Origin: Bacteroidetes bacterium QS_9_68_14 | Lineage (GTDB): Bacteria > Bacteroidota > Rhodothermia > Rhodothermales > Salinibacteraceae | Direction: 5' to 3' | NCBI GenBank assembly: GCA_003022535.1 | Contig: PXTT01000074.1 | Location: forward strand, 1 to 41,549 | DNA: 41,549 nucleotides | Program-made: the position numbers and the translations under genes | Notes under the pieces: generated by a model | What the model saw: only the letters and a program-made list of their open reading frames with translations | Database searches by the model: none | Told to the model about the DNA's origin: nothing | Shown: positions 1 through 41,549 of the stretch, piece after piece | Layout: the number at the start of each line of letters is the position of its first letter | How positions within the stretch are numbered: position 1 is the stretch's first letter

Positions 1-441
1 CTGCTGAACACGTACATCCTGCTGGCCAGCAGCTTCACGGTCGTGCTGGCGCTGGTGTTCGCCCGCCGCGGCGTCGGCACCACCGAGATCGGTCCGCTGT
101 CTGTCGAGAACCGGAAGCTGACGCTCGGGTTCATCGGGACGACGTTCCTCGGCGCCTGCCTGTTCCTGCTGAACAAGGGCATCGAGTGGGTCGACCTGTA
201 CTTCCACCAGGGCTGGACGTTCAACGCGGACATCATGTCCTCGACGTTCTACCTGACGACGGGCCTGCACGCGGCCCACGTCGTGATCGGCATGATGCTC
301 ATGCTGTTCCTGATGGTGCGAGCCTACACCGGCGCCTACCAGGGTGAAGAGAACGCCCGGACGATCGAGTACTTCGGGCTGTACTGGCACTTCGTGGACA
401 TCGTGTGGCTGTTCCTGTTCCCGCTGTTTTACATCCTGTAG
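1..441 (+). CDS. Cytochrome c oxidase subunit III (5'-truncated)
   Basis: This is the C-terminal part of heme-copper oxidase subunit III, a membrane subunit of the terminal oxidase; the reading frame is open from base 1, so the start lies outside the window. At least four hydrophobic segments are visible. The family signature is clear: TGLHAAHVVIG followed by YWHFVDIVWLFLFP at the C-terminus, the usual histidine-rich ending of CoxC/CyoC proteins. The stop is followed 9 bases later by the subunit IV gene, so the two are probably co-transcribed. Composition and the pairing with a short subunit IV match haloarchaeal oxidase clusters. The family call is secure; which type of terminal oxidase it belongs to cannot be told from this fragment. 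Confidence 0.93.
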   Translation: MLNTYILLASSFTVVLALVFARRGVGTTEIGPLSVENRKLTLGFIGTTFLGACLFLLNKGIEWVDLYFHQGWTFNADIMSSTFYLTTGLHAAHVVIGMMLMLFLMVRAYTGAYQGEENARTIEYFGLYWHFVDIVWLFLFPLFYIL

Positions 442-450
442 GCGATCACA

Positions 451-720
451 ATGGCATCAATCAAACTCTACACGGCAATCTTCGGCGTACTGATGGTCCT
501 GTCGACGATGCAGGCGGCCCTGGAGTTCACGGGGCTCCTCGAGGAGTTCTACGTCCCGATCATGGGCGTCATGCTGCTGCTGTCGACGATCAAGGCCGTC
601 AGCGTCGCGGGCTGGTACATGCACGTGTTCGACGAGCCGCGCGCGATCAGCTACCTCGCGATCGCCGCCGTCATCGGCGTCCTGGCGCTGATCGCCGGCG
701 CTGCCTACTCGATCACGTGA
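451..720 (+). CDS. Cytochrome c oxidase subunit IV (prokaryotic type)
   Basis: This is an 89-residue membrane protein with three hydrophobic helices (about residues 5-22, 33-52 and 64-86). The central GWYMHVFDEPR stretch matches the conserved loop of prokaryotic COX4/CyoD-like subunits, which help assemble or stabilise the oxidase. The ATG follows the subunit III stop by 9 bases, so it is the next gene of the same operon. Length is normal for the haloarchaeal family. No further oxidase gene follows; a tRNA region comes next. Confidence 0.85.
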   Translation: MASIKLYTAIFGVLMVLSTMQAALEFTGLLEEFYVPIMGVMLLLSTIKAVSVAGWYMHVFDEPRAISYLAIAAVIGVLALIAGAAYSIT

Positions 721-732
721 TCCTTCGCAGGT

Positions 733-756
733 ATGGGTTCGGGCGGGTTCGAACCG
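733..756. repeat. Direct copy of the tRNA-Val 3' end
   Basis: Bases 733-756 are identical to 854-877, which cover the 3' acceptor strand and most of the T arm of the downstream tRNA-Val gene. The copies lie in the same orientation, 121 bases apart. Duplicated tRNA 3' ends are the classic footprint of integrase-mediated insertion (attL/attR), but no integrase or cargo lies between them, so this would be a remnant. The region also holds another T-arm-like word (about 790-800). A chance or tRNA-decay origin is possible. Confidence 0.55.
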
Positions 757-854
757 AAACCAGACGTGCTCGCTTCGCTGCGCGCGACTGGTAGGGTTCG
801 AACCGCACCCTCACGTTATCATGCTGCTGCTCACGAGTGTTCGCAGCAGCAAGA

Positions 855-928
855 TGGGTTCGGGCGGGTTCGAACCGCCGATCTCGGCCTTGTAAGGGCC
901 GCGTCATGACCAGCTAGACCACGAACCC
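855..928 (-). tRNA. tRNA-Val (anticodon UAC)
   Basis: The minus strand folds into a complete 74-base cloverleaf. The acceptor arm GGGTTCG pairs with CGAACCC and is followed by discriminator A. The anticodon stem CGGCC/GGCCG carries the loop CTTACAA, giving anticodon TAC (valine). The T arm is GGCGG-TTCGAAC-CCGCC. No CCA is encoded and no intron is present. The GGGU start is usual for archaeal tRNA-Val. Its 3' end is duplicated at 733-756. Confidence 0.95.
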
Positions 929-1012
929 GGCAGTTCATGCAAGTCGTCGCCGAGAAATAACAGTTTCTGTCTCTCCCGGAACGCTTACCGGCCCGCGACT
1001 GTTGGGTCCGGT

Positions 1013-1489
1013 ATGCGACAGCGGCTGGCACTCGGGGTCGTCGTCGTCCTGCTGGCCGGCCTCGTCTGGTTCCTGTTCAACCCCCCGCTGCTGTTTGTCG
1101 ACACCGGCGAGTACGAGCGGACGAACGTCACCGTCTACGGCGAGGACGGCGACCCGCTGGCGACGGTTGACGTCCGGGTCGCCGACACCCGCGACAAACG
1201 CCGGGTGGGCCTGAGCCGCACCGACTCCCTCGAGTTCGGCGAGGGGATGCTGTTCGTCCACGGCAGCGAGGGCAGCCACACCTACGTGATGCGCAACATG
1301 TCGTTCGCGCTGGACATCATCTTCGCCGACAGCGACGGGCGGATCACCACCATCCACCACGCGCCGGTCGACGGCGACTCCTACGACGGGCGCGGCAAGT
1401 TCGTCCTCGAAGTGCCGCGGGGGTGGGCCAACGAAACCGGCGTCACCGCCGGCGCGCGGATCGAGATTCCGTCCGAAATAGACGACTGA
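1013..1489 (+). CDS. DUF192 family membrane-anchored protein
   Basis: This 158-residue protein has an N-terminal membrane anchor (about residues 5-24) followed by a DUF192 domain (about 40-155). Typical DUF192 words are present: RRVGLSRTDSL, GEGMLFVHGSEG, an aromatic/Met-rich YVMRNMSFALDIIF, and VLEVPRGWANETGV near the end. The family is widespread in bacteria and haloarchaea; its biochemical role is not established, and an extracytoplasmic location is inferred from the anchor. It is transcribed away from the convergent tRNA gene. The ATG at 1013 is chosen because it begins just before the hydrophobic anchor. Confidence 0.88.
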   Translation: MRQRLALGVVVVLLAGLVWFLFNPPLLFVDTGEYERTNVTVYGEDGDPLATVDVRVADTRDKRRVGLSRTDSLEFGEGMLFVHGSEGSHTYVMRNMSFALDIIFADSDGRITTIHHAPVDGDSYDGRGKFVLEVPRGWANETGVTAGARIEIPSEIDD

Positions 1490-1627
1490 GCGCGGTGGCT
1501 CCGGAGGGTGCCAGAAACCGCCGTCTCCTCTCTGCGTCGCGCTCCTGTGGGCGGCTCCGAGCCCGCCGGCGACGCGTTTGTAAACCGTTATAACGGGCGA
1601 GACAGTAGAGGGGGCCAAGAGATTGCT

Positions 1628-1902
1628 ATGGTCACAGCTCTACTGCGAGACAGGCGCATCTTGCCCGTCTTCGTCGCGCTGATCGCGTTCCTGACGGCGG
1701 CGTTCGTGGTCTCGTTTCTGGGCGGCGGGACGACCGAGATGCTGTACGCGTTCGGGGCCGGCGCGGTCGTGAGCGGCATCCTCATCGGCGTGTACGCGCT
1801 CGGGACGCGTTCGGGCCACCCACACTCCCACTCGCCGTCGCTCTCGGCGCGCTCCTCGCCCTCGTCGGCACGCTCGGCGCGCTCGGGCGCTCGACTGCGT
1901 AA
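1628..1902 (+). pseudogene. Small haloarchaeal membrane protein, frameshifted
   Basis: From the ATG at 1628 the frame encodes two hydrophobic helices (LPVFVALIAFLTAAFVV, then MLYAFGAGAVVSGILIGVYA) and then turns into Ser/Arg-rich low-complexity sequence. Switching frame around 1805-1815 restores a third helix (LPLAVALGALLALVGTLGAL) and a stop at 1900-1902. An intact product would be about 91 residues with three helices, a size common for uncharacterised haloarchaeal membrane proteins. A missing base near the GACGCGTTCGGG word would explain it. It may be a sequencing error or a real lesion. No function is known to me. Confidence 0.6.
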
Positions 1903-2212
1903 TTCCCGGTTGACTCCCGCGCTTTGCGTCCCCCAAAGGGGAGTCGGAGCGACCATTCAACGTCCCCCGATCCCAGGCCGGTCCACGGCGGCCCCTGCAC
2001 CGGCTCCGTTTTGGCTCCGATGCAGTCCCATGGCCGGGGGCTCCCCGCTACAGCCCGCTGATCGCTCCTCGCTCGCTCCGGAGGCCGTCACCCTCCTTTC
2101 GGTGGCCTCTCCTGCCAGTATCGTACCTGATAGCAGCAATTCGCAGAATGACGGACGGTTTGGATACCGATTAAATCGACTTAATTGGAGTTTATTTGGG
2201 ATGAGTATGTAA
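1903..2212. other. Intergenic stretch without a recognisable gene
   Basis: About 310 bases follow the frameshifted membrane-protein gene. The open frames crossing it are Ser/Pro/Arg-rich and resemble no family known to me. Its last 70 bases become much richer in A+T, leading into the TATA-like box of the next gene. No tRNA or clear hairpin was seen. Confidence 0.5.
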
Positions 2213-2220
2213 TCTTTATA
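2213..2220 (+). promoter_or_regulatory. Archaeal TATA-like box for the dockerin gene
   Basis: The word CTTTATA lies about 30-36 bases upstream of the ATG at 2250, inside an A+T-rich stretch that contrasts with the high-GC surroundings. That spacing fits a haloarchaeal promoter producing a leaderless mRNA that begins at or near the start codon, a common arrangement in haloarchaea. Confidence 0.5.
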
Positions 2221-2249
2221 TGCTGATTACAGTCGTCGTATCGTCCAGG

Positions 2250-3596
2250 ATGCGAGTGAACACGATCGGCGCGATCCTACTGGGAGTCGTACTGGTAACA
2301 GCAGTCCCGGCGGCCAGCGTGGCGGTGCCGGCCGCCGTCGGCGCTGGCGACGCAATCGGGGAGCAGGGCCCGCCGTCGATGGACGGCGTGGAACTGTCGG
2401 ACCTGGACGCGCCGCCGAACGCCACACAGGGTGATGTCGTCGAGGTCGAGGCGACAGTGAACAACACGGGCGACGAGGCGGCCAGCGGCCAAGTGCAGTA
2501 CCGCTTCGATGAGTCTCCACGCGGCACCGAGCGGGTCCACCTCGACCCCGGCGAGGAAACGACGGTCACCTTCGAACTGCGGACCAACGGCATCGAGGCG
2601 GGCAGCTACACCCACGGCGTCCACGCCGGTGACAGCAGTGCTGCCGCGGAGATCGAAATCGAGGAAGGCGACCGCGGCGGTGCTCCCGACCGGTCGTTCG
2701 AGGTCTCGAATCTGACGGCGCCGGAGAATGCCAGCCAGGGCGAATGGATCGATGTCAACGCGACGATCACGAACACCGGTGACGGGCAGGCGGCCGGCCC
2801 GGTCAAGTACAAGATCAACGACTCGGTGAAGCGTGCCACCGGCGTCAACCTCGACGCTGGCGAGAGCACGAACGTCAGCTTCGAGTTCAACACGCAACCG
2901 GTCGAGCCGGGCAACTACACGCACGGCGTCTACGCCGGCGGGGACAACGAAACTGCGGAGATCGAGATCCTCGACGGCGACGGTGACGGCGACGGCGACC
3001 TCGCGGCGTTCCGGAACACGACCGCGCTCGATGCGAACCAGACCGAGCCGAACAGTCTCGCGGGCAAGATCCGCGTCGAGGAGCAACACGCCGACACCAC
3101 GAGCGTCGAACTCGCCGTCGACACCGAGGAGAACTCCACGCTCGAGATCACCGTCGAGAGCCACGCCGAGAACGTGACCTTCTACCTGCAGCAGCAGGCG
3201 CTGAAAGCGTCCCAGGATATCGACAACGTGTCGGTGTACCTCGACGGCGAGGAAATCGAGCTGCACGAGGACGCAGGCCCGGGCAACAGCCCGTGGATGG
3301 CGATCGAGGTCGACCACTTCTCGACCCGGGCAGTGAGCTTCGTGAGTGAGGACGGCGATGGCGGCTCGTCGTGGATCGGCGAGGGGCCGCCCCAGGACCT
3401 GAACGGCGACGGCCTCTACCGCGACGTCGACGGTGACGGCGAGTTCAGTGTCACGGACGTGCAGGCGCTGTTCGAGAACCTCGACTCGGCGGCCGTGCAG
3501 GACCGCGCGGCGCAGTTCGACTTCGCCAGCCAGAACGACGGTGAGGTGACGGTTGCAGACGTGCAGGCGCTGTTCGTCGACCTGATGGGCCAGTGA
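2250..3596 (+). CDS. Secreted CARDB-repeat protein with dockerin-like C-terminus
   Basis: The protein starts with a signal-like hydrophobic segment (MRVNTIGAILLGVVLV). Two CARDB-like beta-sandwich repeats follow, each with a 'P..A.QG..V.V.A...NTGD' pattern and a GSYTHGV or GNYTHGV ending. A linker rich in Asp/Gly then leads to a middle beta-rich domain. The C-terminus carries a dockerin type I-like pair of calcium loops (DLNGDG, DVDGDGEFSVTDVQALF, then a second VTVADVQALF helix). The very acidic composition is typical of secreted haloarchaeal proteins. The ATG at 2250 is preferred over 2220 because the signal sequence and the TATA spacing fit. Binding partners and substrate are unknown. Confidence 0.8.
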   Translation: MRVNTIGAILLGVVLVTAVPAASVAVPAAVGAGDAIGEQGPPSMDGVELSDLDAPPNATQGDVVEVEATVNNTGDEAASGQVQYRFDESPRGTERVHLDPGEETTVTFELRTNGIEAGSYTHGVHAGDSSAAAEIEIEEGDRGGAPDRSFEVSNLTAPENASQGEWIDVNATITNTGDGQAAGPVKYKINDSVKRATGVNLDAGESTNVSFEFNTQPVEPGNYTHGVYAGGDNETAEIEILDGDGDGDGDLAAFRNTTALDANQTEPNSLAGKIRVEEQHADTTSVELAVDTEENSTLEITVESHAENVTFYLQQQALKASQDIDNVSVYLDGEEIELHEDAGPGNSPWMAIEVDHFSTRAVSFVSEDGDGGSSWIGEGPPQDLNGDGLYRDVDGDGEFSVTDVQALFENLDSAAVQDRAAQFDFASQNDGEVTVADVQALFVDLMGQ

Positions 3597-3599
3597 GAA

Positions 3600-3764
3600 T
3601 CAGGACTGCGTAACCTTCTCGCGGAACTTCTCGCGAACTTTCTCGATTTTCGGCTGGGCGTGCATCTGGCAGTAGGCGTCGTTGGGGTTTTTGTCGAAGT
3701 AGCTCTGGTGTTTCTCCTCGGCGCGCCAGAACCGCTCCAGCGGCTCTAGCTCGGTCACGACGGG
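3600..3764 (-). CDS. msrA: Peptide methionine sulfoxide reductase MsrA, C-terminal fragment
   Basis: The last ~50 residues before the stop read as the C-terminal end of haloarchaeal-type MsrA: FWRAEEKHQSYF, then NPNDAYC, then HAQPKIEKVREKF. MsrA reduces methionine-S-sulfoxide in proteins; the AEEKHQxYF and NPxxAYC segments are family hallmarks. The catalytic GCFW region and everything N-terminal is missing, because the frame runs into rpiA of another organism near 3753-3764. It is therefore a fragment created at the contig junction, not a functional gene. It converges with the dockerin gene, 3 bases away. Confidence 0.82.
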   Translation of the reverse strand, partial: PVVTELEPLERFWRAEEKHQSYFDKNPNDAYCQMHAQPKIEKVREKFREKVTQS

Positions 3765-3770
3765 GCCGTC
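3745..3770. other. Junction between haloarchaeal and bacterial DNA
   Basis: On the minus strand the frame passes from RpiA sequence (GVAKDGPVVT) straight into MsrA sequence (TELEPLERFWRAEEKHQ). Both families carry a similar 'PVVT' peptide at this point, so a short stretch of shared bases (about 3753-3764) could have let two genomes be joined here. On one side all genes are haloarchaeal; on the other all are Bacteroidota-like. This is best read as an assembly chimera until reads spanning it are shown. Confidence 0.8.
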
Positions 3771-4280
3771 TTTGGCCACACCGGGGCGTAGCTCGACGGC
3801 AGTGGCGCCTGCCTCCTTCAGGAAGCGCGTGGCCGGGCCGGCGGCAGCCATCGGCATTACCTCGACGGGCACGGGCACCTGCTGGCCTAGCCGCTCCACT
3901 TCCTTCGACGGATCGGCGAGCACAGCGAAGCGCTCCGCCTCAGCCGCGACGACCTTCTCGCGGGCATGCGCCGCGCCGCGCCCTTTGATGAGATTCAGCG
4001 CCGGGCTCACCTCGTCGGCCCCATCGAGCGCCAGGTCGAGGCCGCCGGCCTCGTCGAGCGTAGCAAGCGGGATCCCCTCCGCCCGTGCCAGCCGCTCGGC
4101 TGCCGGGGAAGTCGGCACGCCGGCCACGCGCTTCAGCTCGCCCCGGCGCAGGCGCTCTCCCAGCGCGCGCAGGGCGTGCGCCGTCGTCGAGCCGGTGCCC
4201 AGCCCTACGCGCATCCCATCTTCGACCAGCGCCGCCCCCGCTTCTCCAGCGGCTCTCTTTGCCTCGTTGCTGGCGCTCAC
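3753..4280 (-). CDS. rpiA: Ribose-5-phosphate isomerase A, C-terminally truncated
   Basis: RpiA interconverts ribose-5-phosphate and ribulose-5-phosphate in the pentose phosphate pathway. The fragment has the N-terminal phosphate-binding motif GLGTGSTTAHAL, the active-site DGADEV, and LIKGRGAAHAREKVV with the catalytic-region Lys and Glu. It also has VPVPVEVMPMA of the C-terminal half. It then stops resembling RpiA after KDGPVVT and continues as MsrA, so roughly the last 50-60 residues are missing. The start is taken as GTG at 4280, where the sequence becomes family-like (VSASNEAKRAAGE); no ribosome-binding site helps decide. It lies 146 bases downstream of the permease genes on the same strand. 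Confidence 0.85.
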
Positions 4281-4426
4281 TTCGTTTGCGGGCCAAGGGA
4301 AAGAGGAAGCACAGAAAGGGGGGCGGTCTGTCGGAGACGCCTTCGCCAAAGCATAGTGAAGACGCTGCTGACAAAAAACCTCACTCTTTTTTTCCCATCT
4401 CTGCGCGAGGCAGGGCCGACGCGCAC

Positions 4427-5647
4427 TTACTCGTACCGCAGCGACTCGATGGGGTCGAGCCGCGCCGCCTTCCAGGCCGGGTATCCGCCAAAGACAATCG
4501 CGATGCCCGTCACCGCCGCCACGCCGCCCACGGCCCACGCCCACGGGAAGGCCGCGCTGATGTCGAAGTAAACGGCCACGAGGTTGCCAAAGGCCGCCCC
4601 GAGCCCGATCCCGATCAGTCCGCCGATCTGGCACATCACGACTGCCTCGATGAGGAACTGGCGCATGATGTCGCCCCGCTTTGCGCCGACGGCCTTGCGA
4701 ATGCCGATCTCGCGCGTGCGCTCCGTCACGCTCACGAGCATGATGTTCATGATACCGATCCCCGCCGCCAGAAGCGAGATCAGCCCGATGCCCGCCCCGC
4801 CGGTCGTGAGCACGCTGGTAAACTGCTCGGTTCGTTCCTGGAGCGTGGCGTTCGACTCGATCTCGAAGTCATTGTCCTCGGACGGGCCGAGGCCGCGAAT
4901 CACGCGCATGTGGCTGATGACCTGCTGCTTGCCCGCCTGCATCGCCTCGAAGCCGGCCGTCTTCACGCTCAGGTCGCCGATGTTGCGCCCCTGCATGCCG
5001 TAGGCATCCGCCAGCGTCGAGATCGGCGCGACCACGCGGTTGTCGAAGCTCATGTTCAGAAAGCCGCCCTTCTCGGCCAGGACGCCCACCACCTGCAGGC
5101 GCACGCGCCCCACGGTGATCTCCTTGCCCAGCGGTGTGGCGTTGGGGAAGAGCGCCTCCGCGACCTCTTGGCCCAGGAGCGCCACGTTGCGGGCATACTC
5201 CACGTCTTGCTCGGTGAGCGGGCGCCCGGCAGCCAGATCGTAGCCAAAGTTGCCGAGAAAGTTTTCGTCCGCGCCGTAGAGGGTCGTGCCTCCCTCCGTC
5301 GCGTTGCCACCAGAGCGCACCTTCTCCCCGTAGCCGAAGCCTTCCTGGACGCTCACCGTCAGCCCCGGGCCGGCGCGGCGCTTGAGGCGGAGCGCCTGCT
5401 CGTAGGTGATGTCCGGCACCTCGTTGCGCTGCCCGCCTTCCCAGCCGCCCTTACGGCTCACGCTGAACGTGGAGCCGCCGTAGATCTGAAGCGACTCCTG
5501 GAAGTACACGTCGATCACCTCTACGGCCGTCACCGAGGCGATCACCGCGAAGACCCCGATCACCATGCCCAGCAGCGTCAGCGCCGAGCGCGTCAGGTTC
5601 GCCCGCAATGCCGCGAGCGCCGAGCGCGTGGCTTCGATTAGGTTCAT
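4427..5647 (-). CDS. ABC transporter permease, MacB/FtsX type (second of a pair)
   Basis: This is a 406-residue MacB_PCD plus FtsX permease. It has an N-terminal transmembrane helix (about 22-45), a large periplasmic domain, and three C-terminal helices. The region after the second helix contains the family signature REIGIRKAVGAKRGDIMRQFLIEAV, and the C-terminus ends GGYPAWKAARLDPIESLRYE, a standard ending. Such permeases work as dimers with an ATPase and often a periplasmic adaptor in lipoprotein or efflux transport. No ATPase gene lies in the window. It follows a paralogous permease by 123 bases, so the two may form a heterodimer. The ATG at 5647 is chosen since upstream codons look non-coding and are heptad repeats. 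Confidence 0.92.
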   Translation of the reverse strand: MNLIEATRSALAALRANLTRSALTLLGMVIGVFAVIASVTAVEVIDVYFQESLQIYGGSTFSVSRKGGWEGGQRNEVPDITYEQALRLKRRAGPGLTVSVQEGFGYGEKVRSGGNATEGGTTLYGADENFLGNFGYDLAAGRPLTEQDVEYARNVALLGQEVAEALFPNATPLGKEITVGRVRLQVVGVLAEKGGFLNMSFDNRVVAPISTLADAYGMQGRNIGDLSVKTAGFEAMQAGKQQVISHMRVIRGLGPSEDNDFEIESNATLQERTEQFTSVLTTGGAGIGLISLLAAGIGIMNIMLVSVTERTREIGIRKAVGAKRGDIMRQFLIEAVVMCQIGGLIGIGLGAAFGNLVAVYFDISAAFPWAWAVGGVAAVTGIAIVFGGYPAWKAARLDPIESLRYE

Positions 5648-5656
5648 GGCTTCGCC

Positions 5657-5684
5657 GAAGGTTGGAAGGTTTGAGGGGGGAAGG
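5657..5684. repeat. Phased 7-nt repeats upstream of a permease start
   Basis: Read on the minus strand, four 7-base units sit just upstream of the permease ATG: CCTTCCC, CCCTCAA, ACCTTCC, AACCTTC. The C-rich words recur every 7 bases. This is one member of the dispersed heptad family described in the findings. Confidence 0.55.
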
Positions 5685-5770
5685 TGGGGGGGGTCGGAAG
5701 CAAGCGAAAGCGTCGAGCGAAAGGCTCCCTCCTTCTCATACCTTCCCATCCTCGCGCTCGAAGAGCGCAC

Positions 5771-7012
5771 TCACTCGTACCGCAATGCCTCGACCGGCTG
5801 GGCTTTTGCCGCCTGCCACGCCGGGGCCATCCCGAACAGGACGCCCACAGCCACGCAGATGCCGAACGCCAGTGCCACGGTGCTCATCGGTAGCACCGAC
5901 GGGATGCCGAAGGCGCTGATGACTCCCGCCAGCCCGAAGGACACGGCCACGCCCACGGCCCCACCGATCATGCAAATGATGACTGCCTCGATCAAAAACT
6001 GAAGCAGGATCGTGCGCCGCTTTGCGCCGACGGCCTTGCGCAGGCCGATCTCCCCGGTCCGTTCCCTCACCGAGACGTACATGATGTTCATCACGCCGAT
6101 CCCGCCGACCACCAGCGCGAGGCCCGTCAGGAACAGGCCCACCGCGTAGATGGCAAACTTGACGCTGGCAAACTGCGCGCGCACGGTGTCTTGCTGGATC
6201 AGCGTGAAGTTGTTCTCGGCCCTCGGGTCTTGCCCGCGTGCGGTGCGAATGATGCCCGTTAGCTCGCCCGTCGCGCGGTCCATCTGGCCGGTCTGGTCTA
6301 TTTTCGCCATGACCTGAATGGAGCGCCATCGGCTGATGCCGAAGAGCTTCTTGAAGGTAGAATACGGGAAGATGATGCGCTCGTCCTCACTGGTCTGGCC
6401 GAAGAGGCCCGCTCCCTGGCGTTCGCGCACGCCGACGACCGTGCAGGTCTTCCCATCTACGCGGACATCTTTCTGCACCGGCGAGGCCACGGGAAAAAGC
6501 TCGCCAGCGATCTTCGCGCCGATCACGCAGACGTTCTTGGCCGAGCGCTCGTCGCTGCGAGTGAGAAAGCGCCCGGCCGCGAGCTCGATGCCTTTGATGC
6601 GCCCGTAGGCCGGCGTTGAGCCCGTCACGTTGGCCTCCACGACGTTGTCGCCGCGGCGCGCGCGGCGGTTCGTGTTCGTGAGCGGCGCCACCGCGCCGGC
6701 GTACTCCGAGCGCGCGTCGATGGTCTCCACGAGGTCCTCGCTAATGGGCGGCCGGCCGGCGTACTTCCACCACTCGAAGCCTGGCCCGCGCGAGGCCGGG
6801 AAGCGCGAGACGTAGATCACGTCGGTGCCCAGCGAGGAGAGCGTCTTCTCGAACTGCTGACTGATGCCGCTGAGGATCGTGGCCATCGACGTGACCGCCG
6901 CAATCCCGATGATGATGCCCAGCGTCGTGAGCACCGAGCGCATCTTGTGGGTCCGCACCGCGCGCCCGGCGATGCGCAGGCCCTCGATGATCTCGTTGAG
7001 GAAAGCGCGCAC
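5771..7012 (-). CDS. ABC transporter permease, MacB/FtsX type (first of a pair)
   Basis: This 413-residue protein is a paralogue of its downstream neighbour. It has an N-terminal helix (about 23-46; RSVLTTLGIIIGIAAVTSM), a periplasmic MacB_PCD domain and three C-terminal helices. The FtsX signature GEIGLRKAVGAKRRTILLQFLIEAV is followed by the typical ending GMAPAWQAAKAQPVEALRYE. It likely supplies the other half of a membrane pair with the next gene. The ATPase and any adaptor must be encoded elsewhere or beyond the truncated side. It is transcribed divergently from murQ across a 340-base gap. Confidence 0.92.
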   Translation of the reverse strand: MRAFLNEIIEGLRIAGRAVRTHKMRSVLTTLGIIIGIAAVTSMATILSGISQQFEKTLSSLGTDVIYVSRFPASRGPGFEWWKYAGRPPISEDLVETIDARSEYAGAVAPLTNTNRRARRGDNVVEANVTGSTPAYGRIKGIELAAGRFLTRSDERSAKNVCVIGAKIAGELFPVASPVQKDVRVDGKTCTVVGVRERQGAGLFGQTSEDERIIFPYSTFKKLFGISRWRSIQVMAKIDQTGQMDRATGELTGIIRTARGQDPRAENNFTLIQQDTVRAQFASVKFAIYAVGLFLTGLALVVGGIGVMNIMYVSVRERTGEIGLRKAVGAKRRTILLQFLIEAVIICMIGGAVGVAVSFGLAGVISAFGIPSVLPMSTVALAFGICVAVGVLFGMAPAWQAAKAQPVEALRYE

Positions 7013-7075
7013 GCAGCGGGTGGACTAAAGGTCGAAGGCCTCTCATTGCACTGGCGCCTTTAGCTACGCGACACG

Positions 7076-7102
7076 GCAACGCGATGTTACATGTCGCGTT
7101 GC
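7076..7102. promoter_or_regulatory. Perfect 9-bp inverted repeat in a divergent intergenic region
   Basis: Arms GCAACGCGA and TCGCGTTGC flank a 9-base loop (TGTTACATG) that holds its own short TGT/ACA pairing. It lies 64 bases upstream of the permease start, in the 340-base gap shared with murQ. It could be an operator or an RNA hairpin. The arm word GCAACGCG recurs throughout the window, so a dispersed repeat is also possible. Confidence 0.4.
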
Positions 7103-7262
7103 TCGCCTGCGGCGCGTGGTCTCCTCGCCCCCGGCGGCCCGAAGGCCCGCCGCTCCGAGCACGCGTCCCCGGCAGCGAGGCCCGCTGGCCCCGCCGCTTC
7201 CGCGGGCGAAACGCAGGCGATGGCGTTGCCCATGATTGGCGCGGCGCGGCACAGCTTGCAAT

Positions 7263-7291
7263 TTGACATTCGGACGTACCGGTCGTAAAGT
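7263..7291 (+). promoter_or_regulatory. Candidate promoter for murQ
   Basis: TTGACA (7263-7268) and TAAAGT (7286-7291) are separated by exactly 17 bases and would place the start of transcription about 55 bases before the murQ ATG. The -35 box matches the housekeeping consensus perfectly; the -10 box matches four of six positions. Bacteroidota usually use TTTG/TAnnTTTG boxes instead, so confidence is modest. Between this and the ATG are three octamers of the GTTGCTCC type (about 7306-7329). Confidence 0.35.
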
Positions 7292-7352
7292 GACGCCCGA
7301 GCTGCGTTGCTCCGTTGCTCCGTTGCTTCCTTTTCACTGTTCTTGCTCCTCG

Positions 7353-8432
7353 ATGAGTTCTTCGCCCCGCTCCGACGCCCGCTCCGACGAACCGCCGGGC
7401 GCAGACGCTTCCGGCTCCCCCGACTCGGACATGGCGCTCGCTCCCGAAGAGACCGAAGGGATACCCGAGGAACCGGCCACGCCCTCGGCTCTCTTCGACA
7501 CGCTCGAGGAACTGGCCACCGAGCAACGCAACCCGCGCGCCGGCGGCCTCGACACCGCCTCGGTCGAAGAGATCCTGCACCTCATCAACACCGAAGACCA
7601 CCAGGTGCCCATCGCGGTGCGCCGCGAGATCCCCCACATCGCCCAGGCAGTGCGCCTCATCGGGAAATCCTTCGAAGAGGGCGGGCGCCTGCTCTACGTG
7701 GGCGCCGGCACGAGCGGGCGCCTCGGGGTGCTCGACGCCTCAGAGTGTCCGCCCACGTTCGGGACGGACCCCGGGATGGTGCAAGGCCTCGTGGCCGGCG
7801 GGCGCGCGGCGGTCTTCCGCTCCCAGGAGGGCGTCGAGGACGAAAAGGCCGGCGGCGCCGACATGCTCGAAGCCGTCGAGGCGGCTCCCCCAGACATCGT
7901 CTGCGGTATCGCCGCTTCGAGGCGCACCCCCTACGTCCTCGGCGCGGTCGAGCACGCCCGCGAGGTCGGCTGCCGCACCCTCTTCGTGACGTGCACCCGC
8001 CGCGCGGAGTTTGACCTGGACGTGGACGTGGCCATCTGCCCGACCGTCGGGCCGGAGGTCTTGATGGGCTCGACGCGCATGAAAAGCGGCACCGCGCAGA
8101 AGCTGGTCTTGAACATGCTGACGACCGCCGCCATGATCCGGCGCGGCAAGGCGTACCGCGGCATGATGGTGGACCTGCAGGAAACGAGCCAGAAGCTCAC
8201 CGAGCGCAGCCGGCGCACGGTGATGACGGTCACGGGCCTCAGCTACGACGAGGCGCGCCGCCTGCTTCACGAGGCGGACGGACACGTCAAGACGGCACTG
8301 GTCATGAACCTGGCAGACGTCGCTGCCGACGAGGCGCGCCGACGGCTCGAGCGCGCCAGCGGCTTCGTGCGCCCGGCCATCGAAGACGATCCGCCGCCGC
8401 CCCGAGACAACGGCGCGCCGCCTACCTCTTGA
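7353..8432 (+). CDS. murQ: N-acetylmuramic acid 6-phosphate etherase
   Basis: MurQ splits the lactyl ether of MurNAc-6-phosphate to give GlcNAc-6-phosphate and lactate in peptidoglycan recycling. The 359-residue product has the SIS-domain phosphate-sugar site (YVGAGTSGRLGVLDASECPP), the second signature GPEVLMGSTRMKSGTAQK, and the catalytic-region 'RNPRAGGLDTASVEEIL' near the N-terminus. The C-terminal helical segment (TGLSYDEARRLLHEADGHVKTA) is also typical. The first ~50 residues are a low-complexity acidic/Ser extension. The gene is followed by a NagZ-like fusion on the same strand, so the two form a cell-wall recycling pair. The ATG at 7353 was chosen because everything upstream is non-coding in character. 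Confidence 0.95.
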   Translation: MSSSPRSDARSDEPPGADASGSPDSDMALAPEETEGIPEEPATPSALFDTLEELATEQRNPRAGGLDTASVEEILHLINTEDHQVPIAVRREIPHIAQAVRLIGKSFEEGGRLLYVGAGTSGRLGVLDASECPPTFGTDPGMVQGLVAGGRAAVFRSQEGVEDEKAGGADMLEAVEAAPPDIVCGIAASRRTPYVLGAVEHAREVGCRTLFVTCTRRAEFDLDVDVAICPTVGPEVLMGSTRMKSGTAQKLVLNMLTTAAMIRRGKAYRGMMVDLQETSQKLTERSRRTVMTVTGLSYDEARRLLHEADGHVKTALVMNLADVAADEARRRLERASGFVRPAIEDDPPPPRDNGAPPTS

Positions 8433-8445
8433 AGCGCAGATCACG

Positions 8446-8675
8446 GGCGCGTGGCCGCCGGGGCGCCAACTCGCGAGAAGACGCCCTGGATCGTCACAAG
8501 CGTGGAGTGAAACGCCTCCGAGGCTGAGCGCGCGGCGATCTGGCTCTCCGAGCGGGTGCCATCGGGGAAAGACCCGCTGCGGCGCCGACCTGCTGCTTGA
8601 TCCCGAACTCGTCGTGCGGGCCAGCTGCGGGGCCGCCCGGGCCGGCGAGCGCTCAAAGAACGGGCGCTCGGGAAA
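8446..8675 (-). other. Possible gene remnant between murQ and the GH3 fusion
   Basis: This ~300-base gap has no intact gene. On the minus strand a protein-like stretch ends at a stop at about 8446 (SESQIAARSASEAFHSTLVT, then IQGVFSRVG). Further upstream, in other frames, short coding-like pieces occur (VVFPERPFFERS; HDEFGIKQQV). Joined by frame changes they might be the remains of one gene opposite in direction to its neighbours. I do not recognise the family, and GC-rich non-coding DNA could look like this by chance. Confidence 0.25.
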
Positions 8676-8733
8676 CACGACCTGACCGTCTCGCTTTTTC
8701 GTCTTTCTTTCCTCGCCTCTGCTGCTCAGCTCT

Positions 8734-11700
8734 GTGGCTCGCCTTTTTGGGTTCTCGGTGCCCGCTGCCCCTCCTGCTGCGCGCACGCTGCGCCGCTCGG
8801 GGCTTCTCGCCTTTCTTCTCGTCGCCGTCGCCGGGAGCGCGTTGCTCGGAAGCGTATTGCTCGGAAGCGCGTTGCTCGGCGGGGCTACGCCGGCCCGCGC
8901 CTCCGCGCCAGCCGCCAGCGCGTGGCAAGCGGGCGCCCCGGCCGACACCAGCAAGCCAGCGTCGCTCTCGCAGGCGCAACGCCGCTGGGTCGAGCGCCAG
9001 ATGGAGCGCCTCTCGCTGGCGGAGAAGGTGTCGCAAATGTTCAGCGTCTGGGTCAGCGGCTACTTTCAGCCCACCGGCGACGCCTCGGTGCGCGACGTGG
9101 CCCGGCTGATCGAGGACTTCGGCCTCGGCAGCGTCAGCTTCGGGCGGGGCGCTCCGATGGCGCAGGCGGCCCTGGCGAACGACCTGCAACGCCGAGCGGA
9201 GCTCCCGCTGCTGGTGTCGCAGGACATGGAGTGGGGGCCGGGGATGCGCCTGGAGCGCGCTTCTACGTTTCCCCGCGCGATGGCCGTCGGGGCCACGCGC
9301 GACCCGACCCTGGCCCGCCGGGCGGGCCGCATCACCGGCCGGGAGGCGCGCGCGCTGGGCGTGCAGCACGTCTTCGCGCCGGTGGCCGACGTGAACAACA
9401 ACCCGCTCAACCCGGTCATCGGGACGCGCTCCTTCGGGGAAGACCCGCAGCTCGTGGCGCGCATGGTGCGCGCCTTCGTGAACGGCGTGCAGGAGGGCGG
9501 CGCCATCGCCACGGCCAAGCACTTTCCTGGCCACGGCGACACGAGCGTCGATTCGCACCTGGGCCTGCCGGTGCTCGACATCTCTTCTCGCGCGCGCCTG
9601 GACACGCTCGAGCTCGTCCCCTTCCGCGCAGCCATCGACGCGGGCGTCAGCAGCGTCATGACGGGGCACCTGGCGCTCCCGGCTCTCCAGCCCGACCGCC
9701 GCCGCCGCGGCGCCGACCCGCGCCGCGTGCCGGCCACGCTCTCCCCCCGCCTCACCGATCAACTGCTGCGCGAGGACCTTGGCTTCGAGGGGCTGGTCGT
9801 CACCGACGCGCTCACCATGAGCGGCATCACCGAAGGCTTCGGCGCCGGGGAAGCGGCCATCCGTGCCATCGAAGCCGGGGCCGACGTGCTGTTGAAGTCC
9901 GAGGATTTCTACGCCGCGCGCCACGCCGTGCTGGAGGCGGTGAGCGAAGGCCGCCTGGGGCGGGCACGCATCGACCGCTCGGTGCGGCGTGTCTTGCGGG
10001 CGAAGGCGCAGATGGGCCTTCCGCAGCGCCGACTGGTGGACCTCGCGGCGGTGCGCGAGCGCGTGGGCGCTCCCGAAGACCAGTTGCTGGGCGACGCCAT
10101 CGCGCGCCAGTCGCTGACGCTGCTGCGCAACGAGGAGGGGCTGTTTCCCATGACGCCGGTCAGTGCGCCAGAGCGTGTGCTGGTCGTCGTCTTGAGCGAC
10201 AGCAGCGACCGCTCCACCGGGCGCGCCTTTCGCCAGGTGCTCCAGCGCGGGGTACCGGCGGGCACGGAGCTGACCGTTCGCACGCTCGACGCGCGCTCCG
10301 ACTCCAGCGACTTTGCGGCGGTGCGGGCCGAGGCGACGGCGTACGACGCGGTGCTGGCGCCAGCCTTCCTGCGCGTGCGCTCCGGCGGCGGGCGCATCCG
10401 CCTCCCCGAGGCGCAACGCGCTTTCCTGAATGGCCTCGTCGAGGCCGAGGTGCCCGTGGTGCTCGTGTCGTTCGGCAACGTTTACGGGGCCGCCGGCCTC
10501 CAGGCGCAGCCGGCGGCCTACCTGGCCACCTACGGCACGGAGGCGGCCACGCAGCGGGCGGCCGCGCAGGCGGTCCTCGGAAAAAGCCCGACGCCTGGCA
10601 AGCTGCCCGTCACCGTGCCCGGGGCGTACGACTACGGGGCGGGCATCCCGCTGGAGCAGGTCGCCCCCCGCCGCGACGCGCCCCGCGTGGCCGGCCTGCA
10701 CCCGCGCCGCCTAAGCCGCACCGACTCACTCGTGCGCGCCTCCATCCGCGAGCGGGCCTTTCCCGGGGCCGCCCTGGCAGTGGGGCGCGGGAAAACGGTG
10801 GCGAAAATGCAGGGCTACGGCTACCAGACTTACGCGCTCGACGAACCCGTTACGCCTCGCTCGCGCTTCGACCTGGCTTCCCTCACGAAGGTGGTCGCCA
10901 CGACCCCCGCCGCGATGAAGCTTTACGAAGAAGGCCGGCTTTCGCTCGGCGACCGCGTGGCCAGCCATCTGCCCGCCTTCGCGCAAAACGGAAAAGGCGA
11001 CGTAACCATCCGCCAGCTCCTGACGCACTCGTCAGGCCTGAAAGCCTATCTGGGACCCGAGGAGCGCGGCGACACGCGCGGAAGCATTGAAGAGGCAGTC
11101 ATGGCGCAGCCGCTCCAGTACGAGCCGGGCACCAAGTCCATGTACAGCGGGCTGGGGATGATTGCGCTCCAGCTCGTGATCGAGAAAATCACCGGCCAGT
11201 CGCTGGCGGCCTACGCCGAGGAGCACGTCTTCGAGCCGCTCGGCATGGCGCACACCGGCTTCCGCGCTGCCGGCGCGACCGGCGACTCGTCGTTCGTCCC
11301 CACCGCCGACGGGGAGGACACCTTCTACGGACGCGTGCATGACCCGCTCGCGCGCCAAATGGGCGGGACCAGCGGCAACGCCGGGCTCTTCTCCACTGCC
11401 GAGGACCTCTCGAAGTTCGGCTACATGCTCGTCAACGAGGGCCGCATCTACGGCAAGCAGTTTCTCGAGGCGGAGACGATCGAGACCTTCACCGAGCGCG
11501 CCGAGGGGCTGGGCGGCACCCGCGCGCTCGGATGGGACACCAAGACGATGGGCGCAGGCTACTCCTCAGCCGGTTCGCGCTTCGGCCCCGAGAGCTTTGG
11601 CCACACCGGTTTCACGGGCACCTCCCTCTGGGTCGATCCTGAGCAGGACCTCTTCGCCCTTTTGCTGACTAACCGTGTCTACCCGCGCGGCGGAGCTAAC

Positions 11701-11799
11701 GATAAGATTACAGCGGTGCGTCCGGCGCTGCACGACCTCGTCTATCAGGCCCTCGTCGAAAACGGAAGACCAAACAGCGGACGGGCGCGCAGCAGGTAG
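8734..11799 (+). CDS. GH3 beta-N-acetylhexosaminidase fused to a beta-lactamase-family serine hydrolase
   Basis: This 1,021-residue exported protein has two enzymes in one chain. After a signal-like N-terminus containing three pentapeptide repeats (GSALL, GSVLL, GSALL at 8833-8877), residues ~75-400 are a NagZ-type GH3 domain. It carries KHFPGHGDTSVDSH at 262-275 and the catalytic Asp358 in VVTDALTMSG. A GH3 C-domain-like region follows (about 420-640). Residues ~665-1010 are a class C-like beta-lactamase/DD-peptidase domain with the nucleophile motif SLTK (Ser716, Lys719), a YSG motif, and GHTGFTG. Such fusions are known in Bacteroidota. Next to murQ it fits muropeptide breakdown: one domain removes GlcNAc, the other may act on peptide or ester bonds. 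A GTG start is used. Confidence 0.93.
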   Translation: MARLFGFSVPAAPPAARTLRRSGLLAFLLVAVAGSALLGSVLLGSALLGGATPARASAPAASAWQAGAPADTSKPASLSQAQRRWVERQMERLSLAEKVSQMFSVWVSGYFQPTGDASVRDVARLIEDFGLGSVSFGRGAPMAQAALANDLQRRAELPLLVSQDMEWGPGMRLERASTFPRAMAVGATRDPTLARRAGRITGREARALGVQHVFAPVADVNNNPLNPVIGTRSFGEDPQLVARMVRAFVNGVQEGGAIATAKHFPGHGDTSVDSHLGLPVLDISSRARLDTLELVPFRAAIDAGVSSVMTGHLALPALQPDRRRRGADPRRVPATLSPRLTDQLLREDLGFEGLVVTDALTMSGITEGFGAGEAAIRAIEAGADVLLKSEDFYAARHAVLEAVSEGRLGRARIDRSVRRVLRAKAQMGLPQRRLVDLAAVRERVGAPEDQLLGDAIARQSLTLLRNEEGLFPMTPVSAPERVLVVVLSDSSDRSTGRAFRQVLQRGVPAGTELTVRTLDARSDSSDFAAVRAEATAYDAVLAPAFLRVRSGGGRIRLPEAQRAFLNGLVEAEVPVVLVSFGNVYGAAGLQAQPAAYLATYGTEAATQRAAAQAVLGKSPTPGKLPVTVPGAYDYGAGIPLEQVAPRRDAPRVAGLHPRRLSRTDSLVRASIRERAFPGAALAVGRGKTVAKMQGYGYQTYALDEPVTPRSRFDLASLTKVVATTPAAMKLYEEGRLSLGDRVASHLPAFAQNGKGDVTIRQLLTHSSGLKAYLGPEERGDTRGSIEEAVMAQPLQYEPGTKSMYSGLGMIALQLVIEKITGQSLAAYAEEHVFEPLGMAHTGFRAAGATGDSSFVPTADGEDTFYGRVHDPLARQMGGTSGNAGLFSTAEDLSKFGYMLVNEGRIYGKQFLEAETIETFTERAEGLGGTRALGWDTKTMGAGYSSAGSRFGPESFGHTGFTGTSLWVDPEQDLFALLLTNRVYPRGGANDKITAVRPALHDLVYQALVENGRPNSGRARSR

Positions 11800-11863
11800 C
11801 GACGCCCCCCAGAAGCGTCGCGCGCCATGGGCGCTCTGCGGGGCGGTCCGGCGGCCGAAGCGT

Positions 11864-13054
11864 TCAGCGGCCAGCCGTGGCCAGCAGGTCTTCCAGCGCG
11901 TCGTAGAGCCCATTCGCGCGCGCTTCTTTCAGGCGGCGCACGCCCCGGGCGAGGCGCGTGGCCAGCCCGTCGTCGGTGAAAAAGCGCGCCACCGCCTCCG
12001 CCAGCGCGGCGGGATCTTCCGGCGGGACGACAAGGCCCGCCTGCTCGTGCGGAACGTGCTCGGCGAGCCCGCCCACGTCGGTCGTGATGACGGGGCGGTC
12101 GAAGTGAAAGGCGATCTGCGCCACGCCGCTCTGCGTGGCCGATCGGTACGGCTGCACGACCGCGTCGGCAGCCGCGAAGTAACCGGGCACGTCGCCATCC
12201 GGGACGTACTGGTCGCGGAGATGCACGCGCTCTTCCAACCCGTGCCGGCGGACCTGCGCGCGGTACGGCGCGTCGTCGTCGTAAAACGCGCCGGCCACCA
12301 CGAGGTGCGCCTCCGGCAACGCCGAGAGCACGCGCGGCATCGCTTCCAGCAGTGTGTCGAGCCCCTTGTACGCGCGCACGAAGCCGAAGAAGAGCAACAC
12401 CGGCGCCTCGGCAGGCAGCCCCAGCGCGCGGCGCGCCTCCGCCCGCACGGGGGCCTCGCCGAAACGGTCGTAGACCGGGTGCGCCACCTGCCGCACCGGC
12501 GCCCAGACGCCCAGCCTGCGCAGGTCGCTCTCCACGGCCTCCGAAAGCACGAGGTGGCCGGTGCACGCCTTCAAGAAAAAGCGCGCGAGCGCGTCGCCGA
12601 AGGGGAAGCGCTCGTGCGGCGTGGCGTTGTGCACCACCGCCATCGACGGGACGCCGCGCCGCCGCAGGAGCCGCGCGACCGTGCCGTAGGCCGGGGCGAA
12701 AAACGGCATCCAGTACTGAAAGAGCGCCGCGCTCGCTCCGCTCTCGGCCACGCGCCGCGCGGTGCGCCTCCACGAAAGCGGCCCGCAGGAGTCCAGCAGC
12801 CGCTCCGCTCTGCCCGCGTGGCCGCTCTCGCCCGCCCCGGGCGCAAGCTGCGTCTCTCCGGGGAACAGAAGCGACGGGTACTGCCGCAAGAACGTCACCG
12901 GCGTCACCGCGTGGCCGCGCGCTTCGAGGCCGCCGCGTAGCGTCTCGCCGAAGTGCGCGATGCCGCCCCGGTACGGCGGGTACGGGCCGATCAGCGCAAG
13001 TTTGCGGGACTGCGAAGTTGCCGGGGACGGCGGCTTCGGGTTTCCGGTGCTCAT
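11864..13054 (-). CDS. Glycosyltransferase, GT4 type
   Basis: This 396-residue protein has the two-domain GT-B layout. The N-terminal domain has LALIGPYPPYRGGIAHFGE, a glycine-rich acceptor-side loop. The C-terminal domain begins near LLFFGFVRAYKGLDTLLEAM and contains SGVAQIAFHFDRPVITTDVG, the nucleotide-sugar binding region of GT4 enzymes. It probably transfers a sugar to a cell-envelope glycan or lipid; donor and acceptor cannot be told. It lies 53 bases downstream of the aldo/keto reductase on the same strand and converges with the GH3 fusion, 64 bases apart. Confidence 0.88.
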   Translation of the reverse strand: MSTGNPKPPSPATSQSRKLALIGPYPPYRGGIAHFGETLRGGLEARGHAVTPVTFLRQYPSLLFPGETQLAPGAGESGHAGRAERLLDSCGPLSWRRTARRVAESGASAALFQYWMPFFAPAYGTVARLLRRRGVPSMAVVHNATPHERFPFGDALARFFLKACTGHLVLSEAVESDLRRLGVWAPVRQVAHPVYDRFGEAPVRAEARRALGLPAEAPVLLFFGFVRAYKGLDTLLEAMPRVLSALPEAHLVVAGAFYDDDAPYRAQVRRHGLEERVHLRDQYVPDGDVPGYFAAADAVVQPYRSATQSGVAQIAFHFDRPVITTDVGGLAEHVPHEQAGLVVPPEDPAALAEAVARFFTDDGLATRLARGVRRLKEARANGLYDALEDLLATAGR

Positions 13055-13107
13055 GCGTTTCAGGTCGCCTGCTCGGACACTTCAACGCCTCGCCCTCCGG
13101 CTCTCTT

Positions 13108-14115
13108 CTACCGGTTTACCGAACTCATGTCTGAGTAGCGAGCGCCAGCCGCCGCCCCTTGCGGAGCAATCTCGTCAAGATGAGCGAGATCAGCGCCCGT
13201 CAGCGTCACCTTCGTCGCCCCCGCGTTTTCTTCGAGATGCTCTACGCTCGTGGTGCCGGGAATCGGCACGATCTCGGTGCCCTCGGCGTGGCCCTCCTCC
13301 TCGCCTTGCGCGAGCACCCAGGCTAGCGCAAGCTGCGCAGGCGCGACGCTCTTCTCAGCCGCCATGTCCTCGACCGCCCCGACGAGTTTCAGGTTCTGCT
13401 CGAAGTTCTCCCGCTCGAAGCGCGGGTAGCGCTCGGCACGGAAGTCGCCCTCCGGCAGGTCGTCCGGCGATTGGAAGCGGCCCGTCAGAAAGCCGCGTCC
13501 CAGCGGGCTGTACGGCACGAAGCCGACCCCGAGCTCGCGGCACGTCGGCAGGATCTCCTCTTCGGGAAAGCGGCTCCAGAGCGAATACTCCGTTTGGAGC
13601 GCCGTGATCGCGTGCTCGCCGTTCGCGCGGCGGATCGTCTCCGGCGCCGCCTCCGAGAGGCCCAGTGCGCGCACCTTGCCTTCGTCCACGAGCCGCCCCA
13701 TCGCGCCAACGGTCTCCTCGATGGGCACGTCCGGGTCCACGCGGTGCTGGTAGTAGAGGTCGATGGTGTCCACGCCTAGCCGCTGGAGGCTCGCCTCGCA
13801 GGCTTCGCGCACGTACTCCGGCCGCCCGTCGACGCCGTGGAAGCCCCCGTCCTCGCTGCGCACGTTGCCGAACTTCGTGGCGATCACGGCCTTCTCGCGG
13901 TGGCCGTCGAGCGCCTTGCCTACCAGCTTTTCGTTGGTGAACGGGCCGTACATGTCGGCCGTATCGAAGAAGGTGATTCCGAGGTCGAGCGCGCGGTGAA
14001 TCGTGTCGATGCCGTCCTGCTTGTCGGGGGTTCCGTAAAACTCGGACATGCCCATGCAGCCGAGGCCGAGGGCGGAGACTTCGAGCTTCCCGGAGCCAAG
14101 GGTGCGGGTGTGCAT
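13108..14115 (-). CDS. Aldo/keto reductase
   Basis: This 335-residue NADPH-dependent oxidoreductase of the AKR superfamily (AKR13-like) starts [20 protein letters not shown]. The catalytic tetrad is visible: Asp51 and Tyr56 in FFDTADMYG, Lys81 in VIATKFG, and His124 in LYYQHRVDP. The C-terminal cofactor region [19 protein letters not shown] is complete. The natural substrate is unknown; relatives reduce small aldehydes and ketones. It sits between two glycosyltransferase genes on the same strand, with gaps of 65 and 53 bases, so co-transcription is likely though a shared pathway is not proven. The ATG at 14115 matches family N-termini. Confidence 0.95.
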
Positions 14116-14180
14116 GACGGGTTGACAAGGGGAAGGAGGAAACGTTCTCGGGGTCGCGTGGCTGATTTTCGTTCGCCTGG

Positions 14181-15200
14181 CTACGATCGTGTGCCCACCG
14201 TCTCGCTCACGCGCTCGTCCCCTCGCCCATTCCCTCGCTCTCCCACGCTCCCGCGCCCAGACGCCGCCCGCTCGCTGACCTGGTAGGAGGGGCTCTTCTC
14301 CATGCGCGGGCGCACGATCATCTCGCCCAGCAGGCCGGTCGTAAAGAGCTGCGCGCCCAGCAGCAAGAGCAGCACGCCGAAGAGCAGCAGCGGCCGGTCG
14401 CCCAGCGGGTTGCCCAGCACGATCTTCTCGAATGAAAGCCACAGGCTAATTAGAAAGCCCGCCGCGAAGGCCATGCTGCCGAGCCCGCCGAAGAAGTGCA
14501 TCGGCCGCGTGGCGAAGCGCGTCAAAAAGACGACCGAGACCATGTCCAGAAAGCCGCGCACGAAGCGCTCCGCGCCAAACTTCGTCTCGCCGTAGCGGCG
14601 CGCGTGATGCTCGACGGGCCGCTCGCCGATGCGGTCGAAGCCTTCCCACTTGGCCAGAAGTGGGATGTAGCGGTGCAGCTCGCCGTAGACGTGCACCGCG
14701 TCGGTTACTTCGCGGCGGTAGACCTTCAGCCCGCAGTTGAAGTCGTGGATCTGGATGCCGCTAATCAGGCGCGTGACGGTGTTGAAAAAGCGGCTCGGGA
14801 GCGTCTTGCTCCAGGGGTCCTCCCGGTCCTGCTTCCAGCCGCTCACCAGGTCGTAGCGCCCCTTGCGCAGCTTCTCGACGAGGGCGGGAATCTCGGCCGG
14901 GTCGTCCTGGAGGTCAGCGTCGAGCGTGGCCACGAGCTCGCCACGCGCTTCTTCGAACCCGCTCGCCAGCGCAGCGCTCTTGCCGTAGTTGCGCGCCAGG
15001 CGCACGCCCCGAAACCGGCTTCCCTCCGTGGTGTGCTCCGCGCAGAGCGCTTCGATCTCCTCCCACGAGCCATCCGCCGAGCCATCGTCCACCAGGATGA
15101 CTTCGTAGTCGAACTCCGCGCACGCCTCGCGCAGACGCCCGGCCAGCTCCGGCAGCGACGCCTCCTCTTCGTAGACCGGCACGACCACGGACAATTCCAT
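14181..15200 (-). CDS. Polyprenol-phosphate glycosyltransferase, GT2 (DPM1/ArnC-like)
   Basis: The 339-residue product has an N-terminal GT-A domain with [26 protein letters not shown] and the metal-binding [10 protein letters not shown]. Two membrane helices follow (about 237-260 and 275-300; the second ends [10 protein letters not shown]). This layout is typical of enzymes moving a sugar from a nucleotide to an undecaprenyl-phosphate carrier for surface glycans. The tail of ~30 residues after VSERAASG is Gly/Arg/Glu-rich and seems to be translated low-complexity DNA. Starts at 15254 or 15233 are also open, but the ATG at 15200 is directly before the conserved MELSVVVP, and the DNA upstream is heptad repeat. 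Confidence 0.9.
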
Positions 15201-15228
15201 GTTGGTCTTCGGATTTTCGACTTCGGAT
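15201..15228. repeat. Phased 7-nt repeats at the GT2 start
   Basis: On the minus strand four 7-base units, ATCCGAA, GTCGAAA, ATCCGAA and GACCAAC, end exactly at the ATG of the GT2 gene. The unit ATCCGAA is repeated exactly after 14 bases. If the upstream ATG at 15233 were used, these units would be translated. Confidence 0.65.
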
Positions 15229-15306
15229 TGCATGTCGATTGGAGACCAATCCAAAATGCCCGCCCCGAGCGAAGTGAGGACGTGCTCTCAGGAGGCCCTC
15301 TCCAGT

Positions 15307-16371
15307 CTAAAACTGCGCGTACCACGGCCCGTCGAGGTCGGCTTCGTAGACGCGGCTGGCCCGGTCGGCATCATCGCTGTCGATGACGAAGTAGACGTGA
15401 TCCGTCTCGCCGGGCTTGCGGCTGAGCCCCTCGACCTTGCCTTCAAACGGTTCGCCGCCTTCATCGAGGAGCTCTGCCCAGCGGGCCTCCCCGTCCGCGT
15501 CGATGATGCCCAGCACCGACCCGACGATCTCCCCCGTCTCTTCGTTCTCTGCCGAGGCGCTAAAGAGCGTGATGCCCTCCTCGAGGGCCTCGGCGTCGCT
15601 AAAGGTCAGGCGCACGCCGTGCAGGTCGCCCAGCTCGTACTGGATGACGTTCTCGATGGCCGGGGGCGCGGTACCAATGGGGTCGGCGAGGTAGGCCTTG
15701 AGGGCCGGCCAGCTGAGGTCGCCGGTCGCGTCGACGGGCTGAAGATCGCCACGCGGATCGGCGTTGCCGCGCTGGAAGAGGCGCAGGCGCTCTGGCCCCA
15801 TGAAGACGGCGCCCTCGACGTTGAGGCCGCTGCCAGCGAAGGCACGGTCCTGGCGCAGCCGCCCATGAAAGGCGGGCGTCTCGATCAGGCGTGTGTCCGG
15901 CGCGCCGTCGTGATCTTTGTCCTGCCAATCGACCGTGACGACCCACTCGGCGGTTTTGTGCGAGCCGCTGCCGAAAGCGACCAGGTACTCTCTGTTCGCG
16001 CCCGGGTCGGAGGCGCAGGCTTCGAGGTCGAGCTTACTGCCAACGTCACCGGTGTGCGCCTGGTCGTCGTGGACGCGCGCGCCATCGGGGGCGGGCGGAA
16101 GCGGGACGCCGCGCACCTCGTGCGTGTCGGAGTCGACGAGGCCGAGGAAGTTGGCGTCGTCCTGCACCAGCGCGAAGCGGTCGATCAGGCGCACCAGGGC
16201 GCTGGCGGCGCGCACGTGGCCGGGCGCCTCCACACGGCCTTCCTCGGCGGCCCCATCGTCTATGCGGTCGTAGGTCAGCGGCGAGGAGCGCACGATTCGG
16301 GCCGTCAGTTCGTCGGCCTTGTGGGCCTGGACGGTGCGCACGGTGGGAGACGGCGTGTCGGTAGTGGGCAC
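15307..16371 (-). CDS. DUF6929-like protein of unknown function
   Basis: The product (about 354 residues from the GTG at 16371) matches an uncharacterised family seen in Bacteroidota and other bacteria. It opens with LTARIVRSSPLTYDRIDDGA and has LVRLIDRFALVQDDANFLGL, KLDLEACASDPGANREYLVAFGSG in pieces, and a beta-rich remainder with a FAGSGLNVEGAVF segment. The pattern suggests a beta-propeller-like fold, but this is inference. A longer frame reaches an ATG at 16524, but its extra residues look non-coding and would overlap the toxin gene, so the later GTG is preferred. The start remains uncertain. No reaction is known. Confidence 0.7.
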   Translation of the reverse strand: MPTTDTPSPTVRTVQAHKADELTARIVRSSPLTYDRIDDGAAEEGRVEAPGHVRAASALVRLIDRFALVQDDANFLGLVDSDTHEVRGVPLPPAPDGARVHDDQAHTGDVGSKLDLEACASDPGANREYLVAFGSGSHKTAEWVVTVDWQDKDHDGAPDTRLIETPAFHGRLRQDRAFAGSGLNVEGAVFMGPERLRLFQRGNADPRGDLQPVDATGDLSWPALKAYLADPIGTAPPAIENVIQYELGDLHGVRLTFSDAEALEEGITLFSASAENEETGEIVGSVLGIIDADGEARWAELLDEGGEPFEGKVEGLSRKPGETDHVYFVIDSDDADRASRVYEADLDGPWYAQF

Positions 16372-16511
16372 GGTTGGGGGCGGGAGTGTGGGGACTTCCG
16401 ATGGAGGCGAGCAACGCGCGGCCGGGACAGGCGTTGCAGGCAGGGTCGTGTGGTCATGGGGCGGGCAACGCGCCGAACGTCTCGCGCAGTTGCTTCCGCT
16501 CGTAAACAGGA

Positions 16512-16948
16512 CTACGGCCAGCACCGAAAGCCCATCCCGACGTGTTCGAAATGAGCGTCTTCCGTGAGCACGTCTTCGATTTTCAACTCGTCCATGACGC
16601 TCATCGAGCTGAAGTCGGTGAATGATATGTCGGATTTGTCCTGATATTTTCGCCGAAGGGCTTTGGCTCGATCAAACCGAGCCGGTCCAATGTGTTCGAT
16701 GCGAAGGTATCCGCTCTGCTCGGCCGCCTCTATCTTTTCCAGCGAAGCGTCGGCCTCCGAAAAGGAAAGCCGCCTGAAAAGGAGGGTGATGGTTTCATCC
16801 AAGACGTAATCGGTCGTGTATGCCGTCCCGCCACGTCCGCAGAAGGCCCCGTAGAAGTCTGCGGCTTCCTCGTGTGGGCTGCCTCGCGCCGATCTCGCAG
16901 GGCCAGCCATCCCCAAGTGTCTATGAAAAGCCGTTTATGAGGCTCCAT
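16512..16948 (-). pseudogene. PIN-domain toxin (VapC-like), frameshifted
   Basis: From the ATG at 16948 the frame begins as a PIN domain (KRLFIDTWGWLALRDRREAA, with the first acidic residue in FIDT). It then breaks at about 16872-16875. In another frame the domain resumes with HEEAADFYGAF, TTDYVLDETITLLFRR, and DISFTDFSSMSVMDEL, which carry the next conserved acidic residues, and ends at 16512. Removing one AC from the CACAC on the coding strand restores a single ~145-residue frame. PIN toxins are Mg-dependent ribonucleases. The start overlaps the antitoxin by 14 bases, the normal TA layout. As written it should be inactive, or the base call is wrong. Confidence 0.8.
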
Positions 16949-17165
16949 ATAGATCTTGGTCGATGTCCTGCGCCAATTTGCCGTAACTTACGCCGCCGAC
17001 GTAATCCAAGATCGGATTACCTGCTGAATCGTGAGACGCGGGGTCGCTTTCTCGCTCGCTCTTTTCCCGGGCGTGCAGGAATTCGGCGAAGTCGAGCACC
17101 TCCGCGAGCCGGCGCTCCGGCAACGCGTCGAGTGTCTCGCGCAGTCGCTTCCGTGCGTCGTTCAT
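16935..17165 (-). CDS. Antitoxin, DUF2281/VapB-like
   Basis: This 76-residue protein contains LRETLDALPERRLAEVLDFA followed by EFLHARE, the helical core seen in DUF2281-type antitoxins, and an acidic disordered tail ending DIDQDLYGAS that would bind the toxin. It directly precedes and overlaps the PIN toxin by 14 bases, which supports pairing and translational coupling. It remains intact although its toxin is frameshifted. It lies 82 bases downstream of gyrB on the same strand, and that gap is almost wholly heptad repeat. Confidence 0.78.
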   Translation of the reverse strand: MNDARKRLRETLDALPERRLAEVLDFAEFLHAREKSERESDPASHDSAGNPILDYVGGVSYGKLAQDIDQDLYGAS

Positions 17166-17247
17166 GGCAGTTTGGTGAGTGGTGAGTAGCAAACGGCGAT
17201 GGATGGGTGGAGAAGCGCCACTCCCTATTCTGCACTTTCCACTCACC
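17166..17247. repeat. Phased 7-nt repeats filling the gyrB-antitoxin gap
   Basis: On the minus strand the whole 82-base gap can be divided into 7-base units such as TGGAAAG, TGCAGAA, TAGGGAG, TGGCGCT, then TTGCTAC, TCACCAC, TCACCAA. A T opens most units, and TCACCA recurs exactly after 7 bases. The run begins by the gyrB stop and ends by the antitoxin ATG. It is the longest run of the dispersed heptad family in the window. Confidence 0.6.
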
Positions 17248-19284
17248 CTACAAGTCAATCGTGGCGTACTTGGCGTTGCGCTCGATGAACTCGCGGCGTG
17301 GCTCGACGCTTCCGCCCATAAGCGTCGAGAAGATGCGGTCCGCCGCCGCCGCGTCCTCGATGGTGATCTGCTGGGTCATGCGCGTCTCCGGGTCCATCGT
17401 AGTCTGCCAGAGCTGCTCAGGGTTCATCTCGCCGAGGCCCTTGTAGCGCTGGACAGAGGGCGTGCCGCGCACGTTCTGCTCCATCTCGCGCGCGATGCGT
17501 TGCTTGTCCTCCTCAGTCCAGGCGTATTCCTCCGCCTGACCTTTATGCACGCGAAAGAGCGGCGGGAGCGCGATGTAAATGTAGCCCTGCTCGATGAGCG
17601 GGCGCAACTGGCGGTAGAAAAACGTCAGCAAAAGCGTGCGGATGTGCGCTCCGTCCACGTCGGCGTCGGTCATGATGACCGCACGCTCGTAGCGCAAGTC
17701 TTCGAGGCTGAACTCGTCCTCGGTGCTGGTGAGGCCGCAGCCGAGGGCCGTGACCATGTTGCGAATCTCGTTGTTCTCGAGGATGCGGTCCAGGCGCGCC
17801 TTCTCGACGTTTAGAATCTTCCCGCGCAGCGGCAGGATGGCCTGGAACTCACGGTCGCGCGCTTGCTTCGCCGATCCGCCCGCGCTGTCCCCCTCCACCA
17901 GATAGATCTCGCTCTCGGAGGGGTCGCGGCTGGCGCAGTCGGCCAGCTTGCCGGGCAGCGAGCCGCTCGAGAACACGCTCTTTCGCTGCACCAGCTCGCG
18001 GGCCTTGCGGGCGGCAGAGCGCGCCTGCGCGGCCATGACGACCTTCTCGATAATCTTCTCGGCGGTGTCGGGGTGGTCCTCCAGCCACTTGCCCAGCTCG
18101 GTGCCCACGAGACTCTCGACGGCCCCCTGCACCTCGCTGTTGCCCAGCTTGGTCTTCGTCTGGCCCTCGAACTGCGGCTCGGCCACTTTTACCGACAGGA
18201 CCGCCGTAAGCCCTTCGCGGAAGTCGTCCCCGCGCAGGTCGCACTTGACCTTGTCGAGCAGGCCGTTTTTCTGTGCGTAGGTCTTGAGCGTGCGCGTAAG
18301 AGCGCGCCGGAAGCCGGTGACGTGCGTCCCGCCCTCATGCGTGTTGATGTTGTTGACGAAGGTCAGCACGTTCTGGTTGAAGCCATCGTTGTAGCGCATC
18401 GCCAGCTCGACGGGCACCTCGACGCCCTCCCCGCCGCTGTCGATGGTGATCGTCTCATGGATCGGGTCGCGCGCCTCGTCGAGATAGTCGATGAACGCGG
18501 CAAGGCCGCCCTCGAACTCGTACTCCTCGCGGCGCAGATCCTCGTCCTCCTCGCGCTGGTCCTCGATGGCGATCTGGACCCCGGGGTTCAGGTACGCCAG
18601 CTCGCGCAGGCGGTCCGCCAGCGTATCGAAGCGGAAGTCTGTTTCCTTGAAGATGTCGGGGTCCGGATAGAAGGTGATCTCTGTGCCGGTGCCTTCGCCC
18701 TCGGCCAGGGGACGCACCTCCTCGACTGGCCCGAGCGGGGCGCCCTTTTCGTACCCCTGCCGCCAGAGGCTGCCGTTGCGCCGCACCTCCGTCTCGAAGT
18801 GCCCCGAGAGCGCGTTCACGCAACTGACGCCCACCCCGTGCAGCCCCCCGCTAACTTTGTAACTGCCCTTGTCGAACTTGCCGCCGGCGTGCAGGACGGT
18901 CATCACGACTTCGAGGGCCGAGCGCCCTTCCGACGGGTGCTCCTCAACGGGGATGCCGCGCCCGTCGTCGGTGACGCGCACGCAGCCGTCCTCGCAGACG
19001 GAGACTTCGATCTCGGAGCAGTGGCCGGCCATCGCCTCGTCGATGGCATTGTCGACGACCTCGTAGACGAGATGATGGAGGCCGCGCATCCCGACGTCGC
19101 CGATGTACATGGCCGGGCGCTTGCGCACTGCTTCGAGCCCTTCAAGGATCTGGATGTTCGACGCGGCGTAGGCGCTGAGGTCGCGGTCGGCGGGGTCGAT
19201 GTCACCGGCGTCGGGGGCCTCGGAGCCAGGCGCGCCGTTCTCGGGGGGCGCGTCGTCGGCGGGGTCGGTCGTCGTCGGTTCCAT
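17248..19284 (-). CDS. gyrB: DNA gyrase subunit B
   Basis: GyrB is the ATPase and TOPRIM subunit of gyrase, which introduces negative supercoils with GyrA. The 678-residue product is the short form lacking the insert of enterobacterial GyrB. It shows the GHKL ATP site (YEVVDNAIDEAMAG; DDGRGIPV; GGLHGVGVSCVNAL), the second domain (QNVLTFVNNINTHEGGTH), the TOPRIM motif EIYLVEGDSAGGSAKQARDR with ILPLRGKILNVEKAR, and DADVDGAHIRTLLLTFFYR. The C-terminus has RYKGLGEMNPEQLW. Up to ~35 N-terminal residues are an acidic extension. The ATG at 19284 is chosen; a longer frame to 19368 is Arg-rich and unlikely. It closes a minus-strand series starting at the sugar nucleotidyltransferase gene. Confidence 0.97.
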   Translation of the reverse strand: MEPTTTDPADDAPPENGAPGSEAPDAGDIDPADRDLSAYAASNIQILEGLEAVRKRPAMYIGDVGMRGLHHLVYEVVDNAIDEAMAGHCSEIEVSVCEDGCVRVTDDGRGIPVEEHPSEGRSALEVVMTVLHAGGKFDKGSYKVSGGLHGVGVSCVNALSGHFETEVRRNGSLWRQGYEKGAPLGPVEEVRPLAEGEGTGTEITFYPDPDIFKETDFRFDTLADRLRELAYLNPGVQIAIEDQREEDEDLRREEYEFEGGLAAFIDYLDEARDPIHETITIDSGGEGVEVPVELAMRYNDGFNQNVLTFVNNINTHEGGTHVTGFRRALTRTLKTYAQKNGLLDKVKCDLRGDDFREGLTAVLSVKVAEPQFEGQTKTKLGNSEVQGAVESLVGTELGKWLEDHPDTAEKIIEKVVMAAQARSAARKARELVQRKSVFSSGSLPGKLADCASRDPSESEIYLVEGDSAGGSAKQARDREFQAILPLRGKILNVEKARLDRILENNEIRNMVTALGCGLTSTEDEFSLEDLRYERAVIMTDADVDGAHIRTLLLTFFYRQLRPLIEQGYIYIALPPLFRVHKGQAEEYAWTEEDKQRIAREMEQNVRGTPSVQRYKGLGEMNPEQLWQTTMDPETRMTQQITIEDAAAADRIFSTLMGGSVEPRREFIERNAKYATIDL

Positions 19285-19466
19285 GCGCGCGGGAAGAAGG
19301 CGGGGCGGGCGGGGAAAGAATCGAGCTGCGCGGGCCGTATAGGACCGCATATGCCACTCTTTTTGCAACGCGCGTGGCGTGTGATGGTTCGCCCGCGTGC
19401 GGGCGGAAGAGACGGGAGCGCAGGGCCGTTCCCGAGGCTACACGCTGGGCGGCGGCGGCGCCGCGC

Positions 19467-20093
19467 TCACACCTCTCGCTCCAGCCACGCAGCGAAGCTG
19501 AGGAGGCGCTGCAAGAAAAGCGCCATCGGCTCGCCGAAGGGGTCGCCGGCGACGTTGCTCCCTTCGCTCAGCTCCGCCAGCGCGCCCTGGCAGCGGCGCG
19601 CCTCTTCCACGAGCTCCCCGGAGACGGCCGGGTACAGACTCATCAGGCGCTGGTGCGCGCCGTGCAGCAGGCGACCCGTGCGGCGCAGTTTCATCAGCAC
19701 GTCGAACCGGCGCACCGCAGCCACGCGGCGCGCGGAGGCCTCCTCGGGGGCGCCGGCAGCAGAATCGGGTTCGGCGCAGTCGGTTCCAGCGGGGCCACCG
19801 TCCTGGGCGGAGCCGTCGTCTCGGGCGGGGCCGTCGCCGGGAGGGCGGCGCGTGGCCTGCACCTTCGCCATGAGAAGCTGCATGTGCAGGCGCGTGAGTT
19901 CGCGCGCCGCCTCGACGAGGTAGGCGCGCGCGTCCTCGGCCGGCTGCTGGGCGGCCGGGTCGCGCCCAGCGCGGCGCTCTCCGATGGCGCCCTTCACCGT
20001 CCAGGCCGTCTGGAGCGTGGCCAGAAGCGCCATCGGCGGCAAGGCCGTGTCGATTCCACCGCTGCTGGGGTCGTCAGGAGAAGAAGCGCTCAT
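19467..20093 (-). CDS. Hypothetical protein, predominantly helical
   Basis: This 208-residue protein is not one I recognise. It appears helical, with an N-terminal part (MALLATLQTAWTVKGAIGER; YLVEAARELTRLHMQLLMAK) and a C-terminal part (RRFDVLMKLRRTGRLLHGAH; ALFLQRLLSFAAWLEREV). The halves are separated by a Gly/Asp/Ala-rich linker of about 40 residues. No signal peptide or membrane helix is clear. Coding is supported by consistent codon bias, its position between same-strand genes (66 bases after the CBS gene) and the absence of frame breaks. Confidence 0.65.
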   Translation of the reverse strand: MSASSPDDPSSGGIDTALPPMALLATLQTAWTVKGAIGERRAGRDPAAQQPAEDARAYLVEAARELTRLHMQLLMAKVQATRRPPGDGPARDDGSAQDGGPAGTDCAEPDSAAGAPEEASARRVAAVRRFDVLMKLRRTGRLLHGAHQRLMSLYPAVSGELVEEARRCQGALAELSEGSNVAGDPFGEPMALFLQRLLSFAAWLEREV

Positions 20094-20159
20094 GACGGGA
20101 AGGAACGTCCGTGGGGACGGAAGACGGCCGTCCCCGGTCCGGCGAGCAGAGCGAACCGT

Positions 20160-20936
20160 TCACACCTCCAGGTAGCGCATGAACTCCTGGACGCGCTCGA
20201 GGACCTCGTCGTCTTGCTCGCCGAAGGAGGCGACGATGTCGAAGCCGTTATGCTCGAGCATGTGGCACACACGCGTCGTATCGGTCGCGTTGAGCTTGAC
20301 GGTGAGGCGGCGCGGGCTGCCCCGGCCATCGGCCGGTTCAGAGGCGACGGAGAGCACCTTTACGTCGCTCTGCTCGATGAGGTGGACGAGCTGGGCGAGC
20401 GAGTAGTCGCGTTCCTTGGCTTCGAGGGCCAGAATCGCGCCCGGCTCCTGCGCCGATAGCATCCGCGCGAACTGCTCAAAGAGGTCGCGGCGATGCACCA
20501 CGCCCAGGTAGCGCTCCGGCGCCTCGGTGGCAGAGGCCGCGTTGTACTCGCGGGCTGCGCGCGCTCCATCGGCCGCCGTGCCGCCGGCCGCTGCGTCAGC
20601 GGCCGAGTCGGCGGCGGAGCTGCCTACGTTGGTGATCGGCTCGGCGACGGGGAGCACCGAGAGGTCGTGCTGCACCATCGAGCGCGTAGCATCGAAGACG
20701 TGCGCCCCCGGCCGCACGCTCACCGGGCGCCGCCCCAGCAGCGAGCGCACCGGCGCCTCCGCGTCGGCAGCCTCCAGCAGTCGCTCTTCGCTGAGGAGGC
20801 CGATGAGCCGGTCGTTTTCGTCCGCCACCGGCTGGTGAGCCACGCCGTGCTCCAGGAGCGTGGCGAGCGCAGTTTCGACCGGGTCGCCGGGAGCGAGCGG
20901 AGCGGGCGAGTCGGCAAGGAGCGCGCGTACTTTCAT
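20160..20936 (-). CDS. CBS-pair protein with ACT-like C-terminus (AcuB-like)
   Basis: The 258-residue protein begins MKVRALLADSPAPLAPGDPV and has two CBS motifs (about 1-60 and 65-160), which usually bind adenine nucleotides. The second is interrupted by an Ala-rich insertion (about 105-145), odd for such a compact domain. Residues ~170-258 resemble the ACT-like domain of AcuB proteins (DVKVLSVASEPADG; RLTVKLNATDTTRVCHMLEH). A sensor or regulatory role is likely, but its partner is unknown. It lies 113 bases downstream of hflX on the same strand. Confidence 0.8.
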   Translation of the reverse strand: MKVRALLADSPAPLAPGDPVETALATLLEHGVAHQPVADENDRLIGLLSEERLLEAADAEAPVRSLLGRRPVSVRPGAHVFDATRSMVQHDLSVLPVAEPITNVGSSAADSAADAAAGGTAADGARAAREYNAASATEAPERYLGVVHRRDLFEQFARMLSAQEPGAILALEAKERDYSLAQLVHLIEQSDVKVLSVASEPADGRGSPRRLTVKLNATDTTRVCHMLEHNGFDIVASFGEQDDEVLERVQEFMRYLEV

Positions 20937-21049
20937 GGCACGTTGGGAAAGAGCGAGGGCGCAGTACTTCGGTGGGGCGCGTGGCTACTCAGAGCACGCA
21001 CAATCCCCGTGCCGGGTTCGCCAGTGAACGCGCCTCTGGGACGTTTCCC

Positions 21050-22507
21050 TCATGCCCGGGCCGGCGAGGCCTCGTCGGCCGGGGGAGCGGACGTGGAGGC
21101 ACGCTCCACCGAGGGCGGCTGCTCGGGAAGCGGGCGCAGTTCCGGCAGCCCCTCGAGCCGGCCCTGGAGGTTCGCGTCGTGGCGCGGAGCCAGCCGAAAG
21201 CGCATCCGCGCGGCAGCCTGCGGGTCGGCGCCCTCCACCCCGTTTTTGGCATAAAGGTAATCCTCTTCGAGTACGTTTGCCACGTCGTGAACGAAGGAAA
21301 TAACCTTCTGCGCCGCGACGGGCACGCACACCTCTCGCTCCACGAAGTGCTGCTCGACGGTTTGAAGCAGGCGCTCTTCGAGCTTCTCGAGGCCGATTCC
21401 ACGCAACGCCGAGACGAACACCGCCTCGGGGTAGCGCCGCTGGAGCCGGTCGAGGAAGCGCCGGCCCGATTCCAGCGCGTCGATCTTGTTGAAGGCCACG
21501 AGCACCGGCTTGTCGCCGGCCCCGAGCTCGCCGAGCGTCTTCCCCACCACGCGCATGTGGTCCTCGAAGCTCGGGTGCGTCACGTCCACCACGTGCAGTA
21601 GCGCGTCGCTCTCGCGCGTTTCGTCGAGGGTGCTTTTGAAGCTCTCGACCAGCGCGTGCGGGAGCTTGCGAATGAAGCCGACCGTGTCGGAGAGGAGCAC
21701 CGTTTTGTTGGTGTCGAGCCGCACCTGCCGGGTCGTCGCGTCGAGGGTGGCAAAAAGGCGGTCCTCTGCCAGAACGTCCGCCTCCGAGAGGGCGTTCATG
21801 AGGGTGGACTTCCCGGCGTTGGTGTAGCCGACGACCGAGACGCGTGTGGTGCCGGCGCGGCCCTTGCGTTGCGTCTGGCGTTGCTGGTCGATGTCCTCCA
21901 GCTCGCGCCGCAGCTTGGCCATACGCTTGTCGATCAGGCGGCGGTCCGTCTCGATCTGCGTCTCGCCGGGCCCCTTCGTCCCGATGCCGCCCTCCTGGCG
22001 CGAGAGGTGCGTCCAGCGCCGCGTCAGCCGGCTGCGGATGTAATCCAGCTGCGCGAGCTCGACCTGCGTCTTGGCGGCAGCCGTCTGCGCGCGGCTGGCG
22101 AAGATGTCGAGGATCAGCCCCGTACGATCCAGCAGCTTGCAGCCGACTTCCTTCTCGATGCTTTGCACCTGCCCGGGCGTCAGCTCATCGTCGAAGATGA
22201 CGATGTCGGCGCCTTCGGCCTTCACCCTGCCGGCCAGCTCCCGGACCTTGCCCTCGCCGATGAAGGTGTCTGGGTTGATCTGCGAGAGCGACTGCGTGAG
22301 CCGCCCAATCACGCGTGCTCCGGCGGTGATGGCGAGGTGCTCCAGCTCCCGCAGCGCCTCCTGCATGTCGTAGGACGTGAAACCGGGCCGGGCCACGCCG
22401 ACGAGAATGGCCGTCTCGCGCTCGCCTCCCTTGCCCGAGGAGATGCGCGTGATCGAGTCCGTGCTGGCGGCATCGGGCGTGGACTGCTGCTGGCGAGGTC
22501 CGTGCAA
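21050..22507 (-). CDS. hflX: Ribosome-associated GTPase HflX
   Basis: HflX is a GTPase that binds the large ribosomal subunit and helps split or rescue stalled ribosomes. The 485-residue product has the N-terminal HflX domain (TFIGEGKVREL; IVIFDDELTPGQ) and the linker motif EGGIGTKGPGETQIETDRR. Its GTP-binding motifs are GYTNAGKST (227-235), DTVGF (274-278) and NKID (340-343). A C-terminal extension of ~110 residues follows the G domain and is acidic/Pro-rich at the end. It lies 163 bases downstream of the sugar nucleotidyltransferase gene on the same strand. Confidence 0.96.
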   Translation of the reverse strand: MHGPRQQQSTPDAASTDSITRISSGKGGERETAILVGVARPGFTSYDMQEALRELEHLAITAGARVIGRLTQSLSQINPDTFIGEGKVRELAGRVKAEGADIVIFDDELTPGQVQSIEKEVGCKLLDRTGLILDIFASRAQTAAAKTQVELAQLDYIRSRLTRRWTHLSRQEGGIGTKGPGETQIETDRRLIDKRMAKLRRELEDIDQQRQTQRKGRAGTTRVSVVGYTNAGKSTLMNALSEADVLAEDRLFATLDATTRQVRLDTNKTVLLSDTVGFIRKLPHALVESFKSTLDETRESDALLHVVDVTHPSFEDHMRVVGKTLGELGAGDKPVLVAFNKIDALESGRRFLDRLQRRYPEAVFVSALRGIGLEKLEERLLQTVEQHFVEREVCVPVAAQKVISFVHDVANVLEEDYLYAKNGVEGADPQAAARMRFRLAPRHDANLQGRLEGLPELRPLPEQPPSVERASTSAPPADEASPARA

Positions 22508-22670
22508 AGGCGGGCGGGGGAAGGTTCAGAAGGAGCGGACCGCTTGTACCTGCGCAGGCGGACAGGGTTGCGGGTGGCGCGCTATTTCACAGGGGCGGGC
22601 GATGAGGTTGATCGCCGCCGGGACTGTGCTCCTCGCGGCGACGCGAGCATTTTCAGGGAAGCGGCCCATT

Positions 22671-23996
22671 TTACGCTCCTCCTCTTCCCTCCTTCCTTTT
22701 CTCTCGTTCCTCTCCCGCAATCGCCGCCAGCAAATCGCGTTGCGCCTCGGTGAGGGAGCGGCCGCGGCGCGCCATGGCTGCCTCGGCCACGCGCAGGGCC
22801 TTCTCCAGCCGGTAGTCGGGGAACCCCTTTTCGGAAAAGCCCTCGCGCGGGCGGCCCCACGAGAAGGGCGGCACGTAGCGCGGCGGGAAGCCCTCCGGGT
22901 CGAAGAGGTTGGCAAACACGTCCACGACCGTGCCGGTGTTGAAGCAGGTCCCGATCCCGCACTTGGCGTGGTCGCCCATGAAGAGGCCCGCGAACTGGCG
23001 CCCGCTCCCCTCGATCTCACCGGTGGCCCCGTTCCAGACGCTGACTTCGCCGTAGTCGTTTTTGAGGTTCGAGCAGGTCGTGCCCGCGCCCAGGTTGCAC
23101 CAGCGCCCCAGGTACGAGTCCCCCAGGAAGCCGCCGTGCGCCTTGTTGGAAAGGGACTGGATGATCGTTCCCTCCACCTCCCCGCCCACCTTGCAGTAAA
23201 AGCCCAGCGCGCTCGCCTCCACGTGCGCCTGCGGCTTCACCTCGCCCCGCGGCCCGATGGAGGACGGCCCGCGCACCACCGCGTTCTCCATAATCGTCGC
23301 GCCTTCGCCGATGAAGACGGGCCCCTCCGCCGCGCTCACGACCGCGCCGGGGCGCACCGTGGCCCCTTCGCCGATGAGAACGCGCTCTCCCTCCACCAGC
23401 CGCGCGCCATCGTGCACGTCCGCACCGGGGCGTTCGTAGATGTTGAGTCCCTTCGACTGGGCCTCGAAGTCGCGGTGGAGGGCCGGCGCCAGCGCGTCGA
23501 GCAGGTCGGTCGGGTGGCCGGCGAGGGGGGCGTCCGGCAGCGTCGTCTCCGGCAGCCCCGAGAAGGCGGCCGGCGTGAGGGCGCGTTGCTGGAGCAGGTC
23601 CTCCGGCAACGCCGCGGCGGCCCCGGGCACGTAGGCGGCCACGAGCGTCGTCTGCCCGGCCTCGTTGGCGAAGAAGGCGCGGCGCTCGCCGGACTGCACG
23701 GCCTCGCGCAACGCCGCCAGGGCGTCGCCTTCCTGGGCCACGAAGCGTCCGTTGACGAAGAGTACGTCCGCGCCTCCCCCAGGCAGGCGCTCGGGCGCGC
23801 TCGCGGCCCCCTTTTCTGCCGCCGTCACCGGACGGATGAGCGGGCGCGCGTGCAACAGGGTCGGCGGGCGCCCAAAGGCCCCGCGCGTGGCCTCGCCCAG
23901 CGTGCGCCGGCCCCGGCGCAAGTCGTAAGTCGCCCGCGTGCGAGCGAGGGGGAAGAGCGCCGCCGCGCGGTCGTCTTCGAAGAGGCACAGGTGCAT
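22671..23996 (-). CDS. Putative sugar nucleotidyltransferase (GlmU-like)
   Basis: The 441-residue product starts MHLCLFEDDRAAALFPLART, the N-terminus of the 'putative sugar nucleotidyltransferase' family of Bacteroidota. An incomplete nucleotidyltransferase-like region (about 1-190) is followed by a left-handed beta-helix (about 195-385) with imperfect hexapeptide repeats such as VLIGEGATVRPGAVV and GPVFIGEGATIMENAVV. It contains GDHAKCGIGTCFNTGTVV, as in GlmU-type acetyltransferases. It may take part in nucleotide-sugar synthesis, but the exact substrate is unknown and the canonical GlmU LAAGxGTRM loop is not evident. The ATG at 23996 is favoured by family N-termini; a further ATG at 24029 gives an Arg/Pro-rich leader. 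Confidence 0.82.
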   Translation of the reverse strand: MHLCLFEDDRAAALFPLARTRATYDLRRGRRTLGEATRGAFGRPPTLLHARPLIRPVTAAEKGAASAPERLPGGGADVLFVNGRFVAQEGDALAALREAVQSGERRAFFANEAGQTTLVAAYVPGAAAALPEDLLQQRALTPAAFSGLPETTLPDAPLAGHPTDLLDALAPALHRDFEAQSKGLNIYERPGADVHDGARLVEGERVLIGEGATVRPGAVVSAAEGPVFIGEGATIMENAVVRGPSSIGPRGEVKPQAHVEASALGFYCKVGGEVEGTIIQSLSNKAHGGFLGDSYLGRWCNLGAGTTCSNLKNDYGEVSVWNGATGEIEGSGRQFAGLFMGDHAKCGIGTCFNTGTVVDVFANLFDPEGFPPRYVPPFSWGRPREGFSEKGFPDYRLEKALRVAEAAMARRGRSLTEAQRDLLAAIAGEEREKRKEGRGGA

Positions 23997-24337
23997 CGGT
24001 GGAGCGCGCCGAGGAGAAGGGCGGGGCAAGGAATGATCCTTCAGCAGAGACCGGTCCGGTGTCCTGTGCCGTTGCGAAAATAACCACGGGGCGACGGGGT
24101 ATTCCCCACCCTGGCAAGCGCGCGGCCTGAAGGCGTGGCCACGGACGCCTGCGCTGTACGGAGCCTGACCAGCCTACCGAAACGCCGAGCGCCTGAAGCC
24201 CCGGCTGCGCCGCGGACTCGTCAGACCGCTCGCCGGGGAGAACCAGGCGCCGCGGAAAGCGTGGCGGCCACGCGCCCGCCGCGGAACGGCCCTGCGGGGG
24301 GCAAGCGAGACGCACAGCTGCGACGCAGAGCAGCAGG
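23997..24337. other. Intergenic stretch with palindromic words only
   Basis: These 341 bases separate two minus-strand genes. No open frame resembles a protein. Small hairpins are visible, such as GCGTGG-CGG-CCACGC near 24260 and GGCGT...ACGCC near 24129-24147. None is followed by a T-run, so no terminator is called. Confidence 0.45.
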
Positions 24338-25450
24338 CTACGAAGCCGGTTCGAGGGCCGGCTCGTCCTCGAGGGGGGCCGCCAGCTCCGTGGACCGCTC
24401 TCGCGCAGGCGCCCCGAAGGAGAGCACCTCTCCGGGCACAGGCACGGGGAAGCGCTCGTCGAGCCCTAGTCGCTCGATGAGGGCGCGCAGCTGCTCGGCG
24501 GGGGCCTGTACCGCTTCCTCGGCCAGGTCGAAGGCGCCCCAGTGCGTGGGCATTGCGCGCGCCGCGCCCAGCGCGTCGAGGGCGCGTACGGCGTCCTCGG
24601 GCCCGATGTGGACGGGCTCCATCAGCGCGCGCGGCTGGGAGGCCCCGATGGGCAGGAGCGCCACGTCGGCCGGCGGCAGGCGCTCCCCGATCTCCGCGAA
24701 GTGGCTGCCATCGCCGGTGTCCCCGCCAAAGTAGACGCGCACGGGCGCCTCGCCGGGTGCGGGGCCATTCGGGCCGGTCGTGGCGGGCGCTTCGATCATC
24801 CAGCTCGACCAGAGGGTCGTGTTGCGGTCGAAGAGCGAACGGCCCGAGAAGTGACGCGCGGGCGTGCAGGTGAGCCGCAGCGGCCCGGCCTTGTCGTCGG
24901 GGGCAAGCGTGGCGCGCTGCCACCAGTCCAGTTCCACCGCCGGCCCCACGCCCCAGCTGCGCAGGTGCGCGGCCACGCCCAACGGCACGAAAAACGTCGG
25001 CTCGTAGCGGCGGTAGAGCGCCTCGAGGCTCGACCGGTCGCAGTGGTCGTAGTGGTCGTGCGAGAGGACCACCGCGTCGATCTCCGGCAGGTCGCCGGGC
25101 GAGAGCGCCGGGGGAGCCAGGCGGCTGGGCCCGGCGAACGTCACGGGGCTGGCGCGGCGAGAGAAAATCGGGTCCGTCAACAGCGTGAAGCCGGGCGTCT
25201 GCACCAGCACGGTCGTATGGCCGATCCACGTGACGCGCAGGCGCTCCGGACGCCGCCGCAGCTCGGCCGCGTCGGGGGACTGCGATGGCGGCGGAACGTG
25301 CGTCTTCCCACTGAAGAAGCGCCGCGCCGACCACGCGAGGCCCTTCAAAATCGAGAGAGGCCGCGCACGCTCGTCTTCGAGGTTTTGAAAACCGCCCCGG
25401 CAGTGATGCCGGCGGTGGTACCACGGAAGCGTCTCGGTAGTCAGGTTCAT
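24338..25450 (-). CDS. MBL-fold metal-dependent hydrolase (NAPE-PLD/UlaG-like)
   Basis: The 370-residue protein belongs to the metallo-beta-lactamase fold, close to the NAPE-PLD/RomA-like branch: WYHRRHHCRGGFQN near the N-terminus, VTWIGHTTVLVQTPGFTLLT, then the zinc motif SHDHYDHCD. Further ligands occur in TPARHFSGR, FGGDTGDGSHF and MPTHWGAFDLAEE. Members hydrolyse phosphodiester or related bonds of lipids or small molecules; the actual substrate is unknown. The ATG at 25450 is chosen because it begins the family-like MNLTTETLPWYH; upstream residues are hydrophobic and unlike the family. It is transcribed divergently from a beta-CASP gene, 304 bases away. Confidence 0.88.
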   Translation of the reverse strand: MNLTTETLPWYHRRHHCRGGFQNLEDERARPLSILKGLAWSARRFFSGKTHVPPPSQSPDAAELRRRPERLRVTWIGHTTVLVQTPGFTLLTDPIFSRRASPVTFAGPSRLAPPALSPGDLPEIDAVVLSHDHYDHCDRSSLEALYRRYEPTFFVPLGVAAHLRSWGVGPAVELDWWQRATLAPDDKAGPLRLTCTPARHFSGRSLFDRNTTLWSSWMIEAPATTGPNGPAPGEAPVRVYFGGDTGDGSHFAEIGERLPPADVALLPIGASQPRALMEPVHIGPEDAVRALDALGAARAMPTHWGAFDLAEEAVQAPAEQLRALIERLGLDERFPVPVPGEVLSFGAPARERSTELAAPLEDEPALEPAS

Positions 25451-25754
25451 GCGGAGGCAACGCAGACAAAAGAGAGCGAGGGTGAAAGGCCAACGCACGG
25501 CCCCAGGCCCGGCCCGCCGCGAAACCCCGAAAGTGGCTCTCGTGTTCGATTATGATACGGCGCGCTGGGGCCACGACAGGAGCCGCAAGCCGCTCAAGGT
25601 AGGCCGGGTTGTCTCGGGCGGGGCCTGATTGCCGCGCTATAAGAAGAACAGACGATAGACGGAAGGTTCCCTGCTTTCCAGCGGGTCCGGCATCTCTTCC
25701 GTGCCGTCTTCCCTTTTTGTCATCTTCTTTCTTTTTGTTCACGCTTTTTCGCCC

Positions 25755-27170
25755 GTGCGCTTCCTTTCCCTCGGTGCCGACGACGACATCGGCGCCAGCA
25801 GCCACTTTCTCCAACTCGACAACGGAACCGGAATTGTCCTCGATGCCGGAGCCGACCCCTCCCGCGACGGTCCGGCCAGTGTGCCGGACTACGACCAGAT
25901 CCGCCGCGCTTTTTCGGAGCGAGGAGGCGCGGGCAACCCTGTAGACCATGCGCTCGTCACGCACGCGCACCACGACCACTTCGGCACGTTGCCGCTCCTG
26001 GTCGAGGAGTTCCCACACGCAAAGGTGCACATGACGCCGGCCACGCACCAGCTCTTGGAATTTCTGCTGCCTGCCTCCGCGCGCCTGCAGAAGCGCCGCC
26101 AGGAAGAAGGCTCGACCGAGCACGACCCGCTCTTTAGCGAAGACGACCTCGAGCTTCAGAGCAGCCTCTACCGCGAGCAGGACCTGCGCGCCCCCTTCGA
26201 CACGGGCGGGGCGCAGGCTGCCGACCCTAACGCGGAGGCCGAGTTTTTCGACGCTGGGCACATCCTCGGCTCCGCCGGGGTGCTCTTGCGCTTCTCCGAA
26301 GACGGGGACGAGCGCCGCGTCTTCTACTCCAGCGACACCAACACCACCGCGCAGACGATCATCCCTGGCGGGGACTATCCCGACGAGCCGGTGGACGTGC
26401 TGGTGATGGAAACCACCGGCGGGGCCGACCCCGAAGCCGAACAGACGAACCGCGCGCTCGAAGAGGAACGCTTTTGCGCGGCCCTCCAGCGCACGATGCA
26501 GCGTGGCGGGGCGGCGCTGGTGCCCGTCTTCGTAATGGGCCGCGCGCAGGAAGTGCTCGCCCTGATTGACCGCTTCAAGCGGCGCGGCGACCTCGACGAG
26601 GACGTGCCCGTCTACACCGCCGGCTCGATGCGGGCCATCGCCGACCTCTACGACAAGACGCGCGAGACGACCCCGCGCCTGAACCCGACCTTTCGCGTCT
26701 TCGGGGTGGACCAGAAGAAGCTGCCTTACGGGCGCGACAAGCTGCGTCGCACGCTCGAGGGCCCCGCCATCCACGTCGTCTCCAGCGGCATGATGTTCGG
26801 GCAGACGCTCTCAAACCGCCTGGCGCGCGATCTGGTGGGCAACCCCGACGGCGGCATTTTCCGCGTGGGCTACGCGGTGGAAGACTCCCCGGCCCGCCGC
26901 CTTACCGAGGCCGCGCAGAACGGGCGCGCCGTTACGCTTCACGAAGAGGCCGGCCTGCAGGAAATCCAGGCCGACGTGGAGCGCTTCCGCCTCTCCGGCC
27001 ACAGCGACCGGCAGCAACTTCTGAACCTCGCTGAGCGGCTCGACCCCGCGAAGGTCGTCCTCGTCCATGGCAGTGACGAGGCGAAGGACTGGATGGCCAC
27101 GCACCTGCGCGAGCGCCTGCCGGGCGCGGAGGTACTGCGCCCCGCACAGGGCGAGGTCATCGAAGCATGA
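25755..27170 (+). CDS. MBL-fold beta-CASP nuclease-like protein
   Basis: The product (about 471 residues) has an MBL core with THAHHDHFGTLPL, FFDAGHILGSAGV and FYSSDTNTTAQTIIPGG. A beta-CASP region follows (about 240-370), with PVFVMGRAQEVLALI and HVVSSGMMFGQTLSNRLA. The C-terminal MBL part has FRLSGHSDRQQL and VVLVHGSDEAKDWM. Beta-CASP proteins of this type are RNA nucleases of the YSH1/CPSF family; the substrate here is not known. The frame is open from an ATG at 25701, which would add a hydrophobic MPSSLFVIFFLFVHAFSP leader. I prefer the GTG at 25755, just before the family-like VRFLSLGADDDIGAS, because these enzymes are cytoplasmic. Confidence 0.87.
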   Translation: MRFLSLGADDDIGASSHFLQLDNGTGIVLDAGADPSRDGPASVPDYDQIRRAFSERGGAGNPVDHALVTHAHHDHFGTLPLLVEEFPHAKVHMTPATHQLLEFLLPASARLQKRRQEEGSTEHDPLFSEDDLELQSSLYREQDLRAPFDTGGAQAADPNAEAEFFDAGHILGSAGVLLRFSEDGDERRVFYSSDTNTTAQTIIPGGDYPDEPVDVLVMETTGGADPEAEQTNRALEEERFCAALQRTMQRGGAALVPVFVMGRAQEVLALIDRFKRRGDLDEDVPVYTAGSMRAIADLYDKTRETTPRLNPTFRVFGVDQKKLPYGRDKLRRTLEGPAIHVVSSGMMFGQTLSNRLARDLVGNPDGGIFRVGYAVEDSPARRLTEAAQNGRAVTLHEEAGLQEIQADVERFRLSGHSDRQQLLNLAERLDPAKVVLVHGSDEAKDWMATHLRERLPGAEVLRPAQGEVIEA

Positions 27171-27233
27171 GCCGCCCGTGCCCCGCAACGCGTTGCTCGG
27201 AGCGGGGCCCCCCTCGGCAGCGTTTTTCAGCCC

Positions 27234-27841
27234 TCAACGAAAAGATGCTGTCCCCCTGCGCGCGTCCAGCGCCTGCTCGTCGGAGGTGTACCTCTCGAAG
27301 CGTCCCACGTCGACCTGCCCGGTAGCGAAGCTGTCGCCTTCCTCCTCGCGGTAGAACGTGTTGCCCTCCGTCTGGATGCGAGGGCCCACTTCGTAGCTCG
27401 AGACGCGTGCGTCGCTGGGGTTGCGAGCGCGGCACCCTACCCGCACGAACGCGCTGTCGACCGCAGCAGCGTCGGAGTGGGTGCGCGCGGAGAAGTTGGT
27501 GACCTCAACCTCCAGCGACGGGGTCGCCGTCGAGTCCTTCTCTCTGAGGAAGAGCGTGGAAGGAGCCGTTCGGTCGCCCCGCGCCGAGACGGTCGCTGTG
27601 CCAGACTGAAGCCCGTCGCGCGCGGCGGTGACGGTGTAGCTGCCTGTCTCGATGTCCCCTCGAGCGTGAAGCGGCCCTCGCTATCGGTCACGAGGGCGTT
27701 GGGGGGCACGCTGGTGGGGATGCTGCATTGGGACCGGCTCGAAACGGGCCGCGGGCAGGCGAGCGGCGCGCGGAGCCACGAAGGCGTAACACTCGTCGTC
27801 GCAGCGGCGTAGAGCAAGCATGCGACCATTCGATGCCGCAT
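27234..27841 (-). pseudogene. CarboxypepD_reg-like secreted protein, frameshifted
   Basis: From an ATG at 27841 the minus strand encodes a hydrophobic N-terminus (MRHRMVACLLYAAATTSV) and a typical carboxypeptidase-regulatory segment ending NALVTDSEGRFTLEG. The frame then breaks at the C-homopolymer at 27656-27659. One frame over it continues as DIETGSYTVTAARDGLQSGT, ATVSARGDRTAPSTLFLR, VEVTNFSART, and ends QALDARRGTASFR at 27234. Adding one base to the run gives a single ~200-residue protein, exported and possibly a lipoprotein. Its role is unknown; similar domains occur in surface proteins of Bacteroidota. It faces the alpha/beta hydrolase gene divergently, 15 bases apart. Confidence 0.65.
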
Positions 27842-27856
27842 CTTTTCCCGTTTCCT

Positions 27857-29278
27857 ATGACCTCACCTTCCTTCCGCGTCGCTGCGTTGCTCGCCGCGCT
27901 CTTTTCATTTGTTGCGTGGCCCGCTGCCCACGCGCAGGAGTCGCCGCCGCCCGCGCCAGAAGGGCCCTGGCACGGCACTATCGAGACCGGTGGGCAGCAG
28001 CTTACGGCCGTCTTCCACCTGGAGCGTGACGAGGACGGCGCCCTCACGGCCACGATGGACGTGCCCCAGCAAAGCGCCAGCGGCATCCCGGTCAGCGACG
28101 TGCGCGCCAAGGCGGACTCGCTCCGGCTGGTGGTCGGCGCGATCGGCGGTGTCTTCGAGGGAGCCCGTACCCCAAACGGCTCCATCGAGGGCACGTGGAA
28201 ACAGAACGGCGTCACGGCCCCGCTGGTGCTCGAAAAGGGCGCACCGAAATCGAGCGAGGCGTCCGCCCCCGCCCGCCCGCAGACGCCGGAGCCGCCGTTT
28301 CCCTACGACACCGAGGACGTGCGCTTCGAGAGCAACGCCGCCGGCGTGGAGCTCGCCGGCACGCTCACGATGCCGGAGGGCGAGGGCCCGCACCCAGCGG
28401 TCGTGCTCATCAGCGGGAGCGGGCCGCAGAATCGCAACGGGCGCGTGGCTGGCCACGAGACACTGCACGTCCTGGCCGACGCGCTCACGCGGCGCGGCGT
28501 GGCCGTACTGCGCTACGACGAGCGCGGCGTGGGCAAGTCGTCGGGCACCTTCGCCGGGGCCACCGCCGAGGACCTCGCTGCCGACGCGCGCGCCGGGTTC
28601 GACTTTCTGCGGCAACGCAATGATCTCGGGAAGGTCGGCCTCATCGGGTGGAGCGAAGGCGCCATCGTAGCCTCGATGATCGCGGCGCGCTCCGGCACGC
28701 CGGACTTCCTCGTGCTCATGAGCGCGCCAAGCGTGCCCGGCAAAGCCCTCCTCCAAGAGCAAAGCGCACGCATCGCCGAAGCGCAGGGCGCTCCCCCGGC
28801 CACCCTCGATTCCATTCGGGCCGCGCAAGACCGGCTCCTCTCGGCCGTGGCGCAGGCGCCGGACTCTGCGGAGGCAGCGGCGCAGATTCGCCAGGTGCTC
28901 AGCGAACGACAGAAAAGCGAAAAGACCATCGAGGCGCAGATCCAGCAGTACACCGCGCCCTGGTTCCGCTACTTCGTGAGCCACGACCCACGCCCGGCGC
29001 TGCGCAAGGTGGATGCGCCCGTGCTCGGACTCTACGGGGCGAACGACCTCCAGGTGCCGCCCCAGCAGAACGCGGCCCCGCTCCGCGAGGCGCTTTCCGG
29101 CAACCCCGGCACCACCGTCGAGGTGCTGCCGGGCCTAAACCACCTCTTTCAGCCTGCCGAGACGGGCCTGCCGAGCGCGTATCGTCAGACCGAAACGACC
29201 ATCGCCCCGAAGGCCCTCCAACGCATCGCCGGCTGGATCACCGAGCGCATGCGCACCGGCTCCGGCGACGCGCCGTAG
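27857..29278 (+). CDS. Secreted alpha/beta hydrolase (S33-like)
   Basis: This 473-residue protein has a signal peptide (LLAALFSFVAWPAAHAQ; cleavage probably after AHAQ). An N-terminal beta-rich domain (about 30-140) is followed by an alpha/beta hydrolase domain (about 150-470). Catalytic features are the oxyanion region SGSGPQNRNG, nucleophile Ser266 in GWSEG, an Asp in YGANDLQVP, and a His in GLNHLFQ. The architecture matches periplasmic hydrolases of Bacteroidota that act on esters or peptides; the substrate is unknown. The ATG at 27857 directly precedes the signal peptide. It has no close operon partner; the two-component genes converge 121 bases downstream. Confidence 0.9.
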   Translation: MTSPSFRVAALLAALFSFVAWPAAHAQESPPPAPEGPWHGTIETGGQQLTAVFHLERDEDGALTATMDVPQQSASGIPVSDVRAKADSLRLVVGAIGGVFEGARTPNGSIEGTWKQNGVTAPLVLEKGAPKSSEASAPARPQTPEPPFPYDTEDVRFESNAAGVELAGTLTMPEGEGPHPAVVLISGSGPQNRNGRVAGHETLHVLADALTRRGVAVLRYDERGVGKSSGTFAGATAEDLAADARAGFDFLRQRNDLGKVGLIGWSEGAIVASMIAARSGTPDFLVLMSAPSVPGKALLQEQSARIAEAQGAPPATLDSIRAAQDRLLSAVAQAPDSAEAAAQIRQVLSERQKSEKTIEAQIQQYTAPWFRYFVSHDPRPALRKVDAPVLGLYGANDLQVPPQQNAAPLREALSGNPGTTVEVLPGLNHLFQPAETGLPSAYRQTETTIAPKALQRIAGWITERMRTGSGDAP

Positions 29279-29399
29279 CGGCCACGCGGATGGTCTGTGC
29301 AGTGGGCGGATAGGAAAACCCGTCGTCGGTGCTGGGGCTGCCTTTCTCTTCCTCCCCTCTTCTCCCACGTCACCGGCTGCAGCCCGGTGCGCCGCCCAC

Positions 29400-30866
29400 T
29401 CACGACGGCAGCGCGAAGGAGAACGTCGTGCCCTCCCCCACGGCGCTCTCCACGTCGAGGGAGCGGCCGTGCAGGTCCAGGATCTTCTGGGCGATGGCCA
29501 GGCCCAGCCCCGTGCCGCCTTCGCCCTGGGGGCTGCGGCTTTTGTCCACGCGGTAGAAGCGCTCGAAGATGCGTGGCAGCTCCTCCTCGGGGATGCCCGG
29601 CCCGGTGTCGGAGACGCGCACGTGCACCTGGCCCGGCGCGTCTTCGAGGGCCACGCGCACCGTGCCGCCCTCGGGCGTGTAGCTCAGGGCGTTCTCGATG
29701 AGGTTCGACAGCGCCCGCTCGGTCAGCGCGATGTCGGCCTTCACGAAGGAGAGGCGCTCGGGCAGGTCCGCCTCCAGCGTCACGCTCTGCTCGTCGGCGC
29801 GCGGCTGGAACTGCATGACCAGGTCTTGCACCAGCTCGGTGATGGAGAAAGGCTCCTCCTGGGGCTCGACCTGCTGGGTCTCGAGCTTGGAGAGGTCGAA
29901 GAGCGCGTCCACTCGCTCCCCCAGGCGCTGCGCGTTTTTGAGCGCCACGTCCAGGTACTGCTCGCGCTCCTCGCTGCTGACGGCGTCGCCTTTGAGCTGG
30001 AGCGTCTCGAGGTAGCCGCGAATCAGCGCAATGGGGCTGCGCAGGTCGTGGCTGACGTTGGCGATGAGCTCGCGGCGCATCCGGTCGGAGCGGCGCAGCT
30101 CCTCGAGGCGGCCCGCAAGCGTGTCGGCCATGCGGTTGAAGGCGGCCCCGAGCTGGCCAATCTCGTCTTCGGACTCGACGGCGGCCCGCTGGTCGAGCTG
30201 GCCCTGCGCGAGCCTTTCGACGACTGCCTTTCGCGCACGCAGCCGCCGCGTGAGCCGGCGGAAGAGAAACACGCCCGCCGCCCCGCCGCCGAGCAAGATC
30301 AGGCCCAGCCCGCCGAGCGTGCCACGCAGGATGTAGCTGCTCCGAATCATGCCAGCCGCCGAGGCGAACTGCTCGCTGCCGAGGATGACGTAGAGGTAGC
30401 AATCGGTCTCGCCCATCGCCTCGGTGGGCGCGGCCGAGAAGGGCTTCGCGCCGTCGGCGTCGAGCGGGTCCTCGCCCAAGATCGGTAGCGACGCCCCGCC
30501 GGCGAAGCGGCGAATCGGCTCGAGGTCCACGCGGCGACGCGCCAGCGTGCGCCCCGGCTCGCCGAGCAACGCCTTGACGCGCCCTTCCCCGTCGAGCAGA
30601 TAAATCTCGATGCGCCGGTTCACGCCCGTGATGCTTTTGATGACGCTGTCGACGGCGGCGTGATCGACGCTGTCGGTGAGGTGCGGCTCGAAGCGCGGGG
30701 CCAGCTCGGCCGCCAGGGTGCGGTTGAGCGTCTGGTCGGCCTCGTCCATGTAGCGGAGGGCCGAGCGCACGCACAGCACGGCGATGGCGATGCCGAGCCC
30801 CAACAGGAGCACCACGAACAGGCCTGACACCTTTGCGCTAAAGCTCCGACGAAAACGGTCGAGCAT
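29400..30866 (-). CDS. Sensor histidine kinase (HAMP type)
   Basis: The 488-residue kinase has two membrane helices (about 13-33 and 183-203) bracketing an extracytoplasmic sensor, then a HAMP domain (RLTRRLRARKAVVERLAQGQ). The HisKA box is ANVSHDLRSPIALIRGYLET with phospho-acceptor His273. The ATP-binding domain has N box LSNLIENALSYTPEGG, G1 VSDTGPGIPEEE, F box FERFYRVDKSR and G2 GGTGLGLAIAQKI. It autophosphorylates and passes phosphate to the response regulator encoded just upstream. The signal is unknown. The ATG at 30866 is chosen since the longer frame reads through intergenic heptads. Confidence 0.95.
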   Translation of the reverse strand: MLDRFRRSFSAKVSGLFVVLLLGLGIAIAVLCVRSALRYMDEADQTLNRTLAAELAPRFEPHLTDSVDHAAVDSVIKSITGVNRRIEIYLLDGEGRVKALLGEPGRTLARRRVDLEPIRRFAGGASLPILGEDPLDADGAKPFSAAPTEAMGETDCYLYVILGSEQFASAAGMIRSSYILRGTLGGLGLILLGGGAAGVFLFRRLTRRLRARKAVVERLAQGQLDQRAAVESEDEIGQLGAAFNRMADTLAGRLEELRRSDRMRRELIANVSHDLRSPIALIRGYLETLQLKGDAVSSEEREQYLDVALKNAQRLGERVDALFDLSKLETQQVEPQEEPFSITELVQDLVMQFQPRADEQSVTLEADLPERLSFVKADIALTERALSNLIENALSYTPEGGTVRVALEDAPGQVHVRVSDTGPGIPEEELPRIFERFYRVDKSRSPQGEGGTGLGLAIAQKILDLHGRSLDVESAVGEGTTFSFALPS

Positions 30867-30948
30867 GGTTGGGCGGGGGCGTCTGGGAGTGCGGGGGTTT
30901 TCACGGAGCGGGCGCGTGGCCGACCCGGCAACGCGTTTGTCAGGCGAG

Positions 30949-30976
30949 ACCATCCACCATCTACCATCCACCATCT
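30949..30976. repeat. Four perfect phased 7-nt repeats between the two-component genes
   Basis: ACCATCC and ACCATCT alternate twice over 28 bases, giving an exact 14-base tandem duplication made of 7-base halves. The run touches the response-regulator stop codon (30975-30977). It is the cleanest example of the heptad family. Confidence 0.8.
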
Positions 30977-31709
30977 ACGAACCGACGAGCTCCTCGCGCT
31001 CGGCGAAGCGGTAGCCCACGCCCCAGACCGTTTGCACGAAGCGGGGCTCGGAAGGGTCGTCCTCGATTTTCCCGCGCAGGCGGTTGATGTGCGTGTTGAC
31101 GGTGTGGGAGTAACCCTCGTACTGGTAGCCCCACACCTCGTCCAGCAGCTCGCTGCGGTCGTATGCCCGGCCCGGGTGGCGCGCCAACAGGAGCAGCAGG
31201 TCGAACTCTTTGGCCGTCAGCTCCAGCAGGTCGTTCCCGTGCCATACCTTGCGCTTCGGCGGGGCAATGACCAGCGGGCCGAAGGCGATCTCCTCGGGGG
31301 CTTCGTCCTGGGCCTCGCGGTCCACCTCCACGCGGCGAAAGAGCGCCTTCACCCGCGCGATGAGCTCGCGGATGCTGAACGGCTTGGTCACGTAATCGTC
31401 CGCGCCCAGCTCCAGGCCCAGCACCTTGTCGGCCTCCTCGCTCTTAGCCGTGAGCATGAGAATGGGAAGCCGGTTGTCGTCGGCGCGCACGCGCTTGCAC
31501 ACCTCCGTTCCATCGAGTTCCGGCAGCATCAGGTCGAGGATGAGCAGGGCGTAGTCGCGTTCCTGCGCGTGTCTCAGCCCGGCCACGCCGTCGTGAGCGA
31601 GGTCCACCGCGTAGCCGAGGTCGCGCAGGTGGATCTCCAGCAGATGGGCCAGGTCCTCGTCGTCTTCCACTACGAGGATGCGCTCGGGGTCGTCGTCGGG
31701 AGCAGGCAT
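30975..31709 (-). CDS. OmpR-type response regulator
   Basis: The 244-residue protein has an N-terminal receiver (acidic pocket in ILVVEDDEDL; phospho-acceptor Asp59 in LILDLMLPELDG; Thr in ILMLTAKS; Lys in DYVTKPFS). Its C-terminal winged-helix DNA-binding domain includes LTAKEFDLLLLLARHPGRAY and the recognition region YSHTVNTHINRLRGKIEDD. It forms a two-component pair with the histidine kinase, whose gene starts 108 bases downstream on the same strand. Target genes cannot be told. The ATG at 31709 is chosen because the upstream frame is low-complexity and includes heptads. Confidence 0.95.
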   Translation of the reverse strand: MPAPDDDPERILVVEDDEDLAHLLEIHLRDLGYAVDLAHDGVAGLRHAQERDYALLILDLMLPELDGTEVCKRVRADDNRLPILMLTAKSEEADKVLGLELGADDYVTKPFSIRELIARVKALFRRVEVDREAQDEAPEEIAFGPLVIAPPKRKVWHGNDLLELTAKEFDLLLLLARHPGRAYDRSELLDEVWGYQYEGYSHTVNTHINRLRGKIEDDPSEPRFVQTVWGVGYRFAEREELVGS

Positions 31710-31779
31710 GGCAGGGGGGGGCGGAAAGGGGCGCTTGCGAGATTGATTGCCGGACGCCGAAAAAGTCGGCGCCGGCCGG

Positions 31780-31878
31780 CGGACCGTAGGTGGTAGGTCG
31801 TAGATCGGGGATGGTTTTGCAGGCGCAGGCGACCGCAGCGCAAAGCCGTCATCCACTATTCACTGTTTACCATTCACC
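31780..31878. repeat. Two heptad tracts in the regulator-oxidase divergent gap
   Basis: On the minus strand, 31780-31807 reads as CGATCTA, CGACCTA, CCACCTA, CGGTCCG. On the plus strand, 31855-31875 reads as ACTATTC, ACTGTTT, ACCATTC followed by ACC. Both are 7-base phased. They lie in the 418-base gap (31710-32127) between the response regulator and the FAD/Fe-S oxidase; the rest of that gap holds a promoter and no gene. Confidence 0.65.
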
Positions 31879-32051
31879 GCCTTGCCGCGGGAAAGGCGAA
31901 CGAAAAAAGCGAACATGCGGTCTTTCGGAGAACGACGAGAGAATGGGCAAGGCAGCTTCCCAATCACGGAGAAGCGCCCGTCGAATTCATCACGGAACGA
32001 TAAAATGCCGCCGCTTCCCCAAAGATCGCTTCTGGCGCGTGGCACGGATCT

Positions 32052-32081
32052 TTTGAAGGCCTCAGCGGCTTTGTATTTCTG
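32052..32081 (+). promoter_or_regulatory. Bacteroidota-type promoter for the FAD/Fe-S oxidase
   Basis: TTTG (32052-32055) is followed after 18 bases by TATTTCTG (32074-32081), which matches the Bacteroidota housekeeping consensus TTTG...TAnnTTTG at all but one position. It would start transcription about 40 bases before the ATG at 32128. Confidence 0.55.
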
Positions 32082-32127
32082 CCCGCGAGGCGCCATCAGC
32101 AGCACCCGCAGTAGTACACTTCCAACC

Positions 32128-35100
32128 ATGCCTGGCCCTGCCGCGTCCCCTTCTGCCGACGCCGCGCCCACCGACGCGCTCCCCTCCGGCTTTGCAGAAG
32201 CCCTCGTCCCACGCCTGGAGGGGGGCGAGCTGCGCACCGACGACATGACGCGCGCGCTCTACGCCACCGACGCAAGCATGTACCAGTCCCGGCCCGGGGG
32301 CGTCCTCTTCCCGGCCACCGCCGCCGGCGTGGAAGCCGCCCACGCAGTGTGCTCGCGCTTCGGCGTGCCGGTGCGCCCGCGCGGAGGCGGCTCCTCGCTG
32401 GCGGGCCAGACGATGGGGGCGGGCCTGGTGCTGGACTTCTCGCGCCACATGGACGCCGTTCTCGAGATCGACCCCGAGGCCAAGACCGCACGCGTTCAGC
32501 CGGGCGTGGTGCTGGCGGACCTGAACCGCGTAGCGGCCCGGCACGGCCTTACGGTGGGGCCGGACCCCTCCTCGGGCAACCGCGCGACCCTCGGCGGCAT
32601 GACCGCCACCAACGCTACGGGCACCCACTCGATCCTCTACGGCAACGTGATCCACCACGTGCGCCGCATCGAGGGCGTGCTGGCGGACGGCACCCCCGTG
32701 GCCTTCGGCGGGCCACGCTCCGAGGAAGAATGGCGCGACGGCTACCGCTCGGACGGACGCGCGGGCGAGCTTCGCCGCGAGCTCGGCCAGTTCGTGGCTG
32801 ACAACAAGGAGGTCATCGCGCGCGACACGCCGCGCCACTGGCGCCGCAACAGCGGCTACCGCCTCGAGCACCTGCTGCCCGCCGAGGACTTCCAGGAGAC
32901 GCGCCCCGGCATCGACGGCGACCCGCACTTCCGGGTCGAGCGCCCAGGCGCCGAGAACGGCAGCGAAGGGGGGAGCGCGCCCGGCGGGCGCGACCTCGCG
33001 CGCCTCGTGTGCGGCAGCGAGGGCACCCTCATGACCTTCACCGAGATCGAGATCGGGCTGGTGGAGCGGCCGGAACAGACCGCGCTGGGGCTGGCGCACT
33101 TCCGGACGCGGCAGGCGGCGCTTCGCGCGGTGGAGCGCGTGCTGGAAACGGGCCCCTCTGCGGTGGAGCTCTTCGACGGCGTGGCGATCGAAAGCTGCCG
33201 CGAGGCCCCCGGCTTTGCCGACCTGCTTACTTTCGTCGAGGAGGCGCCGCCGGGCCGTCTCAACGAGGGCGGCGATCCCGGCGGCCTGCTCATTACCGAG
33301 TACAGCCACATGCCCGCCGGGGGCGACGGCGCGCCCGCAGGCCACGCCCTGGAGGCGAAGCTCGACGCCCTCGAGGACGCCGTCGCAGAGGCGCCCGGAG
33401 GCTACGCCGTCGTGCGCCGTACCGACCCGCAGGCCATCAAAGACGTGTGGACGTTGCGCAAAGAGGGCCTCGGCCTCTTGATGGGCACCCAGAGCGAGCA
33501 GAAGCCGTGGGCCTTCATCGAGGACGCGAGCGTGCCCGTCGCGCAGCTGCCCAGCTACATCGACGAGCTTTCGTCCTTGATCGACGAGACGGGCACGAAG
33601 GCCGTCTACTACGCGCACGCCTCCGGCGGCTGCCTGCACGTGCGCCCGTTCGTCAACACGAAGGACGCGGCCGACCTGGAGACGATGGAAAAGATCGCGC
33701 GCGGCTCGATGGAGGCGGTCGCCCGCCACGGGGGCTCCGTTTCCAGCGAGCACGGCGACGGGCGGGCGCGTGGCTGGCTCAACGAGGAGTTTCTGGGGTC
33801 GGAGCTGTACCAGCTCAACCGCCGCCTGAAACAGATCTTCGATCCCGAGGGCCTCCTCAACCCCGGCGTGATCGTGGACCCCCCACCGATGGAAGAGGAG
33901 CTGCGCATGGGGCCGTCGTACGACACGAGCCCTCCCCAGACGGAACTGGACTTCTCCGAAGACGGGGGCTTTACCGGGGCGGTGGAGCTGTGCAACGGCA
34001 ATGGGGCCTGCCGCAAGACCGGGAGCGGCACGATGTGCCCCAGCTACCGGGCCACGCGCGAGGAAGAGCACTCCACCCGCGGCCGCGCCAACGCCCTACG
34101 CATGGCCCTCAGCGGGGATCTGCCGGAAGGCGCGTTCACGGGCGAGCGCATGAAGGAGGTCATGGACCTGTGCATCCAGTGCAAGGCGTGCAAGACGGAA
34201 TGCCCCTCGAACGTGGACATGGGCAAGCTCAAAAAAGAATGGCTTGCGAAGGTGCACGACGAGGAGGGCCTGCCCCTGCGCGACCGCCTCTTTAGCGGGC
34301 TGCCGGACGTGAGCCGCCGCGTGGCCGGCACCCCGCTCACGCGCCTGATCAACGCGGTCAACCGGCTCGCCCCGGTCCGCTGGGGCCTCGAAAAGACGCT
34401 CGGCGTAGCCTCGGGGCGCAAGCTACCCCCCTTCGCGCGCGAAACCTTTCGCCAATGGTTCGACGGTTCGGGGTTCAGCCTTCAGGGGTTGGAGAACGCT
34501 CCCCCAGACCGGACACCACAATCCGAAAACCGTGTAGCGATTTTCCCCGACACGTTCACCAACTTTCACACGCCGGAGGTCGGGAAGGCGGCCACGCGCG
34601 TTCTGCGGGCGCTGGGCCTGGAGCCCGTGCTGCCGGAGGCAGGGTCGCTCTGCTGCGGGCGCACGCTGCTCTCGAAGGGGCGCATCAGCAAAGCGCAGCG
34701 GCAGGCCGTCAGCACCGTCGAGGCGCTGATGCCCTTCGCGCGGGCCGGCGTCCCGGTCGTGGGGCTGGAGCCGAGCTGCACGAGCGCCCTCACCGACGAC
34801 CTGACGACGATGCTGCCCGGCGACCCGCACGCCGAAGCGGTCGCCGAGGCGGTCGTCTCGTTCGAGGGGCTCTTGCACCGCCGCGCCGCCGAGGACGCGT
34901 GGCCGGCGGCAAGCGCGGACGTGTGGGCCGGCCACGCCGAGCGCGACGTGCTGCTGCACGGCCACTGCCACCAGAAAGCGCTCGAAGGCGTGGCCCCGGC
35001 CGAGGCGGCCCTGTCACTCCCCCCCGGCCACGCGGTGGAGGCGGTGGGCGCCGGCTGCTGCGGCATGGCCGGTGCCTTCGGCTACGAAAAAGAGCACGTC

Positions 35101-35268
35101 AGCGTCTCGAAGGACATGGCCGAGCTGAAGCTGGCTCCTGCCGTGCGCGAGGCCTCGGGCGACGTGGCCATCGCCGCGCCGGGCTTTTCGTGCCGCTCGC
35201 AGATCGCGGACACGACCGGGCGCGAGGCGCTTCACCCCGCCCAGGTGCTCGACCGGGCGCTGGCGTGA
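32128..35268 (+). CDS. FAD-linked oxidase/Fe-S fusion (YdiJ-like D-2-hydroxyacid dehydrogenase)
   Basis: This 1,046-residue protein joins a PCMH-type FAD-binding domain (about 20-300; VRPRGGGSSLAGQTMG, TVGPDPSSGNRATLGG) and an FAD-oxidase C domain (VSSEHGDGRARGWL). Next is a ferredoxin-like part with clusters starting at Cys622 (CNGNGACRKTG) and Cys682 (CIQCKACKTECP). Two CCG domains follow (LCCGRTLL with Cys842; GCCGMAGAFG with Cys977). The order matches YdiJ-like enzymes that oxidise D-lactate, D-2-hydroxyglutarate or related acids and feed electrons to the membrane. The linker between the Fe-S and CCG parts (about residues 775-802) is encoded by heptad repeats. The ATG at 32128 fits the upstream promoter. 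Confidence 0.93.
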   Translation: MPGPAASPSADAAPTDALPSGFAEALVPRLEGGELRTDDMTRALYATDASMYQSRPGGVLFPATAAGVEAAHAVCSRFGVPVRPRGGGSSLAGQTMGAGLVLDFSRHMDAVLEIDPEAKTARVQPGVVLADLNRVAARHGLTVGPDPSSGNRATLGGMTATNATGTHSILYGNVIHHVRRIEGVLADGTPVAFGGPRSEEEWRDGYRSDGRAGELRRELGQFVADNKEVIARDTPRHWRRNSGYRLEHLLPAEDFQETRPGIDGDPHFRVERPGAENGSEGGSAPGGRDLARLVCGSEGTLMTFTEIEIGLVERPEQTALGLAHFRTRQAALRAVERVLETGPSAVELFDGVAIESCREAPGFADLLTFVEEAPPGRLNEGGDPGGLLITEYSHMPAGGDGAPAGHALEAKLDALEDAVAEAPGGYAVVRRTDPQAIKDVWTLRKEGLGLLMGTQSEQKPWAFIEDASVPVAQLPSYIDELSSLIDETGTKAVYYAHASGGCLHVRPFVNTKDAADLETMEKIARGSMEAVARHGGSVSSEHGDGRARGWLNEEFLGSELYQLNRRLKQIFDPEGLLNPGVIVDPPPMEEELRMGPSYDTSPPQTELDFSEDGGFTGAVELCNGNGACRKTGSGTMCPSYRATREEEHSTRGRANALRMALSGDLPEGAFTGERMKEVMDLCIQCKACKTECPSNVDMGKLKKEWLAKVHDEEGLPLRDRLFSGLPDVSRRVAGTPLTRLINAVNRLAPVRWGLEKTLGVASGRKLPPFARETFRQWFDGSGFSLQGLENAPPDRTPQSENRVAIFPDTFTNFHTPEVGKAATRVLRALGLEPVLPEAGSLCCGRTLLSKGRISKAQRQAVSTVEALMPFARAGVPVVGLEPSCTSALTDDLTTMLPGDPHAEAVAEAVVSFEGLLHRRAAEDAWPAASADVWAGHAERDVLLHGHCHQKALEGVAPAEAALSLPPGHAVEAVGAGCCGMAGAFGYEKEHVSVSKDMAELKLAPAVREASGDVAIAAPGFSCRSQIADTTGREALHPAQVLDRALA
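34452..34532. repeat. Heptad-phased DNA inside the oxidase coding sequence
   Basis: Within the gene, units such as GACGGTT, CGGGGTT, CAGCCTT, then GGACACC, ACAATCC, GAAAACC follow each other in 7-base register. They encode a low-complexity linker (GFSLQGLENAPPDRTP) between the Fe-S and CCG domains. The total keeps the reading frame. This is a coding member of the intergenic heptad family. Confidence 0.5.
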
Positions 35269-35270
35269 TT

Positions 35271-35347
35271 GTAGGACAGCGGACCGTGGGCGGCGGACTT
35301 TCCGCGCGCAACGCCCGCCTCCCGAGAACTCCCGCACCCCAAACGCG
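35271..35347. repeat. Heptad repeats before the broken SemiSWEET gene
   Basis: Starting 3 bases after the oxidase stop, units GTAGGAC, AGCGGAC, CGTGGGC, GGCGGAC share GGAC or GGGC at the same phase. Further 7-base words (AACTCCC, GCACCCC) follow up to the first SemiSWEET-like codons. They occupy the place where that gene's start should be. Confidence 0.6.
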
Positions 35348-35644
35348 GGCTTCATCCAGATCATCGGCCGCGCGGCGGCAACGCCGATGACCGGCGCGTT
35401 CTTTCCGCAGGCGATCAAGACGTGGCGCAAAGGCTCGGCGGAGGACGTGCCGCTCTGACGTTCGGGGTGCTCTGCTGCGGGGTGGCGCTACGGCTGATCT
35501 ACGGGCTGCTGACCGGCGCCCTGGCCGATCATCTTGGCCAACGGCATCACGGTGCCGGCGGCGCTCTCGATCTATGGGCTGGTCCTGCGCTACCGCTGGC
35601 GCGACGCGCAAAAAGAGAAGAAGGCGGCCCGCGAAGGCGCGTAG
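35348..35644 (+). pseudogene. SemiSWEET-family sugar transporter, broken by two frameshifts
   Basis: Three pieces in alternating frames add up to one SemiSWEET (MtN3/PQ-loop) protein. The first is GFIQIIGRAAATPMTGAFFP with QAIKTWRKGSAEDVPL, ending at an in-frame stop at 35456. The second is TFGVLCCGVALRLIYGLLTG. The third is PIILANGITVPAALSIYGLV and a Lys/Glu-rich tail ending at 35642-35644. The PQAIKTW and ANGIT motifs are family signatures. Frame 2 becomes frame 1 near 35455 and returns near 35525, so the two lesions compensate. No start codon was found; heptad DNA occupies its place. Intact relatives are ~90 residues with three helices and dimerise to carry sugars. Confidence 0.78.
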
Positions 35645-35653
35645 GGCCCGCTT

Positions 35654-37015
35654 TCAGGGACTTTCGGCCGGTTGGCCGTCCGCCGCGGGGCCGCTCGCGC
35701 CTCGGCCGCCGCCGCCCGTCGCCGACGCCCGCGCCAGCGGAAGCGTCATGCAGCGGGGGCCGCCCCGCCCGCGCGAGAGCTCGGTCCCGTCGAGCTTGAT
35801 GGCCACCTTCTCGTCCCCGGGCGTGAAGCCGCCCTCGGCGTGATAGTCGAGGAAGCTGGGCGCGCTGGCCACGCGGTAGCCACGCTCGCGGAGCTGCTGA
35901 AAGGTGCGCCGGTTGCGCTCGTAGCCGACCACCACGCCCGGCGCAATGGCGAAGACGTTCGAGCCGTCGGTCCACTGCTCGCGCGACTGGTGCAGGTGCT
36001 CGCTCCCGCCGCAGGGGATGAAGTCGATCTCGCGCCCCAGCACCTCCGGCAGCACGCGCCGCAGGTTCGGCCGCATGTCCGACATGAAGCGGCCCGCCGT
36101 CCCGGTCGGCGTGAGGTGCACGGCGTAGCCGAAGCCCGCCCGTTCCAGGAGCGGCGGGTAGACCACGCATTCCCCCGGCGTGGCGAAGGTCAGCACCGTG
36201 TCGAGGTGCATGCAGGAGCGTCGCTGCGGGATCTCGACGGCCAGCACGTGCTCAACGGGCGTGTTGGCAAAGATCTCATTCGCCGCCGCCATCACCCCGC
36301 CGAAGGACGTGCGTTGCGAGTGCCCGATCAGCACGACCTTGGGCGTGGGCACGAGCAGGTCGCCGCCCTCGAAGGTCACGCCCGCCGGCAGCTCGATGAG
36401 GCGATCTCCGAGAGACGCGAAGGCCGGGTGATGCCGCAGCACCGTGCGCAGCAAAAGCCCTTCGCGCGAGCGCGTCGCCGTGGCCGCGTGGCCCAGCACG
36501 ACGTGGCCGTGCACCGTCGCCGCGAGGTCGCGCGTGAAAAACAGATTCGGCAGCGGCGGGATCGTCACCGCAAGCCCCTCCGCGCGGCCCGTGAGGGCAA
36601 GCGCCAGAAGCTCCGCCGGCGGCAGGGCCAACAGGTCGTCTTTGACGGCCCTGAGGTTGCGGTCCGGCTCCGCACGGCAGATCCCTTCCACGAAATGCTC
36701 GCGGGCCGCCTCCTGCTCGAAGACCTCGGCCAGCAGAGCGCGCAGCTCCAGCACGGCATCGTCCCGGCCCGCGACCGTGCGAAAGAGCGCGCACATCAGC
36801 TCGTGCTCGCGGCGCGCCGTGCCGGTGAAGAGGATGTCTTCGAAGAGCAGGTCCTCGCGGTTCTCCGGGGACACGAGGTCCATCTCGTCCCCCGGGGTGT
36901 GGACGAGCACGCGCTCCAGTAGGGCCGTCTCGGAAGCGACGTGAACGTCGGCGGGTTCTTCCGGAGCCCCCGGCGCGGAGCGCGCAGGGGCAGGAGGAGC
37001 GTCGAGCGAGGACAC
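35654..37015 (-). CDS. arcA: Arginine deiminase family protein
   Basis: Arginine deiminase converts arginine to citrulline and ammonia. The 453-residue product has the guanidino-group hydrolase signatures: NLFFTRDLAATV, TFEGGDLLVP (acidic catalytic residue), CMHLDTVLTF with the catalytic His, and nucleophile Cys422 in GGPRCMTLPL. The N-terminal half has the helical insert of true ADI proteins. A Gly/Ala-rich tail of ~30 residues follows the Cys motif. No arcB, arcC or arcD gene lies nearby, so use in ATP-yielding fermentation is not shown. A helper such as citrulline synthesis is possible. It is convergent with the SemiSWEET remnant, 9 bases apart. Confidence 0.9.
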   Translation of the reverse strand: MSSLDAPPAPARSAPGAPEEPADVHVASETALLERVLVHTPGDEMDLVSPENREDLLFEDILFTGTARREHELMCALFRTVAGRDDAVLELRALLAEVFEQEAAREHFVEGICRAEPDRNLRAVKDDLLALPPAELLALALTGRAEGLAVTIPPLPNLFFTRDLAATVHGHVVLGHAATATRSREGLLLRTVLRHHPAFASLGDRLIELPAGVTFEGGDLLVPTPKVVLIGHSQRTSFGGVMAAANEIFANTPVEHVLAVEIPQRRSCMHLDTVLTFATPGECVVYPPLLERAGFGYAVHLTPTGTAGRFMSDMRPNLRRVLPEVLGREIDFIPCGGSEHLHQSREQWTDGSNVFAIAPGVVVGYERNRRTFQQLRERGYRVASAPSFLDYHAEGGFTPGDEKVAIKLDGTELSRGRGGPRCMTLPLARASATGGGGRGASGPAADGQPAESP

Positions 37016-37105
37016 AGCAGGGCGGCAGGCATCCGGGAAAGGGGCGGCGCACTGGCCTTCTACGCCCGCCCCCGCGCGTGGTGTCCGCAGGGTCTGTGGC
37101 GACCG

Positions 37106-37297
37106 TCACCGGCGGCGCTCCTGGCGCCAGTAGCCGAAGAAACGAAGCACCACGGCCACCAGCAGCAGAACCAGCAGCAGCGGCACGGCCACGCCGAGCA
37201 GCCCCGCCGCGATGTCGATGACGACCTGGAGAATGCCGACGGCGACCACCAGCACAATGGCAACGATCAGCCAGCGCAGTACACGTTCGATGCTCAC
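37106..37297 (-). CDS. Small membrane protein
   Basis: This 63-residue product starts at a GTG (37297) and contains two hydrophobic helices (about 8-31 and 34-53), ending in a basic FGYWRQERRR tail. No family is recognised. It lies 90 bases downstream of... that is, on the 5' side of, the arginine deiminase gene on the same strand and could be its first co-transcribed partner. It is short, so coding status rests on the helix pattern and codon use. Confidence 0.5.
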   Translation of the reverse strand: MSIERVLRWLIVAIVLVVAVGILQVVIDIAAGLLGVAVPLLLVLLLVAVVLRFFGYWRQERRR

Positions 37298-37494
37298 GGC
37301 AACGCCTCGCAGAAGGGAATGCAGAAGAAGCGAACCGCCCCTGTGGCAAGGGCTTTCCGGTGGAGGGGGCTCTCCTATTCGGGTTGCGCGGTGTGATTGT
37401 TGCGGCCCCCGCGCGATTTTCCCAGAGGCACGCCGGGCTGCCGGGCGCGTTGAAGCGCACCACCGGCTCTTCTGCGCCACATCCCTCTCGCCGC

Positions 37495-38100
37495 ATGGAG
37501 ACGGCATTTCGCCCCTTCCGCCACGGATTTCACTTCGTCAATCGCTTCGACGCCCCGCTGGGGGCGCCGTTGCTGCGGGCAGCCGGGGGGCCGGCCACGT
37601 GGGGCCTCTGCGGCGGCATGGTGCGCTGCGCCCGCGCAGCGTTCCGGCAGGGGGAGGCGCTGACGACGCGCCGCGACCCGCCCCCTCCCGGGAGCCCGCT
37701 CTATCGGGATCTGCTGCGACGGCAGATCGCCTCCCTCGGGCCCCCGCTCTTCCCGGGCGTGCGGCGCTTCGCGCGGTGGACGCGCTGCCGCGACGCGGAG
37801 CTTGCCCGCCGCACGCGAGCGCAACTCGGGCAGGCGCGTGGTCTGCTGCGGCGCGGCCGGCTCGTCCCGCTGGGGCTCGTCTACACGCGGCGCCTCACGC
37901 GGCTGTGGGAAAACCACCAGGTGCTCGCCTACGCGCTGGCAGCCTCGGGGCCGCCGGGCCTCCGCCTCTACGACCCGAACGAGCCCCGGCGCGACGACGT
38001 GACGCTGGCCCCCGCCGCGGCCGGCGGCGGCCCGCTTCTTGAGAAGCGCTTGGGCGGGAAGCCCACGCGCGCCGTGCGCGGCGCTTTCGTGATGACGTAG
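37495..38100 (+). CDS. Uncharacterised protein with a putative Cys-His-Asp triad
   Basis: The 201-residue protein has conserved-looking motifs: GFHFVNRF near the N-terminus, GLCGGMV with Cys39, a central RQIASLGPPLFP, then VPLGLVY, ENHQVLAYAL with His141, and LYDPNEPRRDDVTL with Asp160. I know similar motif sets from uncharacterised proteins of diverse bacteria. The order Cys, then His, then Asp/Asn fits a papain-like or related cysteine hydrolase fold, but this is inference only. No signal peptide is evident. It stands alone, divergent from the small membrane protein and convergent with the next gene. Confidence 0.6.
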   Translation: METAFRPFRHGFHFVNRFDAPLGAPLLRAAGGPATWGLCGGMVRCARAAFRQGEALTTRRDPPPPGSPLYRDLLRRQIASLGPPLFPGVRRFARWTRCRDAELARRTRAQLGQARGLLRRGRLVPLGLVYTRRLTRLWENHQVLAYALAASGPPGLRLYDPNEPRRDDVTLAPAAAGGGPLLEKRLGGKPTRAVRGAFVMT

Positions 38101-38161
38101 CAGCGCAGGCGCTCGCGCCGCTGCGCCCGCGGGGCCAGGCTGGCCCGAACAGCACGCAGCA

Positions 38162-39019
38162 TCAGGCCGCTTTTGCGCGTTGCCGGAGGGCCCGGGGCGA
38201 GGAGCGTGCGGCGGTGGGCACGCGGAAGTGGTCAAGCGCGCGCTCGTAGTCCGCAGCCCAGGCAGCGGGAGCGGCGGCGCTCAAGCGGCGCATCACCAGA
38301 TCCGGCGGATCTTCGGGACGCTCGGGCACCTGGCCGGGTGTGACCTCGACCGGCGGGGCCGGGTAGGACAGGCGCGTCTCGGGGCCGCGCAGGGTGCCAG
38401 CGCAGGGTCCCTGCGTGGCGTGCAGGCGTTCGTCCGGCGCGAAGAGGGTCGCGTCGCGCTGGTGCATCAGCACGAGGGCGTCGCCGAGGTGCGCCGCCAG
38501 CCCCTCGGGGGCGAAGCGGTAGAGCACGTCCACCGCGCCACTGCCCACGATGAGCGCGTCGTAGAGCGCGGGCGCCCCTTCGGCCTCGTCGCGCTCGCCG
38601 ATCAGCACGCCGACGCGCTCGGGCGTGTCCGCCGCGTCGCTGTCCTGCTCGATCAGCAGATCGAGGCGGAAGCAATCGTAGGGCGTGAGGACGACCTGGT
38701 CGCCACGCACTCCGCACGACGGTTTCAGGTGCTTCACGAAGCGGGCGGCCAGGCGGTCGGCCACGCTACGGATCGCCTCCCCCCGCCCAGTGACGTAGGG
38801 GGGCGCGTAGAAAAGCGCGTCCTCGCGGTGCTGCGCCGGACGCCGGCGCTCCGAGACCTCAGGGGAGAGCGTCTGCGTGGGCGCCGGTGGGTCCGAAGGC
38901 GCGGCGTTGCGCTCCTCCGCGCGGGGGGGCCGGGACGAGCGGCGCGAGGCGGGCGGGTCGTCACTATGGGCGCGGCGGCGCGCAGAGCGCGGCAAGCGGC
39001 GGGAGGCGTCGCGGGTCAT
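38162..39019 (-). CDS. Hypothetical protein
   Basis: This 285-residue protein has an Arg/Pro/Ser-rich, probably disordered first ~65 residues. A folded-looking part follows with REDALFYAPPYVTGRGEAIR, DRLAARFVKHLKP, a segment VVLTPYDCFRLDLLIEQDSD and a VGVLIGERDEA strand. I do not recognise the family. The alternating acidic strands recall nuclease or nucleotidyl-binding folds, but no motif is firm enough to call. A coding assignment is supported by clean codon usage over the whole core. The ATG at 39019 may be too far upstream given the disordered start. Confidence 0.55.
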   Translation of the reverse strand: MTRDASRRLPRSARRRAHSDDPPASRRSSRPPRAEERNAAPSDPPAPTQTLSPEVSERRRPAQHREDALFYAPPYVTGRGEAIRSVADRLAARFVKHLKPSCGVRGDQVVLTPYDCFRLDLLIEQDSDAADTPERVGVLIGERDEAEGAPALYDALIVGSGAVDVLYRFAPEGLAAHLGDALVLMHQRDATLFAPDERLHATQGPCAGTLRGPETRLSYPAPPVEVTPGQVPERPEDPPDLVMRRLSAAAPAAWAADYERALDHFRVPTAARSSPRALRQRAKAA

Positions 39020-39083
39020 GGCGCCAGGGAGGGCGGGGAAGAAGACGTGTCCGAATCGTGCTTTCCAGCATACGAGCCGGGCG

Positions 39084-39099
39084 TGACACCGCTATGTCA
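39084..39099. promoter_or_regulatory. Inverted repeat TGACA-N6-TGTCA
   Basis: Perfect 5-base arms with a 6-base spacer lie in the divergent gap between a hypothetical gene (start 39019) and the promoter at 39173. The dyad shape suits binding by a dimeric regulator. It is short enough to occur by chance. Confidence 0.3.
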
Positions 39100-39172
39100 C
39101 CGCTTTTGCGTGGCCAAAATAAAGTCGCGTGGCGCCCGCGCGATCGCGCGCCTGCGGGCACCCGAGGAGAAT

Positions 39173-39202
39173 TTTGTAAGAGCTGTAGGGCCATTATTTT
39201 TG
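39173..39202 (+). promoter_or_regulatory. Perfect Bacteroidota-type promoter
   Basis: TTTG (39173-39176), an 18-base spacer and TATTTTTG (39195-39202) match the Bacteroidota sigma consensus TTTG/TAnnTTTG without mismatch, in an A+T-rich island. Transcription would start about 28 bases before the ATG at 39237. It supports the phylum assignment of the bacterial part. Confidence 0.65.
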
Positions 39203-39236
39203 AGAAACGCTACTTTTCTTTCACCTTCCGTCTGCT

Positions 39237-39957
39237 ATGCTTCGCCCCGCCACGCTACCTGCCGCCGCAGCCCTTCACCCTCGGGGCTTGCCAGATCGAC
39301 GGCCCCCATACCTCGCTGGGGTCCCCCCGCTGGACTACTCGGTCCCCCCCGCTGGACTACTCGGTCCCCCGCTCCGCATCCGTCGAGGCCGGCGTGGCCA
39401 CGCGCGTGGAGGGGGTCGCCAGGGCCGGTCCGTCGCGTGAAGGCGTGGAGGGCCTCTCGAAGGTCCGTGCGGAGGGGACGGCCCGCGCGCGCTCTGACTC
39501 GACGCTCCTGGCGAACGTGCAGCTCTCTCTACCGAGCGCCGCAGGGACGCCGTGCGCATTGAGGCCCCGTTCCCCGAGAACATGCACGGAAGCGCGGCGC
39601 TGGACTTCGCCGTGAAGGTGCCCGCCGGGCCGGCCCTCACGGCCGAGGATGCGAGCGGCGACCTGGCGGTACGGCGCGTGGCCCCGCTCGAATTGACTGA
39701 CTCCTCAGGCGACATTCGCGTTGAAGAGGTCGCCGGCAACGCCCGCATCAAGGATCCCTCCGGCGCCCTGCGGCTACGCGGCGGTGCGCGATGGGGGCAG
39801 CGGCTTCGTCGTCGAGTCGAAGGGCAGCGGCGACGTGCGCCATCGGGGCGTGAGCGGACGCGTGCAGGTGCTCCCCCGAATTTCGGTGACGCCGCCGCGT
39901 GGGCTTATCCTTCGTCCTCGAAGAGCAGCAACGTCGAGAGGCGCGCGTTCTCCTTGA
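39237..39957 (+). pseudogene. DUF4097-like beta-strand repeat protein, multiply frameshifted
   Basis: Behind a strong promoter, coding-like pieces appear in turn in different frames. They are VEAGVATRVEG with LSKVRAEGTARARSDSTLLA, then ERRRDAVRIEAPFPENMHG with LELTDSSGDIRVEEVAGNAR, then AVRDGGSGFVVESKGSGDVR. The 'SGDIRVEEVAG' and 'GSGDV' words are the repeating beta-strand turns of DUF4097 proteins. Frame changes occur near 39532-39534 and 39776-39781, and at least one more is needed before 39380. No signal peptide is intact. A tandem 21-base duplication sits in the 5' part. The function of the family is unknown; members are often exported or cell-surface. Confidence 0.6.
39321..39374. repeat. 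21-bp tandem repeat (three 7-nt units)
   Basis: Two exact 21-base copies starting at 39321 and 39342, plus a partial third copy from 39363. Each copy is built from GTCCCCC, CGCTGGA and CTACTCG. It falls in the 5' part of the broken DUF4097-like gene. Its length is three times the heptad period seen elsewhere. Confidence 0.85.
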
Positions 39958-40293
39958 TCTGCACGCCGGCCCGGCCGACCGCGAGCACCGCTTCGAGCGG
40001 AGCGCTTTCCTCGCGCGGGGCGCGTAGCCCGAAGGCGGCGTGGCGTGCCCCGGCCCGCAGCAGGCGCTCGTGTGGGACGACGAGCGCGACCTGACCTCGC
40101 TCCAGCTCAGCCGACTCGTTGAAGCGCACGGCGTAGGTGCCGGCTTCGAGGTTCCACCAGCCGTAGTCGTCGCCGGGGCGAGCAGCGCCTCGGCGGTAAG
40201 GTCGAGGCCGCTCTCAGCGTCGGCAGATTGCGTGTCGAAGTGGACGAGGCCGTCGAGGCGCGAGCGCGTTTCTTCAGCCGAGAGCAGGTGCAT
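39905..40293 (-). pseudogene. dUTPase/dCTP deaminase-like protein, frameshifted
   Basis: From the ATG at 40293 the frame begins MHLLSAEETRSRLDGLVHFD. It breaks at the G-run at 40175-40178. One frame over, it continues PGDDYGWWNLEAGTYAVRFN, then GQVALVVPHERLLRAGARHA and GVQIKENARLSTLLLFEDE to the stop at 39905. The 'W.LE.GTY.VRFNE...G..ALV.P...LLR.GA' pattern resembles the trimeric dUTPase/dCTP deaminase fold. An intact product would be ~130 residues. The canonical catalytic residues are not clear, so a non-enzymatic relative is possible. A base missing from the homopolymer would explain the break. Confidence 0.55.
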
Positions 40294-40294
40294 A

Positions 40295-40315
40295 GGCGAT
40301 TGGGAGTTTCGGATT
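40295..40315. repeat. Three phased 7-nt repeats at the dUTPase-like start
   Basis: On the minus strand AATCCGA, AACTCCC and AATCGCC follow in register and end 1 base before the ATG at 40293. The AATCCGA-type word also occurs in the repeat at 15201-15228. Confidence 0.55.
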
Positions 40316-40334
40316 GGACGCCGGGGGAGGGGCG

Positions 40335-40721
40335 TCAGTCGGGGCGGATGGTGACGGTGTCGGGGACGAGAAAGGCGTCGGGGTACTGCTGCTGGACGGT
40401 TTCGAGGTCGTCCTGCGCGGCGTCCCGCGAGGCGAAGGCACCGACGCGCACGCGGTAGTAGGGTGCTTTCCAGGCGACCTCGACGGGCAGGCCCCAGGTG
40501 CTCTCTGCCTCGGCGGCGCGCTGATTGGCGGCACTCTTGTCGCCAGTGGTGAGAATCTGGATGCGGAAGCCCTGCACGGTGCGTGGCTCGCGCGGTTCGT
40601 CTTCCTCCGCAGGTGGGGGCTCGTTTTCCTCGCCAGTGGCGCGCTCGAGGACGGAGCAGGCCGGCAGAAGTAGCAACGCGGCGATCAGCGCGAGCCCCGG
40701 CGTGGCGAAGCGAGCGGACAT
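40335..40721 (-). CDS. SPOR-domain lipoprotein
   Basis: The 128-residue product has a lipoprotein signal (LALIAALLLLPACS, lipobox LPAC with Cys22). An acidic/Pro linker (about 30-47) leads to a C-terminal SPOR domain (about 48-125) with GFRIQILTTGDKSAANQRAA, PYYRVRVGAFASRDAAQDDL and a closing AFLVPDTVTI strand. SPOR domains bind denuded glycan strands at division sites, so it is likely lipid-anchored in the envelope. It starts 120 bases from the terminal CRISPR hairpin on the same strand. The ATG at 40721 matches the signal exactly. Confidence 0.88.
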   Translation of the reverse strand: MSARFATPGLALIAALLLLPACSVLERATGEENEPPPAEEDEPREPRTVQGFRIQILTTGDKSAANQRAAEAESTWGLPVEVAWKAPYYRVRVGAFASRDAAQDDLETVQQQYPDAFLVPDTVTIRPD

Positions 40722-40839
40722 GGCGAGGGGGAAGCGGCGAGCCGAAATGACGGCGGGGCCGCTTCCACCGTGCGGCGGGGATCAGGTTGCGCCGCGGTTG
40801 TAACGTATCGTTTTCGGGCTGGGGGCCGGCGAAGGACTG

Positions 40840-40869
40840 AAAAAGCACCGTCCCTGGAGGGACGGTGCT
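40840..40869 (-). terminator. Intrinsic terminator formed by the degenerate last CRISPR repeat
   Basis: Read on the minus strand, AGCACCGTCCC pairs perfectly with GGGACGGTGCT through a 4-base TCCA loop and is followed at once by TTTTTC. This is a textbook Rho-independent terminator. Its stem is the palindromic core of the CRISPR repeat at 40906-40940, so it appears to have evolved from the terminal repeat. Confidence 0.75.
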
Positions 40870-40940
40870 GTATCTCGTAGACGGCAGAGCGCGGGACGGG
40901 CTGGACTTTCAATCCTCACCGTCCCCGAAGGGACGGTGCT
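40844..40940 (-). CRISPR. Minimal CRISPR array: two repeats, one spacer
   Basis: An intact repeat (40906-40940, ~35 bases) has, in transcription sense, the hairpin ACCGTCCC-TTCG-GGGACGGT and the 3' handle GGATTGAAAG, typical of type I-C repeats. A 36-base spacer (40870-40905) separates it from a degenerate second repeat (40844-40869 and a few bases beyond) that keeps the hairpin but lost the ATTGAAAG end. The array lies 206 bases downstream of cas2 in the same orientation. One spacer only suggests loss, recent acquisition, or a collapsed assembly. The spacer target is unknown. Confidence 0.82.
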
Positions 40941-41146
40941 GTTGGCATTTCTTACAATAGGCTGCCGCGCAGAGACTTGCAAGGCCCATTTCGCAGACCC
41001 ATACCCCGGCCACGCGCGACTGAGAGAGCGGAAAACGACTTCGTGTAAGCCACCTGTTGCGAGAGAGCCAGTTAGAAAGATTCGCAGACCTTCCCGCCTT
41101 TTCATGAGCACCCCTAGTCCGCGCCGAGGGCGCAGCGACGGCTTCC
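40941..41146 (-). other. CRISPR leader region
   Basis: This 206-base gap between the cas2 stop and the first repeat holds no gene. It is where the leader promoter and integration signals normally lie. Short A+T-rich patches occur next to the repeat (about 40946-40960), but no promoter boxes are convincing. Confidence 0.55.
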
Positions 41147-41434
41147 TCACAGCACCAGCGGTTCGTCGAGGTCGAGAGGGTCGGATCCCCAGGTGCGCAC
41201 CGTCTCGGCGGTGGGCTGGGCGAGGCGGTAGATGCGCAGGCTGTCGGATTCCTCGTCGATGAGCGCGATAAGCTGATCTTCGAGCTGCTCGTACTGCGCG
41301 CGGTCTACGCTGCACTCGAAAACGGACTGCTGCACGCGTTGCCCGTAGTCTACGCACGTTTTCGCCACGCGGCGCAGGCGGCGGCGCCCGGCCTTGTCTT
41401 CAGTCGAGACGTCGTAGGTGACGAGCACGTCCAT
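41147..41434 (-). CDS. cas2: CRISPR-associated protein Cas2 (type I-C-like)
   Basis: Cas2 forms the spacer-integration complex with Cas1. The 95-residue product has the ferredoxin-like fold words MDVLVTYDVST with the metal-site Asp8, then RRRLRRVAKTCVDYGQRVQQ, SVFECSVDRAQYEQL and DEESDSLRIYRL, and ends DPLDLDEPLVL. Sequence and ending closely follow type I-C Cas2. It starts 15 bases after the cas1 stop and precedes the array, the standard I-C order. Length is normal. Confidence 0.95.
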   Translation of the reverse strand: MDVLVTYDVSTEDKAGRRRLRRVAKTCVDYGQRVQQSVFECSVDRAQYEQLEDQLIALIDEESDSLRIYRLAQPTAETVRTWGSDPLDLDEPLVL

Positions 41435-41449
41435 CGGCGGGCAGTAGAC

Positions 41450-41549
41450 TCACTGCAAGAGAAACGGCAAGTAGGCGTCCATGTCGCCGCGCAGGGTGCG
41501 CGCCAGGAGACGCGCCTGCGTGTGCGGCAGAAGCCCCAATTCCATCTGC
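41450..41549 (-). CDS. cas1: CRISPR-associated protein Cas1, C-terminal end
   Basis: The window edge cuts this gene; only the last 32 residues remain, including LPHTQARLLARTLRGDMDAY and PFLLQ before the stop. This matches the QARLLAR.LRGD.DAYPPFL ending of type I-C Cas1. With cas2 and the array it identifies a probable type I-C locus whose effector genes lie beyond the right edge. Confidence 0.85.
   Translation of the reverse strand, partial: QMELGLLPHTQARLLARTLRGDMDAYLPFLLQ

Follow-up and report, generated by a model that had tools for sequence, protein, structure and literature searches.

Can repeat DNA of the kind that lies in the gaps between genes also become part of a protein-coding gene? 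The question was raised by a FAD oxidase gene in the window, that is, the whole stretch of 41,549 nucleotides analysed here, in which the linker between the Fe-S and CCG domains lies within the open frame and appeared to consist of heptads. The preliminary description had called the enzyme YdiJ-like; its Pfam matches are given in Table 1. The open frame runs from 31882, and the start of the gene is uncertain. The interval originally assigned to the repeats, 34452-34532, begins 10 bases ahead of the linker proper and leaves out its last base.

Contig C74, which makes up the window, belongs to a metagenome genome of 1.76 Mb (G000; 56% complete, G+C 69%). A 349-kb sample of G000, consisting of the window and 20 stretches from other contigs, was analyzed together with samples of two congeners, G001 and G002; the homologous region of G001 lies on its contig C42. 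Genes were called by a simple codon-usage caller made for this analysis, so that some of the gap and coding labels are wrong. A search of the whole window against Rfam at gathering thresholds returned a tRNA as the sole match.

Table 1. Features of the window discussed in the text
Feature	Position	Strand	Basis
FAD oxidase gene with Fe-S and CCG domains	32128..35268	+	Pfam FAD_binding_4, FAD-oxidase_C, Fer4_8/Fer4_17, CCG; gene call
Linker of 24 codons (DGSGFSLQGLENAPPDRTPQSENR), gap-type heptad DNA	34462..34533	+	lag-7 shuffles, Markov score, pLDDT
Keto (G/T-rich) heptad arm, GACGGTT CGGGGTT CAGCCTT CAGGGGT	34457..34494	+	read directly; keto fraction 0.64, left half
Amino (A/C-rich) heptad arm, CCCAGAC CGGACAC CACAATC CGAAAAC	34499..34531	+	read directly; keto fraction 0.25, right half
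Palindromic heptad element, whole gap between two minus-strand gene calls	17166..17247	.	lag-7; modulo-7 direct 5.2, inverted 6.9; fold z -2.3/-3.2
Palindromic heptad element, upstream of the oxidase gene and also present in G001	31786..31878	.	fold z -2.2 on +, -0.4 on -
Heptad array ACCATCC/ACCATCT at gap edge; similar sequence in G001	30949..30978	.	tandem-repeat listing, G001 comparison

Period and composition of the oxidase linker

Read directly, the linker contains four keto units at 34462-34489, followed by four amino units at 34503-34530. The lag-7 identity at 34452-34532 was 32/74, a value reached by 0.8% of the 81-base windows of the contig, and the lag-7 total of the linker stood out against both dinucleotide shuffles (p = 0.001) and codon shuffles (p = 0.002). 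In the same two tests, lag 14 gave p values of 0.015 and 0.03, lag 8 was weak (p 0.03-0.04), and lags 5, 10, and 11 were unremarkable. The linker gave only a weak signal in a strict modulo-7 phase test, since its units drift in phase: its direct score was reached by 14% of 28,715 coding windows, and 3.6% of them were equally high in the inverted test. The units are degenerate, no two neighbouring ones are identical, and Tandem Repeats Finder at a score of 30 gave zero rows in 34452-34532. The near-identical neighbouring copies of a perfect tandem repeat or microsatellite were thus not found.

The keto fraction dropped from 0.65 to 0.24 over 34452-34532, the switch of the linker was 0.41, and the linker has the keto-rich 5' half and amino-rich 3' half (0.64 vs 0.25) of spacer-type heptad elements. 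When the counts were restricted to N-free windows, a switch of at least 0.40 was found in 2 of 86,133 coding windows of the 349-kb G000 sample, both at the linker itself, and in 111 of 18,325 gap windows of G000. At looser thresholds (switch 0.36, lag-7 30), mis-called or read-through gaps passed too, together with one ordinary-looking coding place in G002 (L091 8252). A candidate coding case at L031 14964 was discarded on reading the sequence, as it is a gap mis-called as coding, with the stop and the next start of plus-strand genes around it; it also fell below the 0.40 threshold.

The k-mer make-up was examined with a third-order Markov model contrasting 87 heptad-rich gaps with coding DNA in a five-fold held-out design, the loci carrying the linker being left out of both training and test. 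The linker scored 14.3, and none of the 45,890 held-out coding windows, which overlap (step 9) and correspond to roughly 5,100 independent ones, was as high; in k-mer make-up it thus resembles the heptad-rich gaps. Nor was its score reached by any of 11,155 internal coding windows of like G+C, or by any of 7,135 internal windows that had both a like G+C and many disorder-promoting residues, and it was still 13.1 when G000 was omitted from training. For comparison, the scores of four heptad gaps of the contig were 4.0-8.1 in the first training. Among 8,292 other internal coding windows of this contig, the highest score was 4.8, or 6.4 in the second training, and three further parts of the oxidase that are variable or of low confidence scored -2.4 to -7.6. 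DNA identity to G001 is also low at 34850-34969 in the oxidase gene (68-69%); this part is G+C-rich, and its Markov score is not gap-like. Other coding lag-7 segments were judged by eye to be probable leaders, gene ends or read-through, an example being L037 4628, which lies ahead of an ATG.

In the AlphaFold model of the oxidase, the mean pLDDT was 82.6, and residues 786-797, inside the linker (779-802), were below 50. The linker is a disordered, length-tolerant loop, partly modelled at low confidence and varying freely across the order. By period, polarity, and k-mer make-up, spacer-type heptad DNA occupies this disordered, freely varying linker in G000. The proposal that the linker is encoded by seven-base units like those of the gaps was therefore borne out by the lag-7 statistics, the keto-to-amino switch, and the gap-like k-mer make-up.

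Heptad elements in the gaps between genes

Among the gap segments scoring at least 12 in the 349 kb of G000, lag 7 was the leading period with 21 segments, followed by lags 14 (18), 16 (13), 15 (12), 6 (9), and 8 and 18 (8 each); the remaining lags among 2-35 had at most 7 each. When multiples of 3 were excluded, only lags 14, 16, and 8 exceeded 7 segments besides lag 7. Lag 7 also led the gaps of the G001 and G002 samples, in the latter jointly with lag 14. By eye, many of the gap elements looked palindromic, a G/T-rich heptad arm being separated from an A/C-rich one by a short G+C-rich centre. The lag-7 identity exceeded 0.36 in 76 of 250 gaps of 50-200 bases from the three species, compared with 24 at lag 10, and 69 of these 76 heptad-rich gaps had the keto-to-amino sign. 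With respect to the orientation of the flanking genes, they accounted for 20/85 (++), 42/115 (--), 13/34 (+-), and 1/16 (-+) gaps. Heptad-rich gaps folded slightly better than their shuffles (mean z -0.58, -0.74, and -0.68 in the three species, with 16-19% below -2); the mean z of heptad-poor gaps was -0.05 to -0.19, with 0-6% below -2. Of seven strong gap elements picked for testing, five had an RNA fold z below -2 for one strand or both.

Comparison of the gaps between congeners revealed both retention and change. The element upstream of the oxidase gene can be aligned to G001, the gap around it being 78% identical, indicating that not every gap changes its word. At gap 20034-20159, the G001 counterpart (L082) is 67 bases longer and has a heptad palindrome that G000 lacks. 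A stretch of another G000 contig (L033, on C3) carries ribosomal-protein genes, of which S3 and L23 were checked by Pfam, and on comparison of its positions 3327-15329 with L231, L232, and L233, many of the ribosomal-protein gaps showed heptad and some octad-like palindromes. In G000, 10 of the 19 gaps of 60-160 bases in this stretch had a lag-7 identity above 0.36, 5 of them in all three species, and the heptad words often differed between congeners; at gap 9789-9873, for instance, units of the TTTGG type were seen by eye in G000 and G001, and units of the GGTTTCGG type in G002. Across the 18 gaps shared by two or more species, arms from one species matched each other better than arms from different species did (9.96 vs 8.24, Wilcoxon p 0.003; arms of other gaps, 7.41), and this advantage was found in 12 of the 18.

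Stretches of some other genera contained isolated clear heptad arrays, and others contained none. Elsewhere in the order, spacers from outside the genus had strong arrays at L217 11330-11423 (CCAGCAG-type) and L225 9263-9355 (GTTCAGA/GTTCAAC-type). Within the window, the gap at 40722-41146 contains two near-identical short hairpins, recognized by eye (CACCGTCCC...GGGACGGTGCTGT), and a perfect 22-base tandem repeat of 2.2 copies occupies 39323-39370. Open frames running through gap-like DNA join arginine deiminase to a deaminase (L086 487-2448), LysM to an Rce1-like domain (L031 15451-17391), and DeoC to aldehyde dehydrogenase (L089 12495-16112); these joined frames may be real fusions or may just be missing stops.

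Congeners, orthologues, and the origin of the linker

The linker was followed in an orthologue survey in which 59 of 60 genomes gave a match; 58 loci were used, and 57 of them contain the linker. Its length ranged from 7 to 42 amino acids, most commonly 11, with single-residue differences, and no steps of 7 residues were found among the 57 linkers. The linker comprises 24 amino acids in G000, 25 in G001, and 20 in G002, and 4 of the 57 are longer than that of G000. Linkers of 30-42 amino acids without heptads occur in three other genomes, indicating that length alone needs no heptads, and a lag-7 signal was absent from five further linkers of long or medium length (L203, L200, L195, L208, and L202). 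The frame-keeping expansion in multiples of 21 bases proposed in the preliminary description is thus contradicted by the lengths in the congeners and in the wider set; from that proposal, heptad DNA inside an intact coding frame is the part that stands. The opposite outcome that it had envisaged, a linker conserved in residues and length without repeats, was not encountered either, as neither is conserved.

In DNA comparison with G001, identity was 83-90% in the eight bins of 60 bases that precede the linker, 84-93% in the five that follow it, and 63% and 55% in the two linker bins. The G001 linker has a heptad run of its own with a different word (AGCCAAA AACCAGA AACCAAG AATCGCG), which was significant as a maximal segment (p 0.004-0.006) and only p 0.09 as a lag-7 total. 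In the G001 sample, three coding lag-7 segments containing A/T were listed, this run being one of them. No lag-7 signal was present in the G002 linker (p 0.71), and the keto switch was absent from the linkers of both congeners (0.06 in G001 and 0.07 in G002). The Markov score of the G002 linker was reached by 17 of the 45,890 coding windows, and that of G001 by 137, or by 67 of the 11,155 G+C-matched windows, a modest gap-likeness. The linkers of both congeners therefore lean gap-like, one of them with its own heptads, and together with the gap-type DNA in the open frame of G000 they uphold the earlier suggestion insofar as such DNA can lie within coding sequence. The G001 oxidase gene differs at its 3' end (L101/L081 6203-6414): its final 43 residues match in a different frame, with one stop, and the stretch matching 35131-35223 is missing.

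The RNA fold of the linker was no better than that of its shuffles (z 0.19/-0.39), and 92% of 102 windows of the oxidase gene were at least as stable. Its arms did not match in G000 (score 6.0, shuffle mean 6.55, p 0.77), so that the inverted-repeat pairing of the gap elements was not found there, and arm pairing was not found in the G001 linker (p 0.23); the arms of the G002 linker matched (10 vs a shuffle mean of 4.65), yet without heptads. An RNA hairpin was accordingly rejected for the linker; with unpaired arms and no excess of folding, it is unlikely to form one, and a complete palindromic gap element was not demonstrated. What it shares with the gap elements is polarity, period, and make-up. 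No second copy of the linker DNA was detected in the searched sequence of G000, where only the linker itself matched, and G001 and G002 gave weak matches only (E 0.04-0.8), so the linker does not belong to any conserved repeat family. Likewise, several copies of a conserved element sequence, as in the mobile palindromic elements of Rickettsia, were not found in G000 (56% complete), G001, or G002.

Taking these findings together, we consider it probable that the linker represents spacer-type heptad DNA in a disordered, length-tolerant loop, turning over between species, probably as at gene junctions. The main competing account is chance, in which a fast-evolving, less G+C-rich, and disorder-promoting linker merely resembles heptad or gap DNA. 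The hypervariability of the linker everywhere among the orthologues would fit such a coincidence, as would the weak strict phasing, the unpaired arms, and the G002 linker without lag-7. We regard it as unlikely, because none of the disorder-rich internal windows of like G+C reached the gap-likeness of the linker, the keto switch occurred nowhere else in the sampled coding windows at the 0.40 threshold, the G001 linker has independent heptads, and the five long or mid-length linkers named above lack a lag-7 signal. Slippage during replication of a heptad in place, with a filter for frame, would explain the 14 amino acids (42 bases) by which the G001 linker exceeds the commonest length, and slippage has been proposed for heptads, which are over-represented among bacterial simple repeats (PMC4692102, PMC4679880). 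We consider this quite unlikely: the two-polarity make-up argues against slippage of one unit, which alone would not yield the keto-to-amino switch; neighbouring units are never identical; and the single-residue spread of lengths argues against 21-base steps.

A functional nucleic-acid element kept inside the gene, either an mRNA hairpin or heptads that bind a protein, would account for a polarity that is common to the heptad-rich gaps and for gap arms that match better within than between species, and is very improbable for the linker given its ordinary fold and its lack of sequence conservation in the congeners. The linker would be a relic of gene fusion if an intercistronic heptad gap had been retained when two genes joined, and each of the three joined frames described above does combine two unrelated Pfam families with gap-like DNA inside; we likewise disfavour this origin as highly improbable, because the orthologous loci read across the order have both domains in one frame with short linkers.

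Gap-type heptad DNA probably entered the loop, or was copied there, at about the time of the genus ancestor, and rewriting has probably gone on since then, alongside ordinary substitutions and small indels that keep the frame. The heptad DNA may have arrived as a cassette or may have grown in place. Selection would then keep only the frame and the absence of stops, not the repeat count, the residues, or a hairpin, and the entry or rewriting would be attributable to a process acting at gene junctions. A more far-reaching version, which we regard as doubtful, is that heptad-phased palindromic cassettes occur at gene junctions in the genus, with the keto arm after a stop and the amino arm before the next start, that their words are rewritten between species while the arms stay matched, and that the same rewriting reached the coding linker; such cassettes may be intercistronic hairpins that couple translation.

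Significance and relation to known repeats

The linker illustrates how spacer DNA, which has mutational habits of its own, can turn into protein sequence and leave the gene unbroken, and, if the more far-reaching version is true, the spacer process would be a source of new disordered protein sequence. It also points to a wider phenomenon, in which the palindromic heptad architecture of gene junctions in one genus, including the ribosomal-protein gaps, often persists between species and the words do not. With this pattern, comparison of congeners can test how bacterial heptad repeats arose and what their function is.

Heptad repeats in bacterial spacers are known, and a degenerate example inside a gene is a modest novelty. 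Among the papers listed for Salinibacter heptamers and degenerate heptameric intergenic repeats in mainly open-access literature, no description of such a case was found. Four systems resemble it in part; intrastrand triplex repeats are the subject of a further report (PMC4666352). Rehm et al. (2015, PMC4692102) described heptameric spacer repeats, GGGAATC in Xanthomonas and GGGGA(C/T)T in Nostoc, with over-representation of heptads among bacterial simple repeats and, in Xanthomonas, inverted pairs and between-species variation. The elements described here likewise consist of seven-base spacer units, some arranged as convergent inverted pairs, and vary in sequence and length between close species at the same gene pairs. 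They differ in that, in place of one G-rich word type per genome, there are many words, degenerate units, and a keto-to-amino polarity, and in that one case lies inside an enzyme gene. The TAACTGA repeats of Beggiatoaceae, Cyanobacteria, and some Bacteroidetes (MacGregor 2015, PMC4679880) are also direct heptad repeats in spacers, accompanied in some Bacteroidetes by other heptamers; unlike the present elements, they have a fixed word, are nearly always direct, and often lie just upstream of start codons.

Two further systems reach into genes. Rickettsia palindromic elements enter protein genes in frame (review PMC10969869) and are similar in being palindromic repeat DNA in frame inside protein genes; they form families of ~150 bp with open frames encoding a conserved peptide, whereas the linker has neither a second copy nor a conserved peptide, and only period, polarity, and make-up. 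The tandem repeats of Borgs (Schoelmerich et al. 2023, PMC9879509) resemble the linker in evolving fast, in occurring in both spacers and genes, and in creating disordered regions; their in-gene unit lengths are divisible by three and their units are perfect or nearly so, in contrast to the degenerate seven-base units of the linker. The linker thus fits none of these four systems fully and shares parts of each.

What the first reader, a model, noticed from the sequence alone, without database searches (positions are those of the whole stretch)
40840..40940. Terminal CRISPR repeat converted to an intrinsic terminator
The last repeat keeps the palindromic stem, loses the ATTGAAAG handle, gains perfect 11-bp pairing and is followed by five Ts. 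It would stop array transcription exactly at the array end and protect the downstream SPOR gene. Terminal repeats often degenerate; such a clean conversion is unusual.
Basis: partly seen in the sequence, partly recalled or inferred. Interest (0 to 1): 0.6.

Follow-up and report, generated by a model that had tools for sequence, protein, structure and literature searches.

The report
CRISPR array's last repeat as terminator
At the end of a tiny CRISPR immune-memory array in a bacterium of a salt-loving family, the last repeat has swapped its guide-RNA handle for a run of Ts, so its hairpin looks like a transcription stop signal; relatives in the same family share this, 46 more distant arrays do not, and one sister species has lost the whole array but kept the stop signal.

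Summary
On the minus strand, downstream of cas2, two 37-nt type I-C-like repeats flank one 34-nt spacer. The first repeat (40942-40906) is intact. The last (40871-40835) matches it at 24 of 26 stem-side bases but only 3 of the 11 bases that form the I-C crRNA 5' handle. It ends in a 10-11 bp perfect hairpin (-21.7 kcal/mol) followed directly by TTTTT (40844-40840). No other hairpin this strong with a T-run occurs in the 41.5-kb contig or in 20 shuffles. Both arrays of a family relative, Longimonas halophila, end the same way. In congener G001 the array after cas2 is gone and a hybrid 'repeat 5' half + terminator tail' remains at the leader end. One family member and 46 I-C arrays elsewhere lack it (one weak exception). 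A third congener has the downstream SPOR gene without CRISPR or terminator, so the terminator goes with the CRISPR locus. Best explanation: an inherited intrinsic terminator made from the terminal repeat, ending the pre-crRNA at the array boundary and removing the handle that could make an extraneous crRNA. Termination itself is untested. Terminal-repeat decay, extraneous-crRNA suppression and array collapse are known; the repeat-derived terminator is a new variant.

The parts
40906..40942 (-). R1: intact leader-proximal repeat, 26-nt stem-loop part plus 11-nt 5'-handle AGGATTGAAAG
   Evidence: weak Rfam CRISPR-DR9 match at the same coordinates (25.4 bits, below gathering); same 3' end as repeats of family relatives
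40872..40905 (-). single spacer, 34 nt
   Evidence: no exact match of its 26-nt core in viral contigs; only a weak 25-nt phage hit, E=0.1
40835..40871 (-). Rt: terminal repeat with stem kept and handle replaced by CTTTTTCAGTC
40844..40869 (-). terminator hairpin AGCACCGTCCC-TCCA-GGGACGGTGCT, -21.7 kcal/mol
40840..40844 (-). T-run TTTTT, the predicted 3' end of the pre-crRNA
40943..41146 (-). leader region between cas2 and R1, conserved with G001 and related to its second leader
41147..41434 (-). cas2
   Evidence: Pfam PF09827 E=1e-24; TIGR01573; 53-68% identical to Cas2 of relatives
41451..41549 (-). probable C-terminal end of cas1, cut by the contig end
   Evidence: read from the sequence and from the position of cas1 in relatives; too short for a profile match (no hit)
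40335..40721 (-). SPOR-domain protein gene downstream of the terminator
   Evidence: PF05036 E=1.8e-12; orthologues in G001 and G002

Best explanation
Rt is the oldest repeat of a type I-C array and has become, and been kept as, an intrinsic terminator. The pre-crRNA starts in the leader, passes R1 and the spacer, and RNA polymerase stops at the U-run just after the Rt hairpin. Two things follow. First, transcription ends at the array boundary. Second, the 11-nt 5' handle that Cas5c would otherwise release from the last repeat is not made, so no extraneous crRNA can form from downstream sequence, while the hairpin still gives the last spacer's crRNA a 3' stem-loop. The element sits on the CRISPR side of the locus and is inherited within this family. 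Shown: the anatomy, its rarity, its recurrence in relatives and its presence without an array in G001. Inferred: termination in the cell, extraneous-crRNA suppression and the selective reason.
For: Anatomy and fold. The changes are confined to the handle; in Bacillus halodurans Cas5d cuts at the hairpin base leaving an 11-nt 5' handle and recognises the single-stranded 3' end of the repeat as well as the hairpin (PMC3890593), and the 5' end of the handle is thought critical for I-C Cascade assembly (PMC7684278). Both arrays of Longimonas halophila (G004) end in AGCACCCGTC-TTCA-CGGGCGGGTGCTTTTTT and AGCACCCGCC-TTCA-CGGGCAGGTGCTTCTTTTTT (folds -19.0 and -15.5), with the switch at the same repeat position. 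In G004 array A one stem change is compensated (T-A to G-C) and another keeps a wobble pair. Congener G001 keeps a single hybrid ACAGCACCGTCCCTTCGGGGGCGGTGCTTTTTTTT at the leader end, -22.0 kcal/mol, with a longer T-run. G002 has the SPOR gene without the terminator. Class 1 extraneous crRNAs are expected from the last repeat, where mutations can accumulate without harming acquisition (PMC13187072).
Against: No RNA data. Salinivenus iranica (G019), in the same family, has a decayed terminal repeat with no T-run. 46 I-C arrays outside the family do without it, so it is not generally needed. G004 array B has a C.A mismatch in the stem. The family examples are few (the window's genus and Longimonas) and may reflect one ancestral event. 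Effector genes of this genome are not in the assembly, so Cas5c processing of these repeats is assumed. The one-spacer array comes from an incomplete draft assembly and was not checked with reads.
Confidence: 0.7

Rival explanations
1. Neutral decay: terminal repeats commonly lose their 3' part; this one decayed next to a T-rich stretch and the terminator look is incidental.
For: Terminal repeats are often degenerate at the 3' end (PMC8047081, PMC5491264). Handle loss with stem extension but no T-run is seen in G033 and Pseudovibrio flavus (L116). G019 shows plain decay.
Against: The changes fall in the handle and loop while the stem is kept and extended; the same switch (GGTGA to GGTGCTT) occurs in three terminal repeats of two genera; hairpin and T-run are present, with a longer T-run, in G001 without an array; 0 of 46 outgroup arrays show stem plus immediate T-run, while 3 of 4 readable family array ends do (P = 2e-4, not corrected for shared ancestry).
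Confidence: 0.17
2. The hairpin was originally an ordinary terminator (of cas1-cas2 or upstream of the SPOR gene) and not a repeat; its likeness to R1 is secondary.
For: It lies at the end of the cas operon and before a same-strand gene; G001 has it with no array.
Against: It matches R1 over 24/26 nt including the unpaired bases before the stem, at repeat spacing (34-nt spacer); G001's remnant carries the intact repeat's TTCG loop; G004 terminators carry the loop of G004 repeats; G002 lacks it before the SPOR gene.
Confidence: 0.06
3. Protection of the array from collapse: Rt diverged to reduce recombination with R1 (an 'anchor'), and termination is a by-product.
For: Degenerate terminal repeats reduce terminal spacer loss in Enterococcus faecalis (PMC5491264), and trailer polymorphisms are proposed to prevent collapse (PMC8047081).
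Against: 26 nt remain almost identical, and G001 looks collapsed through just that stretch; the anchor idea does not predict a T-run.
Confidence: 0.07

Closest known systems
Mutated terminal repeats of type V-A (Cas12a) arrays that block extraneous crRNA (PMC6610086)
   Same: last repeat altered so that no crRNA forms from downstream sequence; shown by experiment there
   Different: there the mutations disrupt recognition or processing; here the stem is kept and made into a terminator and the handle is replaced
Rho-independent terminators and extra-repeat mutations at type II-C arrays (PMC12080349)
   Same: terminator or repeat mutation at the repeat that would make the extraneous crRNA
   Different: there the terminator lies upstream of the array, is separate from the repeat and is not enriched over other intergenic regions; here it is the terminal repeat itself, at the transcript's end, in a class 1 system
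Array collapse to a solitary repeat (reviewed in PMC8047081; Legionella I-F)
   Same: G001 keeps leader plus one repeat-like unit
   Different: the remaining unit in G001 is a terminator hybrid without the handle, so refilling it would copy a terminator; likely a dead end
Degenerate 'anchor' terminal repeats (E. faecalis CRISPR2, PMC5491264)
   Same: 3' part of the last repeat lost
   Different: no terminator mentioned in the passages read

Membership tests
Type I-C CRISPR array | Direct repeats with palindromic stem and ATTGAAA-type 3' end at regular spacing | tested here: met
   R1/Rt spacing 71 nt; same 3' end as arrays of relatives. Only two copies, one of them altered
Type I-C CRISPR array | Adjacent I-C cas genes (cas3, cas5c, cas8c, cas7c, cas4, cas1c, cas2) | tested here: inconclusive
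   Only cas2 and a probable cas1 end lie in this contig; Cas1 and Cas7 not found elsewhere in the 56%-complete genome. I-C Cas7 in congener G001 and cas3, cas5c, cas8c, cas7c and cas1c in G004
Intrinsic (Rho-independent) terminator | Stable G+C-rich stem directly followed by a T-run on the transcript strand | tested here: met
   10-11 bp, -21.7 kcal/mol, TTTTT
Intrinsic (Rho-independent) terminator | Stops transcription in the cell | not testable with these tools
   needs 3'-end mapping or a reporter
Extraneous-crRNA-suppressing terminal repeat | Last repeat changed in the part needed for crRNA function | tested here: met
   8 of 11 handle positions changed; role of the handle from PMC3890593 and PMC7684278
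Extraneous-crRNA-suppressing terminal repeat | Extraneous crRNA appears when the repeat is restored | not testable with these tools
   needs RNA sequencing in a laboratory strain
Collapsed array (G001) | Leader present, array reduced to one unit shared by first and last repeat | tested here: met
   contig continuous from the cas2 end to the SPOR gene

The most novel reading that the evidence does not exclude
A family-wide fixed array-end element: one ancestral conversion of the terminal repeat into a terminator that has been kept while spacers turned over and that has tracked changes in its own array's repeat (stem and loop), so that it still serves as both terminator and 3' stem-loop of the last crRNA. 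After array collapse it survives alone and, lacking the handle, makes the locus unable to be refilled.
Probability: 0.25. Interest if true: 0.6.

Novelty: new variant of a known kind. Interest (0 to 1): 0.45.

Why it matters
Every class 1 array has a spare last repeat that could yield a useless or self-directed guide RNA, and how such arrays end transcription is rarely described. A repeat that is itself the terminator solves both with a few base changes, and the three congeners give a side-by-side case of array, collapsed array and no array. It makes a simple test possible: restore the handle at the last repeat and look for extraneous crRNA and read-through.

Tried and rejected
Native SPOR-upstream terminator: rejected on G002; G002 is not a clean empty site, because the gene upstream of SPOR there sits next to other genes in G000 and G001, so it marks a synteny break and not an excision. 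Bidirectional terminator: the plus strand has no T-run after the hairpin. Pairing of the R1 handle with the terminator tail (10 bp, in the fold; P about 0.004): half of it lies beyond the T-run, it is not kept in G004, and G001 keeps the tail without R1, so treated as probable coincidence. Likeness of the sequence after the T-run to an inverted repeat (18 of 21, P about 0.005, post hoc): unexplained, not seen in G004. Brucepastera (L130) as a convergent case: its T-run starts about 10 nt after the stem, weak. Spacer target: none found. Repeat and G004-terminator patterns in viral contigs: none. The survey of repeat mutations by Mitrofanov et al. (Microlife 7:uqaf050) could not be read, so an earlier mention of repeat-derived terminators there is not excluded.

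Full report
What is there. The window is a complete contig (G000:C74, 41,549 bp) of a 1.76-Mb, 56%-complete genome. At its right end, on the minus strand, come the probable end of cas1, cas2 (41434-41147), a leader of about 200 nt, repeat R1 (40942-40906), one 34-nt spacer (40905-40872), terminal repeat Rt (40871-40835) and, 119 nt beyond the T-run, a SPOR-domain gene in the same direction (40721-40335). R1 and Rt are nearly identical over the 26 nt that hold the stem-loop (two loop differences) and differ at 8 of the 11 following bases. R1 ends GGTG-AGGATTGAAAG; Rt ends GGTG-CTTTTTCAGTC. The change extends the stem from 9 to 10 pairs, or 11 if the first T is used, and leaves a T-run at 40844-40840.

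More than chance. It is the only perfect stem of 9 bp or more followed by at least 5 T in 8 on either strand of the contig, with none in 20 shuffles of one strand. A looser definition gives five minus-strand sites and up to five per strand in shuffles, so weaker hairpins of this kind carry no weight.

Relatives. The closest genomes were searched with Cas2. Congener G001 is syntenic from the end of cas2 through the leader to the SPOR gene, but between leader and SPOR gene there is no array, only ACAGCACCGTCCCTTCGGGGGCGGTGCTTTTTTTT. It has the loop of an intact repeat and the tail of the terminator, which is what recombination between R1 and Rt inside their shared stem would leave. G001 has a second, populated array behind cas7c with a related leader and a different repeat stem, so the locus type in this genus is I-C with two leaders. 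Longimonas halophila (G004; named through) has two arrays; both end in a repeat whose handle is replaced, at the same position, by CTTTTTT or CTTCTTTTTT. In array A one stem substitution is compensated and one leaves a wobble pair; array B has one mismatch. G024 keeps a leader followed by one repeat-derived hairpin and a T-rich tail, with no array. Salinivenus iranica (G019) has a decayed last repeat without a T-run.

Outgroup. From 80 GTDB loci with an I-C-like Cas2 and loci from 395 genomes of the phylum, 46 arrays outside the family had a readable distal end. None had the repeat stem followed directly by a T-run; Brucepastera has a T-run about ten bases after the stem. Pseudovibrio (L116) and G033 show the first half of the change, loss of the handle with a longer stem, without Ts. 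The counts 3 of 4 in the family against 0 of 46 outside give P = 2e-4, but family members share ancestry, so this shows a lineage trait and not repeated selection.

Not a pre-existing terminator. Congener G002 has the orthologous SPOR gene with the same upstream motif AAAACGATACGTTACA, preceded by another gene and no hairpin. The upstream gene lies elsewhere in G000 and G001, so this is a rearrangement boundary; it suggests that the terminator goes with the CRISPR side and is not tied to the SPOR gene.

Mechanism. In type I-C, Cas5c (Cas5d) cuts at the base of the repeat hairpin, leaving 11 nt of repeat as the 5' handle of the next crRNA, and recognises both the hairpin and the single strand 3' of it (PMC3890593); the handle is clamped by Cas5c and Cas7 in Cascade (PMC7684278). 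For class 1 systems the extraneous crRNA is expected from the last repeat (PMC13187072). Replacing these 11 nt by a T-run and stopping there removes both the handle and the downstream transcript. The last spacer's crRNA keeps a 3' stem-loop made by termination instead of cleavage. These steps are inferred; only the sequence features are shown.

Comparison with known cases. Mutated last repeats that prevent extraneous crRNA are shown for Cas12a (PMC6610086); terminators and extra-repeat mutations are described for II-C, where the terminator lies upstream and is separate (PMC12080349); decay of the last repeat and collapse of arrays to one repeat are reviewed (PMC8047081). In the papers searched I found none that describes a terminal repeat that has become an intrinsic terminator, but most subscription papers and one directly relevant survey could not be read.

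Limits. No RNA data; incomplete draft assembly; few independent examples; effector genes of this genome not assembled. The choice between one ancestral conversion that then tracked its array's repeat and several separate conversions is open: the shared switch position favours one origin, the array-specific loops and stems would then need concerted change.

Noticed in passing
L035 (G004, Longimonas halophila), + strand from about 18300 and - strand about 11500-11700: A MITE-like element sits in the T-run of the array B terminator, flanked by CTTTTTTGG on both sides (9-bp target duplication, by eye); a copy in the other orientation lies in the distal part of array A.
   Followed up: partly
L045 (G001:C70): Second I-C array of the congener, at least 12 repeats, directly behind cas7c, with a leader related to the cas2-side leader; the two loci in one genome have different repeat stems.
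   Followed up: partly
L055:10562-10620 (G024): Leader followed by a repeat 5' half, an inserted hairpin, the complementary arm and a T-rich tail, without any array: a second array-less remnant in the family.
   Followed up: partly
window 40842-40820: The sequence from the T-run onward resembles the start of an inverted repeat copy (18 of 21, P about 0.005, post hoc); a weaker likeness in G001, absent in G004.
   Followed up: partly
L116 (Pseudovibrio flavus) and L036 (G033): Terminal repeats with handle lost and stem extended to a longer palindrome but no T-run, possible half-way states.
   Followed up: no
L130 (Brucepastera parasyntrophica): Last repeat runs into a long T-run about ten bases after its stem; a weak, possibly convergent terminator.
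   Followed up: partly
L138 (G011:C81): A lone repeat-like unit (CCCTCCCGTGAAGGAGGGTGAGGATTGAAAG) with no array seen nearby in a genome of the same genus as Longimonas.
   Followed up: no
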